From Methanobrevibacter sp. (GTDB taxonomy: Archaea > Methanobacteriota > Methanobacteria > Methanobacteriales > Methanobacteriaceae): a stretch of 64,000 bases of DNA. Location: contig NZ_JAFUHT010000030.1 of NCBI RefSeq assembly GCF_017468685.1, positions 1-64,000 on the forward strand, given 5' to 3'. The notes under the pieces were generated by a model. That model was not told where the DNA came from and did not search any database. It saw only the letters and a program-made list of their open reading frames with translations. This document shows, piece after piece, positions 1 through 64,000 of this stretch (positions within the stretch are counted from its first letter, which is position 1; each line of letters opens with the position of its first letter). Both the position numbers and the translations under genes were made by a program.

Positions 1-70
1 TCTTCATTCATTTTTATTTTTAATTTAAATCATCTGTTTTTATTAATATCTTGTTTTAAATATTTTTATC

Positions 71-1117
71 ATGTATGGTGAAGATTTAGTTTTAATTAGT
101 TCGTTTCATAGGTTTATGGGTCATTCCAGAAATTCCGTTAAGGCATATAATAGTGCATTTAACAAGTACAGGTCTTTTCACAATATGTCTTTGACATCTC
201 TTCTGGCGGAGGCAATCAAAGAGCAGGATGATCATGTTCCTCAAAATCGATTGAAGTTGTATGATCGTTTGATGGGTTTTAGACAGTTTTTGATTGACAA
301 TCACACTGGAAAAACCATATCTTCGAATTTGTCTAAAATCAAGACTTTTTATAAGTATAATCATGTGAAATTGCCGGTTATTCCTCCAATCAATACTAAA
401 AATATCCGTAAGAATCCTTGCATTTCATATGATGACCTGTTAACCAAATCTGAAATTAAAAAGGCTTTAAAGGTTGCTGATGATAATGTTGGCATGTGGA
501 TTTATGTCATGCTTTCAAGCGGATCATCCAGAAGTGAATCCAAAGGACTGACAAATAAAACATTTTATGAGGGTACATTCGAATACCATAAAAAGGACAG
601 TTTCAGGGATGCTTTGAGGTTTCTTTCAAAAAAGGATAATGTAGTTTGCACCTGTAGTTTGATTCGAAAAAAGACCGGCAGGCCATTTTATACTTTTCTT
701 GGTCCTGAAGCGGTGCAGTTCATCTCAAAAGTCAAACTAAAAAATAAGGATTTTAATTTGGATAATTCTTTGCTTGAGGGCAGTTTGGATTATGTTGGTC
801 GTAAGTTCCGTTTCATCAATGATTATCTGGATTTGGGTTATGCCGGTGGCTACAGACGGTTCCGTCCCCATATGCTTAGGAAGTTCAATGCAACATACCT
901 GAATCATGAAGGGGTTAAATCTGATCTGCTTGATATGGAAAGCGTTGACACTTTGCATGGAAGGGGCAAGGACTCGACAAGGGAGTCCTATTTTAAGGAC
1001 AATCCGAATGTTTTGAAATTATCATACATAAAGTGCATGAGCAATGTTTCACTTTATCATAAATACTCTTGGGAAATTGTTGGCGGTGAAGTTATCGTTT
1101 ACTCACAGAAACTGTAA
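71..1117 (+). CDS. Tyrosine recombinase / phage-type integrase
   Basis: This 348-residue protein has the layout of a tyrosine site-specific recombinase. An N-terminal core-binding-like helical part (about residues 1-100) precedes a catalytic domain. Candidate catalytic residues are R154 in SSGSSRSESKGL, H267 and R270 in RPHMLRK, H296 in LHGRG, and nucleophile Y307 in STRESYFK, in the correct order and spacing. The family cuts and rejoins DNA at short recombination sites. It lies immediately upstream of an ATPase/TOPRIM-like pair and a toxin-antitoxin module, which fits a mobile or formerly mobile segment. No att site could be identified. The start ATG has only an AT-rich sequence before it, so leaderless translation is likely. 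The sequence is divergent, so the host element cannot be named. Confidence 0.8.
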   Translation: MYGEDLVLISSFHRFMGHSRNSVKAYNSAFNKYRSFHNMSLTSLLAEAIKEQDDHVPQNRLKLYDRLMGFRQFLIDNHTGKTISSNLSKIKTFYKYNHVKLPVIPPINTKNIRKNPCISYDDLLTKSEIKKALKVADDNVGMWIYVMLSSGSSRSESKGLTNKTFYEGTFEYHKKDSFRDALRFLSKKDNVVCTCSLIRKKTGRPFYTFLGPEAVQFISKVKLKNKDFNLDNSLLEGSLDYVGRKFRFINDYLDLGYAGGYRRFRPHMLRKFNATYLNHEGVKSDLLDMESVDTLHGRGKDSTRESYFKDNPNVLKLSYIKCMSNVSLYHKYSWEIVGGEVIVYSQKL

Positions 1118-1335
1118 AGTAAATGAATATATAAATTGAAACTATTAATTTTAATTTAATCTCTTTTTATTTTTTTTAATAGTATTTTCTAATAATGGTT
1201 ATATTTTTGTAATTGATATACAGGAAAATATTGCTTTTGAGTGTGTAAAATTGTTTTCATTTGCAACTGAAATTATTTAAATGATAAGATTCAAATTGTT
1301 TAATTGATTGTTAAGATTATTATTTTCATTATTTT

Positions 1336-2565
1336 ATGGTTTTGATTGAAATGTATGTGTCTAAAATTAGAGTAAAAAATTTTAAAACATTTGATGATGT
1401 TTGTTTGGATTTAAATAAATTCAATGTTTTAATAGGAGCTTGTGGTTCTGGTAAAACAAATTTCATTCAAGTATTTGAATTGTTAAATGACATATCATAT
1501 GATTTTCATGATGCTATTAAAAAGCATGGTGGAGGATATGTGAAAAACTTTAATTTACTTGAAAACAATCTTGAATCCTGTATTGAAGTACAATTCTCAA
1601 ACATCAACAAATCAATCAATTTAGGTTCAAATAAAGACATTTTACTTTCATTTAACAATGTGGATTATGAAATATGTTTCAATTTTTACCATGACGAGTG
1701 CAATGTTGGAAATGAGATTGTCAAATTAACTTGCAATGTTGAATATGAAAATAAGCAAATTGAGGACAATGAAATCATTATCAAAAACAATAATGGAGAG
1801 ATTAAAGTTGAATTTCTAAATGATTTAGAGGATTTGGAAATATCTGAAATAATTCCAGATACTTTAGCAGATATTGTTTCACAAAACTTCAAAAAGGACA
1901 ATACTCCAATTATAAATTCAGCATTGGCCACAATACCTGTTAAATGGGGTGATTTTTTTAAAAACATTTCCTCTTATGATTTTGATCCGAAATTCTGCAA
2001 AAACATCAACACCACAGGCAATGAAAAGTTAACAAAATATGGTGGAAACCTACCAATCGTTTTAAAAAACATTTTAAATGATGAAAATCGCAAAAAAGAG
2101 TTTCTAATATACTACACCAACCTGCTGCCTTACATTAAAGAAGTGTCTGTTGAAAAAGTATTGGATGAGGAACGTATTTTCATGATTATTGAAAAGTATA
2201 ATGATGTTAAAATCCCTGCACCATTTATTTCAGATGGAACCAGCTCAATAATGGCAATTTTAATTGCACTTTACTTCCAAGACGGTGAAATCATATTGAT
2301 TGAAGAACCTGAAAGACATATTCATCCTTCACTAATTAATCAACTGATGTTGATGATGGAATCAGTAGACAAACAGGTAATCGTAACAACACACTCTCCG
2401 GAACTTTTAAAATACTCTGAATTAGAAGATATATTATTCATATCCCGTGATGACAATGGATTTTCAAACATTAAAAGAATCATTGATAGTGATGTTGTAA
2501 AACCGTTCATTGATGAGTTGGGTGTTGATAGTGTTTTCGTTAATGACTATTTGGGGCTTGAATAA
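1336..2565 (+). CDS. AAA ATPase of the OLD/ABC type, probable defence ATPase
   Basis: This 409-residue protein starts like SMC/RecF/OLD-type ATPases (KIRVKNFKTFDDV) and carries Walker A GACGSGKTN near residue 37. Its C-terminal ABC signature and Walker B region reads SDGTSSIMAILIAL followed by ILIEEPERHIHP, then an H-loop-like VIVTTHSPELL. It is therefore a dimerising ABC-type ATPase that probably acts with a partner nuclease. The next gene begins directly after its stop codon and encodes a TOPRIM-like protein, so the two probably form one operon and one complex. An internal ATG at 1351 is an equally good start by comparison with the family. Codon use is very A/T-rich, like other accessory genes here. 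Whether it is a phage-defence ATPase is inference from the pairing. Confidence 0.75.
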   Translation: MVLIEMYVSKIRVKNFKTFDDVCLDLNKFNVLIGACGSGKTNFIQVFELLNDISYDFHDAIKKHGGGYVKNFNLLENNLESCIEVQFSNINKSINLGSNKDILLSFNNVDYEICFNFYHDECNVGNEIVKLTCNVEYENKQIEDNEIIIKNNNGEIKVEFLNDLEDLEISEIIPDTLADIVSQNFKKDNTPIINSALATIPVKWGDFFKNISSYDFDPKFCKNINTTGNEKLTKYGGNLPIVLKNILNDENRKKEFLIYYTNLLPYIKEVSVEKVLDEERIFMIIEKYNDVKIPAPFISDGTSSIMAILIALYFQDGEIILIEEPERHIHPSLINQLMLMMESVDKQVIVTTHSPELLKYSELEDILFISRDDNGFSNIKRIIDSDVVKPFIDELGVDSVFVNDYLGLE

Positions 2566-3096
2566 ATGAAGAATCTTTTTGTATTTGTTGAAGGAAAAGA
2601 GGACATCATGTTTGTTAAAAATGTTTTATATAACATATTTATCAAACGTTCCATTAATATTATTCCAATACCTTATCAAAGAACAAGAAATCATGAGGTT
2701 AAAAATCATATTAAAGCATCTAAGGCGGGTAATCATGATTATGTCTTGTTAAGCGATATGGATAGTCATAAATATGAATGCATCACTTCCAGAAAAAATC
2801 AACGTATTAAGGAGGTGGATGGTGAAATTACTCCTGATAAGATTATAATTGTTGTTGAAGAGCTTGAAAGCTGGTGTTTGGCAGGTATTGATGAGAGTAT
2901 TGAGGAATATGCTGATTTTATCGTTCCTGAAAACACAGATAATATCACAAAGGAAGATTTTGATGAAATTCTTTCAAATACTTCATTTAATAAAAATAAA
3001 ATCTTTAATTATTTAAGCTTTAATTTTAATGTAGATTTGGCTGTCAAAAGAAATAAATCATTCAAATACTTCTTAGAAAAATATGATATAATCTAA
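2566..3096 (+). CDS. TOPRIM-like / DUF4276-like partner of the ATPase
   Basis: This 176-residue protein begins FVFVEGKEDIMFV and then has LLSDMDSHK, the Glu and Asp-x-Asp pattern of a TOPRIM metal site. A later VVEELESWCLAG resembles the conserved E-x-E-x-W segment of DUF4276-type proteins. Such domains are nucleases or nuclease-like partners of OLD/ABC ATPases. Its ATG abuts the stop codon of the ATPase gene with no gap, so translation is probably coupled. A strong hairpin followed by T residues ends the unit at 3095-3120. The exact family was not confirmed; DUF4435 or RloB-like proteins are alternatives. Confidence 0.6.
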   Translation: MKNLFVFVEGKEDIMFVKNVLYNIFIKRSINIIPIPYQRTRNHEVKNHIKASKAGNHDYVLLSDMDSHKYECITSRKNQRIKEVDGEITPDKIIIVVEELESWCLAGIDESIEEYADFIVPENTDNITKEDFDEILSNTSFNKNKIFNYLSFNFNVDLAVKRNKSFKYFLEKYDII

Positions 3097-3120
3097 AAAT
3101 AGTTGTTTTCTATTTTTTTT
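3095..3120 (+). terminator. Terminator of the ATPase/TOPRIM operon
   Basis: An eight-base stem (AAAAATAG at 3095-3102 and CTATTTTT at 3110-3117) encloses a seven-base loop and runs into a T tract. It begins at the stop codon of the upstream gene. Confidence 0.6.
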
Positions 3121-3166
3121 ATGTATTCATCTGTTTTTCAAAAAAAGGGGAATTGGGAAAAATTAT

Positions 3167-3399
3167 TTATTTCCCAATCATGCTTTTAAGGCTGTCAATG
3201 TCAAACTTAAGTCTGTCAAGTTCTAGCATCAGTTCGTTTTTCTCGTTTTCTATTTTGATAAATTCCGCTGATTTGACGTGGAGTTTTTTGACTTCAGTGT
3301 TGATGGTTACATCAAATAAATGTTCAATGTATGTGTATTTTAAATCTTCAGGGTTGATTATGAAGTATGCTTAATCAGTCTTGTTTTGGCATTACTCAT
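3167..3399 (-). pseudogene. Frameshifted small coiled-coil gene
   Basis: On the minus strand an ATG at 3399 opens MSNAKTRLIK and quickly meets a stop. One base out of frame, reading continues from about 3372 as AYFIINPEDLKYTYIE and then EVKKLHVKSAEF, ending in a coiled-coil-like stretch and GK-stop at 3167. Adding one base around 3371-3373 would give a continuous protein of about 77 residues. The gene is therefore either a frameshift pseudogene or contains a sequencing error. No function is recognised. Confidence 0.5.
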
Positions 3400-3630
3400 A
3401 ATAATTTTTTTTAATGAATGGGTTCATTTCTTATCTTAATATTGGTAACTGCTCATTTTTTAAGATTTATAAAACTTTTTCATAAAATTTGCTTTGGATG
3501 GTAAATTACTATTTGTATTACCAAAGGTACTGTAATTACTATTTTGACTGTCATTCATAATCAATTTCCACAGTCAAGTTGATAAGTTTATGGGAATTTT
3601 TTATAGGATTTATTTTTTCTTCATTTCGTA

Positions 3631-3702
3631 AGTAGGGTGGTATCACCAGTTTCCCGCACAAGGCATCGTATAGATGTCTTTGCTTATTTTTTCTTTTTTT
3701 TT
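3631..3702 (+). ncRNA. Structured 52-nt repeat, copy 1, with T tract
   Basis: The element 3631-3682 contains a first small hairpin (GGTG-gtat-CACC), a conserved TTTCCCGCACAAGG core, and a second hairpin with a GTATA loop. In the second hairpin CAAGGCATC pairs with GATGTCTTTG, leaving one bulged base. A T-rich tract follows to 3702. A second copy at 4547-4598 keeps the same fold with different but still pairing bases. It may be an elaborate terminator or a small RNA. Confidence 0.5.
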
Positions 3703-4003
3703 AATAATTTAAGTTTTATTTTATTGATATATTATTTTTAAGTATATTTATTCAAAATTATGTTTAATTTATCAGTTTTGTTTCTTTTAGGATATTTTTA
3801 TCAAGTTATTTTTTTTATTTTTGTGGTGTGTTTTTGTGTAAAATCGCACTTCCAAAAATTTCATTATTTTAGAAAATAATATTCTTAATTAGAATTTCTC
3901 TTAAGTTTTTCATTTCCAAGAATGATATTAAATATATTTAATTACAATAATTATAAATAATATATTCAATATAACTGGTGTATATAATTAACTTCAATGT
4001 ATT

Positions 4004-4008
4004 GGAGG
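4004..4008 (+). promoter_or_regulatory. Strong ribosome binding site of the antitoxin gene
   Basis: A perfect GGAGG lies seven bases before the ATG at 4016. It fixes that start codon over later in-frame methionines. Confidence 0.7.
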
Positions 4009-4015
4009 ATTCGCT

Positions 4016-4252
4016 ATGGCAATGAAAACAATTCGTGTAACTGAAGAAATTCATACAAAACTAGCTCACTTGGGTTTAAAATCCGAAACATACAATGATA
4101 TTATAGCTAGATTAATTGAGGTGTATGAAAGAATGTATTTTGATGAATTAAGTGATGAAGACGCAGATTACTATAATGAAAGGATTAGGCATTTTGAAAG
4201 CGGCGACTACAGCGGCACCAGAAAAGTTGATTTAAATGCCCTCAGAAAATAA
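4016..4252 (+). CDS. Antitoxin, VapB/CopG-like (DUF7557 type)
   Basis: This 78-residue protein begins MKTIRVTEEIHTKL, followed by SETYNDIIARLIEVYE. That is the ribbon-helix-helix-like start typical of archaeal COG1753 antitoxins. The acidic C-terminal part would wrap the toxin. It overlaps the toxin gene by 17 bases, the usual antitoxin-first arrangement, and has a strong Shine-Dalgarno sequence. Such antitoxins bind the toxin and repress their own promoter; autoregulation here is inferred. The pair is flanked by two copies of a structured repeat, which suggests that it moved in as a cassette. Confidence 0.8.
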   Translation: MAMKTIRVTEEIHTKLAHLGLKSETYNDIIARLIEVYERMYFDELSDEDADYYNERIRHFESGDYSGTRKVDLNALRK

Positions 4253-4538
4253 TTCTGAAGTGAATTATGAACTTTTTGAAGATAGAAAGGCAATTAAATT
4301 CATGGATAAAAATTCTGATGATGAAAAATTGATAAAGAGGATACATGGCAAATATTATCAATTGGCTGTTGACCCATATAAAGAGGCAGAAAGTTCATTT
4401 AAAAGCAGAAAATGTCCTAAATGTAAAAAAACAAGGGTGGGAGATTATAGGATTATATATTTCATCAATGAATCAACTAAAGAGGTTGAGATAATTGATA
4501 TTAGTCCTAGAAGGTCCATCTATAAAAAATGGAATTAA
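4236..4538 (+). CDS. RelE/ParE-superfamily toxin
   Basis: This 100-residue protein ends with VGDYRIIYFINE and VEIIDISPRRSIYKK, the C-terminal strand pattern of RelE-type mRNA interferases. It follows and overlaps the antitoxin gene. Unusually, a KCPKCKKTR segment sits just before the core GDYR motif, giving one CxxC pair that could bind metal or form a disulfide. It probably inhibits translation by cleaving mRNA at the ribosome when free of antitoxin. The exact subfamily is unproven. Alternative internal starts, for example at the Met near residue 23, cannot be excluded. Confidence 0.75.
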   Translation: MPSENNSEVNYELFEDRKAIKFMDKNSDDEKLIKRIHGKYYQLAVDPYKEAESSFKSRKCPKCKKTRVGDYRIIYFINESTKEVEIIDISPRRSIYKKWN

Positions 4539-4546
4539 TTTTTAAA

Positions 4547-4617
4547 AGTAGGGTGGTTCCACCCTTTTCCCGCACAAGGAATCGTATAGATTTCCTTGTT
4601 TCTTTTTTCTTTTTTTA
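4547..4617 (+). ncRNA. Structured 52-nt repeat, copy 2, with T tract
   Basis: The second copy spans 4547-4598, starting eight bases after the toxin stop codon. Hairpin 1 is GGGTGG-TT-CCACCC. Hairpin 2 pairs CAAGGAATC with GATTTCCTTG around a GTATA loop with the same single bulge as copy 1. Base changes relative to copy 1 preserve pairing. A T-rich tract follows, so it could end the toxin-antitoxin transcript. Confidence 0.55.
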
Positions 4618-5023
4618 AGGTATTATTTGGCACATGTTGTCTCATTGTTGAAAAAATGCCAAATGATTTTTTTAGACATATTTTTATATGTAAATACTCA
4701 TTTTTTAGGAATTATGAAACTTTTCATTTAAATTCTATTTTTTTAAGATTTATTTTGAATGGTAAATTTACTATTTACAAAATTACACCCAAAGTGAGAT
4801 TCATCCTCGACTTCTACAAAGTCGGTAGTTCAATTTTAAAAAATCACAAATTTTTAGTGTAGAATATTTCACAAATTTCCAAAAAGCATTAAAATCGAAT
4901 TAATCGCCATATTAACTACAAATTGATGGAATTAGCAATCCAATATTCATCACAAAAAAGCTAAATTATCTATCTTTTAGCAGTTGCTCTAAACTTAAAT
5001 ATTTTCAAAAACAATATATTACC
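4618..5023. other. Non-coding stretch downstream of the toxin gene
   Basis: About 400 AT-rich bases. An 88-codon open frame at 4596-4862 starts inside the structured repeat and lacks a ribosome binding site and coding-like composition, so it is not called. Part of the stretch (about 4690-4800) resembles 3450-3530 upstream of the toxin-antitoxin pair. Confidence 0.5.
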
Positions 5024-5446
5024 ATGAATTTCATGAATAGTGATGCAAACATTAAACAGTTTCAGTTGTTAAGGTTCATTAATGAAAACTCAAGTGACGA
5101 CCATGTCGTATCAAGCATTTCAATTGTGCTTCGCCGGGACAAAATCGAAGCTCCTTATTATATGGTATCAAAGATTAAACTCTCTTCATGTATTGACAGG
5201 CCGGAAAACGGACTTGTACATGCAATGGATCTTTTGAATCATCACAGAAGATATAATTTGGATGAAGACAAATACAATGAAATCAGGTCGTTGATTGTTG
5301 AGGATAGTGGCTCTGATTTGGTGAAAATCACTGAAAACGAAAATCAGCTTAAGATCGTTTTGATGTCCAGAAATGATGAGGAGTTCAATAATATTTTTAA
5401 TGCCTATGAGGCACTCTTTGATGCGATTGACAATTTAACTGACTAA
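5024..5446 (+). CDS. Hypothetical protein, first gene of the SseB/zinc-ribbon island
   Basis: This 140-residue soluble, acidic protein was not assigned to any family. It has no membrane segment, cysteine cluster or recognisable catalytic motif. The central part (SSISIVLRRDKIEAPYYMV) and the C-terminus (NAYEALFDAIDNLTD) look like a mixed alpha/beta fold ending in a helix. Its start follows an AT-rich promoter with no Shine-Dalgarno sequence, so it may be leaderless. It opens the plus-strand island and is followed 46 bases later by the coiled-coil/HTH gene. Confidence 0.6.
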   Translation: MNFMNSDANIKQFQLLRFINENSSDDHVVSSISIVLRRDKIEAPYYMVSKIKLSSCIDRPENGLVHAMDLLNHHRRYNLDEDKYNEIRSLIVEDSGSDLVKITENENQLKIVLMSRNDEEFNNIFNAYEALFDAIDNLTD

Positions 5447-5492
5447 AAGACTAGTTCAATATAAAACGAAAATTCATTATTGGAGAAATCAG

Positions 5493-6212
5493 ATGGACAA
5501 ATTAAAGTGTGCTTTAGATGAGCTGAACGCTTCTATTAGGGATTTGGAAAATCAGATAGAAAATGCAAGACTTGAAGCTGAAGGCAATATCGAACCCTTA
5601 AAGCATGAGCTAAATCAAATCCGTGAGGATAAGCGCAGATTTGCATCTCACAATGATTTTGAGTCTGTTCAGACCTGCAGAAGACGTGAAGACAATCTCA
5701 AATTCAAAATCGAAGCCCATTGGAATCATCACTCAATGCTTAAAGGGGAACTTGTCAAACTGAAAAATGAAAGAACTGATTTGGGAAATAAAATCCAGCT
5801 TAAAAAAGACCAGATTAAAAGAAATGAAGAGATTTTAGCTCAAATAAACATTGTCTTAACTAACTATAAAAAGACCCAAAATCTCAAGAAGGCTGCAATT
5901 GATTCTAAAATCGACCCTGAACATGTCAGCCAATGGTTTGAATGGGGCAAAAGCAATTTCAACGAAACATATTCATATTTCTACACACAAATACTTGAAA
6001 TAGATGATTACTTTAAAAACATGGAAGCCTTAAAGCTTAAAGGTCAGATGGACAGTGTCATTGAAGCATATAAAAGGACTAATTCGCTAAAGGAGGCTTC
6101 CAGAATCGCAGGTGTCAGTTACGATACAGTTCAGTACTGGCAGGAATGGGGATCAAGAGGCTTTGGTGAGGAAAACACTTATTTTTACCGGAAACTTGAA
6201 TCATTAAAATAA
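5493..6212 (+). CDS. Coiled-coil protein with two C-terminal HTH-like modules
   Basis: Residues 1 to about 125 of this 239-residue protein are charged heptad-like coiled coil (for example DELNASIRDLENQIENARLE). Two related modules follow, at about 125-178 and 190-239. Each has a helix, an A-x-x-A-G-V/I-like turn, a W-x-x-WG motif, and then a Phe/Tyr-rich helix (KAAIDSKIDPEHVSQWFEWG and EASRIAGVSYDTVQYWQEWG). They resemble the small helix-turn-helix of phage terminase small subunits and recur many times in the 868-residue protein encoded at 8319. A GGAG ribosome binding site precedes the ATG. DNA binding is inferred; no enzymatic motif is present. Confidence 0.65.
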   Translation: MDKLKCALDELNASIRDLENQIENARLEAEGNIEPLKHELNQIREDKRRFASHNDFESVQTCRRREDNLKFKIEAHWNHHSMLKGELVKLKNERTDLGNKIQLKKDQIKRNEEILAQINIVLTNYKKTQNLKKAAIDSKIDPEHVSQWFEWGKSNFNETYSYFYTQILEIDDYFKNMEALKLKGQMDSVIEAYKRTNSLKEASRIAGVSYDTVQYWQEWGSRGFGEENTYFYRKLESLK

Positions 6213-6269
6213 TCTTTTTTACTGTTTGTTAGTAGTTAAATATTTACCCTCAAAATACAAACTATACTT

Positions 6270-6974
6270 ATGGGATTGAAAGATTTTTTCACAAATTCTT
6301 CAAATGAAACCTATAGGCATAATATGGATTTGCTGGAGGATTATGATTTGATTAATCCTATGGGTTCTCCAAATAAACTATTTTTAAAATTCCTCAAATC
6401 AAAAGGCCTTGAAATCAAAGATGATGAAATAACAACCGATTTGATTGATGAATTTGAAGACTCTATTGATTCCATAAATCTTAAAATGGCTAAAAACCAA
6501 AGGGAAAAGGAACTGATTTTTAAAAACAGAGGTGTCTGGGTCAACATCAAAGAAGGTGACGAGTGGAGGGGAAGCGATTTGCTTTTAGACCATGATTCTC
6601 TTACAATCAAACTCACCGGTGATAAAATCATTTACCGGGACATAATAGACATTGAAATCGATGAGGGAAGCTGGTCGAAAAAAGCTTTTACAATAATCAC
6701 TGGAGATGACGAATACTCATTTGAAATCAACGAGGCAAAAGCAATACCGTTAAAGGAAATCATTGAGGATAATGTCTCAAATCAGACTCATGATGAAATC
6801 GATGACTTGCTGGAGCTTTATTCACTCTTTGATGAAGGTAAAATTTCATCCGAAGAGCTTGAAGTTAGAAAAGCACTGATTTACAGTGATGATAGGTACT
6901 GTACCAACTGCGGTGAAAAATTGGATTTCGATGCAGAGTTCTGCTCAAGCTGCGGCGAAAAGGTTGAGGATTAA
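6270..6974 (+). CDS. PH-like, SHOCT and zinc-ribbon protein
   Basis: In this 234-residue protein, the middle part (about 90-160, VWVNIKEGDEWRGSD to DEYSFEINEAK) reads like a bacterial PH-type beta domain. LLELYSLFDEGKISSEELE (about 178-200) matches the short SHOCT motif. The end carries a double-CxxC zinc ribbon (CTNCGEKLDFDAEFCSSCG). SHOCT segments are usually short oligomerisation tails next to other domains. No transmembrane helix is visible. The combination suggests a scaffold or sensor rather than an enzyme. It sits between the coiled-coil/HTH gene and the first SseB gene, all on the same strand. Confidence 0.65.
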   Translation: MGLKDFFTNSSNETYRHNMDLLEDYDLINPMGSPNKLFLKFLKSKGLEIKDDEITTDLIDEFEDSIDSINLKMAKNQREKELIFKNRGVWVNIKEGDEWRGSDLLLDHDSLTIKLTGDKIIYRDIIDIEIDEGSWSKKAFTIITGDDEYSFEINEAKAIPLKEIIEDNVSNQTHDEIDDLLELYSLFDEGKISSEELEVRKALIYSDDRYCTNCGEKLDFDAEFCSSCGEKVED

Positions 6975-7043
6975 ATCAAAAATTATATAAACAACCTGCC
7001 AACAATAATTATATTACCAAATATTTTTTAGGAGTTGATAACC

Positions 7044-7097
7044 ATGACCAGATTTGTAGTTAACCACTTAAGGAGTGTTGACTGTGATATGTGCTAG
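7044..7097 (+). CDS. Possible 17-codon upstream ORF overlapping the SseB start
   Basis: An ATG at 7044 with a GGAG sequence nine bases upstream opens a 17-residue peptide ending CDMC-stop at 7097, overlapping the start of the next gene in another frame. It could couple or attenuate translation of the SseB gene, or it could be chance. No homologue was recognised. Confidence 0.25.
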   Translation: MTRFVVNHLRSVDCDMC

Positions 7098-7551
7098 CTG
7101 TGGAGGTACTATACATGTCAATGAGTCCTGCAAAGATTGTGGCATTGAATTCAAGAGGATGCTAAACGATATAAGCCATGGTGAAATGAAGCGGCTTTTC
7201 AAAAGAATCGATGAAAACAACAGCCGAAATATTGATCTTGAAGCTTCGCTGATGGCATGTGAGCTTTTGAATTCTTCCCTGATACTTCCCGCATGCATTG
7301 AAAATGATAGATTGGGGATTGTGCAATTGCCGGGAATTAAAAACAGGAAATTCATTGCTGTTGTAACAGATATGGATGAGTTCAATAAGGGTTTTAAGTC
7401 ACTGACACCTCTTACAAACTCATGGCAGAGACTTCTTGACCTGCTCGATGATGATGTTGAAGGCTTTGTAATCAACCCATTTGGGGAATGCTGCTATTTG
7501 GGACGTGACTTTTTAAATCCGTATTTTGAGGTGAACAATGATAACCTGTAA
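7084..7551 (+). CDS. Zinc-ribbon SseB-domain protein (short form)
   Basis: The start is set to the GTG at 7084, because AGGAG at 7071-7075 lies eight bases before it and the protein then begins MICASCGG, like its neighbours. An N-terminal CxxC...CxxC ribbon (CASCGG, CKDCG) is followed by a single SseB-like domain. SseB hallmarks are LNSSLILPACIEN, FIAVVTDMDEFNKGF and EGFVINPFGECCYL. SseB (PF07179) is known from bacterial proteins of poorly understood function, including some near secretion loci. Three longer two-domain paralogues follow in the same island. The stop overlaps the start of the next small gene, indicating coupling. Confidence 0.65.
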   Translation: MICASCGGTIHVNESCKDCGIEFKRMLNDISHGEMKRLFKRIDENNSRNIDLEASLMACELLNSSLILPACIENDRLGIVQLPGIKNRKFIAVVTDMDEFNKGFKSLTPLTNSWQRLLDLLDDDVEGFVINPFGECCYLGRDFLNPYFEVNNDNL

Positions 7552-7705
7552 TGTTTGCGGACATCTCAACAGTCCCAACAGGGTGACATGTGAGGAATGC
7601 GGTTCAGACTTGTCAGACAGTCAGGATTTGGAAATTTATGATGATGATTTAAACTTTGATGAGACTGACGAGTTTGGATATGTCGAAGATGACTTTTTTG
7701 AATAG
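7538..7705 (+). CDS. Small zinc-ribbon protein, 55 aa
   Basis: The ATG at 7538 follows a GAGGTG ribosome binding site and overlaps the end of the SseB gene. The 55 residues begin with CNVCGHLNSPNRVTCEECG, a double-CxxC zinc ribbon, and continue as a very acidic Asp/Glu/Tyr-rich tail. It probably binds one zinc and another protein or nucleic acid. Position, RBS and cysteine spacing all support a real gene despite its size. Confidence 0.65.
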   Translation: MITCNVCGHLNSPNRVTCEECGSDLSDSQDLEIYDDDLNFDETDEFGYVEDDFFE

Positions 7706-7715
7706 AGGTAATAAT

Positions 7716-7826
7716 ATGTGGGAATGTCCAAATTGCGGCGAAATAAACGATGATGATGTAGAGGACTGTGAATTCTGCGGCTGCTCACCGGATGTAAACT
7801 ACGGTTGGGTAGGCGAAAACTGCTAG
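7716..7826 (+). CDS. Tiny zinc-ribbon protein, 36 aa
   Basis: The ATG at 7716 follows GAGGTAAT. The 36 residues carry CPNCGEINDDDVEDCEFCG, a complete double-CxxC zinc ribbon, plus a short tail ending VGENC. It lies ten bases after the 55-residue zinc-ribbon gene and its stop overlaps the convergent DUF1232 gene by four bases. It looks like a free-standing version of the ribbons fused to larger proteins in this island. Confidence 0.6.
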   Translation: MWECPNCGEINDDDVEDCEFCGCSPDVNYGWVGENC

Positions 7827-8236
7827 AGCCCGATATATTCAACAATGCTTCTGATTTCGTCTTCACTGAGTATTTCCAAAGATTTCTTTTCGCATTCTTT
7901 GATTATACTTTCGATTTCGTCATCGAAGTATTGTTGGAGGAATTCATATCCGTGATGGGATGCTACCATTTTCAGGACATGGCTTGAAAGGTAAATGTCG
8001 TCTATATAACCGTATGGACCGTAAACCTGCTCGGAGATTATGTCATCAGGTGTTACATAGTATGCTATCGCTCCGCAGATAGGCAATTTGAGGGACCTGT
8101 CAACATCACTGTTCAGCAAGTCACATAACAGCTTGAACAGATTTGGTCCGTAATCGATAAATGATTCGTATTCTCCAGTGTAGGTTTCTAAATTTTCAAT
8201 TAAAGTGTCGTAGAAATCTTTGAAGGTAGCTTCCAT
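7823..8236 (-). CDS. DUF1232 / YkvA-like protein
   Basis: The central segment of this 137-residue protein, AIAYYVTPDDIISEQVYGPYG followed by YIDDIYLSSHVLKMV, matches the DUF1232 (YkvA) signature of a short helical hairpin with PxD and GxxDD motifs. Such domains are common in small membrane-linked or stress proteins of unknown role. This version has no obvious transmembrane helix. It is one of only two minus-strand genes inside the island, and its start faces that of the 868-residue HTH-array protein across an 82-bp divergent promoter region. Confidence 0.7.
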   Translation of the reverse strand: MEATFKDFYDTLIENLETYTGEYESFIDYGPNLFKLLCDLLNSDVDRSLKLPICGAIAYYVTPDDIISEQVYGPYGYIDDIYLSSHVLKMVASHHGYEFLQQYFDDEIESIIKECEKKSLEILSEDEIRSIVEYIGL

Positions 8237-8318
8237 TAATCCTCACCTATTATACATTTAAGATTTTCAAACTATTTAAATATGATTTAAACACAATATT
8301 AAAACAGAGGTGTAAAGA

Positions 8319-10925
8319 GTGTCTAATTTTGATTTTTTAAAAGACTTTGATAGCAAGTTATACAAGCTAGGAAACCGTATTGAAAAGCAGGTAAATACTT
8401 CTCCTTCCGGTGTAAAAGCAGATGCTACTACATTTCTAGAGCACATCTTAAAGGAATTGCTCAGCCAGGCAGGGTTGAAATACAACTCTAGAAAACCATT
8501 CACCGACCAGGTAGATGCAGTATTCAGATCAAATCTGAAGATGTCAAATGCCTACAGAGAACGTATCAAAAGCGCATACAACTACAGAAACAAGATCCAT
8601 GATGATTTTGATGAGATAGAAAAGCATGAATTTGAAGATGCTGTGCAGCTGCATGAAAAGCTGTTCTACATTGCCCGTAAATTCTACAGGGATTACAATG
8701 ATGACTATGATGAATATAAGGGAGTGCCGGACTTCAGGCCATTGGAGCTGGATTTTTCAGATGATGAGCTTGAAATGGTCAAAGTAAAAGACTTCAATGA
8801 GATAGTTGACGTGAAATTTGACTATTGTATAGTCTGTGGTCAGCCTAACCATTTGAACTATTCGATATACTGTCATAAGTGCTCCCGTAAGCTTGACAAT
8901 GCAAACAATTTCATTTCCGTCAGAAACGCATTCGGAAAGGATGCAAGGTTTACCAAGGAGGATCTCATTGAGTTCGGCATGCCTGAAGGATATGTAAACC
9001 AGTTCATCAACTCGATGGTGAGGGAAAACATGCTTAAGGTTGCAGGAAGATTCATCACCTTCAACAACATGTATATTGATGAATATCTGAATCGTATCGA
9101 CAACTATATTGCAGTGGGGGAGCTTATCACACGTTTCAAGGAGGATAAGATTTCACCGGCAGATATCAGACAGTCCCGTGAGTACAAGCTTGGGAAAATC
9201 AGACATGAACCTTTCTACCAGTTCTATAAGATTGTCAATCGTGAAATCCGCAAAAAATTCGAAAAGGATTTGCTTGCCACTGAAGACATCTGGCAAAGCA
9301 TAGACTACACAACAATTACAAATAAGGAACTTGAAAGATGGTATAATATAAACCTAGGTTACTATAAAAAAGGTCAGTTTAATGAATCATTCAATGTATT
9401 TAATGATTTGCTCATTGAAGACTATTTGAAATTGAAAAGCGAAGGTATAGTGGAAGATGAAATAAGAAAAACTTTAAATGTTTCCGATGAAATCTATGAT
9501 TTCTGGTGCGATTACAAGCCGGCATTCTTAAATGACCTGAAACAAATCAAGCTTGATTTGATTACACAGGCAATAAATGAAGGCAGGACTCGTGAAGAAA
9601 TTATAAAGTTCGCAGGAGTCTCATCCAAGGAATATGATGACATCTTCAAGGTTGCTGACCGCAAAGGTGATGAAATATCTGTCCTTAGAAATCAGGAAAT
9701 AGAATCAAGGAAAAAGGAATTTGTCAAATACCTTCTTAACTTCGATTTGAAAATATCCTGTATGAAGGCAAAAATAACACTCAAGGACTTCTACAGATAC
9801 TTCGAGCAGGCGGACGTGAACTCAACATTCTATGTAAAGACAACACAGATACTGATGGACAAGTACCTGCTTCAGAGATCTCGTGGAAAAACAAAGGAGC
9901 TTGCACTTCAAATCACAGGCATTAAGGAGGAGTATCTGAACCGCTGGCTTTCAAGATCCGCTTACCGTGATTTCAAGGACCGTGACCTGAAAGTAACTGT
10001 TGGGTTGATTTTGAAAGGATTCAAGCAACAAAAGACATTGTCCGAGATAGCTCAAATCACAGGAGTCAACGAAAAGACCATAAAATCATATGTCAGACTC
10101 GGTGAGAGAGGTTCAGAAATATACCGTCCTTTGTTTGAGTATTATGAAGAAAAAATCATTCCAAAAAGACTGGAGAAGTTTTTATATGGTAATCAAACAA
10201 AATCAGTCAAAAGGGCATTGGATTCATCTAAATTAAGTGAAGATGAATTAAACAAATATTATGAATTGGGAAAATCAGGTGATAAAAGATTTGCTGAGTT
10301 TTATAATAAGTTTTTTGAAATTAAAAAAGGAACCTATGTCTACCAGAGAGACAGGGGAAAATCTCACAAGATTGCACTTAAGGAATCACATCTCACCAGG
10401 CAGGAATATGAGGAGTCTAAAGAGCAGCTGGAAAAATTGAGAATATTAAATAAGTTTCGCATAATTCTTGATACCATTTCAAATAAACAAACAAGCAATG
10501 TTGCAGCAAGCAAGGCTGGTTGTAGCGTAGAGGATATCTATGAATGGTATTTTAAAGGAAGAGATGGTGAAGAAGGTTATATTAAATTTTATGAGGCCTT
10601 CCATAAGGGTTATGTAAATGCCAGCGTTGTGCCTATGCAGGAAAAAATTGACAATGAAAACGCTAAACTGAACACACTCATTAAAAGCAACAAGGATAAG
10701 TTCACCAAAAAGGATGTTGAAATTTGGATAAAGCATGGCCTTTTGAATCCCCGTTTAAATATCGAATCCCACAATGATAAGGACGAAAATGAGGAAGACG
10801 ATGATTTGAAAAAGATTAATCTGGGCAAGATTAATAAATCAACAAGCAATCGATCCACTCTTGGAAGGGTTATCGACAGGGATTATGATGTTGAAAAGCT
10901 TAAAAAAGAAATTCTTAATGAATGA
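8319..10925 (+). CDS. HEPN-like, zinc-ribbon and HTH-module array protein (868 aa)
   Basis: A GTG start with an upstream GAGGTG is used. Residues 1-130 are helical and contain the R90-N-K-I-H94 motif in AYNYRNKIHDDF, similar to DUF4145/HEPN-type domains. C170, C173, C185 and C188 form a zinc ribbon. From about residue 320 to 765 there are eight or nine diverged repeats of about 45-55 residues. Each has a helix, an ALxxTGV-like turn (ITGVNEKTIKSYVRLGERGS, AASKAGCSVEDIYEWYFKG) and an aromatic helix, like the modules in the gene at 5493 and in terminase small-subunit HTHs. The tail is charged. It is probably a large DNA-binding scaffold; a HEPN RNase role is speculative because the usual motif spacing is slightly different. 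Confidence 0.6.
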   Translation: MSNFDFLKDFDSKLYKLGNRIEKQVNTSPSGVKADATTFLEHILKELLSQAGLKYNSRKPFTDQVDAVFRSNLKMSNAYRERIKSAYNYRNKIHDDFDEIEKHEFEDAVQLHEKLFYIARKFYRDYNDDYDEYKGVPDFRPLELDFSDDELEMVKVKDFNEIVDVKFDYCIVCGQPNHLNYSIYCHKCSRKLDNANNFISVRNAFGKDARFTKEDLIEFGMPEGYVNQFINSMVRENMLKVAGRFITFNNMYIDEYLNRIDNYIAVGELITRFKEDKISPADIRQSREYKLGKIRHEPFYQFYKIVNREIRKKFEKDLLATEDIWQSIDYTTITNKELERWYNINLGYYKKGQFNESFNVFNDLLIEDYLKLKSEGIVEDEIRKTLNVSDEIYDFWCDYKPAFLNDLKQIKLDLITQAINEGRTREEIIKFAGVSSKEYDDIFKVADRKGDEISVLRNQEIESRKKEFVKYLLNFDLKISCMKAKITLKDFYRYFEQADVNSTFYVKTTQILMDKYLLQRSRGKTKELALQITGIKEEYLNRWLSRSAYRDFKDRDLKVTVGLILKGFKQQKTLSEIAQITGVNEKTIKSYVRLGERGSEIYRPLFEYYEEKIIPKRLEKFLYGNQTKSVKRALDSSKLSEDELNKYYELGKSGDKRFAEFYNKFFEIKKGTYVYQRDRGKSHKIALKESHLTRQEYEESKEQLEKLRILNKFRIILDTISNKQTSNVAASKAGCSVEDIYEWYFKGRDGEEGYIKFYEAFHKGYVNASVVPMQEKIDNENAKLNTLIKSNKDKFTKKDVEIWIKHGLLNPRLNIESHNDKDENEEDDDLKKINLGKINKSTSNRSTLGRVIDRDYDVEKLKKEILNE

Positions 10926-11050
10926 TTTATTTTGCTTTTCACTCCAAAAACCGAAAACTATTTATATAAATAAATGACATAAATATTAAGTAACCGTTAA
11001 AAAATCAATCGCCTTTATACAAACGCCACTTTATTTAAGGAAATCACCAT

Positions 11051-12217
11051 ATGAATAGTGAATTTAAAAAAGATTTAGTCAATGCTAGCGAACTTAAGAC
11101 TGTCGGAAAAAATAAAGAAGCTTTAACATATTTTGAAAAAGCCTACAACCAGAATCCAGAAGCTTTTACAATCAATCAGAAAATTGATTACGCATGGACA
11201 ATGTTTCATGTCAAAATCAAAAACTTCAAAAGTGAAGATGAGCTGATTTCATCAGCAGATTTCATAACTGAAATGCTTGTGCAAAAAGATCTAAACACCA
11301 ACCGCAGCTGTGTTTACACATCATCTGTTTTTAAAGTGTTAAAATACCTTAGAGATCAGCAGGATTACTACGGAATGATTCACTGGCTTGAAAAGTTAAA
11401 CCCTGATTTGCTGGATGAAAAGACATACAGAAATTACGGTAGGCTTCAGAAATCCAAAAAGGAAAAATATTATGATTGGGCAACTATTGCATATTTGAAG
11501 TCAATGGAATTTGAAAAATGCATAGATACATCAAAAAAGGCTCTAAATACCTTCAAGACATTCCTTGATGATGGAGATGCATGGTACAAATGGAGAATTG
11601 CAAAATCCCTATTGGAATTGAACCGCCTGGAAGATGCCCTTGCCTACTATCTGGAAGTGATTGAGGTAAAGCATGAATGGTACATGTACAGGGACATTGC
11701 AGAAATCTATTACAATTTAAACAAACCATTTGAAGCATTGAAATATCTCTGCCCTGCAGTATTGTCAAAAACACCACTGTCAAATAAAATCAATGTATAC
11801 TATCTGTGTTATAAGGTTTTCAAATCATTCAATCCTCCAATGGCCATAAAACATGCAGAGCTTTTCTGTCTTGTGAAAACTCAAAATGGTCATGCACTGC
11901 CTTATGAAATAGAGCAGCTCGATATTGACACTGCAGGTCTGAACTTTAAGGAATTGACAAGTGAAATCACTGGCCTTTGGATTCAGTACAAATACAAGGA
12001 CCAAAAGCGAGGGCATGGAACAGTGATCAATTTCATCAATGACAAAAACTTCGGATTTATTAAAACCGATGAGGGTGATGAGATATTTTTCCATAAAAAT
12101 GAATTTCAGGGAAGTGACATCTATATAGGTCAGCTTGTTTCATTTTACACTGAAAAGAGTTTTGATAATGTGAAAAACAAGCAGTCAGTTAAGGCTGTTA
12201 ATGTGAGAGGTGAATAG
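11051..12217 (+). CDS. TPR protein with C-terminal cold-shock-like domain
   Basis: Residues 1 to about 300 of this 388-residue protein are TPR-like helical repeats (KNKEALTYFEKAYNQNPEAF, LEDALAYYLEVIEVKHEWY, NKPFEALKYLCPA). About residues 322-385 form a cold-shock/S1-like beta barrel (HGTVINFINDKNFGFIKT, DEIFFHKNEFQG), with the RNP1-like GFGFI replaced by NFGFI. The cold-shock part would bind single-stranded RNA or DNA, and the TPR part a protein partner. The next small gene starts one base after the stop, so they are co-translated. The combination is rare and its function is unknown. Confidence 0.75.
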   Translation: MNSEFKKDLVNASELKTVGKNKEALTYFEKAYNQNPEAFTINQKIDYAWTMFHVKIKNFKSEDELISSADFITEMLVQKDLNTNRSCVYTSSVFKVLKYLRDQQDYYGMIHWLEKLNPDLLDEKTYRNYGRLQKSKKEKYYDWATIAYLKSMEFEKCIDTSKKALNTFKTFLDDGDAWYKWRIAKSLLELNRLEDALAYYLEVIEVKHEWYMYRDIAEIYYNLNKPFEALKYLCPAVLSKTPLSNKINVYYLCYKVFKSFNPPMAIKHAELFCLVKTQNGHALPYEIEQLDIDTAGLNFKELTSEITGLWIQYKYKDQKRGHGTVINFINDKNFGFIKTDEGDEIFFHKNEFQGSDIYIGQLVSFYTEKSFDNVKNKQSVKAVNVRGE

Positions 12218-12218
12218 C

Positions 12219-12362
12219 ATGAGTCAGAAAAGAGTAGAGAAATTCAAAACCACACCAATCAGAATGACTTATGATAATGGAATTGCTGTTGGTGAAGGAA
12301 TGAGCGTAACCGGTGTAAAACAGAAAAAAGGAGCTCACAGACCATTTCTATATAAATATTAG
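12219..12362 (+). CDS. Small basic protein, 47 aa
   Basis: The ATG at 12219 follows the TPR/cold-shock stop codon by one base, with GAGGTG just upstream. The 47 residues are basic (MSQKRVEKFKTTPIRMTYDN, then KQKKGAHRPFLYKY). No family is recognised. It lies between two co-oriented island genes and ends ten bases before the next ATG, so it is probably a real operon member, perhaps a nucleic-acid-binding peptide. Confidence 0.55.
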   Translation: MSQKRVEKFKTTPIRMTYDNGIAVGEGMSVTGVKQKKGAHRPFLYKY

Positions 12363-12372
12363 GAGGGATTAC

Positions 12373-13290
12373 ATGAGAAAATCATTCATAAAGCATGAAA
12401 ACTTAAAAAGGTCTTTGGAAGAAATGTACGATAATGAATTGACCGAGGATATGATAGACAGATTTGCCAATGAGTTAAGGCATTCAAATCTCATTCTTGC
12501 AGCTGACATCTCAGAAAGTGAAGTCGGCCTTGCAATGGCTGAAATCGATGGCGAAAATTACGGATTTCTCTTCACCGACATGGATGAGTTTCGAAAAACA
12601 TTCAGTGATGAGGAATGCGGATCCCAATTCTACGATTTTGATGTTTATCAACAAGTTATTGAGGATTTGGGAATTAATGGTTTTATCATTAATCCCAGCA
12701 CCGTCGGATTTATGCTCAAAAAGGAAATGATACTTGCATTGGATAATCTGCCAGATCATGAATTTTCTTCTGATGATGTATATTCTGCAGGTGAGCTGAA
12801 AAATCTCAAGGACTCCATTGACAATAGTGATTTGGAGGATTTCATTAAAGATTCGGGAAATATCGGAAGGTATGATGAGCTGTTTGATAAAATTTCAAGC
12901 TCAACCATGCTGACACTGATGATTTCGGTGGAGGATTTGACAGATTATCTTGAAGACGGTGTGATCTGCCTTCAAAAGACAGGTCCTTTGGGATTTCTCT
13001 ATCTTGATGAGGTGGGAGGTGAGTATGCCACAGTCTACACATCCGAAGATAAAATCAGCAATGTGAAAACTACAATGAACAAGTATTGCCAGATTGTCAA
13101 TTTCTCCCAGATGACCAGTTTCATTTTGAATGATGATATGGACGGGATTATAATCAATCCGAATTCAGACCATATTCTATTGACACGTGATGTGCTTATG
13201 GAGTACTATCCGTTGCTTGAAAAGACTTGCAATGACACCAGATTAAATACTGCAATATTTCACATGTTTTCAATTGGAGGTGAATCATGA
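12373..13290 (+). CDS. Two-domain SseB-like protein
   Basis: The protein has 305 residues with an excellent AGGAGG site. A short helical lead (residues 1-30) precedes the first SseB-like domain (LRHSNLILAADI, FLFTDMDEFRKTF, INGFIINPSTVGFML). A linker rich in Asp/Glu/Ser is followed by a second domain (MLTLMISVEDL, YATVYTSEDKISN, MDGIIINPNSDHILL). It is clearly paralogous to the genes at 14047 and 19089 in order and motif spacing. No catalytic motif is visible. Its stop overlaps the start of the next gene by ATGA. Confidence 0.7.
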   Translation: MRKSFIKHENLKRSLEEMYDNELTEDMIDRFANELRHSNLILAADISESEVGLAMAEIDGENYGFLFTDMDEFRKTFSDEECGSQFYDFDVYQQVIEDLGINGFIINPSTVGFMLKKEMILALDNLPDHEFSSDDVYSAGELKNLKDSIDNSDLEDFIKDSGNIGRYDELFDKISSSTMLTLMISVEDLTDYLEDGVICLQKTGPLGFLYLDEVGGEYATVYTSEDKISNVKTTMNKYCQIVNFSQMTSFILNDDMDGIIINPNSDHILLTRDVLMEYYPLLEKTCNDTRLNTAIFHMFSIGGES

Positions 13291-13580
13291 GTGAAGTAAA
13301 AATTCAGTTAAGCATTCAGGAAATGGTAAAGGATTTTGAAGAATTGAACCGCTATGATGAAAGGTTAGGGGTGCTTTTTGATTTGCAAAAAGCGACAGAC
13401 AAGCAAATCAGTGATTTCTATCATTACATGTACTTCTTAATCAAGAAATACATTCCAACTTTTGAAAAACATGTAAGCGATGAATTCTATTCAGATTCCT
13501 CTACAGAATATGACAGGGCACTGATATTGTATCAGATGCTTTATGAAAATTTTAAGGAAATTTTCTACAATTTGGTTTAG
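13287..13580 (+). CDS. Hypothetical helical protein, 97 aa
   Basis: This 97-residue protein begins at the ATGA overlap with the SseB gene, so it is translationally coupled to it. It is mainly helical and charged (QEMVKDFEELNRYDERLGVL, FYHYMYFLIKKYIPTFEKHV) with no cysteine pair or membrane helix. No family is recognised. A stem-loop with a T run follows its stop codon. By position it may be a partner of the SseB protein. Confidence 0.6.
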   Translation: MSEVKIQLSIQEMVKDFEELNRYDERLGVLFDLQKATDKQISDFYHYMYFLIKKYIPTFEKHVSDEFYSDSSTEYDRALILYQMLYENFKEIFYNLV

Positions 13581-13602
13581 TGATGGTAATGCAAATGATA
13601 GG

Positions 13603-13621
13603 TGACCTAAGGGTCATTTTT
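13603..13621. terminator. Hairpin terminator between convergent genes
   Basis: A short TGACC-taagg-GGTCA type stem (13603-13616) is followed by a T tract to 13621. It sits between the plus-strand gene ending at 13580 and the minus-strand regulator ending at 13607, and could serve both. Confidence 0.45.
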
Positions 13622-13912
13622 ATCATTCATTAAATAATCATTAACCATTTTAAAGCTTTCTTTACCTAAAGAGGTTGCGTGGTAAATTCTGCCTTTTTTC
13701 GCTTTCTCGTTCATGCATTTGATCAGTTTCTTTTCTTTCAAATCATGCAATGCAAGAGATACTTGCGCAGGTTTTAAGTTGGTTCTTTTGACAATATCGG
13801 ATGGTATTAGATATTCTGTTACTAGTGCTTCGAGAGTTTTATAGCGAGTTGATGAAATTCTGAGGAATCCAACCAAGTTCCACAATTCATCTTCGTCCGT
13901 ATTACTTACCAT
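13607..13912 (-). CDS. Winged-HTH regulator, paralogue of the gene at 36954
   Basis: This 101-residue protein is a winged helix. IPSDIVKRTNLKPAQVSLALHDL is the helix-turn-helix, and LIKCMNEKAKKGRIYHATSLG forms the wing. The start FLRISSTRYKTLEAL matches FVKISPYRTNTLKSI in the regulator at 36954, so the two are paralogues of one methanobacterial family. It is divergent from the SseB gene at 14047 with about 130 AT-rich bases between them, so it may control that promoter and possibly its own. The ligand or signal is unknown. Confidence 0.75.
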   Translation of the reverse strand: MVSNTDEDELWNLVGFLRISSTRYKTLEALVTEYLIPSDIVKRTNLKPAQVSLALHDLKEKKLIKCMNEKAKKGRIYHATSLGKESFKMVNDYLMNDKNDP

Positions 13913-14046
13913 GTTTTATTCATTTATTTGGCATGTAAAAACCTTTTATTTATATTTTTATTTTCATTTACTTTACATTTTATTTTTATTTTATTGGTTT
14001 TATTAACAAGATTTTATATAAATAATTCAAATACATATATTATACT

Positions 14047-14928
14047 ATGCAAATAACGAATAGTCATCTAAAAACAATTATTGGTCAGGCAAGTAATTTC
14101 CTTTTAAACGGTACTGCATTACCTGAAGACTTGGCATTTAATTTTGTTGAAGAATTGAAGGTGTCAAATTTAATCATTCCGGCTAATGTGCATGATGAGG
14201 GTATCAATTTCCCTCAGGTAGTGGGAAATAACGATTTGATTTTACTTCCATTATTCACGGACAATGAGGAATTTTCAAAAAAATACACTGATGAGTTTGA
14301 ACCTCTTTCCAATGAGCTGGCTTATTATGTCAACATAATAAATGATTTGGATTTTGACGGTATTATTATCAACAGTGAAAGTGATGAGTTTTTCATTGAT
14401 AAATACCTGTTGAATCAGATTACACCATTTAGCAGAAACAATACCGGAAAATATGATGCCTTAAAGCTAAAGGAAATCGCTGAAAATGTTTCAAATGATT
14501 TGCTAAAGGATATTATCCATAAAGGAGAGTATGAAGGGGATGTTTTAGGAATGCTTGGAGATTGCATTCTGCTTAATGTAGTTTCAAGCAATGATGTATG
14601 TGAGGATGGAATTTTATACCGTCATACTGCCCGTGACTTTAAGTTCACCACAGTCAAAAAGGGCATAAATGAATACGGAGTCCTGTTTACAGGCATCGAC
14701 GAAATCAAAAAATCCAGTTATAATCAGGACAATTATTATTTCCAGATTACAAACTATTTTGAAGTATTCAAGTATATTTTGATGAATGATTTGGATGGTG
14801 TGATTGTCAATCCTGGTCTTGAGGAATTTTACATTGAAAGGCATGTGCTGATTAGAATATATGAGGATGAAAGATTGGAAAATCCTGATTTGGCAAATTC
14901 AATTGATTATGCATTTAGGATTGAATGA
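14047..14928 (+). CDS. Two-domain SseB-like protein
   Basis: This 293-residue protein has two SseB-like halves. The first carries LKVSNLIIPANV, LLPLFTDNEEFSKKY and FDGIIINSESDEFFID. The second carries ILLNVVSSNDV, GVLFTGIDEIKKS and LDGVIVNPGLEEFYIE. It is more diverged from the other SseB paralogues than the pair at 12373 and 19089. It appears leaderless, with a TATA-like stretch (TTTATATAAATAA) about 35 bases upstream. The divergent wHTH gene upstream is a plausible regulator. An AAA ATPase gene follows about 90 bases later. Confidence 0.7.
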   Translation: MQITNSHLKTIIGQASNFLLNGTALPEDLAFNFVEELKVSNLIIPANVHDEGINFPQVVGNNDLILLPLFTDNEEFSKKYTDEFEPLSNELAYYVNIINDLDFDGIIINSESDEFFIDKYLLNQITPFSRNNTGKYDALKLKEIAENVSNDLLKDIIHKGEYEGDVLGMLGDCILLNVVSSNDVCEDGILYRHTARDFKFTTVKKGINEYGVLFTGIDEIKKSSYNQDNYYFQITNYFEVFKYILMNDLDGVIVNPGLEEFYIERHVLIRIYEDERLENPDLANSIDYAFRIE

Positions 14929-15017
14929 TTTTAATCAAAATTCATTTTTCGTGAAATGGGAAACATTAAACACAAGTTATATAATCTTTCAGGTCTAATG
15001 TATTTTTAGGTAAGATT

Positions 15018-16472
15018 ATGTTGGAATGGACTATTTGTACAAACTGCGGTAAAGTTTTAGATAATTCAAAAACAACTTGTCCGGCTTGTAATAAAAAAAC
15101 AGATAAATTGGATATTGATTTTTTAAAAAATCATTTGACAAATTTAACTTTTATAATCAAAACATTGGATATTCAGCTGGTTAAGGATAGCTGTCCCCAA
15201 ATCAAGGCTCAAAATGCGCCACTTGAAGTGCTTATTCTGGACGATTTATTTAAGTATTTCAGCTTTTTGGGTCTGGGTGATGGAAAAATAACAGATAATG
15301 AACTGGATTTTATAAACGAACTGCTTCAAACAAGCTACACATCCCAAGACATATTGAACCTCACAGATGATGAACTCGGGAAGGTGCCGGTATCATTTGA
15401 ATGCCTGCATGAACTGGATGTGTTTGCACAGGAATTTGACATGACTGGTGTCAAGTCCTGCAATGAACTTTTTGAATCATACAAATTCCTGGGCAAGTTT
15501 TTCATAACCGTGGATGGAAAACTGGACTCGGAAGTGCTTGAAAAATACAATCATTATATCGCCGGACTGGAAGAGGAGCTGGGAGACTATTTATTTGATG
15601 ACTATGAAATCAACTATACTTTTGATAAACCTGAAAAGGAAGAAGTTGAGGAAGAAAAACACAGTCTGGATGAGTATATGGATGAGCTAAACAAACTGAT
15701 AGGCTTAAGCAAGGTTAAAAAGGATGTCAACTCATTGATAAATCTTGTGCAGATTAGAAAACTAAGAAAAGAACGTGGCATAACTCAACCGCCGATGAGC
15801 CTGCATTTGGTGTTCAGCGGAAATCCCGGAACCGGAAAAACCACAGTTGCAAGACTGCTTTCAAAAATATATCATGAAATCGGTCTTTTGTCAAAGGGAC
15901 ATCTTATAGAAACCGACAGGTCAGGGCTTGTCGGAGGTTATGTGGGTCAAACTGCAATAAAAACAAAAGATGTAATCTCACAGGCAATGGGAGGCATATT
16001 ATTCATTGATGAAGCTTATTCTCTTGCATCAACATCAGAAAATGATTACGGTCAGGAGGCAATTGACACAATTTTAAAGGCAATGGAAGATAATCGTGAC
16101 GATTTGATTGTGATAGTAGCAGGATATCCTCAGTTGATGGACAGGTTCCTGCATTCAAATCCCGGTTTGGAGTCAAGATTCAACAAGTTCATATATTTTG
16201 AAGACTATAACGCAGAAGAGTTGTATGAAATATTCTGGCTCATGTGTGATGAGGCAAACCTGACACTCGATTCTGCAGGGGATGAATATATAAAACAGTA
16301 CTTCGCCAATTTATATGAACACAAATCCCCAAACTTTGCAAATGGAAGGGCTGTAAGAAACTTCTTTGAAGAGGTCATAACCGCTCAGGCAAATAGGCTG
16401 GCTCCAAAGGAAAACATAACAGATGAAGAGTTGAATACATTAACCTATGAGGACTTTTTAATTGAGGAATAA
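15018..16472 (+). CDS. Zinc-ribbon, TerB-like and CbbX/SpoVK-type AAA+ ATPase
   Basis: In this 484-residue protein, C7, C10, C21 and C24 form an N-terminal zinc ribbon. The next about 150 residues contain GLGDGKITDNELDFINELL and ITVDGKLDSEVLEKY, resembling TerB repeats. From about residue 220 there is a CbbX/SpoVK/EccA-type AAA+ module: Walker A GNPGTGKTTVA near 267, Walker B ILFIDEAYSL near 325, and an arginine-finger-like GLESRFNKFIYF. Such ATPases act as hexameric remodelling machines. The ribbon and TerB part probably choose the substrate. It sits two bases before a membrane-protein gene. The TerB assignment is tentative; the AAA assignment is firm. Confidence 0.8.
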   Translation: MLEWTICTNCGKVLDNSKTTCPACNKKTDKLDIDFLKNHLTNLTFIIKTLDIQLVKDSCPQIKAQNAPLEVLILDDLFKYFSFLGLGDGKITDNELDFINELLQTSYTSQDILNLTDDELGKVPVSFECLHELDVFAQEFDMTGVKSCNELFESYKFLGKFFITVDGKLDSEVLEKYNHYIAGLEEELGDYLFDDYEINYTFDKPEKEEVEEEKHSLDEYMDELNKLIGLSKVKKDVNSLINLVQIRKLRKERGITQPPMSLHLVFSGNPGTGKTTVARLLSKIYHEIGLLSKGHLIETDRSGLVGGYVGQTAIKTKDVISQAMGGILFIDEAYSLASTSENDYGQEAIDTILKAMEDNRDDLIVIVAGYPQLMDRFLHSNPGLESRFNKFIYFEDYNAEELYEIFWLMCDEANLTLDSAGDEYIKQYFANLYEHKSPNFANGRAVRNFFEEVITAQANRLAPKENITDEELNTLTYEDFLIEE

Positions 16473-16474
16473 TC

Positions 16475-17458
16475 ATGTCAAATAAGTTAGCTTTAAAAAA
16501 GGACAGTGATCTGGTTCATAAACTGTTCTACTGGTCATATCCTACAGGCAGTGTCCTTTCAAAATCAAAGGTTGCAGCAGTTTGTGTTTTTTTATATCTT
16601 TTTATAGTCTGGATATCAGCAGGTTTAAATCCTGTAATCATATTCATTTTATCCCTTTTCTTTGCAGGCATAACATTTCTGGTAGGCTTTCTTTTTCATC
16701 TGATTCTGTCAAAGCCATCACAAAATAAAATAAGAAACAATGATTATGGACTTGTTGAGGACATTAAGCATCTTGCATTTTACTGGCAGGACAGAAACGG
16801 TAACTACATTTTATCCAAAACCAAAATAATCTCATTTGTGATATTTGTAGTGATGTATATAGTGGGATTATTTAATGTAGAGTTATTATCAGTTTTAACA
16901 TCAATACTCTTTGCTTTGATATTTGAAGTTCCGGCATTTATAATAGGCTCTGCAATTCATAAACTAACTTTCAAGGATTTGCCTAAAAAGGAGATACCGT
17001 CAGAAAAAGTAAAACCTGCATCTGTTGAAAAGGTTTTTGAAATTCCCCAAAAACCGGAAATTATACCTGAATATCTTGATTATCAAATTCAGCTTGACAG
17101 CTTAAATTCCAAATTTACGAAAAAGGAAAAATCCACAAGGACACTGATTGAAAAGAGATTCCAGCCGCCACAATTGACATATACTCGTTTTATAAGTGGT
17201 GTAGATAAATCCTCACAGCTGTTTAAAAGAAACATCGAATCCGCTTTTACAATGATCAGTCTGGCAGATGAGTATTCACCGAGAATTGCCGGTGAAATAG
17301 AATCTAAAATCAAAATCCTAAACGCAATTATGGATAAACTGGATGATTTATCTAATGAACTTGTATTGAATGAAGATTTGTCCAAAAAAGAGGATGTTGA
17401 TAATCTGATAAATGAAATGGATGATTTGATTCAATCAGTTAAAAAATATGATTCATGA
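16475..17458 (+). CDS. Membrane protein with cytoplasmic helical domain
   Basis: About residues 30-90 and 115-165 of this 327-residue protein each hold a pair of hydrophobic helices (VAAVCVFLYLFIVWISAGL, IIFILSLFFAGITFLVGFL; IISFVIFVVMYIVGLF, LLSVLTSILFALIFEVPAF), giving about four membrane spans. Each pair follows a similar FYW-containing motif (KLFYWSYPTG, LAFYWQDRNG), so the membrane part looks like an internal duplication. A Pro/Lys-rich linker and a soluble helical domain (about 210-327) follow, loosely reminiscent of XpaC/TelA-type proteins. It starts two bases after the AAA ATPase stop and may be its membrane anchor or substrate. Confidence 0.6.
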   Translation: MSNKLALKKDSDLVHKLFYWSYPTGSVLSKSKVAAVCVFLYLFIVWISAGLNPVIIFILSLFFAGITFLVGFLFHLILSKPSQNKIRNNDYGLVEDIKHLAFYWQDRNGNYILSKTKIISFVIFVVMYIVGLFNVELLSVLTSILFALIFEVPAFIIGSAIHKLTFKDLPKKEIPSEKVKPASVEKVFEIPQKPEIIPEYLDYQIQLDSLNSKFTKKEKSTRTLIEKRFQPPQLTYTRFISGVDKSSQLFKRNIESAFTMISLADEYSPRIAGEIESKIKILNAIMDKLDDLSNELVLNEDLSKKEDVDNLINEMDDLIQSVKKYDS

Positions 17459-17518
17459 TTACTTTTCAAATGCTCTCTGGTTAATTTAAATATGTATTAA
17501 ATATTTAAATATTATTTA

Positions 17519-19096
17519 ATGTGGCAGTATAGTAACTATTCAAAAATAAGTCCTGAAGTTGAAAGGCATTTTCCATTTAAAAATCCCAGAAAAGACCAAT
17601 TGGAGACAATTTCAGAAATCGTCTATGCAATCGATAAGGGTTACAGATACATAGTTCTGGAAGCGGGGACAGGTACAGGAAAATCTGCCATTGCTGCAAC
17701 ATTATCATCAATTTATGAATCATCGTACATTTTAACCGTCACCAAACAACTGCAGGACCAGTATATGGATGATTTTTCAAATCTGAGCCTTGTAAAAGGA
17801 AGGAAAAATTTCCGATGCAGAAGGGATTTGGATTTGACATGTGATGAAGGAAAATGCATACTTGAAGCTGATGCATGTGAAAATCCAAAAACAGACTGCG
17901 ATTATTATATTCAAAAGTTTCAGGCATTAAACTCCAAAACAGTCATTTCCAATTATCACTACATGTTTTTGGAACTTAATTATGTTGGAGATTTTACCAA
18001 AAGGCAATTACTGATTTGTGATGAGGCCCATAATCTTGAAAATACGATAATGGGTCAGCTGAAACTTGAATTTTTAATGGATGATTTAAGGGATTATCTC
18101 AAGTTTGATGTAACCGATGAGATTCTCTATGAATTGGAAAACGGGGATTATGACACATGGATTTTATTTATACAGGAGGTAAAAAACCTGTATGAAAAGG
18201 AATTGGATAAAATTGCCAATGTCAATAAGCCACATCTGATTGAAAAGATATCATTCATTAAAAAGGAAATAAGCGACTGTAATCGTTTCATTGAAAACAT
18301 TACCTATGATCCCTACAGTTGGGTGTTCGATTATGATTCGGATTATGAGGTAATTGAATTTAAACCATTGAAAATTGATAACTATGCAAAAAACACCTTG
18401 CTTCGCTATGGTGATGTATGTATTTTTATGAGTGCAACAATCCTTGACTATAAATTCTTTTCCAGATGTCTGGGTTTAAATGATGATGAAGTATATCCGA
18501 TAAGACGTAAATCTCCCTTTGATTTGACAAGAAATCCTATAAAACAAGTGGATGAATTCAATCTGTCACATAAAACAATCAGGCAAAATGCTCCAAAAAC
18601 TGTGGAAGTGGTTAAATCCATTTTAAAAAAACATGAAAATGAAAAAGGAATTATCCATACTGTAAGCGGTCAGTGCAGGGATTATCTGATTGATAATCTC
18701 TTAGATTCCCGTTTGATAGAACACAACACCCAAAATCGTGTAGAGCAGCTTGAGAAATTCAAGAATTCAAATGATGCCAGCGTTTTGATTTCGCCGTCAA
18801 TGAATGAGGGTGTGGATTTGCCAGGTGATTTGTGTCGTTTTCAGATATTGTATAAATTGCCATATCCTGACCTGGCAGATAAGCAAATACGCTTAAGGGC
18901 AAATGCTGATGAGGATTGGTATAATTATAAAACGGCATTGAGCCTGATTCAAACTTATGGAAGGGGAATGAGGTCACATGATGATTATTGCGTAACCTAT
19001 TTCATCGATTCAAGGATTAGGGAATTTATTAAAAAGGATAAATTCCTACCAGATTCATTTAAATATCTTTTAAAACAAAATACTCTTGATGACTAA
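17519..19096 (+). CDS. XPD/DinG-family iron-sulfur DNA helicase
   Basis: This 525-residue superfamily 2 helicase has motif I EAGTGTGKSAIAA near residue 50 and the DEAH box LLICDEAHNLE near 168. Cysteines at 100, 108, 113, 120 and 127 could hold the 4Fe-4S cluster of XPD/DinG enzymes. Later motifs are FMSATILD and QTYGRGMRSHDD. These helicases unwind DNA 5' to 3' and act in repair or removal of R-loops. It is short compared with full XPD but has all helicase motifs. Its last codons overlap the next SseB gene, so it belongs to the island operon rather than being a stand-alone repair gene. Confidence 0.85.
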   Translation: MWQYSNYSKISPEVERHFPFKNPRKDQLETISEIVYAIDKGYRYIVLEAGTGTGKSAIAATLSSIYESSYILTVTKQLQDQYMDDFSNLSLVKGRKNFRCRRDLDLTCDEGKCILEADACENPKTDCDYYIQKFQALNSKTVISNYHYMFLELNYVGDFTKRQLLICDEAHNLENTIMGQLKLEFLMDDLRDYLKFDVTDEILYELENGDYDTWILFIQEVKNLYEKELDKIANVNKPHLIEKISFIKKEISDCNRFIENITYDPYSWVFDYDSDYEVIEFKPLKIDNYAKNTLLRYGDVCIFMSATILDYKFFSRCLGLNDDEVYPIRRKSPFDLTRNPIKQVDEFNLSHKTIRQNAPKTVEVVKSILKKHENEKGIIHTVSGQCRDYLIDNLLDSRLIEHNTQNRVEQLEKFKNSNDASVLISPSMNEGVDLPGDLCRFQILYKLPYPDLADKQIRLRANADEDWYNYKTALSLIQTYGRGMRSHDDYCVTYFIDSRIREFIKKDKFLPDSFKYLLKQNTLDD

Positions 19097-19994
19097 TCAC
19101 AAACACTTAAGAGTAGTTATAGAAGATATCTACGCAAATAACAATGAACTGACCGAAGAGCTGACATTAAGACTAATTAATGAATTCAGGTATTCAAACT
19201 TGTATATTCCAGCTAAAAGGGATGAATTTACATTAAATTTCATAATTTATGAGGATGACAATGGCCTGAAACTCACTCCTCTTTTTACAGATCCTGATGA
19301 GTTCAATAAATTCTTTAAGGGTGAGGAGGATATCGAGCTGATGCAGAACTCTTTTGAGTTATACCAGAATGTTCTGATGACAAGTGACATTGATGGATAT
19401 ATCCTAAATCCTGCAACTGAAAAGTATGTATTCAGCAAAGAGTTCATTTTGGATATTAAAAACATACCTAAAACCAATTTTTACTCTACAAACACATATT
19501 CCATTGATGAGCTAAAGGCATTAAAGGATTCAAGAAATGAAGATTTGGAAGATTTCATCAAAAACCCTCAAAATGTAGGCAATTATGAGGCGCTATTTGA
19601 AAAGATGTCCCAATCCAATCTGTTGACTTTGATGGTCAGTGATGTTGATTTGTCCTTGAAGGCTAAGGATGGTGTCATTTCCATGATGGATTCCGGTCCT
19701 TTAGCACAGATGTTTACAGATAATGTCGGAGGAGTTTATGCAACAGTCTTTTCAAGTGAGGACAAGCTCAAAGAAGTAAGCACTGATAAATTCACATATT
19801 CTCAGGTTATAAATCTTTCAATGCTTGTTAATTTTGTTTTATCAGAGGATATGGATGGAATTGTTTTAAACCCTGACAGTGACAATGTCTTGATTCCAAG
19901 GGTCACATTGCTCAGATATTCTTTGGGATTTGAGAAATTTGCCAATGATGAAAAGTTATCAAATTCAATATATTACATGTTTTTAATGCAGTAA
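19089..19994 (+). CDS. Two-domain SseB-like protein
   Basis: The ATG at 19089 is preferred over a TTG three bases earlier. It overlaps the helicase stop by eight bases. The 301 residues align along their length with the SseB protein at 12373. Both share LTxxLxxRxxNEFRxSNL-like starts, FTDPDEFNKFF/FTDMDEFRKTF, a linker DLEDFIK-N-x-NxGxYxxLFxKxSxSxxLTLM, and a second domain ending DGIVLNPDSDNVLIPR. The pair therefore arose by duplication. No active site is evident. It probably ends the main island transcript. Confidence 0.7.
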   Translation: MTNHKHLRVVIEDIYANNNELTEELTLRLINEFRYSNLYIPAKRDEFTLNFIIYEDDNGLKLTPLFTDPDEFNKFFKGEEDIELMQNSFELYQNVLMTSDIDGYILNPATEKYVFSKEFILDIKNIPKTNFYSTNTYSIDELKALKDSRNEDLEDFIKNPQNVGNYEALFEKMSQSNLLTLMVSDVDLSLKAKDGVISMMDSGPLAQMFTDNVGGVYATVFSSEDKLKEVSTDKFTYSQVINLSMLVNFVLSEDMDGIVLNPDSDNVLIPRVTLLRYSLGFEKFANDEKLSNSIYYMFLMQ

Positions 19995-20072
19995 TATCAA
20001 TTTTAATATAGTATTGTTAAGTTATATTCAATTTGCAATATTGTACTAGCTTTATATCAAAAAATATATATT

Positions 20073-20211
20073 CTATGATGTTCATAGTAGTAAATGGGAT
20101 TGCTTATTGGCAATCTCAATTATTTGGTGATGGTTGGAGGAATCCCATCAGTTCATTTATTTTGTACTATTTTTTCTTTAACTGTGTTGTGTCAATCTGA
20201 TGGGGTTCTTC
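20073..20211 (+). ncRNA. Candidate structured RNA region with three hairpins
   Basis: Three hairpins lie in the gap after the SseB gene: CTATGA/TCATAG (20073-20087), GATTGC/GCAATC (20098-20115), and a long 15-bp pairing of 20137-20151 with 20197-20211. The last uses several G-U pairs and encloses about 45 bases. G-U use suggests selection at the RNA level rather than a DNA palindrome. Its place between the island and the next gene allows a terminator, leader or small RNA. Confidence 0.4.
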
Positions 20212-20253
20212 ATTTAAAAAATTTTAATAAATAGCTTTTTCATATTAATTATT

Positions 20254-20826
20254 ATGTCTGAATTATCTGAGTTAATTAGAATTAATAAAAATATTGAGAA
20301 TCAAAACAAGGAAATTATTCGTCTTTTAAAGATTATCGCCGGTGAAAGTACTTTTGTTGACAAGTCAGGTTATGTATATCCTGAATTTTTTGATGAGGAA
20401 GAAGAGCCTGAGGATGTTTCACAGAATTTCACTTCACTTTTGGACAATGAGCTTGATGTTGGTGAGGTGTATTTCATTGACCAGGACATATTCAGATTGT
20501 CCATTCAAAATAATGAAAAGGTCATCGAGAATCTGATGGGTGATGATGAAAGTACTAATTTTAATATTGCAGAAATCATATCTGATGAATCTGTCAGAAG
20601 AAACCAAAGTTTGGATGACTCTACAGTTATACTCACGGATTCAAGTAAGGGTAATTTGCCAAAAACTTTGGAGCTGTGCCACCAGCAGGATGCAAAAAAA
20701 GTATATATTCCATGGGATCAGATGCTTGAACTTGTAGGGGCACCGGACACTCTTCAAAGAGTACTGAAACTCAATTTCTACAGAAAATCGGAAGAGCTAA
20801 TAGAAAAACTGTTTAAATCAGAATAA
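20254..20826 (+). CDS. Hypothetical acidic protein, 190 aa
   Basis: It starts with a short coiled-coil-like helix (ELSELIRINKNIENQNKEII). A very acidic middle (PEFFDEEEEPEDVSQ) follows, then a mixed alpha/beta part (STVILTDSSKGNLPKTLELC, AKKVYIPWDQMLELVGAP). No family, membrane helix or catalytic motif is recognised. The zinc-ribbon membrane gene follows nine bases after its stop, so the two are probably co-transcribed. The structured region at 20073-20211 may be its leader. Confidence 0.6.
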   Translation: MSELSELIRINKNIENQNKEIIRLLKIIAGESTFVDKSGYVYPEFFDEEEEPEDVSQNFTSLLDNELDVGEVYFIDQDIFRLSIQNNEKVIENLMGDDESTNFNIAEIISDESVRRNQSLDDSTVILTDSSKGNLPKTLELCHQQDAKKVYIPWDQMLELVGAPDTLQRVLKLNFYRKSEELIEKLFKSE

Positions 20827-20835
20827 GGGAATAAC

Positions 20836-21159
20836 ATGTCAAAATTTTGTAAAAACTGTGGAGAGGAATTGGTAGACTCAGCTAAGTTTTGCAAGAACTG
20901 CGGAATAAACCTCGAAACTATGGAAGACAATCCGTATGTGAAAAATGTCAATCAGTTTAAGGTTGAAAGCGGTGAAAATAAACATTCATTTGCAGTGATA
21001 ATAGGTTATGTATGTGCTGTTATAATGCCGTTGATAGGTTTGATAATTTCAATCTATCTTTTAACCAGAGATTCTGAAAATGCCAAAAAACATGGAAAAT
21101 ATGTGCTGATAGTAACTTTAATTGTATGGGTTTTGTCAGTTCTCTCAATTTTCCACTAA
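20836..21159 (+). CDS. Zinc-ribbon membrane protein
   Basis: The 107 residues begin with a double-CxxC zinc ribbon (KFCKNCGEELVDSAKFCKNCG). Two hydrophobic helices follow, at about 55-77 (FAVIIGYVCAVIMPLIGLII) and 88-105 (YVLIVTLIVWVLSVLSIF). This is the common zinc_ribbon_2-plus-TM layout of small archaeal and bacterial membrane proteins of unknown role. It is the last plus-strand gene of the island and faces cpgS, with a T-rich/A-rich gap of 13 bases between the convergent stops. Confidence 0.75.
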   Translation: MSKFCKNCGEELVDSAKFCKNCGINLETMEDNPYVKNVNQFKVESGENKHSFAVIIGYVCAVIMPLIGLIISIYLLTRDSENAKKHGKYVLIVTLIVWVLSVLSIFH

Positions 21160-21172
21160 AAAAAGAAAAAAA

Positions 21173-22552
21173 TTATGATGATTGGTTAAAATCATCAATT
21201 GCAGAATCCACCAAATTAATAACAGATTCAGATAAATCAGGATATGAATCGCTGATTGCAACAGGAATGTTATCACAGTAGACCACTTCAAGGCCATGTG
21301 CTATTGCATCCTGTGTTGCAACATCAACAGCAGCCGCTTTAAGCTCGGTCAGCATGACATCTGCCTTGTCCATATATTTTTGCATATCCTCACGAAGCAG
21401 AGGTCTGTTGGACAGGTGAGCGGTTGTGCCTACAACTTCACAGTTGTAATTGTTTTCAAGATATTCTACAAGCTTGTCCTTTACGTCTTCAGGAGCTGTG
21501 GTTGCAAATAAAACCTTTTTGCCTTCAATATTGTCTAATGGTTTAGGTCTAAACACAGTTGAAATCACTGTTGCGTCAGGGTTTATTTCACTTACAAACT
21601 CTTCTATTTCTCGTATCTTGCTTTCACTGCACATTGGCTCTTCACACATTGTCAGAATAACCAGATCACCTAAAGCAACACGATATGGTCCGAAATATGT
21701 GGTCAGGTTTTCTATTGGTTGGTTTGCGCCAATCAGAGCTATCTTTTTGTTGGTTTTTATTGGAGGTATTGCAGCACCGCTTCCTTCAAAAATTGCAAAT
21801 TTGGAGTCAACTTCATTGGCAAGGTGTGCTCCTTTTTTCATATTGGTTAAAAACACTTCACCGGCCATTCCTCCTCCGCAACGTCTGCAGCCAATTGTTA
21901 AAATTCTGCTCATCAGTGCATCTTCCCAGTGATCACTTGCAGCATGAACTCCCTTTTCAGACTGTTCGAGTAAAAATTCTGCATTGATTTCCAATTCTTC
22001 TCCATGAACGATTTCAGGTTCTTCAGGTCCTCCTCTTCCCATTGCAATTACGCACGGTTCATAACCGTTTTTGTCAATGAGACGTGCAACGAAACCGGAA
22101 ACTGCAGTTTTTCCTATTCTTTTACCGGTTCCAAGAATGGTGATTGAAGGTTTTTCCATAATCTCATATTGTGAAGTCGGATCGAATTTAAAGTCAGGTC
22201 CTTCATATGATATTCCCTCATTCAGGACTTTGCAGGCTATCTTGAATCTTTTGGGATAGTCGAGAATAGGTTCGTCACTTAAATCAAAGACAGTATCAAT
22301 ATCATACTTTCTTATCATTTCAACAATGATGTCGTATGGTATGTCCTTGTCTTTTGCAAACTGAACAGGTATTCCGAGCTTTTCAGAATAGGACTCTTCA
22401 GAATCGTCCCTCAGTTTTTCTGTCCCTCCTATGAATACTGCGCCCCTGATATCAATGTGTTCTAAATTGTTTAATGTATCTATTGCCTCTTGAGTAACTG
22501 GCAGATAATGTTCACCATCAACCAGACAGAGCATTTTGCTTAACGATTTCAT
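21173..22552 (-). CDS. cpgS: Cyclic 2,3-diphosphoglycerate synthetase
   Basis: The protein (459 residues) closes 2,3-diphosphoglycerate to the cyclic form, an intracellular phosphate compound and possible thermoprotectant of Methanobacteriales, using ATP. Length and landmarks fit the family: N-terminal [15 protein letters not shown]-loop [17 protein letters not shown] near residues 138-154, [10 protein letters not shown], and [11 protein letters not shown]. The reaction is known for Methanothermus fervidus; function here is by family resemblance. It is divergent from the UPF0280 gene, with 43 AT-rich bases shared as promoter region. Codon use is less A/T-biased than the accessory genes, as expected for a core gene. 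Confidence 0.9.
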
Positions 22553-22595
22553 AATTATAGTATAACTTTAATAAATAAAAGTTTAATTATATAAT

Positions 22596-23306
22596 ATGGA
22601 AATTGACATTGGCGAAACTCATATAAGACTGAAAAGTGACTTGGAAAATCATAATTTAAAGGAGTATATATCATCCATTAGAGTCGATTTAAAACGCTAC
22701 ATTGCTCATAATCAGGATTTTTTACTTTCTATGGATGCAATTGAAAACGAAGATGATGATTTGCCCTTAATCATTCAAAAAATGTATGAATCTTCTTATT
22801 TGGCTGATGTGGGGCCTATGGCCTGTGTTGCAGGTACGATTTCTGAGTTGTCTCTTGATTATTTAATTCGTCATCATTCAAAAAATTCTATTGTAGAAAA
22901 TGGCGGTGACATTGCACTTATAAATGACCGAAAAATTTTATGTGGTATTTATTCCAATAATCAGATTTTGGGCAATAATATAGCTTTTGAAATAAAAAAA
23001 AGAAATCATCCTCTGGGAATTTGCACTTCATCCGGGAAAATTGGCCATTCCATCAGTTTAGGCATGTCAGATAGCGTTACTGTACTGTCACATTCACCTT
23101 CTATTGCCGATGGGCTTGCAACACGCATTGCCAATGAAGCTTCAGGCGAGTCTGGTGAGGTGAAAGTTTCTAATGCCCTTGAGTGTGCGGATAACTATCG
23201 TGAGTTTTTTGATGGTGTTTTGATTATATGCGATGATAATGTCGGAACTGTCGGAAGACTTCCCAAAATTGTGGAAACCTCTAAATTTGAATTTAATCAA
23301 ATTTAG
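22596..23306 (+). CDS. UPF0280 (ApbE-like) protein
   Basis: This 236-residue protein matches the archaeal UPF0280 family, which is distantly related to ApbE flavin transferases. Conserved segments include [30 protein letters not shown] and [16 protein letters not shown] followed by [11 protein letters not shown]. The Asp/Gly/Ser pattern resembles the metal and flavin site of ApbE, but the reaction of UPF0280 is not established. It is divergent from cpgS. The start at 22596 follows a TATA-like ATTATATAAT directly, so it is probably leaderless or has a very short leader. Confidence 0.8.
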
Positions 23307-23438
23307 TTTAACATTTAATTTGGGTAACATATTTTTGAATGCAAACTTTAAATATGATTAATTTATAATATTAAAGTATATAATAAAGGAGTTAAATTTT
23401 AACTAACTGAAATTAGTTAATTAATGGGTTAGATATCT

Positions 23439-23726
23439 ATGTATAAAGACGAAATGATACAAATGCACCAATTTTTAGTATATGTTTTAAAGTATTTAGC
23501 AGAAGATGACCAAATTTCAAATGACTGTAGTGAATATATCTCCCTGAAAATAAGTCCCCATCACATTCATAAGACAAAAGCCGAACATAAACATGCTATT
23601 TTTGTTCTATGTAAGATTATTTCTGAAATAATTGCTGATAGGGAAGATAATCCTATTCCTGAAAATGTTCGCAATTCATTATCTGACCTGGTTGTCAGAT
23701 CACAAAATGAACTTCATGCGTCCTAA
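23439..23726 (+). CDS. UPF0058 family protein
   Basis: A 95-residue archaeal protein of the UPF0058 type, with start MYKDEMIQMHQFLVYVLKYL and a conserved middle ISPHHIHKTKAEHKHAIFVL. Mostly helical, with several histidines that could bind metal; function unknown. Two TATA-like blocks and an AAGGAG-containing leader lie upstream (about 23340-23400). It stands alone between UPF0280 and comA and probably has its own promoter. Confidence 0.8.
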   Translation: MYKDEMIQMHQFLVYVLKYLAEDDQISNDCSEYISLKISPHHIHKTKAEHKHAIFVLCKIISEIIADREDNPIPENVRNSLSDLVVRSQNELHAS

Positions 23727-23881
23727 ACTTTTTTTCTATTTTTTTTATAAGACCCGTTATTCTTTTTTTGATTTTGTATAACACCCTTTTATTACCTTTT
23801 AAATGCAAAGTGTTAAAAAGATTTATGTACAATTAATTAATATTTATTATTTGAAAATTGAAATTAACACGTGTGATTATT

Positions 23882-24652
23882 TTGAAAGCTTTTGAATTTT
23901 TATCTAAAAAAAGAGAAGAAAAACCAAGAAAATCCGGAATAACCATGGTTCTTGACAAAGGACTGGGCCTTGAAACAGCAAGCAGTCTGATGGATATTTC
24001 CGGTGAATACGTAGACTATCTGAAATTCGGATGGGGAACATCAATCATTCACGATGAAGAAATAATAAAAGCAAAAGTCAGGATGTACAAGTCCCATCAG
24101 ATTACTCCATATACAGGAGGAACATTATTTGAACTTGCATATATGAATGATAAGTTGGATGAATTTTTCAGCCGTGCACAGGAATTGGGCTTTGAGGCAA
24201 TTGAAATATCAGACGGGTCCATACCTCTGCCACATGAAGAAAAGCTGAACTGCATAAAACTTGCAAGGAAAAACGGATTTGAAGTTTTATCAGAAGTGGG
24301 CAAAAAAGACCCTAATCTTGACAAGGAACTGTCACTTGACGACAGAATAGAATATATGCAAAAGGAATTAGACTCAGGATCATCATTAATCATTGTAGAA
24401 GCCAGAGAAGGTGGAAAAAATATCGGAATCTTTGATAAATCGGGCAATGCAAAGGAAGATGAAATAGACTATATACTGGATAACTTCGACGGAAGCAAAC
24501 TTTTATGGGAAGCGCCAAACAAGGACCAGCAAGTCTTTTTCATACTCAAGCTTGGAAACACAGTAAACTTGGGCAATGTTTCCAGTGATGATATAACTTC
24601 TCTTGAAACCTTAAGACAGGGTTTAAGAGGAGATACTGTTGGTAAAATATAA
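23882..24652 (+). CDS. comA: Phosphosulfolactate synthase
   Basis: ComA adds sulfite to phosphoenolpyruvate to give (R)-2-phospho-3-sulfolactate, the first step of coenzyme M synthesis in methanogens. The sequence has the family's TIM-barrel landmarks: ITMVLDKGLGLE, YVDYLKFGWGTS, PYTGGTLFELA, EAIEISDGSI and SEVGKKDPNLD. The open frame extends upstream to TTG 23858, but the TTG at 23882 gives MKAFEFLSKKRE, which fits the usual family start. No strong ribosome binding site is seen for any candidate. comD and comE lie about 13 kb away on the other strand, so the pathway is split. Confidence 0.9.
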   Translation: MKAFEFLSKKREEKPRKSGITMVLDKGLGLETASSLMDISGEYVDYLKFGWGTSIIHDEEIIKAKVRMYKSHQITPYTGGTLFELAYMNDKLDEFFSRAQELGFEAIEISDGSIPLPHEEKLNCIKLARKNGFEVLSEVGKKDPNLDKELSLDDRIEYMQKELDSGSSLIIVEAREGGKNIGIFDKSGNAKEDEIDYILDNFDGSKLLWEAPNKDQQVFFILKLGNTVNLGNVSSDDITSLETLRQGLRGDTVGKI

Positions 24653-24707
24653 TTAAAACTTAGTATTAACTGAGCGTTGGCAATTAAATAATTAGGGGAG
24701 TAATAAA

Positions 24708-25958
24708 TTGACAACTAGAAGTATCGGCCATATCAATCAAAAGATTGAAAACGGCGAAGCTAACATATATACGGCAGAAGAGTTTAAAAAACTCATAAAT
24801 AAAGGTGACACACCAAGTTTCGATGAGGTTGATGTTGTAACTGCAGGAACATGCGGAGTAATGAGTGGTACAGCAGCGATACTTAACTTCATCGTATCAC
24901 AACCTGGAGAATTCATAAGGGCCCGTGAAGTATTCCTTAACGGAATTCCGGCATATGCAGGACCATGTCCGAATGAATGGCTTGGGGCATTGGATGTAAT
25001 TCTTCATGGAACAACACATTCAATAGATGACGATAACTATGGTGGTGGATTCCTTCTCAAGGAACTGCTTGAAGGAAAACCAATCGATGTGCGTGTTGAA
25101 AGTGTTGAAGGAAAAACTATCGAAAATACGATTACAATTGATGATATTGGAAGAGGTCAAATAATCGGAACACGTATGGCATTTAAAAACTACACTGCAT
25201 TTGTAAATTCATATAATGATCCTATAAGCTCAATATTTTCAGGAATTCCTCTTGAAGGTAAATTATCAGGTATGACATTTTCAGGATGCGGTGCACTAAA
25301 CCCTCTTCAAAATGATGTACCTCACAATGTGATTAAAGAAGGATGCAGATTCCTGTTAAATGGTGCTGAAGGTTATATTTTAGGGGATGGAACACGTTCC
25401 AGTGCTGAAAAACCAAACCTTATGCTGACAGCTGACTATAAACAGATGGATCCGTATTACATTGGAGGATATAAGACAGGGCAGGGCGGAGAAGTCTATG
25501 ATACTGTTGCAATACCTATTCCTGTTATAAATGAGGAAGTCTACAATAACTTGCTCATAACGGATGAGGATGTGAAATTGCCTGTAGCTGAAATCAAGGG
25601 TCGTCACTTGCCGGTCGGTGAAACAAACTATTATGAAATGTGGAAGGATTATGATTTAAGACCTCAATATGACAGAACTGCATGTTCAAAGTGTGACACA
25701 TGTACAGTGGAAAGAGTATGCCCTACAAATGCGTTTAAGGATGAAAGACTTAACCCCGCATTATGTTTCGGCTGCGGATTATGTGCACATTACTGCAGGC
25801 ATGATGCCTTTGAGATGAACACCGGAGAAGTGGAACTTGAAATCAACGGCAAAAATGTCAATATTCCGATTGTTTGCAGACAGTCAGACAGACTTAGAGG
25901 AAATAAATTGTCCTTGAAACTTAAGAAATTAATTGAAAATAATGAGTTTAAATTATAG
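24708..25958 (+). CDS. Methanogenesis marker 16-type metalloprotein (HcyBio/DUF39 plus ferredoxin), copy 1
   Basis: TTG start with GGGGAG seven bases upstream. Residues 1 to about 320 match the DUF39/homocysteine-biosynthesis family (VVTAGTCGVMSGTAAIL, FSGCGALNPLQND, AEGYILGDGTRSSAEKPN). About 325-375 carry two 4Fe-4S motifs (CSKCDTCTVERVCP, CFGCGLCAHYC). Members of this family act in homocysteine synthesis from aspartate semialdehyde in some methanogens; the exact role of the marker-16 branch is less certain. It heads the first hdrCBA cassette, eight bases before hdrC, so it is probably co-expressed. A near-copy heads the second cassette. Confidence 0.85.
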   Translation: MTTRSIGHINQKIENGEANIYTAEEFKKLINKGDTPSFDEVDVVTAGTCGVMSGTAAILNFIVSQPGEFIRAREVFLNGIPAYAGPCPNEWLGALDVILHGTTHSIDDDNYGGGFLLKELLEGKPIDVRVESVEGKTIENTITIDDIGRGQIIGTRMAFKNYTAFVNSYNDPISSIFSGIPLEGKLSGMTFSGCGALNPLQNDVPHNVIKEGCRFLLNGAEGYILGDGTRSSAEKPNLMLTADYKQMDPYYIGGYKTGQGGEVYDTVAIPIPVINEEVYNNLLITDEDVKLPVAEIKGRHLPVGETNYYEMWKDYDLRPQYDRTACSKCDTCTVERVCPTNAFKDERLNPALCFGCGLCAHYCRHDAFEMNTGEVELEINGKNVNIPIVCRQSDRLRGNKLSLKLKKLIENNEFKL

Positions 25959-25966
25959 GTGGTTAT

Positions 25967-26569
25967 ATGACTGCTCAACAGAAGATTACAGACTCACCAA
26001 TTGATTTTGCAGAAGACATAATCGGGGATGTTAAAAATTCAAGAGATGACGGAGTTCTGAAGTGCGTTCAGTGTGGAATGTGCACATCAACATGTCCTGC
26101 TGCAAGACACTCTGATTATAATCCTCGTGAAATAATCGAAAGAGTACTGGATGGTGATGTATCCATCATTGAAGATGACAATATCTGGAACTGTTTTTAC
26201 TGTTATACCTGTCACAGTGTATGTCCTGTTGGAAACAGCGTATGTGAAGTCAACCAGATATTAAAGCAGTTTGCAATAGCTCACAATATTGGTTTTGATA
26301 AGTTATATGAATACATGGGATTTGCAGACTCATACTTCACAGCGGCAATTGGAGCAATACCTGAAATATTCTTTGAAGACATTGACCGAGACGTGCCGGG
26401 ATGGTGGGATTTCAGACAGAATCTGGATGAAATCCGTGACGAATTGGAACTTGACCCACCTTTGATGCCTCCTGAGGATGTTATTGATGAGGTCAGTAAA
26501 ATATTGACAATCACCGGTTTTAAATCAAAAATCGAAAGAATAAGAGCTTCACAGGAGGATGAATCATGA
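25967..26569 (+). CDS. hdrC: CoB-CoM heterodisulfide reductase subunit C, copy 1
   Basis: HdrC is the small iron-sulfur subunit that passes electrons from HdrA to HdrB, where CoM-S-S-CoB is reduced in the last step of methanogenesis. The 200 residues contain two classical 4Fe-4S motifs (CVQCGMCTSTCP and CFYCYTCHSVCPVGNSVC). Length is typical for the cytoplasmic type. The stop overlaps the hdrB start by ATGA, as in the second cassette. Codon use is richer in G/C at third positions than in copy 2. Confidence 0.93.
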   Translation: MTAQQKITDSPIDFAEDIIGDVKNSRDDGVLKCVQCGMCTSTCPAARHSDYNPREIIERVLDGDVSIIEDDNIWNCFYCYTCHSVCPVGNSVCEVNQILKQFAIAHNIGFDKLYEYMGFADSYFTAAIGAIPEIFFEDIDRDVPGWWDFRQNLDEIRDELELDPPLMPPEDVIDEVSKILTITGFKSKIERIRASQEDES

Positions 26570-27507
26570 AAAATGTTCCAGATAATGATTTGCTTTTGTT
26601 TAGAAGCTGTCTTGTGAGCGTTGAATATCCTGGTGTTGAAGCATCAACAAAATATGTATTTGAAAAACTGGGAATTGATTATGCAATTTCAGACAAACAG
26701 ACATGCTGCACAGGACTTGGCCATTACTCAGATGTGTTCTCACAGTTGGATACAACAGCCATCGGAGCACGTAACTTCCGTCTTGCACGTGAAATGGGAA
26801 GGCCTAATCTGGTTATGATGTGTGCAACATGCTATGCAATAAACAAGAAATCAGTTAAACTGTTAAATAAAAAGGATGATTTGAGATGCAAAATCAATCA
26901 GCTGTTTGATGAGAACGGTTTAAGTCATCTGAAATATGAAAAGGATGACCTCAAACCGACTGAAAACATTTTCCATGTTGTGGATATATTATACGGTAAA
27001 AAGGATGAGATTAAAAATCATATCAAATATGATTTAAGTGAATACAAGATAGCAACTCACCATGGATGCCATTACTGCAAGGTGCATTATGAAGATACAA
27101 TTGGTGGTGTAAGAGATCCGAATATCATTGATGAGCTGATTGAGGAATGTGGCTGTGAAACTATCGGATGGTATGACCATAAAAGGGCAACCTGCGGAAC
27201 AGGATTCAGACAAAGATATTCAAATCCTGAGCTGTCTTTTACAGCAACAGCTGATAAAATGAATGCAATAGCTGATGAGGATGTTGATATTCTTGTTCAT
27301 TTATGTCCGAACTGCCATATACAGTTTGACAGGTATCAACACTTAATAAGTAAAAGAGAGGGTAGGAATTTCAGAGCAATACATTTGAATATTGCTCAGT
27401 TCATTGCACTTGCAATGGGTGGTGACTTTGATAGGGTAATAGGTGTTAAGGCACATACAACTCCAATTGATTCTGTAATTAAGGATTTAAAGGAGGTTGA
27501 AAAATGA
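26566..27507 (+). CDS. hdrB: CoB-CoM heterodisulfide reductase subunit B, copy 1
   Basis: HdrB carries the two noncubane 4Fe-4S clusters at which the heterodisulfide is cleaved. Both CCG-type cysteine domains are visible: LLFRSCLVS, KQTCCTGLGHYSD and MCATCYAIN, then HHGCHYCK, RATCGTGFRQ and CPNCHIQFD. Length, 313 residues, is close to the family norm. It overlaps hdrC and hdrA by four bases each, so the three proteins are made in step. Confidence 0.93.
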   Translation: MKNVPDNDLLLFRSCLVSVEYPGVEASTKYVFEKLGIDYAISDKQTCCTGLGHYSDVFSQLDTTAIGARNFRLAREMGRPNLVMMCATCYAINKKSVKLLNKKDDLRCKINQLFDENGLSHLKYEKDDLKPTENIFHVVDILYGKKDEIKNHIKYDLSEYKIATHHGCHYCKVHYEDTIGGVRDPNIIDELIEECGCETIGWYDHKRATCGTGFRQRYSNPELSFTATADKMNAIADEDVDILVHLCPNCHIQFDRYQHLISKREGRNFRAIHLNIAQFIALAMGGDFDRVIGVKAHTTPIDSVIKDLKEVEK

Positions 27508-29813
27508 GAGATGATTTGAAAGTTGGCGTGTTTTTATGTGAATGTGGAGGAAATATTTCGGATATTGTTGATGTGGATAAGGTCCGTGAAGAGTTGGATG
27601 TTGAATTTGTTGGGCAGTTCGAGAACCTGTGCTCACTTAATGGGCGTAAAATAATTCGTGATGCAATTTTTGACCATGATTTGGATAGGGTAGTTGTGGC
27701 TGCCTGCTCGCCGATTTCACATGAAAAAACATTTCAGGATTATGTAAAACCTCTAAACCCTTACCTGATGGATATGGCAAATATCCGTGAGCAATGCTCA
27801 TGGGTGCATGACAATACTGATAAGGCTACTCATAAGGCAATTACATTAATCAACGCTTCAATTGAAAAGGTAAAGCAGTCTGATGCTGTGAATCCAATTT
27901 ACTGTCAGACACCAGATGAAGTGGCTGTGATTGGTGGAGGAATAGCTGGAATGAATGCGGCATTGTCTCTTGCAAAGCAGGGAACAAAAGTGACTCTTAT
28001 TGAACAGTCTCCTTCAATCGGAGGGCACATGGCAAAAATAGGTAAGGTTTTTTCACCTGTTAAGATTGCTGAAGAGTGTGGAATGTGTCTTTTAAACCCT
28101 ATATTGAATGAACTTGTTTGGAATGAAAACATTGAAGTTTTAACTAATACTAAAGTCATTGAAGCAGAAAGGAGAGCCGGAACATATAATTTAATATTGG
28201 AAAAGTCTCCAAGATATGTTGATACTGAAAAATGTATAGCCTGCGGCAAATGTGCGGAAGTATGTGAAGTTGAAGTTCCAAATGACTGGAATGACAATCT
28301 TTCAATGCGTAAGGCAATTTACAGACCATTCGGACAATCCTATCCTGAAGCATATGTTATTGATATGGATAACTGTTCAAAATGTGGGGACTGTTTTAGA
28401 GCATGCAGCATGAGAGCCATTAAATTAAGGGGTAAAAGTGAAAAATTCCCTCTTCAAGTTGGTTCTGTTGTTGTTGCTACGGGTCATAAATTATTTGATA
28501 TGGAAAAACGTCCGGAATACGGTTATACAAGATATGATGATGTAATAACACAATCAGAATTAGGCCGTATTACTGGAGTTAATGGTCCAACTAAAGGTAA
28601 GCTTTTAAAATCTAATGGTGAAGTGCCTAAAAGGGTTGTTATGATTCAATGTGTGGGGTCACGTGATGAAAAGCCTGACGGTCACAGGTACTGTTCCAAA
28701 ATATGCTGTACCGTTGCACTCAAAAATGCCAATATCATCAAGCATAAATATCCTGATACTGATGTCTTGATATGCTATACTGATGTACGTACGCCTGGAA
28801 TGTTTGAAAAATACTATAAGCACACTCAGGAAAATGAAGTAAGATTCCTTCGCGGAAGACCGGGTGAAGTAGTTAAAAAAGGAGATAACTTTATAGTTAG
28901 AACCGAAGATACTTTAAAAGGGGAATTTATTGAAATTGAAGCAGACATGGTAGTGTTGTCTACTGCTATGGAGCCGTCAGAGGGTACTAAGGAAATTGCA
29001 GATATTTTAAATGTTGGTACTACTGAAGATGGATTCATTAAGGAATCACATCCTAAAATCAAGCCTGTGGCAACTGATGTTCAGGGTATATTTGTTTGCG
29101 GTACTGCTCATGAGCCTAAAGACATTACTGATTCAATCATGCAGGCAACAGCTGCTGCATCAAAAGTGAATGAGTATAATTATGGTGGTGTTGAAATAGA
29201 ACCGTTTATCGCAGAAATTGATCATGATAAATGCAGTTTATGTGGTGAATGTATTAGCCGATGTAAATATAAATCAATGAGTATTCAGGATGATCAAATA
29301 TATATTGATCCTATGAGCTGTACAGGTTGTGGAAAATGTTTGGTTGGTTGTAATCAGAGGGCTATTACTGTTAATGGTAATATTGATGAGAAGATTATGG
29401 CCACTATTAAAGGAGCATTATCTAAAAAACAGCCTAATCAGCGTATGATATTGGTTTTCCTTGATAATATTGGTTATACTGCAGCGGATAATATTGGGGT
29501 CAACAGATTATCCTATCCTGAATCCATTCATATTATTAAGGTAATTTCTGTGAATCGTGTAAGGCCGAAACATATTCGTTATGCATTGGATAATGGTGCT
29601 GATGGAGTGTTTATCGGAGAGTTCCCAGGTGATTTAATGTATGATGAGGTGGAACGTAAAGTTCAAAGAGTTAAGGACAGGATTGCAGAGATGGGTGAAA
29701 ATCCTGACAGGGTTACTTTTTCAAAAGTTTATATTCCTTACTTCTCAGGTCTTGCTCGTAAATTTAATGATTTTGATTTAAAAATTAAAGAATTGGATGA
29801 AATCGAATCTTAA
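27504..29813 (+). CDS. hdrA: CoB-CoM heterodisulfide reductase subunit A, copy 1, with Cys-less MvhD-like tail
   Basis: HdrA is the FAD subunit that bifurcates electrons from hydrogenase to ferredoxin and to HdrB. Visible are an N-terminal cysteine domain (FLCECGGNISD), the FAD Rossmann motif VIGGGIAGMNAALSLA, the unusual cluster ligands CVGSRDEK...YCSKICC, and ferredoxin motifs CIACGKCAEVCE, CSKCGDCFRAC, CSLCGECISRC and CTGCGKCLVGC. At 769 residues it is longer than the about 650-residue form of other methanogens. The extra C-terminal domain resembles MvhD/FlpD (NGADGVFIGEFPGDLMYDE), but the expected cysteines are replaced. The later half of the gene shifts to more A/T-rich codons. Confidence 0.92.
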   Translation: MRDDLKVGVFLCECGGNISDIVDVDKVREELDVEFVGQFENLCSLNGRKIIRDAIFDHDLDRVVVAACSPISHEKTFQDYVKPLNPYLMDMANIREQCSWVHDNTDKATHKAITLINASIEKVKQSDAVNPIYCQTPDEVAVIGGGIAGMNAALSLAKQGTKVTLIEQSPSIGGHMAKIGKVFSPVKIAEECGMCLLNPILNELVWNENIEVLTNTKVIEAERRAGTYNLILEKSPRYVDTEKCIACGKCAEVCEVEVPNDWNDNLSMRKAIYRPFGQSYPEAYVIDMDNCSKCGDCFRACSMRAIKLRGKSEKFPLQVGSVVVATGHKLFDMEKRPEYGYTRYDDVITQSELGRITGVNGPTKGKLLKSNGEVPKRVVMIQCVGSRDEKPDGHRYCSKICCTVALKNANIIKHKYPDTDVLICYTDVRTPGMFEKYYKHTQENEVRFLRGRPGEVVKKGDNFIVRTEDTLKGEFIEIEADMVVLSTAMEPSEGTKEIADILNVGTTEDGFIKESHPKIKPVATDVQGIFVCGTAHEPKDITDSIMQATAAASKVNEYNYGGVEIEPFIAEIDHDKCSLCGECISRCKYKSMSIQDDQIYIDPMSCTGCGKCLVGCNQRAITVNGNIDEKIMATIKGALSKKQPNQRMILVFLDNIGYTAADNIGVNRLSYPESIHIIKVISVNRVRPKHIRYALDNGADGVFIGEFPGDLMYDEVERKVQRVKDRIAEMGENPDRVTFSKVYIPYFSGLARKFNDFDLKIKELDEIES

Positions 29814-30089
29814 TTCTTTAATTATTTTTTTAATTAAATTTTTTTTGTTAATTAAATTAACAATTGTTATAAATGTTTATTTTTTCTATTTACAAAATTT
29901 AACATTGTATAATTAAAATTTAACTAATTATATTTATTTATTATTAAATATTGTTAAAATTAAAATATCTATTATTTTTTGTAATTTTTTTTAAACAATT
30001 TTTTGAATTTATCAATACTTTTAAATATATTGAAAACAAGATTATGTCTAGCACACCAAAAACTTTATTGAATAATGGAGGTTGATTTA
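29814..30089. promoter_or_regulatory. Intergenic terminator and promoter region before the DUF169 gene
   Basis: About 275 very AT-rich bases. A hairpin-forming GTTAATTAAATTAAC (29847-29861) next to long T runs probably ends the first hdr transcript. A TATA-like CTTTTAAATATATT near 30019-30032 probably starts the DUF169 transcript. GGAGG at 30077-30081 is the ribosome binding site that selects ATG 30090. Confidence 0.5.
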
Positions 30090-31100
30090 ATGTCATCTTT
30101 AGATTACACTTCTAAAATATTAAATCAAATTTTCACTGAAAAAAACTTTTCAATAAATACACAAAGATTATATCATAGATGCGTAGATAATTTTGAAGAA
30201 AAAACACAGGCAAAACTAGGTGAATTAATAACTATTTCACTTGTTGAAGGAAATAACAATGTTGATTGGACAAATACTACATTATTCACTAATCTAATTT
30301 GCTATAAAAAATATATTGATGAAATCTATAAAAATCAATCAGATATATATTTAAATCCAATACTTGCTATCTTTGAATATTTCGGTATTGAAATTCCAGC
30401 TTTAACTGACTCATCATTATACTCATATGAGTTTTTAGTTGAAAATCAAAGATATAGTGAAGTCATTGAAGAAAAAATTAATTTGGATTCAAAACCAGTT
30501 GCAATTAAATTAATAGATTCAGAAGATGAGATTCCTGAAGATGTTAAATTGATTGATGAGAAAATCAGACATTGTGAAATGGTTAGAAAGGCATCACTTG
30601 GAGAAAAATTTTACTCTACCTTAAAAGAACAGTTATGTCTTGGTGGAGCTGGCGCAATAGGTCTTCGTGATATGCCTGAAATGCTTGCAAGTGGGGAAAA
30701 ATATTATTCACTCGGCAGATTTAAAGATAAGGATACAGCAAAAGATTTAACATCTGAACTTTCTATTGTTGAGGATAAACATTGGGGAATAATTTATGCC
30801 CCATTAGATAAAGCTAATTTTGAACCGGATGTAATTGAAATTATAACTGAACCTGTCGGCGGAATGAAATTGGCTCAAAGTATTGTTTATTTCACTGGTG
30901 ATAAAATTGAATCATCATTTGCAGGAATTCAATCCTTATGTGGTGATGCATTTGCTGAACCATATGTTGAAAAGAATGTTAATTTCACATTAGGATGTGA
31001 CGGATCTAGAAAAGCTGCTGATATAAAAGATGATGAAATGACTGTAGGTATTAGTAAAGAAAAAATTGATGATGTTATTCTAGGTTTGGAATCCATTTAA
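30090..31100 (+). CDS. DUF169 protein with integrase-core-binding-like N-terminus
   Basis: ATG 30090 is chosen because GGAGG lies eight bases before it; the frame also holds an earlier ATG at 30075. The first about 90 residues (LNQIFTEKNFSINTQRLYHR to LICYKKYIDEIYKNQ) resemble the SAM-like core-binding domain of tyrosine recombinases. About residues 135-336 match DUF169 (KPVAIKLIDSEDEIPE, RHCEMVRKASLGEKFY, CLGGAGAIGLRDMPEM, FAGIQSLCGDAFAEPY, TLGCDGSRKAADI). DUF169 function is not established. It stands between the two hdr cassettes. Codon use is A/T-rich, like cassette 2. Confidence 0.7.
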   Translation: MSSLDYTSKILNQIFTEKNFSINTQRLYHRCVDNFEEKTQAKLGELITISLVEGNNNVDWTNTTLFTNLICYKKYIDEIYKNQSDIYLNPILAIFEYFGIEIPALTDSSLYSYEFLVENQRYSEVIEEKINLDSKPVAIKLIDSEDEIPEDVKLIDEKIRHCEMVRKASLGEKFYSTLKEQLCLGGAGAIGLRDMPEMLASGEKYYSLGRFKDKDTAKDLTSELSIVEDKHWGIIYAPLDKANFEPDVIEIITEPVGGMKLAQSIVYFTGDKIESSFAGIQSLCGDAFAEPYVEKNVNFTLGCDGSRKAADIKDDEMTVGISKEKIDDVILGLESI

Positions 31101-31522
31101 TTTTTATTTATTAATTTATTTTCAGTTAGATTAGTTTTTAGAAATATTATAGCCGTTATTTTTTTAAAATTAATTATAACGGCCTTATATATTAGTTAAA
31201 AAATTAAATTTAATAAATATTTAAATACTAGAAAATTGTAATTCATTTTAAGGAAAAATATAACTATTGTGATAAAAATATATTAAAAATCAAAAAATCA
31301 GACTCCTCTTAAATCATCGTAAAATCAAAAAGAAGGTGAAAATAATATCTATTTGATAAAATCGGGCTAAAAAATAAGATGAAAATTTTTTCATCAACTA
31401 TGAAACACAAAAATCGGGCAAAAGTTTCTAGTTATGATATTACATTTCTTAAGACTATTGTGGAAGTCTTCGAGGAGAACAACTGTATTTTACAGAAAAA
31501 GAGATAAAAGAAGGTATGTAAA
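31101..31522. other. Intergenic region before the second hdr cassette
   Basis: About 420 AT-rich bases. A 42-codon open frame (31379-31507, MKIFSSTMKHKNRAKVSSYD to CILQKKR) lies just before the marker-16 copy and contains a short repeat of AAAATCGGGC seen once more upstream. It has no clear ribosome binding site and may be a remnant or leader. A TATA-like stretch near 31205-31225 could serve the second cassette. Confidence 0.4.
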
Positions 31523-32776
31523 TTGAGTAATTATAGAACTATTGACCAAATCAATCAAAAGATTGAAAATGGTGATGCAAACATCTACACTGCAAATGAG
31601 TTCAAAAAGCTCATTAAAAAAGGAGATGCACCAAGTTTTGATGAAGTGGATGTAGTTACAACCGGAACTTGCGGAGTAATGAGCGGTACAGCTGCTATCC
31701 TAAACTTTATTGTTTCAGGGCCTGGTGAATTTATAAGGGCAGAAGAAGTATATCTGAATGGTGTTCCAGCACATGCAGGACCATGTCCGAATGAATGGTT
31801 AGGAGCTATTGATGTAATACTTCATGGAACAACCCATTCAATAGATGATCATAATTATGGAGGAGGATTTGTTTTAAAAGAACTCCTTGAAGGAAATCCT
31901 ATTGATGTAAGAATTGAGAGTGTCGAGGGTAAAACCATAGAAAATACCATTACAATTGATGATATTGGAAGAGGTCAAATTGTAGGAACCCGTATGGCAT
32001 TCAAAAACTACACTGCATTTGTAAACACCTATAATGAACCAATAAGTTCAATATTTTCAGCAATACCATTGGATGGAAACTGTTCAGGTTTAACATTTTC
32101 AGGTTGTGGAGCATTAAATCCATTACAAAATGATATTCCGCATAATGTGATAAAAACCGGTACAAGATTCTTATTTAACGGAGCTGAAGGTTATATTTTA
32201 GGTGATGGTACAAGATCAAGTGCTGAAAAACCAAACTTGATGCTGACTGCAGACTACAAACAAATGGATCCGTTTTATCTTGGTGGTTATAAAACCGGTC
32301 AAGGTGGAGAAGTTTATGATACTGTAGCAATTCCAATTCCAGTATTAAATGAGGAAATTTATAATAATTTACTTATAACAGATGAAGATGTCAAATTACC
32401 ATTAGCTGAGATAAAAGGACGTCACTTGCCATTAGGTGAAACAAACTACAAAGAAATGTGGGACGGATATGATTTAAGACCTAAATTTGACAAATCAAAA
32501 TGTCACACATGTAACAACTGTACCATTCAGGAAATATGTCCAACTAATGCATTTAAAAATAAACAAATTAACCTTGAACAATGTTTCGGTTGCGGATTAT
32601 GTGCCAATTACTGTGCATATGATGCATTTGACATGAATGTTGGAGATGTTGATTTAAAAATAAAAGGTGAAGACATAAATGTTCCAATTGTCTGCAGACA
32701 ATCTGATAGATTAAGAGGAAATAAACTATCAAAACAATTAAAAGACTTAATTGAAACACAGGAATTCACTTTATAA
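31523..32776 (+). CDS. Methanogenesis marker 16-type metalloprotein, copy 2
   Basis: TTG start after AAGGT. Its 417 residues align end to end with copy 1, with long identical stretches (VVTTGTCGVMSGTAAIL, EGYILGDGTRSSAEKPNLML) and the same two ferredoxin motifs (CHTCNNCTIQEICP, CFGCGLCANYC). The DNA is more diverged than the protein, mainly by third-position changes to A or T, so purifying selection acts on both copies. It is the first gene of the second cassette and is followed 15 bases later by hdrC. Confidence 0.85.
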   Translation: MSNYRTIDQINQKIENGDANIYTANEFKKLIKKGDAPSFDEVDVVTTGTCGVMSGTAAILNFIVSGPGEFIRAEEVYLNGVPAHAGPCPNEWLGAIDVILHGTTHSIDDHNYGGGFVLKELLEGNPIDVRIESVEGKTIENTITIDDIGRGQIVGTRMAFKNYTAFVNTYNEPISSIFSAIPLDGNCSGLTFSGCGALNPLQNDIPHNVIKTGTRFLFNGAEGYILGDGTRSSAEKPNLMLTADYKQMDPFYLGGYKTGQGGEVYDTVAIPIPVLNEEIYNNLLITDEDVKLPLAEIKGRHLPLGETNYKEMWDGYDLRPKFDKSKCHTCNNCTIQEICPTNAFKNKQINLEQCFGCGLCANYCAYDAFDMNVGDVDLKIKGEDINVPIVCRQSDRLRGNKLSKQLKDLIETQEFTL

Positions 32777-32791
32777 TAGGGTGTGGTTTAA

Positions 32792-33403
32792 ATGACTACT
32801 CAACAAAAATTATCAGATTCACCTAATGACTTTTTAGATGATATAATAAAAAATGTGAAAAACACTAAAGATGATGGTGTTTTAAAATGTGTCCAATGTG
32901 GATTATGCACATCAACCTGTCCGGCAGCACGTCACTCTGAATACAATCCTCGTGAAATAATTGAAAGAGTATTGGAAGGTGATGAAACAATAATGGAAGA
33001 GGATTATTTATGGAATTGTTTTTATTGTTACACCTGCCATAGTGTATGCCCAGTGGGAAATAGTGTATGTGAAGTAAATCAAATTTTAAAACAGTTTGCA
33101 ATTAATCGTGGTATTGGTTGGGATAAACTATATGAATACTTAGGATTTGCAGATAGTTATTTTGATGCAGCTATTGGTGCAATTCCAGAAATCTTTTTTG
33201 ATGACATTGCAAAAGATGTTCCAGGTTGGGAAGAAATAAGATTTGATAAATTAGATGAAAATAGGGAAAAATTAAATCTTTATCCTCCATTAATGCCTCC
33301 GGAAGATGTGATTGATGAAGTGAGTTTAATACTTACAATTACAGGATTTAAGGAAAGAATGGAAAAAATTAGAAAATCACAAGAAGCAGAGGTGAAAGAA
33401 TGA
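32792..33403 (+). CDS. hdrC: CoB-CoM heterodisulfide reductase subunit C, copy 2
   Basis: This is a close paralogue of the hdrC at 25967 (203 residues) with all ferredoxin cysteines kept: CVQCGLCTSTCP and CFYCYTCHSVCPVGNSVC. Differences cluster in the acidic C-terminal part (KDVPGWEEIRFDKLDENREK). It overlaps hdrB by four bases. It could form a second Hdr complex with other partners or simply raise dosage. Confidence 0.92.
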   Translation: MTTQQKLSDSPNDFLDDIIKNVKNTKDDGVLKCVQCGLCTSTCPAARHSEYNPREIIERVLEGDETIMEEDYLWNCFYCYTCHSVCPVGNSVCEVNQILKQFAINRGIGWDKLYEYLGFADSYFDAAIGAIPEIFFDDIAKDVPGWEEIRFDKLDENREKLNLYPPLMPPEDVIDEVSLILTITGFKERMEKIRKSQEAEVKE

Positions 33404-34341
33404 AAAATATTCCGGATAAAAATCTCCTCTTATTTAGAAGTTGTCTTGTAAGTGTTGAATATCCAGGCATTGAATCTTCAACAAAATATGTATTTGAAAA
33501 ACTGGGAATTGACTATGGAATTTCTGAAAAACAAACTTGCTGTACTGGATTAGGACATTATTCAGATGTTTTCGATCAAGTTTCAACATCAGCAATAGGA
33601 GCACGTAATTTCAAAGTGGCACAGAATCTTGGAAGACCTAATCTTGTAATGATGTGTGCAACATGTTATGCAATTAATAAAAAATCCGTAAAATTACTTA
33701 ATAATAAAGATGATTTACGTGAACACATTAATGAATTATTTGAAGAAAATGGTTTAGAACATTTAAAATATGAGAAAAATGATTTAACACCTACAGAAAA
33801 TATTTTCCATTTTGTAGATATTTTGTATGGCAAAAAGGATGAAATTAAAAATCATATCAAATATGATTTAAGTGAATATAAGATTGCAACTCACCATGGC
33901 TGTCATTACTGTAAAGTACATTATGAAGACACAATTGCAGGTGTAAGGGATCCGAATATTATAGATGAACTTATAGAGGCATGCGGTTGTAAAACTATAG
34001 GATGGTATGATCACAAACGTGCTTCATGCGGTACTGGTTTTAGACAAAGATATTCAAATCCTGATTTGTCATTTACAGCAACTGCAGATAAAATGAATTC
34101 TCTTAAAGATGAGGATGTTGAAATATTAGTCCATTTATGTCCTAATTGTCATATACAATTTGACAGGTATCAGCCTTTAATCTCTGAAAGAGAAGGTAGA
34201 GAATTTAAAGCTATACATTTAAACATTTCTCAATTCATTGCTATAGCAATGGGTGCAGATTGGGAAAGCGTTGTAGGTGTACAGGCACACACTTCTAAAA
34301 TAGATTCTGTAATAAAAGAATTAAAGGAGGTTGAATCATGA
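33400..34341 (+). CDS. hdrB: CoB-CoM heterodisulfide reductase subunit B, copy 2
   Basis: 313 residues, the same length as copy 1 and without gaps. The noncubane cluster motifs are intact (KQTCCTGLGHYSD, MCATCYAIN, HHGCHYCK, RASCGTGFRQ, CPNCHIQFD). Substitutions are mostly conservative, so it should be active. A/T-ending codons are favoured. It overlaps hdrC and hdrA by ATGA. Confidence 0.92.
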   Translation: MKNIPDKNLLLFRSCLVSVEYPGIESSTKYVFEKLGIDYGISEKQTCCTGLGHYSDVFDQVSTSAIGARNFKVAQNLGRPNLVMMCATCYAINKKSVKLLNNKDDLREHINELFEENGLEHLKYEKNDLTPTENIFHFVDILYGKKDEIKNHIKYDLSEYKIATHHGCHYCKVHYEDTIAGVRDPNIIDELIEACGCKTIGWYDHKRASCGTGFRQRYSNPDLSFTATADKMNSLKDEDVEILVHLCPNCHIQFDRYQPLISEREGREFKAIHLNISQFIAIAMGADWESVVGVQAHTSKIDSVIKELKEVES

Positions 34342-36647
34342 CTGATAATTTAAAAATTGGAGTATTTCTATGTGAATGCGGTGGAAATATTTCTGATATT
34401 GTCGACCTTGATGAAGTTCGAAAAGCTTTGAATGTGGAAGTTATTGAACAATTTGAAAACCTCTGTTCTTTAAATGGACGTAAACTCATACGTGATGCAA
34501 TTATTGAACGTCATTTGGATAGGGTTGTTGTAGCGGCTTGTTCACCAATTAGTCATGAAAGAACATTTCAGGATTATGTCAAACCATTAAACCCATACTT
34601 AATGGATATGGCTAATATTAGGGAACAATGTTCTTGGGTTCATGATGATAAAGAAAAAGCAACTAAAAAAGCAATTACATTAATTAAGGCATCTATTGAA
34701 AAAGTAAAACAATCCGATGAAGTTAATCCAATATATTGTCCAATTCCAGAAGATGTGGCAGTTATTGGTGGCGGAATTGCAGGAATGAATGCTGCATTAT
34801 CATTGGCAAAACAAGGAAAAAAAGTAACTATAATTGAACAGTCTCCATCTCTTGGAGGATACATGGCTAAAATTGGTAAAGTATTTTCACCAGTTAAAAT
34901 TGCTGAAGAATGTGGAATGTGTCTTTTAAATCCAATTTTAAATGATTTGGTATGGAATGACAATATAACTGTTTTAACTAATTCAAAAGTAGTTGAAGCA
35001 GACCGTCATGCAGGTACCTATAATTTAATTGTTGAAAAATCTCCAAGATTTGTTGATCCGGATAAATGTATTGCATGTGGAAAATGTGTTGACGTTTGTG
35101 ATATTGAAGTTCCAGATGATTGGAATGAAGGATTATCTAAAAGAAAAGCAATTTATCGACCATTTGGACAGTCATATCCTGAAGCTTATGTTATTGATCC
35201 TGATGCATGTACTAAATGTGGGGACTGTAAACGTCAGTGTATGATGGATGCAATCACTTTAAAACAGAAACCTGTAAAATTCCCATTGCAAGTTGGTTCA
35301 ATTATTGTTGCAACAGGTCATCAGTTAATAAATCCTGATAAAAGACCGGATTATTCATACTCAAGACATCCAGATATCATTACTCAAATGGAACTTGGAC
35401 GTATTACTGGTGTAAATGGTCCAACAAAAGGAGAACTATTAAAATCTAATGGAGAAGTACCTAAAAGAGTTGTAATGATTCAATGTGTTGGTTCAAGAGA
35501 TGAAAAACCTGATGGTCACAGATATTGTTCTAAAATTTGCTGCTCTGTTGCTTCAAAAAATGCGAATATTATTAAACATAAATACCCTGACACTGATGTT
35601 GTTGTATGTTATACGGATGTCAGAACTCCGGGAATGTTTGAAAAATATTACAAACACACTCAGGAAAACGGTGTAAGATTTTTAAGAGGCCGTCCTGGTG
35701 AAGTAGCAGTTAAGGGAGATGACTTAATAGTCCGTGTTGAAAATACAATTAAAGGTGAATTTGAAGAAATTGAAGCGGATATGGTTGTATTGTCAACAGC
35801 AATGGAACCGTCAGAAGGTACCAAGGAGATTGCAGAAATATTGAATATAGGAACAACAGAAGACCATTTCATTAAAGAGTCACATCCGAAAATTAAACCT
35901 GTAACAACAGATGTTCAGGGAGTATTTGTTTGTGGTACTGCACAGGATCCAAAAGATATTACAGATTCCATCATGCAGGCAACTTCCGCTGCATCTAAAG
36001 TTGCAGAATATAATTATGGCGGGGTTGAAATTGAACCATTTATTGCTGACATTGATCCTGAAAAATGTCAGTTATGTGGGGATTGTTTAGAAAAATGCAA
36101 ATTCAAGGCATTAAGTATAGTTGATGCATATGTTGTTTTAGACCCTATGAGTTGTGATGGTTGTGGAAAATGTTTAACTGTCTGTCAACATGGTGCTATT
36201 AATATTAACGGTAATATTGATGAGAAGATTTCAGCAACCATTGATGGTATTTTATCTGAAAAACAGGAAGGTGAACGTACTATTCTAGTTTTCCTTGATA
36301 CAATAGGTTATACTGCAGCAGATAATATTGGAGTTAACAGGATTTCATATCCTGAATCTATCCATATTATTAAAGTACATTCAGTCAATAGGATAAGGCC
36401 AAATCATATTAAGCATGCACTTGAAAATGGTGCTGATGGAGTATTCATTGGTGAATTCCCGGGTGACCTGATGTATGAGGAAGTTGAACGTAAAATCCAA
36501 AGGGTTAGAGAGGAAATAAGTGATTTTGGTGAAAATCCTGAAAGATTGGCATTTTCTAAAGTCTACATTCCGTACTTCGAAGGACTGGCCCGTAAATTGA
36601 ATGATTTTGATGATAAGATTGCACAATTGGATGGGACTGAAAATTAA
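34338..36647 (+). CDS. hdrA: CoB-CoM heterodisulfide reductase subunit A, copy 2, with Cys-less MvhD-like tail
   Basis: 769 residues, the same length as copy 1, with the FAD motif VIGGGIAGMNAALSLA, cluster ligands CVGSRDEK...YCSKICC and four ferredoxin motifs (CIACGKCVDVCD, CTKCGDCKRQC, CQLCGDCLEKC, CDGCGKCLTVC). The C-terminal MvhD/FlpD-like domain also lacks the expected cysteines (NGADGVFIGEFPGDLMYEE), so the change predates the duplication. The two copies differ most in the ferredoxin-linker regions and in the N-terminal 60 residues. Confidence 0.92.
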   Translation: MTDNLKIGVFLCECGGNISDIVDLDEVRKALNVEVIEQFENLCSLNGRKLIRDAIIERHLDRVVVAACSPISHERTFQDYVKPLNPYLMDMANIREQCSWVHDDKEKATKKAITLIKASIEKVKQSDEVNPIYCPIPEDVAVIGGGIAGMNAALSLAKQGKKVTIIEQSPSLGGYMAKIGKVFSPVKIAEECGMCLLNPILNDLVWNDNITVLTNSKVVEADRHAGTYNLIVEKSPRFVDPDKCIACGKCVDVCDIEVPDDWNEGLSKRKAIYRPFGQSYPEAYVIDPDACTKCGDCKRQCMMDAITLKQKPVKFPLQVGSIIVATGHQLINPDKRPDYSYSRHPDIITQMELGRITGVNGPTKGELLKSNGEVPKRVVMIQCVGSRDEKPDGHRYCSKICCSVASKNANIIKHKYPDTDVVVCYTDVRTPGMFEKYYKHTQENGVRFLRGRPGEVAVKGDDLIVRVENTIKGEFEEIEADMVVLSTAMEPSEGTKEIAEILNIGTTEDHFIKESHPKIKPVTTDVQGVFVCGTAQDPKDITDSIMQATSAASKVAEYNYGGVEIEPFIADIDPEKCQLCGDCLEKCKFKALSIVDAYVVLDPMSCDGCGKCLTVCQHGAININGNIDEKISATIDGILSEKQEGERTILVFLDTIGYTAADNIGVNRISYPESIHIIKVHSVNRIRPNHIKHALENGADGVFIGEFPGDLMYEEVERKIQRVREEISDFGENPERLAFSKVYIPYFEGLARKLNDFDDKIAQLDGTEN

Positions 36648-36655
36648 ATTAGAAC

Positions 36656-36794
36656 ATGACTTTAAAGATTATTCAGTGTAAAACCAATTCCAAAGGTAAT
36701 GCAACATTTAGATAAAAAAGGAACATATAATGCAGTACTTAATTATAATGGTACAAGTCTTTACAAAAATATGTTCAAAAAAAGTCAAAATTAA
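36656..36794 (+). pseudogene. Remnant of an adhesin-like protein repeat
   Basis: Just after hdrA copy 2, one frame reads CKTNSKGNATFR-stop. The shifted frame continues DKKGTYNAVLNYNGTSLYKN and ends at 36794. Together they resemble one Ig-like repeat of the adhesin-like surface proteins common in Methanobrevibacter (a TxSxGxAxF strand followed by GTYxAxxxYxGxxxY). It is too short and frameshifted to be functional. It may mark an old recombination with an adhesin gene. Confidence 0.4.
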
Positions 36795-36802
36795 AGTAAG
36801 AT

Positions 36803-36837
36803 AGTAAATACATACATCCTATGTGTATTTACTTTTT
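36803..36837 (+). terminator. Hairpin terminator downstream of the second hdr cassette
   Basis: A ten-base stem, AGTAAATACA (36803-36812) with TGTATTTACT (36824-36833), runs into a T tract. It probably ends the second hdr transcript together with the remnant fragment. Confidence 0.5.
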
Positions 36838-36953
36838 ATATTTTTTTAATTATATTTGAAATATTCAATATTGCATTGATATTTTAACAGGTTATATTGT
36901 TAAGCTAATGAATTATTGATGAACTTTTTAAAATTATTTAACTTATATTCGGT

Positions 36954-37214
36954 TCATATTTTTTCCAGTATCTGCAATCCGAGGGGAGTGCATTTGTACA
37001 GTCTTCCCTTTCTGACTTCCTCATTAACACACAAAACAAGATTTTTCTTTTTCAAATCAATAAGTGCTGCTGATACCTGACTGGTTTTTAAATTGTTTTC
37101 ACGTGCAATTTCTGATGGCATTTTCAATGTGTTTCCTATTGACTTTAAAGTGTTTGTCCTGTAAGGAGAAATTTTGACAAAACCTAAAATAAGAAAAAAT
37201 TCTTTTTCATCCAT
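36954..37214 (-). CDS. Winged-HTH regulator, paralogue of the gene at 13607
   Basis: The protein has 86 residues. The helix-turn-helix is MPSEIARENNLKTSQVSAAL, and the wing is LVLCVNEEVRKGRLYKCTPLG. The start FILGFVKISPYRTNTLKSI (FLIL in full) matches FLRISSTRYKTLEAL of the regulator at 13607. It stands between the second hdr cassette and comE on the minus strand. Control of coenzyme M genes or its own promoter is possible but not shown. Confidence 0.7.
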   Translation of the reverse strand: MDEKEFFLILGFVKISPYRTNTLKSIGNTLKMPSEIARENNLKTSQVSAALIDLKKKNLVLCVNEEVRKGRLYKCTPLGLQILEKI

Positions 37215-37334
37215 ATATTTAATTGATTAGTTAACAGATTAATCTTTATATATAAAATAAATAGTTTTAAATCTGTTTTTTAATAAGTTGTACATAATTA
37301 ACAAACAAAATAATAAAAAAAGTGTGAAGTTCAA

Positions 37335-37874
37335 TTATCTAATTGAACTCATAAATCTTTCTTTGATGGTGATTGGGTCAAGGTCAATTATCGGTGCTGT
37401 AGAATTGCCTGCTTCGGTTTTATAAACAATAAAACTTGCATCATCACTTTTGATAATGTCTTTTAAGTTAATGTTGTCAAAATAATGACTGTTTTTAAAC
37501 CCTACACTTTTAGCAATTTCAACCAAATCAATCTTTTGTGCATAAGTGTCCTGGTTACCTGTGGAACCATAAGCGCCATTGTCAATTACAATCCATGTCA
37601 GATTGGACGGATTGTTTGCAAATACGGTTACAAGTGAACCCATGTTCATCAGAAGTGAACCGTCCCCATCAATTACCACAATATCCTCATGAGGTTTTGC
37701 AAGACTTAGTCCCAGACCTATTGATGAGGCAAGACCCATTGATCCAATCATGTAGAAGTTTTTGGAACGGTCTTCAATTTCATACAGTTCTCTTGACGGA
37801 AATCCTATATTGCAGATTACCAACTCTTCATCGATATATTCCATTATTTCATAAATCGCTTCATATCTTGCCAT
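37335..37874 (-). CDS. comE: Sulfopyruvate decarboxylase, beta subunit
   Basis: ComE is the TPP-binding half of sulfopyruvate decarboxylase, which makes sulfoacetaldehyde for coenzyme M. The TPP motif is visible as VVIDGDGSLLMNMGSL followed by WIVIDNGAYGST, and the core GSMGLASSIGLGLSLA is conserved. The frame extends back to 37898, but ATG 37874 (MARYEAIYE) follows GGTGAT and lies four bases after comD, so it is preferred; 179 residues is normal for the beta subunit. The two subunits are often fused in other archaea; here they are separate and adjacent. Confidence 0.9.
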   Translation of the reverse strand: MARYEAIYEIMEYIDEELVICNIGFPSRELYEIEDRSKNFYMIGSMGLASSIGLGLSLAKPHEDIVVIDGDGSLLMNMGSLVTVFANNPSNLTWIVIDNGAYGSTGNQDTYAQKIDLVEIAKSVGFKNSHYFDNINLKDIIKSDDASFIVYKTEAGNSTAPIIDLDPITIKERFMSSIR

Positions 37875-37878
37875 ATTA

Positions 37879-38370
37879 TCACCAATACTTAATCTCAAGC
37901 AATATGCTAACCGGTTTTCCTTCCTCTTCGGATAAATCCCATGACAGTCTTATGTCATCATATGCCGCTTCAGGTGTTGCAGGTTTGAAAAACTTAAAGT
38001 CCATTCCTTCAAGTATTCTTGTTGTGGATTCACCCATAGGAACCTGTCCACATATATTTTCACCTTCAGTACCTCTATGACTCATTATCATTATTAATGG
38101 AAATTCATACAATTCCATCAGGGATTTGAGAGCATTTATGGAGTTTCCAAGTCCTGAATTCTGCATTAGAATTGCTGTTCTTTTACCGCCAAGGTATGCT
38201 CCGGCACATATTCCGATTCCTTCCTCTTCACGTGTAACAGGAATGTGTGTTATTTCAGGGTCATCATCAATCATATTTAGTAATTTTGATAGGTTGACAC
38301 ATGGAACACTTACGATAAAGTCTATTTCTGCATCTTTAAGTCCATTATAAATAGCTTCACTACTATCCAT
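37879..38370 (-). CDS. comD: Sulfopyruvate decarboxylase, alpha subunit
   Basis: ComD is the PYR-domain half of the enzyme and works with ComE. Diagnostic segments are [35 protein letters not shown] with the catalytic glutamate, and [14 protein letters not shown]. It is first in the comD-comE operon, transcribed leftwards from an AT-rich region (38371-38554) shared with the divergent cofH. Both neighbours therefore serve cofactor synthesis of methanogenesis. Confidence 0.9.
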
Positions 38371-38554
38371 ATTATCACTTTTTTTGTTGATAATAATTTT
38401 ATGTAAAAATTAGTATAAAAAGGTATTTAATTCAATTAATTTTAATTTTTTATGAATAATATTATTATTTTTCAATTTTTATTAAGGTACATTTTCATAC
38501 AATTGGTTTAATTAATAGAAACCTTTTTATTTAACTTAAAACTTATATATTAGC

Positions 38555-39697
38555 ATGTTTGATAAACTACCAATTTCTTCTGAAACAGAAAAAATCCTGA
38601 CCAAATCATTGGATGAGCAGATTACTGTTGAAGAAGCAAATCACTTAATGAATATTAAAGGATCAGATTTATATCCTTTACTAGCAACAGCAGACTATTT
38701 AAGACACGAAATCGTTGGAGACAACGTGACATTCATTAATAACTGTAATATTAACTTTACCAATATATGTACAGTTAGATGTGGTTTCTGTGCATTCGGT
38801 AAGGATGCCGATGACCCTGAAGCATATATTCTAAATGATGAGCAGATACTTGCAAAGGCTCAAGGTGCCGTTGAAAAGGGAGCTCATGAATTTTGTGTAA
38901 TGGGTGGAGTATTGCCTGATGCAGATATTGAATATTATGAGCATTTATTACAATTATTAAAAGGGGAATATCCAAATGTATTGATACATGGATTTTCACC
39001 AACAATGATTAGGGATGCATGTTTGGTATCCGGAATTGATTTGGCAGAAGGTTGTGAAAGATTGCGTGATGCAGGTCTTGATACATTGCCTGGAACCGCC
39101 GCTGAAATCCTAACTGACAGGTCAAGAGAAATAATCTGTCCTGAAAAGGTCAGTGTGGCAGAATGGGTGGACACAGTCAGAACTGCACATGAAGTGGGCA
39201 TACCTGGTTCAGCAACAATCATGTACGGCCATGTAGAAACTTTAGAAGAAAGGGTAGAGCATATTGATGTTATTAGACAATTGCAGGAAGAAACTCATGG
39301 TTTCACTGAATTTATTCCAATGACATTTATGCATGAATACTCTCCAATATTTTTGGAAGGTCAAACCAATCTTGGTGCTACCGGAACAGAGGATTTAAAA
39401 TTATATGCAGTTTCAAGACTGATGCTTAGAGATTTAATTCCAAATATTCAGGTTTCATGGGTAAAAATGGGATTCAGATTCGCACAGGTTTCACTAACTG
39501 CCGGTGCAAATGATTTAGGTGGAACTTTAGGTGGAGATGAATTGTCTGCAGCTTCAGGTGCACCTGATGGTGTTGATGCATCAATCGATACTTTAGGAAG
39601 CATCGTCAAAAACCTTGGAAGAAATCCTATTGAGAGAAATTCCAAATACACTGAATTTTACCCTATTAAAAACTTAATAGAGATGCCTTCAAAATAA
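38555..39697 (+). CDS. cofH: FO synthase subunit 2 (radical SAM)
   Basis: CofH joins tyrosine to the riboflavin precursor 5-amino-6-ribitylamino-uracil and, with CofG, builds the deazaflavin FO of coenzyme F420. The radical-SAM cluster motif is C72-x3-C76-x2-C79 in TNICTVRCGFCAFGK. GAHEFCVMGG, GTAAEILTDRSR and FMHEYSPIF are family hallmarks. Length, 380 residues, is normal. It is divergent from comD and followed 15 bases later by a kinase gene. No cofG is in this window. Confidence 0.92.
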   Translation: MFDKLPISSETEKILTKSLDEQITVEEANHLMNIKGSDLYPLLATADYLRHEIVGDNVTFINNCNINFTNICTVRCGFCAFGKDADDPEAYILNDEQILAKAQGAVEKGAHEFCVMGGVLPDADIEYYEHLLQLLKGEYPNVLIHGFSPTMIRDACLVSGIDLAEGCERLRDAGLDTLPGTAAEILTDRSREIICPEKVSVAEWVDTVRTAHEVGIPGSATIMYGHVETLEERVEHIDVIRQLQEETHGFTEFIPMTFMHEYSPIFLEGQTNLGATGTEDLKLYAVSRLMLRDLIPNIQVSWVKMGFRFAQVSLTAGANDLGGTLGGDELSAASGAPDGVDASIDTLGSIVKNLGRNPIERNSKYTEFYPIKNLIEMPSK

Positions 39698-39712
39698 TTA
39701 TTTTGTGATTTT

Positions 39713-40288
39713 ATGAAGAAATTTATTGTCATAGATGGCCTGGATGGGTCTGGAAAGGATACACAAGTGAACCTGCTTGCTGAAATGTATAAAAAGCAGG
39801 GAAAAAGTGTTATTGTAAGGTCTCATCCATGTAATGACAATAAGTTTGGTAGAAGATCCAAACAGGCTCTTCTTAAAACAGGTAAATTAAACCATATTCT
39901 TGCAACCCTTAATTTTGGACTGGATGCAATCAGATCTGTTCATATGTATTATTATAACCGTGATGTTGACGTTTTGATATTTTCAAGATATATTCTGGCT
40001 GTAATGTATCTTCCGAATGTCATTAACACTATTGTTTATAAGGTTGTGGCGTTTGTTCTTCCGACATCCGACTGCATGTTCTTTTTGGATATTTCACCAG
40101 AAGAATCACTTAGAAGAATAGGTTCTAGGGATGAGGAAACTGAAATGTTTGAAAATATTGATTCCTTGAGGCAAAATCGCTTAAGGTCTCAGAAGTTCAC
40201 ATATAACTGGAATGTGGTTCCGGCTGACGGGTCTCCAGAAGAGATTTCACAGATTATAAAAGCGAAATGTCTGGAATCAGATTCATAA
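39713..40288 (+). CDS. Thymidylate-kinase-like nucleotide kinase
   Basis: The P-loop of this 191-residue protein is GLDGSGKDTQVNLLA near residue 9. SRYILAVMYLP and MFFLDISPEESLRRIGSR resemble the substrate and lid regions of dTMP kinases. Compared with true Tmk, the DRY/DRF motif is replaced by SRY and several mid-protein residues differ, so it may phosphorylate another nucleotide or be a divergent Tmk. It follows cofH closely, and its end overlaps the minus-strand gene at 40283 by six bases. Confidence 0.7.
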   Translation: MKKFIVIDGLDGSGKDTQVNLLAEMYKKQGKSVIVRSHPCNDNKFGRRSKQALLKTGKLNHILATLNFGLDAIRSVHMYYYNRDVDVLIFSRYILAVMYLPNVINTIVYKVVAFVLPTSDCMFFLDISPEESLRRIGSRDEETEMFENIDSLRQNRLRSQKFTYNWNVVPADGSPEEISQIIKAKCLESDS

Positions 40289-40540
40289 TACTTCTTTTAT
40301 TCCGTCTGATGTTATTATCATAAGTGAGTTCAGATTTTCCAGAACTAATGAAACTATCGGATGGGTTTGTATATCCTTGTGCATGAATATTATTTCCTTT
40401 TCAACTATGTCTATCCAGTTAACGTGATATACGACTACACCATTGACAACCAAACCTAAATACTCTGGCACGAATCTGTTTTCATTAATCTCTTCAAAGT
40501 ATGGGCTTTTTCTAAAAATATCTCTTAAAATTTTATCCAT
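40283..40540 (-). CDS. Hypothetical protein, 85 aa, in the priS operon
   Basis: A small protein with alternating beta strands (YLGLVVNGVVVYHVNWI, IVEKEIIFMHKD, SLMIITSDGIKEVL). It begins three bases after the priS stop on the same strand, so it is co-transcribed with the primase gene. No family was recognised with certainty. A role next to the primase is only a guess from position. Confidence 0.6.
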   Translation of the reverse strand: MDKILRDIFRKSPYFEEINENRFVPEYLGLVVNGVVVYHVNWIDIVEKEIIFMHKDIQTHPIVSLVLENLNSLMIITSDGIKEVL

Positions 40541-40543
40541 AAT

Positions 40544-41521
40544 TTAAACTCCTTTTCTTTCATATACAAATTTAGGGACCGCCTTATCAAGTGGATCGAA
40601 TGTTTCACGGTTTTTGACTTCCATACATTTCATGCTTACTTTGGAGTGAAGTGAGGAAGGCAGTCTAAGTATCCTTTTAAGGTCGATTGAAACTTTAGCA
40701 TCAATTGTTGCAAGGTTTACTCTTGCCATGGCTTCAACAAGATTTTTGTATCTTCTAGGGCCGATGTCCCTTTTGAATAATCCCCATTCATCATTTTCCA
40801 GGTGATGTCTTGAGGCCATAATGTCCTTCATCAGTTTTGGATTGATTCCGTCAAGCTTTTCTTTGCCGGTCAGGTGTTGAATGTTGAATTTCACACGGTC
40901 AGTGAATATTTTCTGATATCCGATAGGTATGGAGAAGTGTTCAAAGTTAAAGCTCTGGTTGGATACTTCTGAGTTTATAAACTGTGATTTTGGAACTTCA
41001 GCGCCAGCGGCATATTTTAAAACTTCAGACCTTAGCTCGCTTCCGGCAAGCATCATTTCTTCATCAAGAATTCTTATGTGGTATCCTCTGCCTGAATAGA
41101 TAAGATGGATATTTTTTAAACCCAAATCAGATTCCAATGTATCTATTAATGTATTGACTATTTCTAAAGCTTCGCCAAGACAAATTTCACACACTCCGTT
41201 GCATTGACATGATCTGATAGGTATATCCTTTGCGTCAACATCAAAGATGTATTCTGCTTTCAGCCAATCTTCCCTGCGGCGAGGATTGTTGTAAAAAGCT
41301 ACTGAGATATAGGCTGCAAACGGTGCCTTATATCTTAGGAATTTACGTAATGATTCTGTTCCGCTGAAGACCTTGTATCTGTCATTTGGTCCGGTTCCTT
41401 TATGGTCAAAACCGAACTCTCTTTTTTTGATATCCTTTGAAATGAAATCCGGCAGGTCTTTCGGGTCCCATTCCTCACGATAGTATTGCCTTCGCTCTTT
41501 GATTGTCGCTTTAGAAAACAT
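40544..41521 (-). CDS. priS: DNA primase catalytic subunit
   Basis: PriS makes the RNA primers for DNA replication together with PriL. The catalytic aspartates are in YIFDVDAKD (D94 and D96). C105, C107, C111 and C114 (SCQCNGVCEIC) form the zinc knuckle, and IYSGRGYHIRI is the conserved nucleotide-binding motif. A third acidic region, LKRILRLPSSLHSK, matches the end of the active-site domain. 325 residues is the usual length. priL follows about 0.6 kb away on the same strand, separated by one opposite-strand gene. Confidence 0.93.
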   Translation of the reverse strand: MFSKATIKERRQYYREEWDPKDLPDFISKDIKKREFGFDHKGTGPNDRYKVFSGTESLRKFLRYKAPFAAYISVAFYNNPRRREDWLKAEYIFDVDAKDIPIRSCQCNGVCEICLGEALEIVNTLIDTLESDLGLKNIHLIYSGRGYHIRILDEEMMLAGSELRSEVLKYAAGAEVPKSQFINSEVSNQSFNFEHFSIPIGYQKIFTDRVKFNIQHLTGKEKLDGINPKLMKDIMASRHHLENDEWGLFKRDIGPRRYKNLVEAMARVNLATIDAKVSIDLKRILRLPSSLHSKVSMKCMEVKNRETFDPLDKAVPKFVYERKGV

Positions 41522-41616
41522 GATAATAAATTTATTTTTAAAGTATTTATGTTTTAAGTAAGTGTGCTTTTGTGTTTTTGCACACTTATATTAATTATAA
41601 TATACAAAATATTTTT

Positions 41617-42132
41617 ATGGAAGATATTGTTGAAGTTATTGGTGTCGAACATCTTAAGACAGTCTTATCCGGCCTAACTCCTGAAGACATTGTCAAACCG
41701 GCTTATGACAGTTGGATGGGAGGTATTAAAACAGGTCATACTATTTTGAATTTGGAAACTGGTAATGTTTATGGTTTAAGTATTGAATTGAATCAGATTC
41801 CTTTGGTTCATGAGATTTATATTGAATTGTACACTATTAAATCGGATGAAAATCCTATTGATGAAAAGGATTTCTTTTCACCAAGAGAATATGAGGAATT
41901 TCTTGAATTCAGCAGTGATGATCCATGTGAGTATATACCGGATATCATAACTGATTTTTGTGAAAAAAATGATATTGATGAATATGAAAGGACAATTGGT
42001 GTTTTAGCCTATAATTTTGAAAAGGACTATCAGTACAATTATAATATGTGGGAGTCCAAGATTTTAAACAAATATTATGATGCCATTTATGAGGACCATA
42101 ATCCATTTAAGTTTTCACAGTCTAGTCTTTAG
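41617..42132 (+). CDS. Hypothetical acidic protein between the primase genes
   Basis: The frame starts at 41572, but ATG 41617 (MEDIVEVIGVEHLK) gives a protein without the hydrophobic-poor leader and lies after a TATA-like TTATAATATAC. 171 residues, acidic, no membrane helix, no known motif; LVHEIYIELYTIKS and YERTIGVLAYNFEKD suggest an alpha/beta fold. It is transcribed against both primase genes and overlaps the end of priL by 11 bases. Confidence 0.6.
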   Translation: MEDIVEVIGVEHLKTVLSGLTPEDIVKPAYDSWMGGIKTGHTILNLETGNVYGLSIELNQIPLVHEIYIELYTIKSDENPIDEKDFFSPREYEEFLEFSSDDPCEYIPDIITDFCEKNDIDEYERTIGVLAYNFEKDYQYNYNMWESKILNKYYDAIYEDHNPFKFSQSSL

Positions 42133-43453
42133 GAGCTTCCTTGTCCAGCTGGAATTTCTTGCGTCCGTAGCATGACAACGGATTGTTTATTCCTTTACAG
42201 GATTTGTCTGGATGGCATAGGTTAGGCAAGTGTATTTTAATTTTTTCACAGCTCATTGGTGTGTACCATTTGGTTTCGCCTTCGTGGTTGATATCTACCC
42301 TGTCATGCATTCCGAATCCGAGCTTTGATATGATGTTTATTTTTTCCTGTGGCTGATCATCGAATAATGGTGGTGTACAGTTGTCAGCCGCATCAAAAAT
42401 CAAAGGTAAAATCTCATTTTCAGTTATTGTAAGGTCAGGATCCATATCTGATACTTTCACTGTTTCATCTGAAGCAAATATTCTAGGGTATAGTCTTGCA
42501 TAAGATGCAAATGATGTTAATAAAAGTACGATTGCATCGTTACGCCCACCTGAAGAAATTCCTTCTACTGTTGCTTTTATGCATGGTGGGAAAGCGTCAG
42601 GATTTAGTTTTCCGGCCTGAACTGTTCCGTATATTCCTCCGCTTCCAGCATAGTATTGGTTGTATTTGCTGATTTCATCAGGTATGAATTCTTTTAGCTC
42701 TTCGCCTATTTTTATTATTGCCGGATGTATTTCAATTCTAGCAGACATTTCCTTGATTCTTGCAATGTATTCTTCGGTTTTTTGCATTATCAATCTTGAA
42801 AGGATTTGTTCTTTTACGCTGTCACCGATCAGTATATTGTACATTCTCTCAGGGCTTCTGTCGATAAATTCATCGCCGAATCGGTATAGGAAATCATCCT
42901 GCTGAAGAACAATATCTCCTTCATCAATGAGAATGTCAGTTAGTTTGAGCTTTTTGGTTGCTATTATGTCTCTTAGTGATTTCCAGTGAATTGCACCATC
43001 CACTTTTACCTCATCAAGAACTTCATCTATTATTTCTGCCCTTGACATTGGCGGGATTTTTGCAAGCTTTTCCAGAATCAGTGTTCCCTGGGATTCGATA
43101 AACAGTCTGGTTTCACGTGATCCCAGATTGAACTGTATTGCAATGGCCTGGCATAGAATATGGAAGGTAACAACATCCTGAGCGAAAATATCTTCATTTG
43201 TCAGATATTCGAATTCCGCTTGGGTAAAATTCTTATTGTTCTTTTTTTCTATTGCCCATTGCATTCGTTTCATGCATAAATCGGAATATGATTTAGGAAT
43301 CAGACTGTCATCTGAGATTCTTTGGTTTGGAGTGTGTATGCAGGTTTCCATGAGTGTTTCATCATGGTCAAATATCTGATTTAAATCTCCGTACTCTCGT
43401 ATGATTTGTCTTCCTTCATCGGATAATGGATTTATAAATGAAACTTCTGCCAT
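42122..43453 (-). CDS. priL: DNA primase large subunit
   Basis: PriL is the non-catalytic subunit that binds PriS and controls primer length. The C-terminal iron-sulfur domain is visible as NCTPPLF, then SCEKIKIHLPNLCHPDKSC and SCYGRKKF. The N-terminal helical part precedes it. 443 residues fits the Methanobacteriales form. It is transcribed leftwards from a long AT-rich gap that also holds the metG promoter. Confidence 0.88.
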   Translation of the reverse strand: MAEVSFINPLSDEGRQIIREYGDLNQIFDHDETLMETCIHTPNQRISDDSLIPKSYSDLCMKRMQWAIEKKNNKNFTQAEFEYLTNEDIFAQDVVTFHILCQAIAIQFNLGSRETRLFIESQGTLILEKLAKIPPMSRAEIIDEVLDEVKVDGAIHWKSLRDIIATKKLKLTDILIDEGDIVLQQDDFLYRFGDEFIDRSPERMYNILIGDSVKEQILSRLIMQKTEEYIARIKEMSARIEIHPAIIKIGEELKEFIPDEISKYNQYYAGSGGIYGTVQAGKLNPDAFPPCIKATVEGISSGGRNDAIVLLLTSFASYARLYPRIFASDETVKVSDMDPDLTITENEILPLIFDAADNCTPPLFDDQPQEKINIISKLGFGMHDRVDINHEGETKWYTPMSCEKIKIHLPNLCHPDKSCKGINNPLSCYGRKKFQLDKEAPKD

Positions 43454-44161
43454 GCTTTTTAATTTTTATTTTATATTTTAAATAGGTAACTCATTTTTGA
43501 AATCAATTTTGTTTTTTGTTTGTTGATGTGGTGATGGTTGGGTGTTTATATTCACCCTAAAGAAAATTCATCTCAAATCAATCAATTATATCATTAATTA
43601 AAATTCCACTTCATTGCTTCTTTTTCATCGAAAACTCAATTTGAAAACTATAACCTATATTCATTTTTTTGAAACTTCATTTCAATAGCAGCACTCTACT
43701 GTATAAGGAAATACCAGTAGTAAGTAATGGCTAAAAAAATAATGCCATCGAATAATACTGCAACCAAGTCCACACCTCCTTAAGAGGAAAAATAATACAT
43801 GTTGATAAATCATTTAAATGCCTCGTTTTTTATTTTAAAAATTTTTATCAATTCTAGACTACTATCTATTATTACTTATATTATAAAAAGTATTACTATT
43901 ATAATTATTTAAAAAAATTTATATAAGTTAAATTAAATAATTTAAATTACATGTTGTAAATCGTTTAAGTCGATTTTTTAATAAATAGGGTTGATTTTTA
44001 AATTATCTGCCCTTTTTATTAAGTTTTTATTTGCTTTTTTTAGATATTATTAAATTTTAGAATTTCAATTTTATTCATATAACGCCGTTAAAAAATAATA
44101 CTTTATTATATATTAATTACATAATTATTATATGTTTAAAATAATTGAGGAGATAAGTTAA
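43454..44161. other. 708-bp gap between priL and metG
   Basis: No tRNA or long gene is visible. It contains the priL promoter, a possible 23-codon membrane peptide on the minus strand (43696-43767), and very AT-rich sequence with TATA-like ACTTTATTATATATTA near 44100-44115 before metG. GAGGAG at 44148-44153 is the metG ribosome binding site. The segment 43500-43560 (GATGTGGTGATGGTTGGGTG) is G-rich compared with its surroundings and may be part of an RNA. Confidence 0.4.
43696..43767 (-). CDS. Possible 23-residue membrane peptide
   Basis: On the minus strand a strong AAGGAGGT sequence (about 43774-43782) precedes TTG 43767. The frame encodes 23 residues consisting of one hydrophobic helix (VAVLFDGIIFLAITYYWYF, then LIQ-stop). 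A Shine-Dalgarno sequence this strong in an otherwise gene-free gap is the main support. Function unknown; it could also be coincidence. Confidence 0.35.
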   Translation of the reverse strand: MVAVLFDGIIFLAITYYWYFLIQ

Positions 44162-46150
44162 ATGTCAAAAATATTTATTTCATGTGCACTTCCTTATGCA
44201 AACGGACCATGTCATTTAGGCCATATCCGTTCCACATACTTGCCTGCAGATATTTATGCAAGATACAATAGGATGATAGGCAATGATGTGCTGATGGTTT
44301 GTGCTACTGATGAACATGGAACTCCAATTGCAGTTAAAGCCGATAAGGAAAATAAAAAACCGATAGAAATTTCAAAAAGATATCATGATATGATTGTTCG
44401 TGATGTGGAATCAATGAACATATCATTGGATAATTTTACAAGAACCACTGATGAAGCACACTATGAGCTTGCTTCCAATTTCTTCAAGTCATTGTACGAC
44501 AAGGGATTCATCTACAGGGAAGACATCCAGCAATTGTACTGTCCGAACTGTAAAAAGTTCCTGCCGGACAGGTATGTTGAAGGATTATGTCCTGTTTGCG
44601 GTGCAGAAGCTAGAGGAGATCACTGTGAAAAATGTGGTAAGGCTCTAAATCCAACAGAACTTGATGAGCCACACTGTATCACTTGTGGAACCACTCCTAT
44701 AATCAAGGACACTTTCCAGTATGCATTCAAGTTGTCAGAATTGGAGGATGATTTGAAAGAATACATTTCATCCAATGAAAACTTGCCTGCAAACGTTAAA
44801 AACTATGCAACAAACTGGCTTAAAGAAGGATTGACCGATTGGATTTTAACCCGTGATATGGATTGGGGAATACCTGTACCATTGGATGAGGCAAAAGGTA
44901 AAGTATTGTACGTATGGATTGAAGCATTCCTTGGTTACATCTCATCCGCAAGCCAATGGTCAAAGCAATCAGGAAAGAAATGGGAGGAATACTGGAACGA
45001 TTATGTGGTGCATTTCATCGGAAAAGACATCATCTACCACCATTCAATATTCTGGCCTGGACTTTTAAAGGCATACGGATGCAAATTGCCGGACATGATA
45101 TATGCTGGTGAATTCTTATCTCTTGAAGGAGAAAAAATGTCAACAAGTAAAAATTGGGTCATATGGATAGCTGATTTCGTAAAAGATTATGATCCTGATC
45201 TTTTAAGATACTACCTGGCAATCAACGCTCCTTTAAACAAAGACTCTGACTTCTCATGGGATGATTTCCAGAGAAGAAACAACGATGAACTGGCGGATGT
45301 TGTTGGAAACTTCCTGCACAGGACATTTGTCTTTACCAAAAAGCAGTTCGACAGCAAAATACCTGAATACACAAATCCTACTTCAGAAGATGAGGAATTC
45401 AGAATTGCAATAGAAGAGTTACCTGACAAAGTAGGAGAATACATTGCTAATTATGAATTCAGAGAAGCACTTCTTGAAATATTCAAGGTAGCCAAAAAAG
45501 GAAACAAATATTTCAACGATGCAGAACCATGGAAAGCAATTAAAGAAAATCCACAAAAAGCTTCCAACTGTTTATACTTATCTAATCAATTGGCAAAAAC
45601 ATTAGCTTACATGTTAAAACCGTTCCTTCCAACAAAAGCAGATAAAATAGCTGAAATAATGAACATTGATTCACTTGAAAATTGGGAGGATGCAAAAATT
45701 GCATTGCCTGTTGGCCATGAAATAAATAAAGCTAAACCGTTATTCAAAAAGATTGAAGATAAAGAAATTGAAGCTCAAAAAGCTAAATTAAAAGAAAACT
45801 TAACTGAAAATGAGGATGAAAATATGAGTGATTTAGTAACAATAGATCAATTTGATGAATTTGTAATAAAAATAGGTGAAGTGAAAGAAGCGGAAAAAAT
45901 TGAAAAATCCGATAAATTATTGAAATTACAGGTTGACCTTGGTGAGGAAAAACCTAGACAAATCGTTGCAGGACTTGCTAAATTCTACGATGCAGAAGAG
46001 CTAATCGGAAGAAAAGTATGTGTAGTTGCAAACCTCCAGCCTGCAAAATTATTCGGAACTTTATCAGAAGGTATGATTTTAGCAACCGGTGCATCAGGAG
46101 CATTGCTCAGCCCAGATGAAAACGCTGAAGTCGGTGAAAGAATCCAATAG
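44162..46150 (+). CDS. metG: Methionyl-tRNA synthetase
   Basis: MetRS charges tRNA-Met. The class I signatures are [10 protein letters not shown] near residue 16 (HIGH) and KMSTSKNW near 324 (KMSKS). A two-part zinc insertion is visible ([33 protein letters not shown]). The C-terminal about 110 residues form an EMAP-II/tRBD-like tRNA-binding domain ([34 protein letters not shown]). 662 residues is normal for this full-length archaeal form. It heads a run of five co-oriented genes. Confidence 0.95.
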
Positions 46151-46161
46151 ATTAGATTAAA

Positions 46162-47739
46162 ATGCCTGAATCTGTCCTAGTCAATAAAGCTGAAAGCTTT
46201 TTAAAAGAAATTTCAAATGATTCAATCAGCTTAGATAATATTGAAGATTTTGATGAATTCAAAAGCCTATACTTTAAACTAGATGACAGATTAAACTATT
46301 TATTAAAATTAAAGGATGATATGGATGTACAGGGATACACCACACCTTTTACATCCCTAAACAAATACGGAACCAAAACAGTTGCTGAAGTTGCAGCTGA
46401 TGAAATACGTGAAAACAGTCGCCATAACCAGATATTCAGAATGAAAGCCAATGCCAAAAAGAATATTCTGGACCGTGTGAAATCCGCTATTGACTCACAT
46501 AAAATTGCACTTGGAAATCTAGAACAGTTCGGTTATGTTAAATGCAACTCCTGCTATAAGAAATATTCAATGGATGAATATAAACAGAATGGTGGTGTTT
46601 GCAGCTGCAAAAGCACAGCTTTTACATTTAAAGTCAATAAGGACCTGACTCATCGCCTTGAAATCATACCATATTTGCCTTTATCAGGTAATTATATGGT
46701 TTTAATGAGTGAATTGTCACAGTATGCAAGAGAATCATTTAAACAGGTTTTAAACATTTTAAAACAGGAACGTAAAGGTGTAGTTAAGACAATTTCTCTG
46801 GTAATTAAGTTCAGGGATAAGAATAACCGTATGATTAGAAAGAGTGTGACTCTTGACAGTGAATATGTTGACAACTATGAGGAAGAGGTAAGAAAAAGAT
46901 ATGGTCGAAATGTAAGAATTGAGGCTTTAAGATTTCACAGGACAAAACCAGCAATTATTGATGACAAGCATGCACGAACAGCACTTGCACTGGCTTATGT
47001 TGGATATTCACAGGAAATCATCACTGAAATTAAAGATGAAATACTGAAAAGAAGACTGACTGATTTTAAAAGAATCAACAAATATGATGAAATCATCAAG
47101 GAATTTGAAAACCAGAGTCCTGATTTCATTGATAAGTATGATCTGGATGCTATTGAGGCATGGAGAAAGGCACAAATAAAAAATAAATTTAAAAATCTCA
47201 ATTATATGGATAAATTCGGCAATATGACAAGATCTCTTAAAAGGGATTTGAAGATTCGCGAAAGCATCTATAAAAACACCTTTAAAAATATTGCATCCAC
47301 TTTAATTATTTGGGACATGTTCAGGTATTATCTTACAACCTCAAACAATGCCCGTAAAATTAATATCGGACCGTTTCCATATATTCGTGTTGAACTGGAC
47401 CGTGAACAGAGAAAGGTTTTCCAGACCACATATAATAAGGTAATTGATACGCTAAATGCTTTTACTGATTTAAAAATTATTCCTATTCCTGAAATGGACT
47501 TGCTTTTGTATGAAAAGTTTAAGTTTGAAAAACAGATGAGAAATTCAAACATCAAATTCAACCATGTTGCATTGGGTGCTGGATTGATACATTTAAACTC
47601 AGACATTGAACTTGAAAGAATCAGCAATGCATTCAACATTAATGAATCAAGAGTTAAAAAGGAACTTAAACACATTGACCAAATCAAGAATCCTAAAACG
47701 GACAAGTCCAAAAAATTCCTGGATTTAATTAAAAAGTGA
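46162..47739 (+). CDS. DUF530-like archaeal protein
   Basis: This 525-residue protein begins 11 bases after metG. It resembles the methanogen DUF530 family in length and layout: a helical N-terminus, a zinc-ribbon-like CNSCYKKYSMDEYKQNGGVCSC, a beta-rich middle (VVKTISLVIKFRDKNNRMIR) and a helical C-terminus. Function unknown. The cysteine ribbon and basic helices fit nucleic-acid binding. Co-transcription with metG is likely from spacing. Confidence 0.6.
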   Translation: MPESVLVNKAESFLKEISNDSISLDNIEDFDEFKSLYFKLDDRLNYLLKLKDDMDVQGYTTPFTSLNKYGTKTVAEVAADEIRENSRHNQIFRMKANAKKNILDRVKSAIDSHKIALGNLEQFGYVKCNSCYKKYSMDEYKQNGGVCSCKSTAFTFKVNKDLTHRLEIIPYLPLSGNYMVLMSELSQYARESFKQVLNILKQERKGVVKTISLVIKFRDKNNRMIRKSVTLDSEYVDNYEEEVRKRYGRNVRIEALRFHRTKPAIIDDKHARTALALAYVGYSQEIITEIKDEILKRRLTDFKRINKYDEIIKEFENQSPDFIDKYDLDAIEAWRKAQIKNKFKNLNYMDKFGNMTRSLKRDLKIRESIYKNTFKNIASTLIIWDMFRYYLTTSNNARKINIGPFPYIRVELDREQRKVFQTTYNKVIDTLNAFTDLKIIPIPEMDLLLYEKFKFEKQMRNSNIKFNHVALGAGLIHLNSDIELERISNAFNINESRVKKELKHIDQIKNPKTDKSKKFLDLIKK

Positions 47740-47743
47740 TAAT

Positions 47744-48208
47744 ATGGATGAAGAGCTCACCACAATTCATATTACAAAGGCATTGTCTTCTTCAATGATT
47801 GTTGAATTAATCGATAAATATCCCAATCTCGAAGAGATTACCTGTTCTCCCAGTGTTTATAATAGAACCTCTAAAACTTATATCGATGCTTTAAGCCAGT
47901 TGGATATTGAAGTAAGGCAGAAGTATAATTGGGGTGCCAAATCCAAAAGCAATGGGATAGAGTATTATGTTCAAAAACTGTCCAATGAAGGTTTGACTGC
48001 ACGTCAAATATCACAAAAACTTGATATTTCTCTTAACAGGGTTTATTATCTGCTTAAAAAAAGCAATACTTCTTTTGACAATAGAAAACGTAAACATGAT
48101 TATTCTGAAATTAAACAACTTCAAAAAGAGGGCTTGTCAGCTAAAGAGATTTCAGAAAAATTGGATATGCCACAAAGAAGTGTTTATTATATTTTAAATA
48201 AAAAATAA
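47744..48208 (+). CDS. Protein with two tandem helix-turn-helix motifs
   Basis: The first about 65 residues of this 154-residue protein resemble the small DUF1699-type domain of methanogens (VELIDKYPNLEEITCSPSVY). Two resolvase-type HTH motifs follow: GLTARQISQKLDISLNRVYYL near 83-103 and GLSAKEISEKLDMPQRSVYYI near 130-150. It is probably a DNA-binding regulator. It starts four bases after the DUF530-like gene. The target is unknown. Confidence 0.65.
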   Translation: MDEELTTIHITKALSSSMIVELIDKYPNLEEITCSPSVYNRTSKTYIDALSQLDIEVRQKYNWGAKSKSNGIEYYVQKLSNEGLTARQISQKLDISLNRVYYLLKKSNTSFDNRKRKHDYSEIKQLQKEGLSAKEISEKLDMPQRSVYYILNKK

Positions 48209-48223
48209 CTACTTATTTTAATA

Positions 48224-49258
48224 ATGATTGTCATATATTTAAATATGATGATTTTACCTCAACTTCCATTATATGCAATAGCAATAATCTGCGGCTTATT
48301 GTCTTTTGCAGTCACTAGGCTGACAATGCCTAGGATTATACGTAAACTTGAAGCGGCGGATATTGTTGGAAAAGATATTCACAAATCCTGGAAGCCTGTT
48401 GTGGCTGAAATGGGTGGGTTTGGAATATTGTTCGGATTTATTATTGGAATGTTTTCCGGAATATACATGCATGATATACTTACATTTCCGCTGGTAATCG
48501 TTTTAGTTGTGATTTTGCTTGTCGGAATCATTGGAATTGCAGATGATTTGCTGGCTTTGTCTTCAAAAGAGAAATTCTTTTTGCTTTTTCTTGCAGGTTT
48601 GCCATTGATTTGGGCGGCACCTCCTAATGTGGGATTATTATATCTGATTACAATTCCTATTGCATTGTCAATCGGTTCTAACTTAACCAATATGCTTGCC
48701 GGTTTAAATGGTATTGAATCAGGTCTTGGAATTATTTCAATGGCATCACTTACCATTGCCTGTATAATTTTAGGAAAGTATGATGTAACAATCATTTCTA
48801 TGAGTATGCTCGGTGCTTTAATTGCATTTTTATACTTTAACAGATATCCAGCTAAGATTTTTCCGGGAGATACAGGAACATTAATTATTGGGGCTGCAGT
48901 GGTTTGTATTGCATTTATTGGTAGGGTGAAATTGATTGCATTTATCGTGCTGATGCCGAATATTATAGATGCTGCTTTAAAATTCTACTCTGCTGGGGTA
49001 ATGAATCGCCAACAGCAAAAGCCGACACAGTTAAATGATGAAGGAAAACTTGTAAGGCCAGAAGTTGGATTTAAGTCATTAATCAGGTTGGTTTTAAGAA
49101 AGCCGATTGCTGAAAAGGATGCTGTTAAAATAATCTGGGCAATTGGAATATTTTTCGGTGCAATTGGTATTATAGTTGCATTGATAATGCCTGGAATGCT
49201 TGAAAACCAAACACTGGTTAATTTCCTGCATGTCAAGGAAATGTTCTATCATATATAG
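48224..49258 (+). CDS. Glycosyltransferase family 4 membrane protein (MraY/WecA/DPAGT1-like)
   Basis: About ten hydrophobic helices and the family's cytosolic motifs are visible in this 344-residue protein: GIADDLLALSSKEKF (metal-binding Asp pair), SNLTNMLAGLNGIESG and KIFPGDTGTL. Such enzymes transfer a sugar-1-phosphate from a UDP-sugar to a polyprenyl phosphate. In Methanobacteriales this could feed pseudomurein or N-glycan lipid intermediates. Starts at 48224 or 48245/48248 are possible; no clear RBS decides. It precedes the arfC-like gene by eight bases. Confidence 0.85.
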   Translation: MIVIYLNMMILPQLPLYAIAIICGLLSFAVTRLTMPRIIRKLEAADIVGKDIHKSWKPVVAEMGGFGILFGFIIGMFSGIYMHDILTFPLVIVLVVILLVGIIGIADDLLALSSKEKFFLLFLAGLPLIWAAPPNVGLLYLITIPIALSIGSNLTNMLAGLNGIESGLGIISMASLTIACIILGKYDVTIISMSMLGALIAFLYFNRYPAKIFPGDTGTLIIGAAVVCIAFIGRVKLIAFIVLMPNIIDAALKFYSAGVMNRQQQKPTQLNDEGKLVRPEVGFKSLIRLVLRKPIAEKDAVKIIWAIGIFFGAIGIIVALIMPGMLENQTLVNFLHVKEMFYHI

Positions 49259-49266
49259 GTGATTAG

Positions 49267-49938
49267 ATGAGGCCATATGTAATATTGAATGCTGCAATGA
49301 CATTGGACGGTAAAATTGCAACCCAAACGGGAAGCTCCAATATATCAGGTAGGGAGGATCTTGAAAGGGTTCATGAGATAAGAAAGGATTGTGATGCTAT
49401 AATGGTGGGTATCGGAACGGTACTGGCTGATGATCCAAGACTGACAGTTCACAAAATTGATGCAAAACCTGAGGATAATCCTGTAAGGGTTGTTGTTGAC
49501 AGCAAATGCAGAACTCCGGTTGATGCAAGAATAACTAATGGTGATGCAAAAACTATCATTGCCGGAGCCAATGAATATAAATGGGACTTTAAGGAATCTG
49601 ATAAATATAAAACTCTAACGGATAAGGGTGTCAAATTCTATTTTTCAGGTGATAAGCGAGTGGACCTTAAAGCATTGATGAGTTATCTGCATGAGGAAGG
49701 AATTGAAAAACTGATGCTTGAGGGAGGTTCCACATTAAACTTTTCCATGATTAAGGCAGGACTGATTGATGAGATAAGCATTTGCATAGCTCCGATGGTT
49801 GTCGGAGGGGTTAATGCCAAAACATTTTTTGATGGAGATGGTTTTGATTTAATGGATGAAGCAGTTAGATTAGAATTAACTGACTCATACAGTCTCGGTA
49901 AAGACTTGATTTTACATTACAAAGTCTTAAATGACTGA
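49267..49938 (+). CDS. arfC: 2,5-diamino-6-ribosylamino-pyrimidinone 5'-phosphate reductase
   Basis: ArfC uses NAD(P)H to reduce the ribosyl side chain in archaeal riboflavin and F420 synthesis. The 223 residues match the RibD C-terminal/dihydrofolate-reductase-like family: NAAMTLDGKIAT, VGIGTVLADDPRLTV, VVVDSKCRTPVDA and LMLEGGSTLNFSMI. The same pathway supplies the substrate of CofH encoded at 38555. The gene overlaps the convergent membrane-protein gene by 22 bases. Confidence 0.88.
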   Translation: MRPYVILNAAMTLDGKIATQTGSSNISGREDLERVHEIRKDCDAIMVGIGTVLADDPRLTVHKIDAKPEDNPVRVVVDSKCRTPVDARITNGDAKTIIAGANEYKWDFKESDKYKTLTDKGVKFYFSGDKRVDLKALMSYLHEEGIEKLMLEGGSTLNFSMIKAGLIDEISICIAPMVVGGVNAKTFFDGDGFDLMDEAVRLELTDSYSLGKDLILHYKVLND

Positions 49939-50810
49939 TTGGTTAATATTTTATACCAAATGAAATCATCGCCTGCATATAAGCTTATCAGTATTGAAGT
50001 TAGTGAAATCAATACGAAAATGATGAATACATTCACAGGCATCAAAGCGAAAAACAATACTAATAAAATTATTTCCAATATAATGAATGTTTTTAATGGA
50101 TTTTTGACTTTTATATAGCTTAAGGCACCTAGAAGTATCGGTGTGAGTATTATAGCCAAAATATAAAGTATTGAATCTATGAGGCCTGTCATGTTGTATA
50201 TTGGAAGGTTAAGTATATTCACAAACAGATACATTTCAAGCACGGTCAAAAAGAATCCCTGTACTCCTCCGCTGATTGCCTGGGAGAGTGTATGTTTTTT
50301 AAGAAGCACTCTGGACCATATTAAAATCGGATATAGTATGGCAAATAATGCTCCAATTGGTCCTAAAAGTAATATCAATGCAGCTACAGGTCCGGATAAT
50401 CCTGTGGTATGTACACTTATTTTCCATTTTGTTGTAAAAAGCAAAACAACACCAGTATTTATTGAATAACATAAAAGAAGGCATGTTAAAAAGTTATCCA
50501 GATGAAATATAAATGATACTAGAAATCCTATGAAATATGATATGATTCCAACAATCAGTGGCATGTATCTGTCTGACCTGTTGGATATGTCCTTGTCTGT
50601 GCCTAATTTTTTTGCCCAAAATAAGATAATTGCCATAGGCAATATGGATGCAAAAATTAAAGAAACCAGCTCCAATATAACAAACTTATTAAAATTAAAA
50701 TTTGCTCCATTAAAAGATAGGATGATACAAATAATTAAAAATAATGGAATGCATATTATCGGAGGATTAGTGAATGTTGAAATGTGTTTTGCTGTCTTTA
50801 ACCTGTTCAT
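49917..50810 (-). CDS. PAP2-like integral membrane phosphatase
   Basis: About eight membrane helices are visible in this 297-residue protein. The loops show a diverged PAP2 pattern: ISNRSDRYMPLIVG, SVHTTGLSGPVAAL and WSRVLLKKHTLSQAISGG, corresponding to K/R-x6-RP, SGH-like and SR-x5-H motifs. It may dephosphorylate a polyprenyl or other lipid phosphate, which would suit its place beside a polyprenyl-phosphate glycosyltransferase. The motif match is imperfect, so substrate and activity are uncertain. Confidence 0.65.
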   Translation of the reverse strand: MNRLKTAKHISTFTNPPIICIPLFLIICIILSFNGANFNFNKFVILELVSLIFASILPMAIILFWAKKLGTDKDISNRSDRYMPLIVGIISYFIGFLVSFIFHLDNFLTCLLLCYSINTGVVLLFTTKWKISVHTTGLSGPVAALILLLGPIGALFAILYPILIWSRVLLKKHTLSQAISGGVQGFFLTVLEMYLFVNILNLPIYNMTGLIDSILYILAIILTPILLGALSYIKVKNPLKTFIILEIILLVLFFALMPVNVFIIFVLISLTSILISLYAGDDFIWYKILTNQSFKTL

Positions 50811-50842
50811 GTTTATATTATATGATTTTATAATATATAATT

Positions 50843-51421
50843 ATGAAAGTCAATGTAAAAAATCATACAATGATGTATCCCGCACCGGCAGTGGTTGCAA
50901 GCGCATATGATGAGGACGGAAACGCAGATGCATGCACACTGGCATTTGCAACAATGTGTTCACATCATCCTCCTGCAGTAATGATTGCAATCAACTCAAC
51001 ACTTAAAAGAAAAACCCTGAAAAGCATATTGCAGAGAGAAGAATTTTGTCTGGCTTTTCCAAGTGCTGAACAGGTAGCAGAAGTTGATTATCTTGGAATT
51101 GAAACAGGTTACAGACAGGATAAGATTTCAAAAATTAACTACACTCCAATCAAGGCTCAAAAAGTCAATGCACCAATCATCGATGAGTTCAAATTGTCTG
51201 TTGAATGTAAGGTTATGCATATTGCAGAAGTGGGATCACACACTCAAATCACCGGTGAAATAGTCAACGTTCAGGCAGATGAAAGTATTGTTGATGATAA
51301 AGGTAAAATTATTTTTGAAAAATTGAATCCTTTGGCATATGATGATATTACACATTCATATTTTGAAATGGGTGATAAAATCGCTGATGCATTTAAAGAG
51401 GGTTTAAAATTTAGAAAATAA
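50843..51421 (+). CDS. Flavin reductase-like protein (FMN-binding split barrel)
   Basis: The family fold is recognisable in this 192-residue protein from PAPAVVASAYDEDGNADACT, AFATMCSHHPPAVMIAIN, KSILQREEFCLAFPS and SHTQITGEIVNVQADES. These proteins bind FMN and reduce flavins or other electron acceptors. The divergent PAP2-like gene is 32 bases away, so they share a promoter region. It may belong with the flavodoxin gene nearby as an oxygen-stress or electron-transfer protein. Confidence 0.85.
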   Translation: MKVNVKNHTMMYPAPAVVASAYDEDGNADACTLAFATMCSHHPPAVMIAINSTLKRKTLKSILQREEFCLAFPSAEQVAEVDYLGIETGYRQDKISKINYTPIKAQKVNAPIIDEFKLSVECKVMHIAEVGSHTQITGEIVNVQADESIVDDKGKIIFEKLNPLAYDDITHSYFEMGDKIADAFKEGLKFRK

Positions 51422-51473
51422 TTTAAATGACAAGTAATAAATATATCACTAATTATATTGAGGGGAATTATTT

Positions 51474-51815
51474 ATGAAAATGGAAATTGAATTAACTGAT
51501 GAACAAGCAGAAAAGATTGAAATCTTAAAAGAAAATGATATTAGTGTTGGTGAAGCTATTGAAATGCTTTTTGAAGTCAATAACACTTTTGTCGAAAATA
51601 GAATCATAAAAGCTAATGAAGAAAAAGCAGAACTTGAAGAAAAATTATCAAAAATCTATGAAGAAATCTCATTATTCACCCAATTAAAAGACAGTACTTT
51701 AGATACCACTCAAAAACAGAAAATCGTTGAAAAGGAATACGGTACTATTGACAAGACTTTTGATGAGACTGTCCAGGATGCTAAACACAAATTCAAATGG
51801 ACCCGTCTTTTATAA
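51474..51815 (+). CDS. Hypothetical coiled-coil protein, 113 aa
   Basis: Preceded by TTGAGGGGAATT. The protein starts IELTDEQAEKIEILKENDIS, like short DNA-binding or antitoxin-like helices. A coiled coil follows (NEEKAELEEKLSKIYEEIS), then a charged tail. No family was assigned. A T-rich stretch after the stop (51816-51850) may be a terminator. Confidence 0.6.
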   Translation: MKMEIELTDEQAEKIEILKENDISVGEAIEMLFEVNNTFVENRIIKANEEKAELEEKLSKIYEEISLFTQLKDSTLDTTQKQKIVEKEYGTIDKTFDETVQDAKHKFKWTRLL

Positions 51816-51913
51816 TTTTTTTTACCCTTCCATCACTTTAATTTTTTAATTGTTGCAATGTCAATAGTTGTCAATGCAACAGTTTATATACTATAAGAAT
51901 ATAATATTATGGT

Positions 51914-52363
51914 ATGAAATCTTTAGTAGTTTATTATTCAAGAAGCAATATTACAAAAAAACTGGCTGAAAATATCGCAGATAAAATAAATGCGGACATT
52001 GAAGAAATCATACCAAAAGTTAACTATCAGGGAAAAATCGGCTACGCTCGTGGCGGCAAGGATGCCATGAGAGAGAAAATCATAGACTTGGAAAACTTGA
52101 AATACGACCCGAAAAACTATGATGTGGTTTACATTGGAGGTCCGGTTTGGGCTGGAAAAGCTGCTAATCCAGTGATTTCATATTTAAAGCAAAACGAAGG
52201 AAACTTCAAAAACATAAAATTCTTTTTGACTGCCGGAAGCAGTGGATTTGAAAACAGTTTCAAGCAGATGGAAAACTATTCAATAAAACCATCTAAAACA
52301 TTGCAATTAACCACAAAAGAAGTCAAAAAAGAAGATTATAATCTAGATTCTTTTTTAGAGTAA
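51914..52363 (+). CDS. Flavodoxin
   Basis: The FMN phosphate loop is YYSRSNITKKLAENIA near residues 6-21, and VVYIGGPVWAGKAANPV near 75 is the second flavin loop. FFLTAGSSGF completes the pattern. The protein has 149 residues and is a small electron carrier. It is followed six bases after its stop by a MarR regulator and then a MATE transporter, probably one operon, which suggests an oxidative or toxic-compound response. Confidence 0.88.
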   Translation: MKSLVVYYSRSNITKKLAENIADKINADIEEIIPKVNYQGKIGYARGGKDAMREKIIDLENLKYDPKNYDVVYIGGPVWAGKAANPVISYLKQNEGNFKNIKFFLTAGSSGFENSFKQMENYSIKPSKTLQLTTKEVKKEDYNLDSFLE

Positions 52364-52369
52364 GATAAA

Positions 52370-52843
52370 ATGTCACTTGAAGAGTTTAAGGTAATTGATG
52401 CTTCAGCTCTTCCCATTGGTAAATTAATTACTATGATTGCAAGGGGCCATACCATATATCTGAATCATCATCTGGAAGATTTTGGAATAAATGCCTCCCA
52501 ACTGCACTTGCTTTTTGAAATATCCCATCAAAAAAACATCAACCAGGAAAAAATTGCTACAAGATGCAACATCAACAAAGGTGCAGTTGCAAGATCAATT
52601 AAAAAATTGGAAGAAAAAGAACTTGTCATACGGGAAATTGATGATGAAAACCGAAGACAGAACAAGGTTTCATTAACATCAAAAGGCGAGGAAATCCTAA
52701 AGGAAAGTATAAATTTGCTTAATATCTGGGAAGACGAAGTTTTCAGTGAAGAGATAATAGAAAAAAAATTGTTACAACAAGTATTAAAGGAAATAGCTAT
52801 TAAAACGATAGAGTTAAATCGAGAGGGGAGTAAAAATGGCTAA
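52370..52843 (+). CDS. MarR-family transcriptional regulator
   Basis: The winged helix of this 157-residue protein is clear: NINQEKIATRCNINKGAVARSIKKLEEK is the HTH, and IDDENRRQNKVSLTSKGEEIL is the wing. MarR proteins repress neighbouring genes and release DNA when a ligand binds. It lies between flavodoxin and a MATE exporter whose start it overlaps by eight bases, so it most likely controls this operon. Confidence 0.88.
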   Translation: MSLEEFKVIDASALPIGKLITMIARGHTIYLNHHLEDFGINASQLHLLFEISHQKNINQEKIATRCNINKGAVARSIKKLEEKELVIREIDDENRRQNKVSLTSKGEEILKESINLLNIWEDEVFSEEIIEKKLLQQVLKEIAIKTIELNREGSKNG

Positions 52844-54227
52844 TAATAAGAATAAAAATATTGAAATGATTACCGGAGATCCTAAAAAGGCAATAGTCAA
52901 ACTGGCTATTCCAATGATGGTTTCCATGTTATTAATTATGTTATACAATATTGCGGACAGTATCTGGGTAGCTGGACTGGGTGCCGATGCTCTGGCCGCT
53001 GTCGGATTCATCACACCGTTATTTATGGTTTTGGTCGGATTGGGAAATGGTATTGGAGCAGGTGCAAACTCATTAATTGCAAGATACATCGGAGCAGAAA
53101 ATTACAAACAGGCAAACAATGCAGGTTTGCATGGAATTGTACTGTCAATCATAGTTTCAGTTATTTTCACTATTTTAATTGAAGCGTTTATGGTTCCTAT
53201 TCTTCAGTTTATGGGTGCCGGTGAAACAATACAGTATGCAATGGACTACAGTTATATAATCTTTGGATTTTTACTGGTGTTTGTATACTCTGGTGTTGCA
53301 TCAGCAATATTTAGATCAGAAGGGGATATGAGAAGAGCAACAATAGCAATTGCAGTAACAGCTATAATGAATATTATTTTGGACCCGATTTTCATTTACA
53401 TTTTAAACCTGGGAATTGCTGGTGCAGCATGGGCAACAGTTTTATCAGCAATATTGTCCTGTGTTGTTATGAGTTACTGGATATGGGGTAAAAAAGACTT
53501 ATACTTGGATTTATCTCCTAAAAACTTTAATTATCAGTCAAGTATGATGCTGGATACTTTACAGGTTGCAATTCCATCCACATTAGAAACAATAGTCTTT
53601 TCAGCATTGGCAATCATTATCAATTCAATGCTTGTAATGGCTTCAGGAACAACCGCAGTAGCAGTGTATACCGCTTCAATGAGAATTGTACAATTGGCAA
53701 TGATTCCATTAATAGGTCTTGGAACAGCTGTATTGACCGTTTCAGGTGTAGCATATGGAGCCCATAATCATGTAAACTTAAAGACTGCCCATTCCTATTC
53801 AATCAAGTTGGGCTTTGCAATATCAATTTTATTAGGTGCAGTAATGTTTATTTTCTCATCTCCAATTGCTACAATGTTTTCATATACTGAAGCAAGCGCT
53901 GCATTATCTCCACAGATTGCAACTGCAATATCCGTTCTAAGCCTGTTTGTATTGGCTATTCCGCATGGTATGATGTCCTCAATGATGTTTCAGGGAGTTG
54001 GAAAAGGAACATATTCCCTGCTTATTACACTTCTAAGATCACTGATTCTTGAAAGTGTATTTGCATACATTTTCTGCTTTATCTTCGGATGGGGATTACC
54101 TGGAATTTATGGTGGAGTGGTATTCGGCTGTTTTGTTGGAGGAACCGTCGGATACATCTGGGCTAAATTCTTCATAAGAAAATTCACCCAAATATCCATT
54201 AAAAAATATACACCACAGGAAAACTAG
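52836..54227 (+). CDS. MATE-family efflux transporter
   Basis: Twelve hydrophobic helices are visible in this 463-residue protein, with the MATE pattern in its N-half (KLAIPMMVSMLLIMLYNIAD, GVGNGIGAGANSLIAR written here as GLGNGIGAGANSLIAR) and C-half (IGLGTAVLTVSGVAYGAHNH). It exports drugs or other organic compounds in exchange for Na+ or H+. The gene starts within the MarR gene. A 12-bp terminator hairpin overlaps its stop codon. Confidence 0.9.
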   Translation: MANNKNKNIEMITGDPKKAIVKLAIPMMVSMLLIMLYNIADSIWVAGLGADALAAVGFITPLFMVLVGLGNGIGAGANSLIARYIGAENYKQANNAGLHGIVLSIIVSVIFTILIEAFMVPILQFMGAGETIQYAMDYSYIIFGFLLVFVYSGVASAIFRSEGDMRRATIAIAVTAIMNIILDPIFIYILNLGIAGAAWATVLSAILSCVVMSYWIWGKKDLYLDLSPKNFNYQSSMMLDTLQVAIPSTLETIVFSALAIIINSMLVMASGTTAVAVYTASMRIVQLAMIPLIGLGTAVLTVSGVAYGAHNHVNLKTAHSYSIKLGFAISILLGAVMFIFSSPIATMFSYTEASAALSPQIATAISVLSLFVLAIPHGMMSSMMFQGVGKGTYSLLITLLRSLILESVFAYIFCFIFGWGLPGIYGGVVFGCFVGGTVGYIWAKFFIRKFTQISIKKYTPQEN

Positions 54228-54248
54228 TTATCCAATAACTAGTTTTTT
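54220..54248 (+). terminator. Strong hairpin terminator overlapping the MATE stop codon
   Basis: Perfect 12-bp arms (AAAACTAGTTAT and ATAACTAGTTTT) separated by CCA are followed by T residues. The stop codon TAG is part of the left arm. Confidence 0.7.
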
Positions 54249-54273
54249 ATACTTTTTTTAACTATAATTAATT

Positions 54274-54714
54274 ATGGAATTCATAGTCAACAACAGAAAA
54301 TATTCAATTCTAAACCATGAACTGTTCATTAATTATCTTATGGTAAACGAATATTTCAGGCAATATTCCAAATATGACTATGACATTCATTATGATTTTC
54401 TCGATTCAGTATTATCTAAGGAAAATATCGATTTTGATGATATATTGGAAGGAACTAAGTATTTGGAAGAACTGATTGAAAAAAATGAGATTGAATTTAT
54501 ACCTGCCGGTTTAATAATTGACCAGCATCTGAACGAGAATTTCAAGATAACATATCAGACACTTGAATTTAAAAATGTAAGGGTTGGAGAGGCAATTCCC
54601 TTGCTAATAGCACTGACCAGTCTTTTAAATCACAAGCCAATCATCACATTGTACCAGATTGATGAGGAATTGCACTATTTTTTAGAAAGATTTAGAAGTT
54701 ATGGTAATGGCTAG
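54274..54714 (+). CDS. Hypothetical protein, 146 aa
   Basis: A soluble acidic protein of helical character (LFINYLMVNEYFRQYSKYD, DDILEGTKYLEELIEKNEIE) with an alpha/beta C-terminus. No motif or family is recognised. It overlaps the end of the convergent Old Yellow Enzyme gene by four bases. The start lies just after a TATA-like AACTATAATTAATT, so it may be leaderless. Confidence 0.55.
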   Translation: MEFIVNNRKYSILNHELFINYLMVNEYFRQYSKYDYDIHYDFLDSVLSKENIDFDDILEGTKYLEELIEKNEIEFIPAGLIIDQHLNENFKITYQTLEFKNVRVGEAIPLLIALTSLLNHKPIITLYQIDEELHYFLERFRSYGNG

Positions 54715-55757
54715 ATTTCATCTTCTGTATATCTTGGATTCAATGTGGAGCATGGTTTGATGTGACAGGTGCTTGTTTTTTTCCAATAGCAGTTGTTGCA
54801 TGTTATGCATCTGCTCTCGCCGTTTCCTTCAAGCTGCCAGTCAACCAAAAAGCTAGGGTCATTTACAAATGGCCTTTGCATTGAAACAAAATCTATGTCT
54901 GTTTCGTTGATGAGTTCATTTATCTGATTTTGACTTTGTGCACCTCCACCAAGTATGACCGGAATACTAACGTTTTTGATAATTTCTTCTGTTGCTTCAA
55001 TTAAAGGATTTTTTTCATGGTTTTCACGTGTGAAAAATGTTGGTGAACGTGGACGGGTTATCTGAAGTGAATCAACACCGTAGTTTTCAAGTATTTTACA
55101 TACCTCAATTGTTTCTGATAATGTCATTCCATTGGTTGTGCCGTCAAATGCATTCAAACGGCAATTTATATGGAGCTTTGTGTTTTCCTTTATGACTTTA
55201 ATCATCTCCAGAACAATTTTTAAACGGTTGAGTGTGCTGCCGCCATATCTGTCTTCACGTGAGTTAAAAGTAGGGTTAATGAACCTTGATAAAAAGTAAT
55301 AGTTCCCAAGACCTAACTGAATACCGTCAAAACCTGCATAATCGAATTTTTGAGCTGCGATAATCATGTCAGTCTGGATTTTGCGAATATCCTCAACTGT
55401 AACGTCATCAACCTTGATGTTCTGTTCAGTTCTTTTGTTATATTGGACAAAACCTAACTGGGCAAAAATCGGCACATCATAGATATGCACAAGATCTGTC
55501 AGGTCACGGGCTTCACGTACAAATTGCTTGTAGTTGACGGTATTAGTGTATTTTGAAAAGACATCTCTTGGATAAAGAGAGTACAACTCAGTAATGATTA
55601 ATCCGACACCGCTTGCAGCAATATTTTCATAACGGTTATATATCTCAGGAGTGAAGTTTCCGGTCTTTTCCCTTTCGGATTCCCAAAGGCCGGTTCTAAC
55701 AATTCTGCTGTTAAGTTTCAAATCCCCAAATTCACAAAAATCAAATAAATCTTTCAT
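54711..55757 (-). CDS. NADH:flavin oxidoreductase / Old Yellow Enzyme homologue
   Basis: The 348 residues form the FMN TIM barrel of Old Yellow Enzymes: NSRIVRTGLWESER, YDVPIFAQLGFVQYN, FDYAGFDGIQLGLGNY, FINPTFNSREDRYGGS and IPVILGGGAQSQNQ. The C-terminal CITCNNCYWKKTSTC is a cysteine cluster as found in the iron-sulfur-linked members. The substrate is unknown; many reduce activated double bonds. It is divergent from the acetyltransferase at 55798. Confidence 0.85.
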   Translation of the reverse strand: MKDLFDFCEFGDLKLNSRIVRTGLWESEREKTGNFTPEIYNRYENIAASGVGLIITELYSLYPRDVFSKYTNTVNYKQFVREARDLTDLVHIYDVPIFAQLGFVQYNKRTEQNIKVDDVTVEDIRKIQTDMIIAAQKFDYAGFDGIQLGLGNYYFLSRFINPTFNSREDRYGGSTLNRLKIVLEMIKVIKENTKLHINCRLNAFDGTTNGMTLSETIEVCKILENYGVDSLQITRPRSPTFFTRENHEKNPLIEATEEIIKNVSIPVILGGGAQSQNQINELINETDIDFVSMQRPFVNDPSFLVDWQLEGNGESRCITCNNCYWKKTSTCHIKPCSTLNPRYTEDEI

Positions 55758-55797
55758 AGTTAATATTTAAATCTATTACATATAAATATATTATTTG

Positions 55798-56274
55798 ATG
55801 ATTCTAAGACAATATCAACATGATGACTTGAAAAGCATGGTTGAAATATGGAATGAAATAGTTCGTGAAGGCAATGCATTTCCGCAGGAAGAGGAATTGG
55901 ATTTGGTGAGTGGAAATGAATTTTTCAAATCACAAACATATGCCGGAGTGGCTGTTATGGATGGTGAGGTTGTCGGATTATATATTCTTCATCCAAACAA
56001 TGTAGGAAGATGTGGGCATATAGCTAATGCAAGCTATGCTGTTTCATCTAAATGGAGGGGATGCGGAATAGGTGAAAAGCTAGTATCCGATTCAATCAAA
56101 CAGGCTAAAAATTTGAATTTTACTATATTGCAGTTCAATGCAGTTGTCGAAACAAATCCTGCAAGACACTTGTATGAAAGATTGGGATTTAAGCAATTGG
56201 GAGTTATTCCAAAAGGATTCAGATTAAAAAACGGTGAATATGAAAATATCTGTCCGTACTATATTGAGCTTTAA
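55798..56274 (+). CDS. GNAT-family N-acetyltransferase
   Basis: ATG 55798 is preferred to TTG 55795. The protein has 158 residues. VSSKWRGCGIGEKLVSDSIKQA is the acetyl-CoA-binding Q/RxxGxG/A loop, and ETNPARHLYERLGFKQLG is the family's C-terminal motif. It transfers an acetyl group from acetyl-CoA to an unknown amine. It is divergent from the flavin oxidoreductase gene. Confidence 0.88.
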   Translation: MILRQYQHDDLKSMVEIWNEIVREGNAFPQEEELDLVSGNEFFKSQTYAGVAVMDGEVVGLYILHPNNVGRCGHIANASYAVSSKWRGCGIGEKLVSDSIKQAKNLNFTILQFNAVVETNPARHLYERLGFKQLGVIPKGFRLKNGEYENICPYYIEL

Positions 56275-56428
56275 TGTATTTTTTCAAAAACATGATTTTA
56301 ATTTTATGATTATTTTTTTAAGCTGAAGATAATCAACACTTTCTTTTTTGTGTTCAGACATATTTTAAATTTTCATTGAATTTTGATTTATTTGCTTTAT
56401 TTGATTAATAAAATATGTATTTTAACGA

Positions 56429-56501
56429 ATTGTCTGAGTTTGAAATATTGCTTTCGTTTTGAAAAATTGTAAGAATTTAAAACTGCTTATTTTAAATATA
56501 A
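56429..56501. repeat. 73-bp direct repeat, copy 1
   Basis: It matches 57307-57379 at 71 of 73 positions, in the same orientation. The core reads GTCTGAGTTTGAAATATTGC and later AAAACTGCTTATTTTAAATA. The two copies flank the mntP gene. Confidence 0.8.
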
Positions 56502-56524
56502 GGAATGTACAATAATTTAATTAG

Positions 56525-56596
56525 GGAATAACTTAATTGTTATTTCCTACGACCGTCAAAGCGAATGATTAAGTGGGTGAAATTCCCATTTAATCA
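56525..56596 (+). promoter_or_regulatory. Two-hairpin leader of mntP, possible metal-responsive element
   Basis: Hairpin 1 pairs GGGAATAAC (56525-56533) with GTTATTTCC (56540-56548). Hairpin 2 pairs GATTAAGTGGG (56568-56578) with CCCATTTAATC (56586-56596). They are joined by CTACGACCGTCAAAGCGAA, which is unusually rich in G and C. Each stem includes one G-U pair. Bacterial mntP is controlled by the yybP-ykoY manganese riboswitch, but the known consensus is not evident here, so this is only a candidate. Confidence 0.4.
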
Positions 56597-56643
56597 TCCT
56601 CCAAGGCAATATATTTATAAAATAATTTACAGAAATTTAATTA

Positions 56644-57198
56644 ATGTCTTTTAATGTAATATCTACTTTTTTAATAGCCGTTGCCCTTGCAATGGATGCA
56701 TTCAGCGTATCAATGACAAAGGGCTTTACGCAAAAACACCTGACCAAATACCAAATATTATATTATGGACTGTTTTTTGGCGGATTTCAGTTTATCATGC
56801 CGGTTTTCGGATACTTCTGCGGAAATGTAATTGCAAGTATCGTTGAATCATTAGCACCAATAGTTGGTTTTATACTTCTTTTGATAATAGGATTGAACAT
56901 GATTCGTGAAAGCCTAACTGGAGATGAGGAAGAAATTACTGATTACTTTTCTTTTAAAGAGGTAACTTTGCTTGCAATAGCAACAAGTATCGATGCATTT
57001 GCAGTTGGAATAACAATAGCTCTTCTCAACGATCCTCTATTGATTTCATCTACAATAATAGGTATTGTAGCATTTGCATTCAGCATTGCAGGGATTTTTA
57101 TCGGAAAGAAATTGGGAGATTATGTTGGAGACAAGTTCCAAATCCTTGGTGGTGTCATATTGATTTTAATTGGCATTAAGATACTTCTTGGATTTTAA
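56644..57198 (+). CDS. mntP: Manganese efflux pump MntP
   Basis: Six hydrophobic helices and the duplicated metal motif are visible in this 184-residue protein: ALAMDAFSVSMTKGF in the first half and TSIDAFAVGITIALL in the second. MntP exports Mn2+ when it is in excess. Length matches the family. The gene is flanked by a near-perfect 73-bp direct repeat and preceded by a structured leader, which together suggest a recently gained or mobile metal-resistance cassette with its own control. Confidence 0.88.
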   Translation: MSFNVISTFLIAVALAMDAFSVSMTKGFTQKHLTKYQILYYGLFFGGFQFIMPVFGYFCGNVIASIVESLAPIVGFILLLIIGLNMIRESLTGDEEEITDYFSFKEVTLLAIATSIDAFAVGITIALLNDPLLISSTIIGIVAFAFSIAGIFIGKKLGDYVGDKFQILGGVILILIGIKILLGF

Positions 57199-57549
57199 TT
57201 ATGGGTGGTATTATCCAGTGAATCTTTTCTCACACAACTAACTTTTTTTATATTCAAAATCTATTCTATGTGAGTATTTATTTAATTTTTTAATTGAATA
57301 TTGTCGATTGTCTGAGTTTGAAATATTGCTTTCGTTTTGAAAAATTGTAGGGATTTAAAACTGCTTATTTTAAATATAACTAACTACTAATAATCTATAT
57401 GGAAAATAAATTTAATTTATTTTCTTAAATTATAAAAAAAGATTGCTGATGCAATATTGATTTTAAATTAATATTAAAACAGGTATGATGGTGCATTGGT
57501 AATCAACTTGTATTCAGCACCTCCTAAATAATTCAACGGAGGTGATAAT
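57199..57549. other. Intergenic region after mntP
   Basis: It contains the second 73-bp repeat (57307-57379) and AT-rich sequence leading to the small gene at 57550. The AACTTGTATTCA arm near 57506-57517 pairs with a copy downstream of that gene. Confidence 0.5.
57307..57379. repeat. 73-bp direct repeat, copy 2
   Basis: Same orientation as 56429-56501, 71 of 73 bases identical. The differences are two A-to-G changes near the middle. It lies 109 bases after the mntP stop codon. Confidence 0.8.
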
Positions 57550-57657
57550 ATGCTAATAATTATTGTAAATATAAATATTAATTTACTTTTAATGTTATTA
57601 ATATTAAAAATACAACAAAAAAAGCATTATTATCAGTTGAATACAAGTAAACAATGA
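57550..57657 (+). CDS. Small hydrophobic protein, 35 aa
   Basis: A perfect GGAGGTGAT lies just before ATG 57550. The protein is one hydrophobic helix (IIIVNINI...LLLMLLILKI) followed by a basic, Gln/Tyr-rich tail (QQKKHYYQLNTSKQ). It could be a membrane peptide, perhaps toxic or regulatory as in type I toxin-antitoxin systems. Eleven-base inverted repeats (ACTTGTATTCA near 57507 and TGAATACAAGT near 57637) enclose it, so its mRNA could be folded over the ribosome binding site. Confidence 0.5.
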   Translation: MLIIIVNININLLLMLLILKIQQKKHYYQLNTSKQ

Positions 57658-57725
57658 TGAATCTATAATGAAAGGGGTTTTAGAGATTTTTTCTCCCACC
57701 TGTTTTTTCTCTTTCTAGATTCATC
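57656..57725 (+). terminator. Long stem-loop after the small hydrophobic gene
   Basis: GATGAATCTA (57656-57665) pairs perfectly with TAGATTCATC (57716-57725). Inside is a second small hairpin, GAGA-ttttt-TCTC, with T runs. It begins in the stop codon of the small gene, so it could be a terminator or a structured antisense-type RNA. Confidence 0.45.
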
Positions 57726-57920
57726 ACCTTTTATAAAACAAGAAGTTTTATAAAATTAATAATAATTATATTTTTATTATTTATAAATCTTTTGTTTTTA
57801 AGTAGGTGAATAAATAAAAATGTGTGGGGAAATTAAGTAATTTATAAAATAATTTAATTTGAATACATTTATAAAAAATCAATCAATTAAACTGGGATTT
57901 AGCATAAAAGAGGTGAGATA

Positions 57921-58673
57921 ATGAGAGATAAAATTGTAAAAATATTAGGTGAAATTGAAAAGAATGAGGACATTGAGATATTATACGCATGTGAAGCCGG
58001 AAGCAGAGTATGGGGCTTTGCTAATGAAAATTCCGATTATGATGTCAGATTCATCTATAAGAAACGTGACATTAAAAGCTATCTGTCATTAAACCAGCCA
58101 CGTGATGTGATTGAATATGAGTGTGATGATTTAGATATTGTCGGATGGGATATCAAAAAGGCATTGAATCTTCACTATAAAAACAATCCAAATCTTAGGG
58201 AATGGCTGGTTTCACCTGAAGTATATATCAACAGGGGCATTCAAAGCATTTTTTCAGGTCTGGGAGGATTTGATATTATTGTTTTAAAAAATCATTATGC
58301 ATCTATGGGCATGAAACATTGGAAAAAATATTCAAGTCTTGAGTTTAGGGAGGAGAAAATTAAAAAGTATCTTTATGTTATAAGATCAATACTTACATGG
58401 ATGCTTTTAAACCGTGATATGTATCCTCCAATTAAAATTCAGGAATTATTGGAGCATGATTTAATCAACATCAATGAAGACATCAAAAAGGCGATTTATG
58501 AATTGATTGATTATCATCAGGATAATGGTGAGATAAATGAATATACAATTTTAAAATTGAATTCTTTTATTATGGATTCACTTTCCAAAATGAAAACTGT
58601 TAAGGTAAATTCATTTAAAAGTCTTGAGGATTATGATGAAAGATTTAGGGAATTGCTTGTTGTCTGCAGGTGA
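57921..58673 (+). CDS. RlaP-type nucleotidyltransferase
   Basis: The polymerase-beta-like signature of this 250-residue protein is CEAGSRVWGFANENSDYDVRFI (GS...DxD) near residues 26-47. The conserved KALNLHYKNNPNLREWL and EVYINRG match the RlaP family (PF10127), which is linked to RNA repair or ligation. No ligase gene is adjacent. AAAGAGGTGAGATA precedes the ATG. A small gene starts eight bases after the stop and is probably co-transcribed. Confidence 0.8.
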   Translation: MRDKIVKILGEIEKNEDIEILYACEAGSRVWGFANENSDYDVRFIYKKRDIKSYLSLNQPRDVIEYECDDLDIVGWDIKKALNLHYKNNPNLREWLVSPEVYINRGIQSIFSGLGGFDIIVLKNHYASMGMKHWKKYSSLEFREEKIKKYLYVIRSILTWMLLNRDMYPPIKIQELLEHDLININEDIKKAIYELIDYHQDNGEINEYTILKLNSFIMDSLSKMKTVKVNSFKSLEDYDERFRELLVVCR

Positions 58674-58680
58674 TAATGTG

Positions 58681-58812
58681 ATGGTTAATTTTCATGAAAT
58701 TGGAGAAATTGCATTAATTGTTGGCGATTTGAAGGAGACAATAATTATTCATAATCAGATTGTTAGTGAATTGAATTATGGGGAGTTCATAACTAACAAT
58801 TATGATGCATAA
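58681..58812 (+). CDS. Small protein, 43 aa, after the RlaP gene
   Basis: ATG 58681, or GTG 58678, with AGGTGAT upstream. The 43 residues (MVNFHEIGEIALIVGDLKET, then IVSELNYGEFITNNYDA) form a short alpha/beta peptide with no family match. Tight spacing and the ribosome binding site support a real gene. Confidence 0.45.
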   Translation: MVNFHEIGEIALIVGDLKETIIIHNQIVSELNYGEFITNNYDA

Positions 58813-59620
58813 TTGTGGTGTCAGCTCATCATCTCTCAGATTAGTTGAATTTTTGATAATTAATTTGCCTACATTCACCAAGATCAATAATTTTTTCCAT
58901 TTTATTTTATTATTATGATTATTAAAATTTATTTTTCAGCAAAATTTATGTATTTAAACTATTACATATAGATGGCATGATTGATATTTGTAGTTTTTGA
59001 AAGATTGTGAAATTTGTGGAAATTAACAGATTTTATAATTTCTATAAAATTTAATAAATTTTAATAAAATTTACAGTTAAAAAAGAAATATACTGCTTTA
59101 TTAGTTTTCCTTATGGTTGAAATTATTATATATTCGGATAATTAATTTATAATACTGTTTTAGGTAAAATTAATGATAAATTTAAGTTAATATTTAAAAT
59201 AAGCTCTTTAAATCCATTATTTTTACTAAAATTCTTGTTAGTGTAATATTATAATAGTCGGCATAGTATTTCCGTATATAATCCTTAAATATATACTAAT
59301 AGGCAAATATATAAAAATAGTTATAATGGGTATGTATATATTATTACCATTAATACTTGTAGTAGATATTTACAGATAATATGTAAAGTATAATTATACT
59401 TATCATACATATTTCTGTATTTCCATATTTATGGATAATATACATTTCAATATTTCTGTAAATACAGAAAGTTGGTATTATTCATATTTTACCACTAATA
59501 CTCAAGTAATATTAAGAAAATACTTTAAATTAACTGCTTCATATATATCAAGCTAGTGAAATACAGTATTTTCTTCAAATTTTACTCTTTTTTAATAATT
59601 TTCATGAAATTTAATAAATT
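58813..59620. other. 808-bp AT-rich, palindrome-rich gap
   Basis: No gene is visible. It contains perfect short palindromes such as AAGTATAATTATACTT (59386-59401) and TTTCTGT-AAAT-ACAGAAA (59453-59470), and many TATA-like blocks. It could hold operators or a small RNA. It separates the RlaP gene from genes on the minus strand, so it may have served an element boundary. Confidence 0.4.
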
Positions 59621-60613
59621 TCAGCGTCGAATACCATATCTTATGTATCTTACAAATTTTAATACGACGAAGAATAATATTGCGACGAAAACTACAAAAC
59701 CAACAATGACTAATAGTATAACTAAATTATCAGCAGTTGATTTTTCTTCTTCAAATGTAATAGATCCTATTTTTTTATAATCTGGAGCTATAGGGATGTC
59801 CTTTCCTTTAATGGTTGTATTATTAAAGCATACATTGTCAATGCAGTCTTTATAATCAGCACCTACAAGAGATCCGTCTTCATTTGAAACATAAATATCG
59901 GTTGTATTTCCGTTTTCTCCTACATGATAGTCATAAGTAATGATTTCACGCCTGTCAAGGCCATATAAATCAGATTGAGCCAATTCATTCATTGCTTTAA
60001 TCTTATCATCGATTTTTAAGGAAAGATTTCCTCCTCTGGACAATGAATAATCATTAGGAATTGAGATATACTGTCCTGGCTTTAATGTACCAGTTTTTAA
60101 TTTATTAGTTGTTGCAAAACCATAATTTCCATTAGGAGCTTTAATAACTACGTGCCCTCTTCCATATGGTTTTTTGATGTTTTGGATTTTCTTTAATGCT
60201 TTTTTAGATATGCTGTGGTCTTTAGTAATCATTTGAGCAGTTATATTTTCGCAGATTTGATTGTCTTTACCGTCATCAATTCCGCCAAGTCCAATAACCC
60301 AACCGTCATTAGTAACTATAACATGATTGAAATAACCATAATCAGTCTTATATTGCTTTATTGCTGGAATTCCATGCCAATCAACCTGTTCTATGAAAAC
60401 ATCAGCTGATACATTTGAATCACGTCTATATGACATTAATGTATCATTTCCCTCTAACTGTAAAACTATAGAACAACACCCAAATTCATCAGTTTCATTG
60501 GAAACAACAGGCATTGCATCAGCATTTTGATGATTAAAAGTAGAATAAACTCCACATATACTGATAAAAATTATAAAAACACTTAATACAAAAATCTTTT
60601 TTCTTAAATTCAT
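59621..60613 (-). CDS. Membrane-anchored surface protein of unknown function
   Basis: ATG 60613 is preferred over TTG 60622, giving 330 residues. An N-terminal signal-anchor (KIFVLSVFIIFISICGVYS) and a C-terminal helix (LVILLVIVGFVVFVAILFFV) frame a long extracellular part with several cysteines (FGCCSIVLQLEGN, NQICENI, DCIDNVCFN) and short beta stretches. The final residues are basic, so the C-terminus is inside. Proteins of this layout, with Gly/Asn-rich extracellular parts, are common in Methanobrevibacter. No enzymatic motif was recognised. Confidence 0.6.
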   Translation of the reverse strand: MNLRKKIFVLSVFIIFISICGVYSTFNHQNADAMPVVSNETDEFGCCSIVLQLEGNDTLMSYRRDSNVSADVFIEQVDWHGIPAIKQYKTDYGYFNHVIVTNDGWVIGLGGIDDGKDNQICENITAQMITKDHSISKKALKKIQNIKKPYGRGHVVIKAPNGNYGFATTNKLKTGTLKPGQYISIPNDYSLSRGGNLSLKIDDKIKAMNELAQSDLYGLDRREIITYDYHVGENGNTTDIYVSNEDGSLVGADYKDCIDNVCFNNTTIKGKDIPIAPDYKKIGSITFEEEKSTADNLVILLVIVGFVVFVAILFFVVLKFVRYIRYGIRR

Positions 60614-60698
60614 ATAAATCAATAATTAAATTATAACACTAATATATTAGATTAATATAGTATTTAAATTAATTTATTTTTGTATTAAGCTTAAAAAA

Positions 60699-61784
60699 TT
60701 AATTAAATTTATTATTGTTGATTTTTAATTTTTGTTTCATTTGCTCACGGTCAATGTGGATGTACTTATCAGTTGTTTGAGAGTTAGAATGTCCTGCAAT
60801 TGATTGTACTTCTGCAACAGTCAGTATTTCAGCAAAATGAGACAGTGCTGTGTGTCTTAGAATGTGAACACTAACACTTTTACTGTAATCTATAGGGCAA
60901 TCTATTCCTTCTGCAGCAATTCTTTCATCACATCTGCGAGCATGTTTTTTAATCAGATCCTGTACTCCACGCTTTCCAATTCTGGTTCCTTTCATATTGG
61001 TGAACAGTTCCTGACGTGTCCTTTCAGCTTTGGCTTTATTTCTCTGAATGATAGGTTTATACACTCCATTTGTCTTTTTTCTTAATTTTTTAATACGACT
61101 GTCCATCATTTCATTTAAGCTTTCAAGTGTATCATAAGTAATGAAGGTTGTTCTGTCTTTTAACTCACCTTTTGTGGTTTCTGCACGTAAATAAACTTCA
61201 ATTACTTCATTATGATCATCAGGCAGTTCATAAAATCCGTCGTCATTCAAAGGAACTTGAATATCAGTTTTATCTAACAATACCAATTCCTTTAACCTCA
61301 TTCCAGAATCAATAAATGTTCTGCAAATTGCATAATCACGTTTATTACCGCTTTGTTCGATTGTATCTAAGAAAAAATTGGATTGTGGCCAAGTTAAAGA
61401 TATTTTTTCAATTCTTTTTTTTGCAGTTTCAGGATCTTCTGCTTTTACTTCAATAATATCCTTCATTTTGATAGGATCATGTTGAATTTCTTCCTGAACA
61501 TCTTCTGAGTTGATGAATTCCAAAATATTCATCATATATGTTTTTACTGTGGTTCTTTTGTTTCCACGCTGTTTTAAACAGTATCTACGATAATGTCTTA
61601 ACTGTTTTTTAATATTTTTATCTGTTAATTCATCTATTCCTTCCTGTTCAAGATATTCGATGAATTTGGATATATTGAATGTCTGTTTTTTTATTGTTTC
61701 GCTAGTTAAGTTTTTTACCTCTTGCTTTTCCTCTAAGTATTCATCTAGGTAGTCCGTTAGCTCATCAACTTCTATCATAAGCAT
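60699..61784 (-). CDS. Tyrosine recombinase / integrase (Xer-like)
   Basis: This 361-residue protein has all catalytic positions of tyrosine recombinases: R in FIDSGMRLKELVLL, HILRHTALSHF (H-x2-R), and AGHSNSQTTDKYIHI (H and nucleophile Y). An N-terminal SAM-like core-binding domain (about 1-110) precedes the catalytic part. AGGAGG is its ribosome binding site. It has two palindromic sites upstream, a membrane protein on one side and an ATPase on the other. It is more canonical than the integrase at position 71 and may belong to a different element or be a chromosomal Xer protein. Confidence 0.85.
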   Translation of the reverse strand: MLMIEVDELTDYLDEYLEEKQEVKNLTSETIKKQTFNISKFIEYLEQEGIDELTDKNIKKQLRHYRRYCLKQRGNKRTTVKTYMMNILEFINSEDVQEEIQHDPIKMKDIIEVKAEDPETAKKRIEKISLTWPQSNFFLDTIEQSGNKRDYAICRTFIDSGMRLKELVLLDKTDIQVPLNDDGFYELPDDHNEVIEVYLRAETTKGELKDRTTFITYDTLESLNEMMDSRIKKLRKKTNGVYKPIIQRNKAKAERTRQELFTNMKGTRIGKRGVQDLIKKHARRCDERIAAEGIDCPIDYSKSVSVHILRHTALSHFAEILTVAEVQSIAGHSNSQTTDKYIHIDREQMKQKLKINNNKFN

Positions 61785-62197
61785 TTTGCCTCCTAAATTT
61801 CTTTACTCAAACCCTTGATTATACATTGATTTTTTTAATATATAAAGACTTCGTATCTTTTTGCCTTTAACGTATATTATTACATAAAATATACGTTTCT
61901 TTTATATATAAAATTTGGATAATTTTGGAGTTTCTAGGGAAATATTGTAAGTGAAGTAATACATATACATCAAGTGGTTTCAAAATGGTGATTTCTTAAA
62001 TTTTGATTTTGTAATAAAAAGTTTATAAAAGTTAATACAATTTTTTTCGTTGAAGTGATGTGATAAGGTATTTCACATTTACAAAAAAAATATGAATTCT
62101 GTAACTTATAAGTTACAGAAATTTTTGTAAGATTATCAACAAAATTATTTTTAAGGAATAATATTTTTTAAAAGTAGGTTTACAACAATTAATAAGT
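61785..62197. promoter_or_regulatory. Promoter region of the integrase with two palindromes
   Basis: AACGTATATT (61869-61878) and AATATACGTT (61888-61897) form a ten-base inverted repeat, and TTCTGTAACTTATAAGTTACAGAA (62097-62120) cut at its centre is a perfect 24-base palindrome. Both are typical dimensions for dimeric regulator sites or recombination arms. The region also carries T-rich stretches and the 3' end of the ATPase gene. Confidence 0.45.
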
Positions 62198-63475
62198 CTA
62201 TTTCAAACATCCTATTGGAATGACTTTCACACCATCAGGTCGAGTATATGCAAATTTTCCACCAGTCAAAATAGCTAAAAATTCAGGATTTCTAACTTCT
62301 TTATTTTTTTCAATTAATTTATTAATTTTCAGTAAATTTTTTGCTCCTTCCTCAATTTTTTTCTTTCCTAATTTACATTCTATTAATGCATATCTTCCAT
62401 CTCTTAAATGAACAACACAATCAATTTCAGTTCCAGCATCATCGTGATAATAACGAATTTTTCCTTTCAAAGAACTGGTATAAACACTTAAATCACGAAT
62501 ACATAAATTTTCAAAAATAAAACCAAAAGTTTTTAATCCATCCGGCGTATCAAATGATTTTGGACTTAAATTTAATGCAGCTACTGCTATTGATGGATCA
62601 ATAAATACTTTTTTATTACCTGTTCTCATTGCTGTTTTTGACCGTATGTTCGGTGCCCATCCTTTAATATCTTCAATTACAAATAAACGTTTTAATGCAT
62701 TAATATATGAATAAAATGTTGTTTCACCAATATCAAAATTTGCTCTAACATCATCTAGTAAGGTTTTATTTTTCACCAATGTTGAATTATTCCGAGCAAT
62801 TGAATGTAAAATAGTTCGTACTTTATCAGAATCTCTTTTAATATTATCAATTGTAGAAATGTCAGTATCACAAATATTATCTAAATAGTTATAAGCCACC
62901 ATTAATTTCCCTTCATCATTATTTTGAGTTATTGTGTTTGGCCAACCTCCTCTACAAGCTACAAAAAAGAGTTCATTCATAGTTAAATCAGATTGAATTC
63001 CATTTATATCCATTTCAGGATTATCAAATAATTCCATCAATGAAATTTTTCCATTAGAATCTCCACTTTCAAATAAACTCATTGGTCTCATAATTAATCT
63101 GTGAATTCGTCCGGTGCCAGTATGCATAATTTTTGATTCATCAACTATAGTAGAACCAGTTAATATGTATAAGCCGTAACTTGATACATTATCAACACTA
63201 GTTCTTACTGCATCCCATAAAACTGGTGCAATTTGCCATTCATCAATTAATCTAGGCTTTTCACCTTCCAATAATTTAGATGGTTGTATGTCTGCCCACA
63301 TTAAATAAGATTCAATATTATCAGGGTCTTGAAGTTTCAATATACTTTTGGCATGTTGTTCTCCAGTTGTTGTTTTTCCACACCATTTTGGGCCAATAAT
63401 TAAAACAGCACCAATCATTTGTAAATATTTTTCTAAATCTTCATCAATTTTTCTTTTTAAATACTTTGAGGACAT
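62198..63475 (-). CDS. ATP-binding protein with DUF4143 domain
   Basis: The N-terminus of this 425-residue protein is an AAA_14-type P-loop domain (IIGPKWCGKTTTGEQ near residue 27, PRLIDEWQIAPVLWDAVR as Walker B). About residues 200-290 show winged-helix features. The rest matches DUF4143, a PD-(D/E)xK-like fold (FENLCIRDLSVYTSSL, TEIDCVVHLRDGRYALIECKLGKK). Such proteins are widespread and poorly understood, and sometimes sit near defence or mobile genes. Six 23-bp tandem repeats lie just upstream of the ATG. Confidence 0.85.
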   Translation of the reverse strand: MSSKYLKRKIDEDLEKYLQMIGAVLIIGPKWCGKTTTGEQHAKSILKLQDPDNIESYLMWADIQPSKLLEGEKPRLIDEWQIAPVLWDAVRTSVDNVSSYGLYILTGSTIVDESKIMHTGTGRIHRLIMRPMSLFESGDSNGKISLMELFDNPEMDINGIQSDLTMNELFFVACRGGWPNTITQNNDEGKLMVAYNYLDNICDTDISTIDNIKRDSDKVRTILHSIARNNSTLVKNKTLLDDVRANFDIGETTFYSYINALKRLFVIEDIKGWAPNIRSKTAMRTGNKKVFIDPSIAVAALNLSPKSFDTPDGLKTFGFIFENLCIRDLSVYTSSLKGKIRYYHDDAGTEIDCVVHLRDGRYALIECKLGKKKIEEGAKNLLKINKLIEKNKEVRNPEFLAILTGGKFAYTRPDGVKVIPIGCLK

Positions 63476-63508
63476 ATTAGCACCGCTATTAAAAAATGTA
63501 TAATTTTT

Positions 63509-63646
63509 TTATTTTCTATTAAAGTATTTTCTTATTTTCTATTAAAGTATTTTCTTATTTTCTATTAAAGTATTTTCTTATTTTCTATTAAAGTATTTTC
63601 TTATTTTCTATTAAAGTATTTTCTTATTTTTTATTAAAGTATTTTC
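63509..63646. repeat. Six tandem copies of a 23-bp repeat
   Basis: The unit TTATTTTCTATTAAAGTATT plus TTC occurs at 63509, 63532, 63555, 63578, 63601 and 63624; only the last copy has one change. It ends 34 bases upstream of the DUF4143 ATPase start, within its promoter. Two helical turns per unit would present identical faces to a binding protein. Confidence 0.9.
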
Positions 63647-63876
63647 TTATTTAAAAATTATTCCAATAAATTTTTCTTTAATTTAAAATTTTGGAATAAA
63701 AATTACATTTTAGTTAGTAATTAGTATTGTACTCATTGTATTTAAGTTTTATTCCATTGTAGTGGCTTTAAAATATTGTAGTAGGTTTGTAAAATTGCTT
63801 TCATTGCAACATAGTATTTAAAGTTAACTGTTTGAAAAATCAAAGAATTAAAACCTTGAATGATATAAATTAATTT
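63647..63876. other. AT-rich gap before the probable cas2 gene
   Basis: No gene is convincing here. A 75-codon open frame on the minus strand at 63742-63969 overlaps the cas2-like frame and is rejected. The gap may contain the leader of an array or the promoter of cas2. Confidence 0.4.
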
Positions 63877-64000
63877 ATGTACATGATAGTAAGTTTTGAT
63901 TGTAAATTCAAAACAAACTCGCAAAATATTGAAAAGACACTTCAGCATTATGGACTTCGAAAGATTCAAAGTTCATTATATGCAGAGTATTTGAATAATG
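63877..64000 (+). CDS. cas2: Probable Cas2, truncated by the window end
   Basis: The plus-strand frame from ATG 63877 (or 63883) runs off the window. It reads YMIVSFDCKFKTNS and later LQHYGLRKIQSSLYAEYL. That matches the start of Cas2: a first beta strand ending in an acidic residue (FD), a helix, and the G-x-R-x-Q-S motif. Cas2 is the structural partner of Cas1 in spacer acquisition. If right, cas1 and a CRISPR array should lie nearby beyond position 64000. Only about 41 residues are available. Confidence 0.65.
   Translation, partial: MYMIVSFDCKFKTNSQNIEKTLQHYGLRKIQSSLYAEYLNN

Follow-up and report, generated by a model that had tools for sequence, protein, structure and literature searches.

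A repeat flanking a toxin-antitoxin module in Methanobrevibacter is a probable attachment site of integron-like cassettes anchored at the gdhA 3' end

An element found twice in the window, a 64,000-nt stretch of Methanobrevibacter sp. DNA, probably serves as attachment site in a cassette system of an integron-like, archaeal kind, as judged from comparison of sequences. A first-pass annotation had described two copies of a covarying, 52-nt structured element, placed in like orientation on both sides of a toxin-antitoxin module. Both copies are present on the forward strand, at 3629-3702 (covariance-model match of 96.2 bits) and at 4545-4618 (101.8 bits, the best in the genus), but the conserved unit is longer than described, ca. 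74 nt, and includes the T-rich end TTATTTTTTCTTTTTTT. The unit reads AAGTAGGGTGGTnnCACCnnwTTCCCGCACAAGGAATCGTATAGATTTCCTTGTTTATTTTTTCTTTTTTT, with nearly fixed spacing. A scan of the whole window revealed no other exact or near copy. Three further copies, in direct repeat and in a single orientation, are found on contig C31 of the same genome, and a related 68-nt form is found on its contig C46. The covariance-model search for further copies in Methanobrevibacter that the annotation had proposed was productive: ca. 90 additional matches were obtained genus-wide, and the element was found in 47 of 67 genomes, some of which have the gdhA end only. Given the C31 copies and the genus matches, the element is far beyond chance. 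Three pattern matches outside Methanobrevibacter (L032, Bacteroidales; L038, Thermoplasmata; L041, a viral contig) were without the palindrome and were judged to be due to chance, and a search of phage, plasmid and viral collections revealed no related site.

The element consists of two parts. Its left half, AAGTAGGGTGGTnnCACC, is cassette-derived and contains an arm (AAGTAGGGTGGTATCACC at 3630-3647 in copy 1, where it includes the annotated hairpin 1, and AGTAGGGTGGTTCCACCC at 4547-4564 in copy 2; both on the forward strand) that is kept in cassette sites and absent from gdhA ends. A 14-nt core, TTTCCCGCACAAGG, is identical in both copies (3650-3663 and 4566-4579) and runs into a palindrome, CAAGGCATCgtataGATGTCTTTG at 3659-3682 (hairpin 2 of the annotation) and CAAGGAATCgtataGATTTCCTTG at 4575-4598, both on the forward strand and both the same as the 3' end of gdhA. 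The origin of this part can be seen in the 68-nt form, the left half of which lies inside a protein-coding end, ...GANIAGFKKVVDAMNAQGIV-stop; the protein is glutamate dehydrogenase (PF00208, 1e-91). The right half common to the sites thus comprises the last codons of gdhA, its stop codon and the palindrome CAAGGAATCgtataGATTTCCTTG, and the shared block CGCACAAGGAATCGTATAGATTTCCTTG corresponds to the last codons, the stop and the remainder of the palindrome. In three related genera, single matches were obtained, each of them a gdhA 3' end with a like palindrome (mostly CAAGGAATCGTATAGATTCC); around these gdhA ends neither a cassette arm or head nor an array was found. Since the palindrome is found there without arm or head, hairpin 2 is probably the ancestral gdhA end. 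The direct repeats are equal to the 3' end of the target gene, which is restored.

In the window, the junction at copy 1 is between an upstream cassette's end and the head of the toxin-antitoxin cassette; at copy 2, the end of the toxin-antitoxin cassette meets a decayed remnant. All features that follow are on the forward strand. The tail of the upstream cassette (3505-3591) is 87.5% identical to the tail preceding a site in the gdhA array of genome G072, and a tail remnant past copy 2 (4692-4776) is 82% identical to the same G072 tail. Between the copies lie an antitoxin gene (4016-4252; DUF7557/VAPB_antitox-like, Pfam) and a toxin gene of the ParE_toxin family (4236-4538; PF05016, Pfam 7e-7), which stops 6 nt before copy 2. 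By these comparisons, the locus is read as an array in which an upstream cassette ends at copy 1, the toxin-antitoxin cassette is complete and reaches copy 2, and a decayed cassette follows. The annotation had considered cassette insertion by recombination, and this proposal is supported: the element is read as an attachment site and the toxin-antitoxin pair as one cassette of an array. Upstream, towards the contig edge, lie a tyrosine-recombinase-like gene (71-1117) and a candidate defence gene pair at 1336-3096 (AAA ATPase and DUF4276/TOPRIM-like; PADLOC HEC-01 models, 1e-44 and 6e-8); the pair is possibly the cargo of the upstream cassette. The window array does not adjoin gdhA, and gene order around ORF 5024 is not conserved in a synteny comparison. 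Since contig C46 holds gdhA and the C31 array ends at glnA, the window contig is probably a second target site, with the target gene off the contig.

Most genomes compared are fragmented assemblies. In at least 19 genomes, one or more cassette sites lie downstream of gdhA and on its strand; other arrays lie away from gdhA or are interrupted by contig ends. At each locus all copies are on one strand, and arrays reach five sites. This clustering in one orientation, mostly at gdhA, differs from the scattered placement in either orientation of dispersed repeats of the MITE or REP type. The intervals between sites (median 1440 bp in 41 measured) usually hold a single gene or a small operon, and open reading frames of at least 70 aa in them amount to 12833 aa on the array strand versus 309 aa on the opposite one (98%). 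The units are compact, ending a few nucleotides from stop codons, and no integrase genes were found in the mapped intervals. Their cargo differs among genomes and includes toxin-antitoxin pairs, GNAT proteins, an ATPase_2 protein, a TrkH-like transporter and adhesin-like proteins, as well as an AAA_14/DUF4143 protein (PADLOC candidate PDC-S01, 1e-148) and a PDC-S13 protein (1e-129), PDC families being computational defence candidates and not proven systems. Where an array has two or more cassette sites, the proximal one outscored the distal one in 28 pairs and scored lower in seven, and the first and last sites of eight gdhA-anchored arrays differed (Wilcoxon p=0.016). The simplest reading is that insertion adjoins gdhA and that older cassettes decay, since more decayed distal sites are expected if insertion mostly takes place there. 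G072 and the window genome share one 1.18-kb cassette (93% identity), which adjoins gdhA in the former and follows another site, on contig C74, in the latter.

Similarity between cassettes extends beyond the site. Heads of 220-250 nt are common to unrelated genes: the 250-nt head of the window cassette (3660-3909, forward strand) is shared with cassettes carrying unrelated ATPase genes and is 83% and 77% identical to the heads of ATPase_2 cassettes in G065 and G036, respectively. A motif within it, GTGTTTTTGTGtAAAATCGCACTTCCAAAA (3828-3857, forward strand), is present in most cassettes with this type of head, 55-143 nt past the site. A second head type was found on adhesin, GNAT, toxin-antitoxin and PDC-S13 cassettes, and some heads of this type hold another copy of the arm, GTAGGGTGGTATC. 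One toxin-antitoxin gene family occurs with either type. The sharing of heads by unrelated genes, and of one gene family by two heads, indicates that heads and genes are exchanged as modules.

Empty sites and distal junctions allow a putative exchange point to be placed. In G070, the glnA region directly follows gdhA; in the window genome, the C31 array ends in a site that enters the same flank (85% identity over 1531 nt). The last site in G081 has a cassette arm at its left and, from GCACAAGGCATTGTG on, matches the unoccupied gdhA end of G004, with homology beginning at the core and including the G004-type terminator AAGAGTTTTTAACTCTT. In G008 and G080, bases left of AAT at the distal junction are of the cassette type (CACCAGG and CACAGGG, respectively), and those to the right are of the chromosome type. 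From the G008, G080 and G081 junctions, exchange apparently occurs at AAT|CGTATAG inside the palindrome, between 4582 and 4583 in copy 2 (forward strand), a position that would fit a 7-bp overlap between inverted core sites. Taken together, the empty sites and the gdhA 3' ends that have been moved away suggest that exchange is reciprocal and takes place within the palindrome.

A candidate enzyme is found in G024, where a tyrosine-recombinase-like gene lies within 190 nt after gdhA. The gdhA end in this genome is joined to GTGATACCACCCTACTTT, the opposite strand of which is an exact 18-nt cassette arm, AAAGTAGGGTGGTATCAC. An alignment of the protein shows its R, K, HxxR and Y residues; Pfam and NCBIfam searches did not recognise it, its gene has an N-terminal frameshift, and the structure model has a pLDDT of 44. 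Decayed copies of this gene follow gdhA in G007, G019 and G088 (z of 17, 16 and 6, respectively). Most genomes with arrays lack the G024-type recombinase, and so does that of the window, where only distant relatives were found; we therefore infer that the arrays of the window genome are immobile or are served in trans.

Sequence comparison shows how the arrays are laid out. The gdhA 3' end bears a palindromic site spanning its stop codon, and cassettes, each of one gene or a small operon, end in the arm AAGTAGGGTGGTnnCACCnnwTTCC joined to a gdhA-type core, so that successive insertions build direct-repeat arrays downstream of gdhA. With each insertion gdhA gains a new 3' end equivalent to the old one (Gly-Ile-Val-stop), and the old end is carried to the distal limit of the array. 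The following mechanism is proposed. Excised cassettes would be circular, and strands would be exchanged around the point given above by a tyrosine recombinase of the G024 gdhA-side subfamily, with the arms presumably serving as its accessory binding sites.

Instead, separate integrative elements could have integrated in tandem at a single attB, the gdhA 3' end, each with an integrase of its own at first and since eroded to its cargo genes, and there would be no dedicated cassette system. We regard this as possible, though clearly less probable than a cassette system. The recombinase directly after gdhA in G024 and its decayed copies in three genomes are what it would predict, and tandem integration at one archaeal locus is already known (PMC8371274), but compact units that end so close to stop codons, heads common to unrelated genes and mapped intervals free of integrase genes all argue against it. 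Less likely still is that site-like repeats are spread and reshuffled by homologous recombination, with no site-specific recombinase acting now. Heads and arms do offer enough homology between cassettes for this, and relatives of the gdhA-type recombinase in the window genome are all distant; at the gdhA junctions, however, homology barely exceeds the site itself, exchange points fall inside the palindromic core, and the recombinase adjoining gdhA in G024 comes with the same arm sequence.

We also considered the element at the level of RNA. When the two copies were folded as single-stranded DNA, both lay well below dinucleotide-shuffled controls (z -3.75 and -4.37), and both strands of the site fold. 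Pairing is kept in 88% of cells, versus 40-54% in slid controls. Hairpin 1 is not universal, being missing from some well-conserved copies such as the first one on C31. The covariation described in the annotation was not confirmed: among 17 copies, just one pair was changed on both sides (A-U to C-G, three sequences), and covariation measures were not distinct from those of shuffled letters (37/500 and 48/500; 395/500 for double-change pairs). Compensatory changes above background, which mark a structured RNA family, were thus not seen, and an Rfam search matched no family. We conclude that the pairing mostly reflects sequence conservation, not RNA covariation. The reading that toxin-antitoxin and other operons end in the element as their transcription terminator or 3' RNA element, and that it was copied together with these operons, would account for the stable predicted fold and for a palindrome followed by a T-run, often directly past a stop codon, but it is very improbable and already disfavoured, given covariation no better than in shuffles, placement after unrelated genes, inclusion of gdhA codons, heads shared beyond the element and reciprocal exchange inside it at junctions. 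The palindrome with its T-run replaces the gdhA end and might stop transcripts there; the specialised terminator suggested in the annotation may thus be a side effect.

The cassette system, as we read it, resembles several known ones. For the archaeal integrons described to date, both attC folds and domains specific to IntI are reported (Ghaly et al. 2022, PMC9668308). As in integrons (PMC9668308), short genes stand in tandem on one strand between recombination sites, a single anchor (here the gdhA end) is combined with mostly polarised insertion, cargo includes toxin-antitoxin and defence genes, and sites are more widespread than the recombinase. Unlike in integrons, anchoring is at a housekeeping gene's 3' end, the last codons of this gene are part of the sites, and cassettes have long shared heads. 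The attC boxes RYYYAAC and GTTRRRY were found on neither strand of either window copy, and TIGR02249 (IntI) matched neither the G024-type nor related recombinases; another window recombinase matches it at 18 bits, the cut-off being 265. The system works like an integron but lacks both defining features tested, attC boxes and a recognised IntI. With archaeal tyrosine-recombinase elements at gene 3' ends (PMC8371274) it shares a gene-end target restored upon insertion, sites made of arm and core, and, in G024, an integrase beside one attachment site. It differs from them in its units, which hold one to few cargo genes and usually no integrase, and in arrays of up to five sites; an integrase gene lies beside gdhA in G024 alone, apart from the decayed copies. 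A 2.9-kb circular DNA of Methanobrevibacter smithii (PMC12134362) resembles the predicted cassette circles in being small and gene-bearing, in coming by excision from a Methanobrevibacter chromosome and in lacking a recombinase of its own; it carries metabolic genes and, according to its authors, no direct repeats. CRISPR arrays also grow in a polarised way beside an anchor, but here whole genes rather than spacers are added, by reciprocal exchange and not by repeat duplication.

On balance, we somewhat favour the broader interpretation that cassette capture of an integron-like kind evolved independently here, with a non-IntI archaeal tyrosine recombinase and a gdhA anchor, and spreads single defence and toxin-antitoxin genes among gut methanogens. 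A literature search, with most subscription papers and preprints outside its coverage, found no description of such a system. If the interpretation is true, this would be a second way of collecting single genes in an ordered array, found in a domain with few integrons, and would give gut and rumen methanogens a defined route to swap virus-defence and addiction genes. With a searchable site and an anchor gene available, unknown genes between sites become candidate mobile defence functions.

Other recombinase genes were also observed. One, at 71-1117 (forward strand; PHROG integrase, 2e-8, and catalytic-motif alignment), lies near the window array and belongs to a different subfamily from the G024 type; since its close relatives sit beside other genes, it was retained as a secondary candidate only. 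Two relatives (L141, on contig C6 of the window genome, and L208, in G075) adjoin a DUF3800-like gene and a GNAT gene, kinds of cargo that also occur in or next to gdhA arrays; this suggests cargo common to both systems. A XerA-like tyrosine recombinase at 60699-61784 (NF040815, 4e-27, under the cut-off) is distinct from the 71-1117 one. Three adjacent tyrosine-recombinase genes lie within ca. 3 kb on contig C117 of G085 (ca. 100-3300), and genomes of the genus have as many as 12 such genes.

Several further observations were made. A gdhA 3'-end fragment with palindrome follows a DnaK-like gene in G061 (L133, contig C5, 7215-7286), possibly left by an integrated element or a rearrangement. At L090 (2908-2983, contig C74 of the window genome) and L138 (contig C31 of G024), a diverged site, AAAGTAGGATGGTGTTG..., lies before a gene pair of the DUF3990/DUF3791-like kind; such a pair directly follows gdhA in G072. 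In the window, two four-gene heterodisulfide-reductase-like operons (416/417, 200/203, 313 and 769 aa) stand in tandem at 24708-29813 and 31523-36647, and a 341-aa open reading frame between them (30075-31100) has a start that resembles a tyrosine recombinase N-terminus.

Follow-up and report, generated by a model that had tools for sequence, protein, structure and literature searches.

The window, a 64,000 nucleotide stretch of a Methanobrevibacter sp. contig, encodes an 868-aa protein in which a HEPN-like head is followed by a zinc ribbon, a winged helix, a long array of helix-turn-helix (HTH) units and an acidic tail, and which is paired with a DUF1232 gene. Our preferred though tentative reading is that the two genes may form a module of a Methanobacteriaceae-specific antiviral toolkit, with the 868-aa protein acting as a HEPN-headed sensor-effector. 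The data support the folds, the conserved R/H pair of the head, the linkage of the two genes and the presence of related parts in proteins encoded at other defence loci; an antiviral function, an RNase activity and a ligand for the array are what we infer. The coordinates of the features are collected in Table 1.

Table 1. Features of the two-gene locus and of the related coiled-coil gene (window positions; residues refer to the encoded protein).
Feature	Position	Strand	Basis
Coiled-coil protein with two HTH units (residues 121-170, 189-238)	5493..6212	+	repeat HMMs
Divergent DUF1232 partner gene, 137 aa	about 7823..8236	-	PF06803
Shared intergenic region, conserved AT-rich block (TTTAAATAT..ACACAATATTA) and GAGGTG-like ribosome site	8237..8318	.	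alignment of 12 loci
868-aa protein (HEPN-like head, zinc ribbon, winged helix, HTH array, acidic tail)	8319..10925	+	ORF, homologs, AlphaFold2
HEPN-like (DUF4145-like) domain, residues 1-128, R90-N-K-I-H94	8319..8702	+	homolog alignment, DUF4145 matches, structure comparison, hhalign
Four-Cys zinc ribbon, residues about 167-190 (C170, C173, C185, C188)	8817..8888	+	homolog alignment
Winged helix, residues about 186-266	8874..9116	+	structure comparison, zinc ribbon-winged helix HMM
Three-helix HTH array, residues 267-808, with weaker units at both ends	9117..10742	+	HMMs, AlphaFold2
Eight clear HTH units, residues 356-748	9384-10562	+	AlphaFold2

The ORF of the 868-aa protein opens with a GTG start codon. 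Homologs were found in 33 of 67 genomes of the same genus and in 36 of 138 genomes of the family. A search of 151 genomes of the phylum gave 41 with a match, all of them Methanobacteriaceae, and within this set the 868-aa family appears, by sequence search, to be found only there. No copy was found in the phage, plasmid and viral collections searched. One ortholog (L009 / L062) carries an in-frame stop codon, so the module is sometimes broken. Residue conservation was read from an alignment of 24 sequences taken from the 39-ORF homolog cluster, one row of which contains X residues. The AlphaFold2 model was built from a four-sequence input (67-100% identity) and has a mean pLDDT of 65.5, the array blocks being its most confident part (mostly pLDDT 75-90). 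With the full-length model as query, Foldseek returned no clear match in the PDB (best E 0.79) or among viral models (best E 0.0096), results which are uninformative for the array. Solved structures were also searched by sequence, but the best E values, 0.0034 for the whole family and 0.39 for the head, are not convincing, and no PADLOC model fits the protein except for a summed weak match to mad1.

Residues 1-128 are modelled as a five-helix bundle, with helices across residues 5-126. When the isolated head was compared using Foldseek, the nine best matches were all to HEPN or HEPN-family structures (2hsb, 5yep, 6m6u, 6m6w, 1wty), at weak E values (0.09-1.2) and from a model of low confidence (mean pLDDT 55); the head is also of low confidence in the full-length model. 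Taken from the latter, it aligned to 2hsb with a Z score of 8.6 (116 residues), to 5yep with 8.5 and to 7ae2 with 7.8, these alignments covering 113-121 residues. A second structure comparison of the isolated head also ranked HEPN entries at the top, tied with other helical bundles (Z 9.1 both for MntA-HepT and for a diiron bundle). Because model confidence is low, the HEPN topology rests on the consistency of these matches, and to that extent the HEPN-like domain of the original prediction was borne out. The DUF4145 profile (PF13643) matched 2 of the 24 homologs at E <= 0.1, the window protein not among them, and a single homolog passed the curated cut-off in the genome search (23.3 versus 23.1 bits). 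An hhalign comparison between the head and one clear DUF4145 protein was weak (probability 8, E 0.0043).

All 24 aligned homologs keep R90 and H94 unchanged, with N or S mostly following the R. The spacing is Rx3H in 22 of the 24, including the window protein, and Rx4H in two. The HEPN motif is given as Rx4-6H in the parts of a HEPN survey available to us (PMC3710099), where several HEPN families are described as varying or lacking it and where Ex3[KR] is also named as a motif. The window protein has E41-x3-K45, in line with the second of these. On account of the Rx3H spacing, as against Rx4-6H, the head is labelled here as HEPN-like and not as a proven HEPN RNase; judged from its sequence, the RNase activity previously proposed from the RNKIH motif is plausible. 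The protein resembles DUF4145-like HEPN proteins in its N-terminal five-helix domain, its conserved R/H and its Ex3K in helix 2, but differs from them in its Rx3H spacing, its winged helix and its long HTH array, and it misses the Pfam model. According to a table in the same survey, as far as it was available, DUF4145-like HEPN domains are fused to zinc ribbons, sigma-HTH domains and restriction helicases, and occur in operons with restriction-modification and McrB/C genes.

A domain related to the head was found at the N-terminus of a DndF-like protein (13609-16032 of L135) whose gene lies two genes from a DUF1232 gene (HMM E 1.8e-6). An hhalign comparison of the two domains gave a probability of 94.7 (E 6e-8), compared to 0.4 for an unrelated control. 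The DndF-like protein had no DUF4145 match in Pfam at E <= 0.05. Elsewhere (L056:7035-8241), three tandem stand-alone ORFs are head-like and lack a clear R..H pair; by eye, methyltransferase-like genes and a restriction-enzyme-like gene adjoin them.

The four cysteines of the zinc ribbon, which had been predicted together with the head, are invariant in 24/24 homologs. The winged helix that follows had been missed in the original prediction; it is a small alpha/beta unit to which winged helices of the ArsR, IclR and Zalpha types align at Z scores of 7-8.7. An HMM of the zinc ribbon-winged helix also finds very large relatives, hereafter giants.

Beyond the winged helix, the clear HTH units share one pattern in the AlphaFold2 model: a long first helix (~20 residues), a short second one (~8), then a turn of 3-4 and a third helix of ~10. 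Weaker helices at residues 253-350 and 755-805 may, on the model, be degenerate HTH units, giving about nine to eleven units if the weak ones are counted with the eight clear ones. Comparing the protein with itself gave a best ungapped score of 57 versus shuffle maxima of 36-52 (15 shuffles), and 83 offsets scoring >= 25 versus 39-55 in shuffles. As this excess is only modest, profile tests were used for the array. A repeat HMM made from five giants only scored the window protein at 70.6 bits (<= 8.8 in 200 shuffles), and one made from three giants and the coiled-coil protein at 5493 scored it at 73.8 bits (<= 8.4 in shuffles). These tests are cleaner than the family-trained HMM, which is partly circular and marks eight units at conditional E < 0.01 and a ninth at 0.011. 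An HMM from other family members found nine and five units in two giants.

In the coiled-coil protein the giants-only HMM scored 56.5 bits and two units (shuffles <= 9.0), at 32.6 bits for the first and 29.3 bits for the second; the HMM from other family members, made without the window sequence, gave 22.7 and 18.2 bits for them. Since the giants-only and family-member HMMs beat the shuffles or find the same units, both the array and the pair are taken to be real. The earlier description is therefore upheld in three respects: the array has an HTH fold, with three-helix units in the model; about nine modules are present, eight being modelled as regular units and the ninth marked by the HMM; and a pair of them occurs in the protein at 5493, where both the giants-only and the family-member HMM recover it. 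A relative of this coiled-coil protein lies near another ortholog (L060).

The label terminase-like did not survive. The best Pfam match of the array is the generic HTH_28 (20.9 bits in the window protein, cut-off 25); two giants that carry these units exceed the cut-off, at 41.1 and 35.8 bits. Terminase small-subunit profiles match weakly (PHROG E 0.07; Sf6_terminase E 0.0011-0.0039 in giants, below cut-off). Sf6-like terminase small subunits resemble the units in that their HTH leads into a G..G loop and then an aromatic helix; the window protein differs from terminase small subunits in carrying about nine units per chain and in its non-phage context, with no match in the phage, plasmid and viral collections searched and with archaeal chromosomal neighbours. 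A terminase small subunit was rejected on both profile and context.

It had also been suggested that the array reads long or repeated DNA, or that it might form filaments. The HTH fold stands, but support for DNA reading is weak: the third helices of the eight clear units are not basic, with net charges between -4 and +1, so base reading by every unit is doubtful. Over the turn and third helix, the average charge is -0.77 per repeat in 106 repeats from 12 orthologs and -0.09 in 47 repeats from giants and pair proteins. In conservation, the third helices show no consistent difference from the other helices in either direction. At least as good a fit is a solenoid scaffold, with the zinc ribbon-winged helix or the basic turn that precedes helix 2 doing most of the nucleic acid binding.

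The partner gene, which the original prediction did not mention, encodes a protein matching PF06803 (DUF1232) at 28.3 bits (cut-off 23). A DUF1232 gene divergently adjoins the 868-aa gene at 12/12 loci of a clade (the window and L057-L067), whose members group together in a tree of 35. No DUF1232 gene accompanies the sister sequence (L068), which comes from another genus, and one more ortholog (L069) is truncated by the end of its contig. No additional defence gene is common to all 12 loci, and a common ancestry for the head and its DUF1232 partner was tried and not supported. The DUF1232 protein would be a regulator or an obligate partner of the 868-aa protein. A HEPN-MNT toxin-antitoxin pair was considered and rejected, as the partner is a DUF1232 protein and the scanned neighbours gave no nucleotidyltransferase match.

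Two divergent genes flanking a conserved AT-rich intergenic region, together with the winged helix and HTH fold, could also be read as the mark of a DNA-binding regulator or autoregulator, which would bind the shared promoter and other sites through its zinc ribbon-winged helix and HTH units while the HEPN-like domain only dimerises; that one giant (L136) ends in TFIIB repeats agrees with this. We regard it as unlikely. An invariant R90/H94 in 24/24 homologs would be unexpected in a pure dimeriser, the third helices are not basic, and the conserved block may simply be promoters. Moreover, regulators seldom need about ten HTH units.

Among 137 family genomes, 23 contain homologs of the DUF1232 protein, at 27 places in all; 12 of these places are beside the 868-aa gene and 3 lack fetched flanks. 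At eight others (L053, L054, L130, L131, L132, L135, L136, L137) the gene adjoins another long zinc ribbon-winged-helix protein, and 6 of these eight neighbours have HTH units like those of the array as well. L133 has a long zinc ribbon-winged-helix protein four genes from DUF1232, in the same orientation and on the far side of PbeA- and PbeC-like genes, and in L134 the DUF1232 neighbour has a single HTH unit only. The remaining two loci (L138, L139) contain no zinc ribbon-winged-helix or array protein, which counts against the two-gene reading; L138 does have matches to PbeA, PbeC and a type IV restriction-like gene, and the gene lengths in L139 follow the same order.

At six of its loci DUF1232 is accompanied by EVE-like, BrxD/SngB-like and BrxHI/SngC-like genes. 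The PADLOC matches come from the gene set of one locus (L052) and were transferred to the others by similarity, and the EVE-like match is weak (19.6 bits versus a cut-off of 23). Relatives of BrxD/SngB occur in 14 of 137 family genomes; 10 of these loci have a long zinc ribbon-winged-helix protein beside the EVE-like gene, and 6 have DUF1232. In a scan of the 817 ORFs of the retrieved flanks with the zinc ribbon-winged-helix HMM, all matches longer than 900 aa outside the family were neighbours of this sort (L052-L054, L077, L130-L133, L135-L137, L141, L145, L146). The others covered the model only in part and fell in the EVE-like protein of L053 and in short zinc-ribbon ORFs of three kinds.

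The giants vary beyond the shared units. The one with TFIIB repeats (L136:560-3748) is a 1,063-aa protein beside DUF1232, has two zinc ribbon-winged-helix units and carries the repeats at its C-terminus. Two others (L052:4639-9615 and L053:4850-9235) have, by eye, several 'GFAWV...WGV' units after their HTH units, and the related L133 protein has a weak AP2 match (E 0.02).

A broader reading of these loci is that DUF1232 and a zinc ribbon-winged-helix/HTH-array protein make up a new Methanobacteriaceae recognition chassis, which would take interchangeable heads and serve several defence systems that are otherwise unrelated (BrxD-BrxHI/Shango-like, Pbe- and Dnd-type, and effector-headed stand-alone), the window holding the stand-alone, HEPN-headed form. 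Both the chassis and this list of systems are possible but doubtful. The same observations bear on a further alternative, in which the 868-aa protein has no effector of its own and is a recognition or scaffold subunit that cooperates in trans with further restriction-like systems in the cell. Its zinc ribbon-winged helix and HTH units do recur in giants beside BrxD/SngB and BrxHI/SngC, and DUF1232 is also found beside PbeA, PbeC and a type IV enzyme. However, a BrxD/SngB relative is absent from its own genome at E <= 1e-20 and the 12 pair loci share no further defence gene, and we consider this alternative improbable.

Shango comprises the TerB-like SngA, the ATPase SngB and the helicase SngC (PMC10250203, in the parts available), and BrxD and BrxHI are described as a closely linked pair of type 2 BREX (PMC12839542, likewise). 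The likeness to these systems is that relatives of DUF1232, of the zinc ribbon-winged helix and of the HTH units adjoin homologs of SngB/BrxD and SngC/BrxHI. In contrast, the ATPase and helicase are absent at the window locus. Membership of Shango was rejected, because SngB and SngC are not at the locus and the genome has no SngB/BrxD relative at the above threshold. The parts of the two papers available to us contain no description of the giants.

Other members of the 868-aa family also have defence genes nearby. Near one ortholog (L067) are the type III-A CRISPR genes Csm3, Csm4 and Cas10 with two Csx1 genes and DrmB, and the ortholog, both Csx1 genes and the Csm genes all point in the same direction. 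Neighbours of further members include BrxL (L066, L071), a type IV enzyme (L076) and Csx1 (L048), and several remoter members have no defence neighbours (L047, L074). A paralogous subfamily of 1,035 aa shares the head, ribbon and array, and one member is present in the genome of the window (C77). These paralogs have no DUF1232 neighbour and often occupy a conserved site beside ordinary genes. Because DUF1232 is missing and their neighbours are mostly ordinary, they were dropped as additional evidence for defence, the Csx1 gene near one of them (L048) notwithstanding.

Such paralogs, with conserved ordinary neighbours and no DUF1232, would suit a housekeeping protein of chromosome or RNA metabolism, whose defence neighbours were chance residents of a gene-rich variable region. 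This we find distinctly unlikely, given the patchy distribution of the family (33/67 genomes) and the DUF1232 homologs at Pbe and BrxD/SngB loci.

Several other genes of the window were observed in passing. An AAA ATPase and DUF4276-type pair (1336-3096) resembles PADLOC HEC-01 (E 1.2e-44 and 6e-8). A TPR protein with a cold-shock domain (11051-12217) matches the PADLOC 'TPR' model (E 1.5e-84), and its relatives are found in 10 of 41 clustered stretches. The block at 12373-19994 contains several SseB-like genes, an AAA protein with AAA_lid_6 (15018) and a DEAD_2/Helicase_C_2 helicase (17519), and recurs near other orthologs.

HEPN-headed proteins with nucleic-acid-binding domains are known from conflict systems; as far as our searches reach, the present architecture and its DUF1232 partner are not known from them. 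Among publications found on DUF1232, HTH repeats or Methanobrevibacter HEPN/BREX, no title or opening of an abstract, nor the available part of PMC7641849, describes the module. Returning to the two-gene, HEPN-headed sensor-effector, the zinc ribbon-winged helix and the HTH solenoid would be responsible for sensing and assembly, their ligand being an invader nucleic acid, a protein bound to nucleic acid, or a partner, for instance the DUF1232 protein. Binding of the ligand would relieve or organise the HEPN-like head, which would then cut RNA, and the infected cell or the virus would be stopped.

If this is correct, a modular sensor with DUF1232 would be common to several methanogen defence systems. 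It would also be the first defence role for DUF1232, the literature found under that name being, by title, on plant RING genes. The array would extend HTH units beyond single DNA readers to a long solenoid, and the two-gene module would be simple enough for testing.
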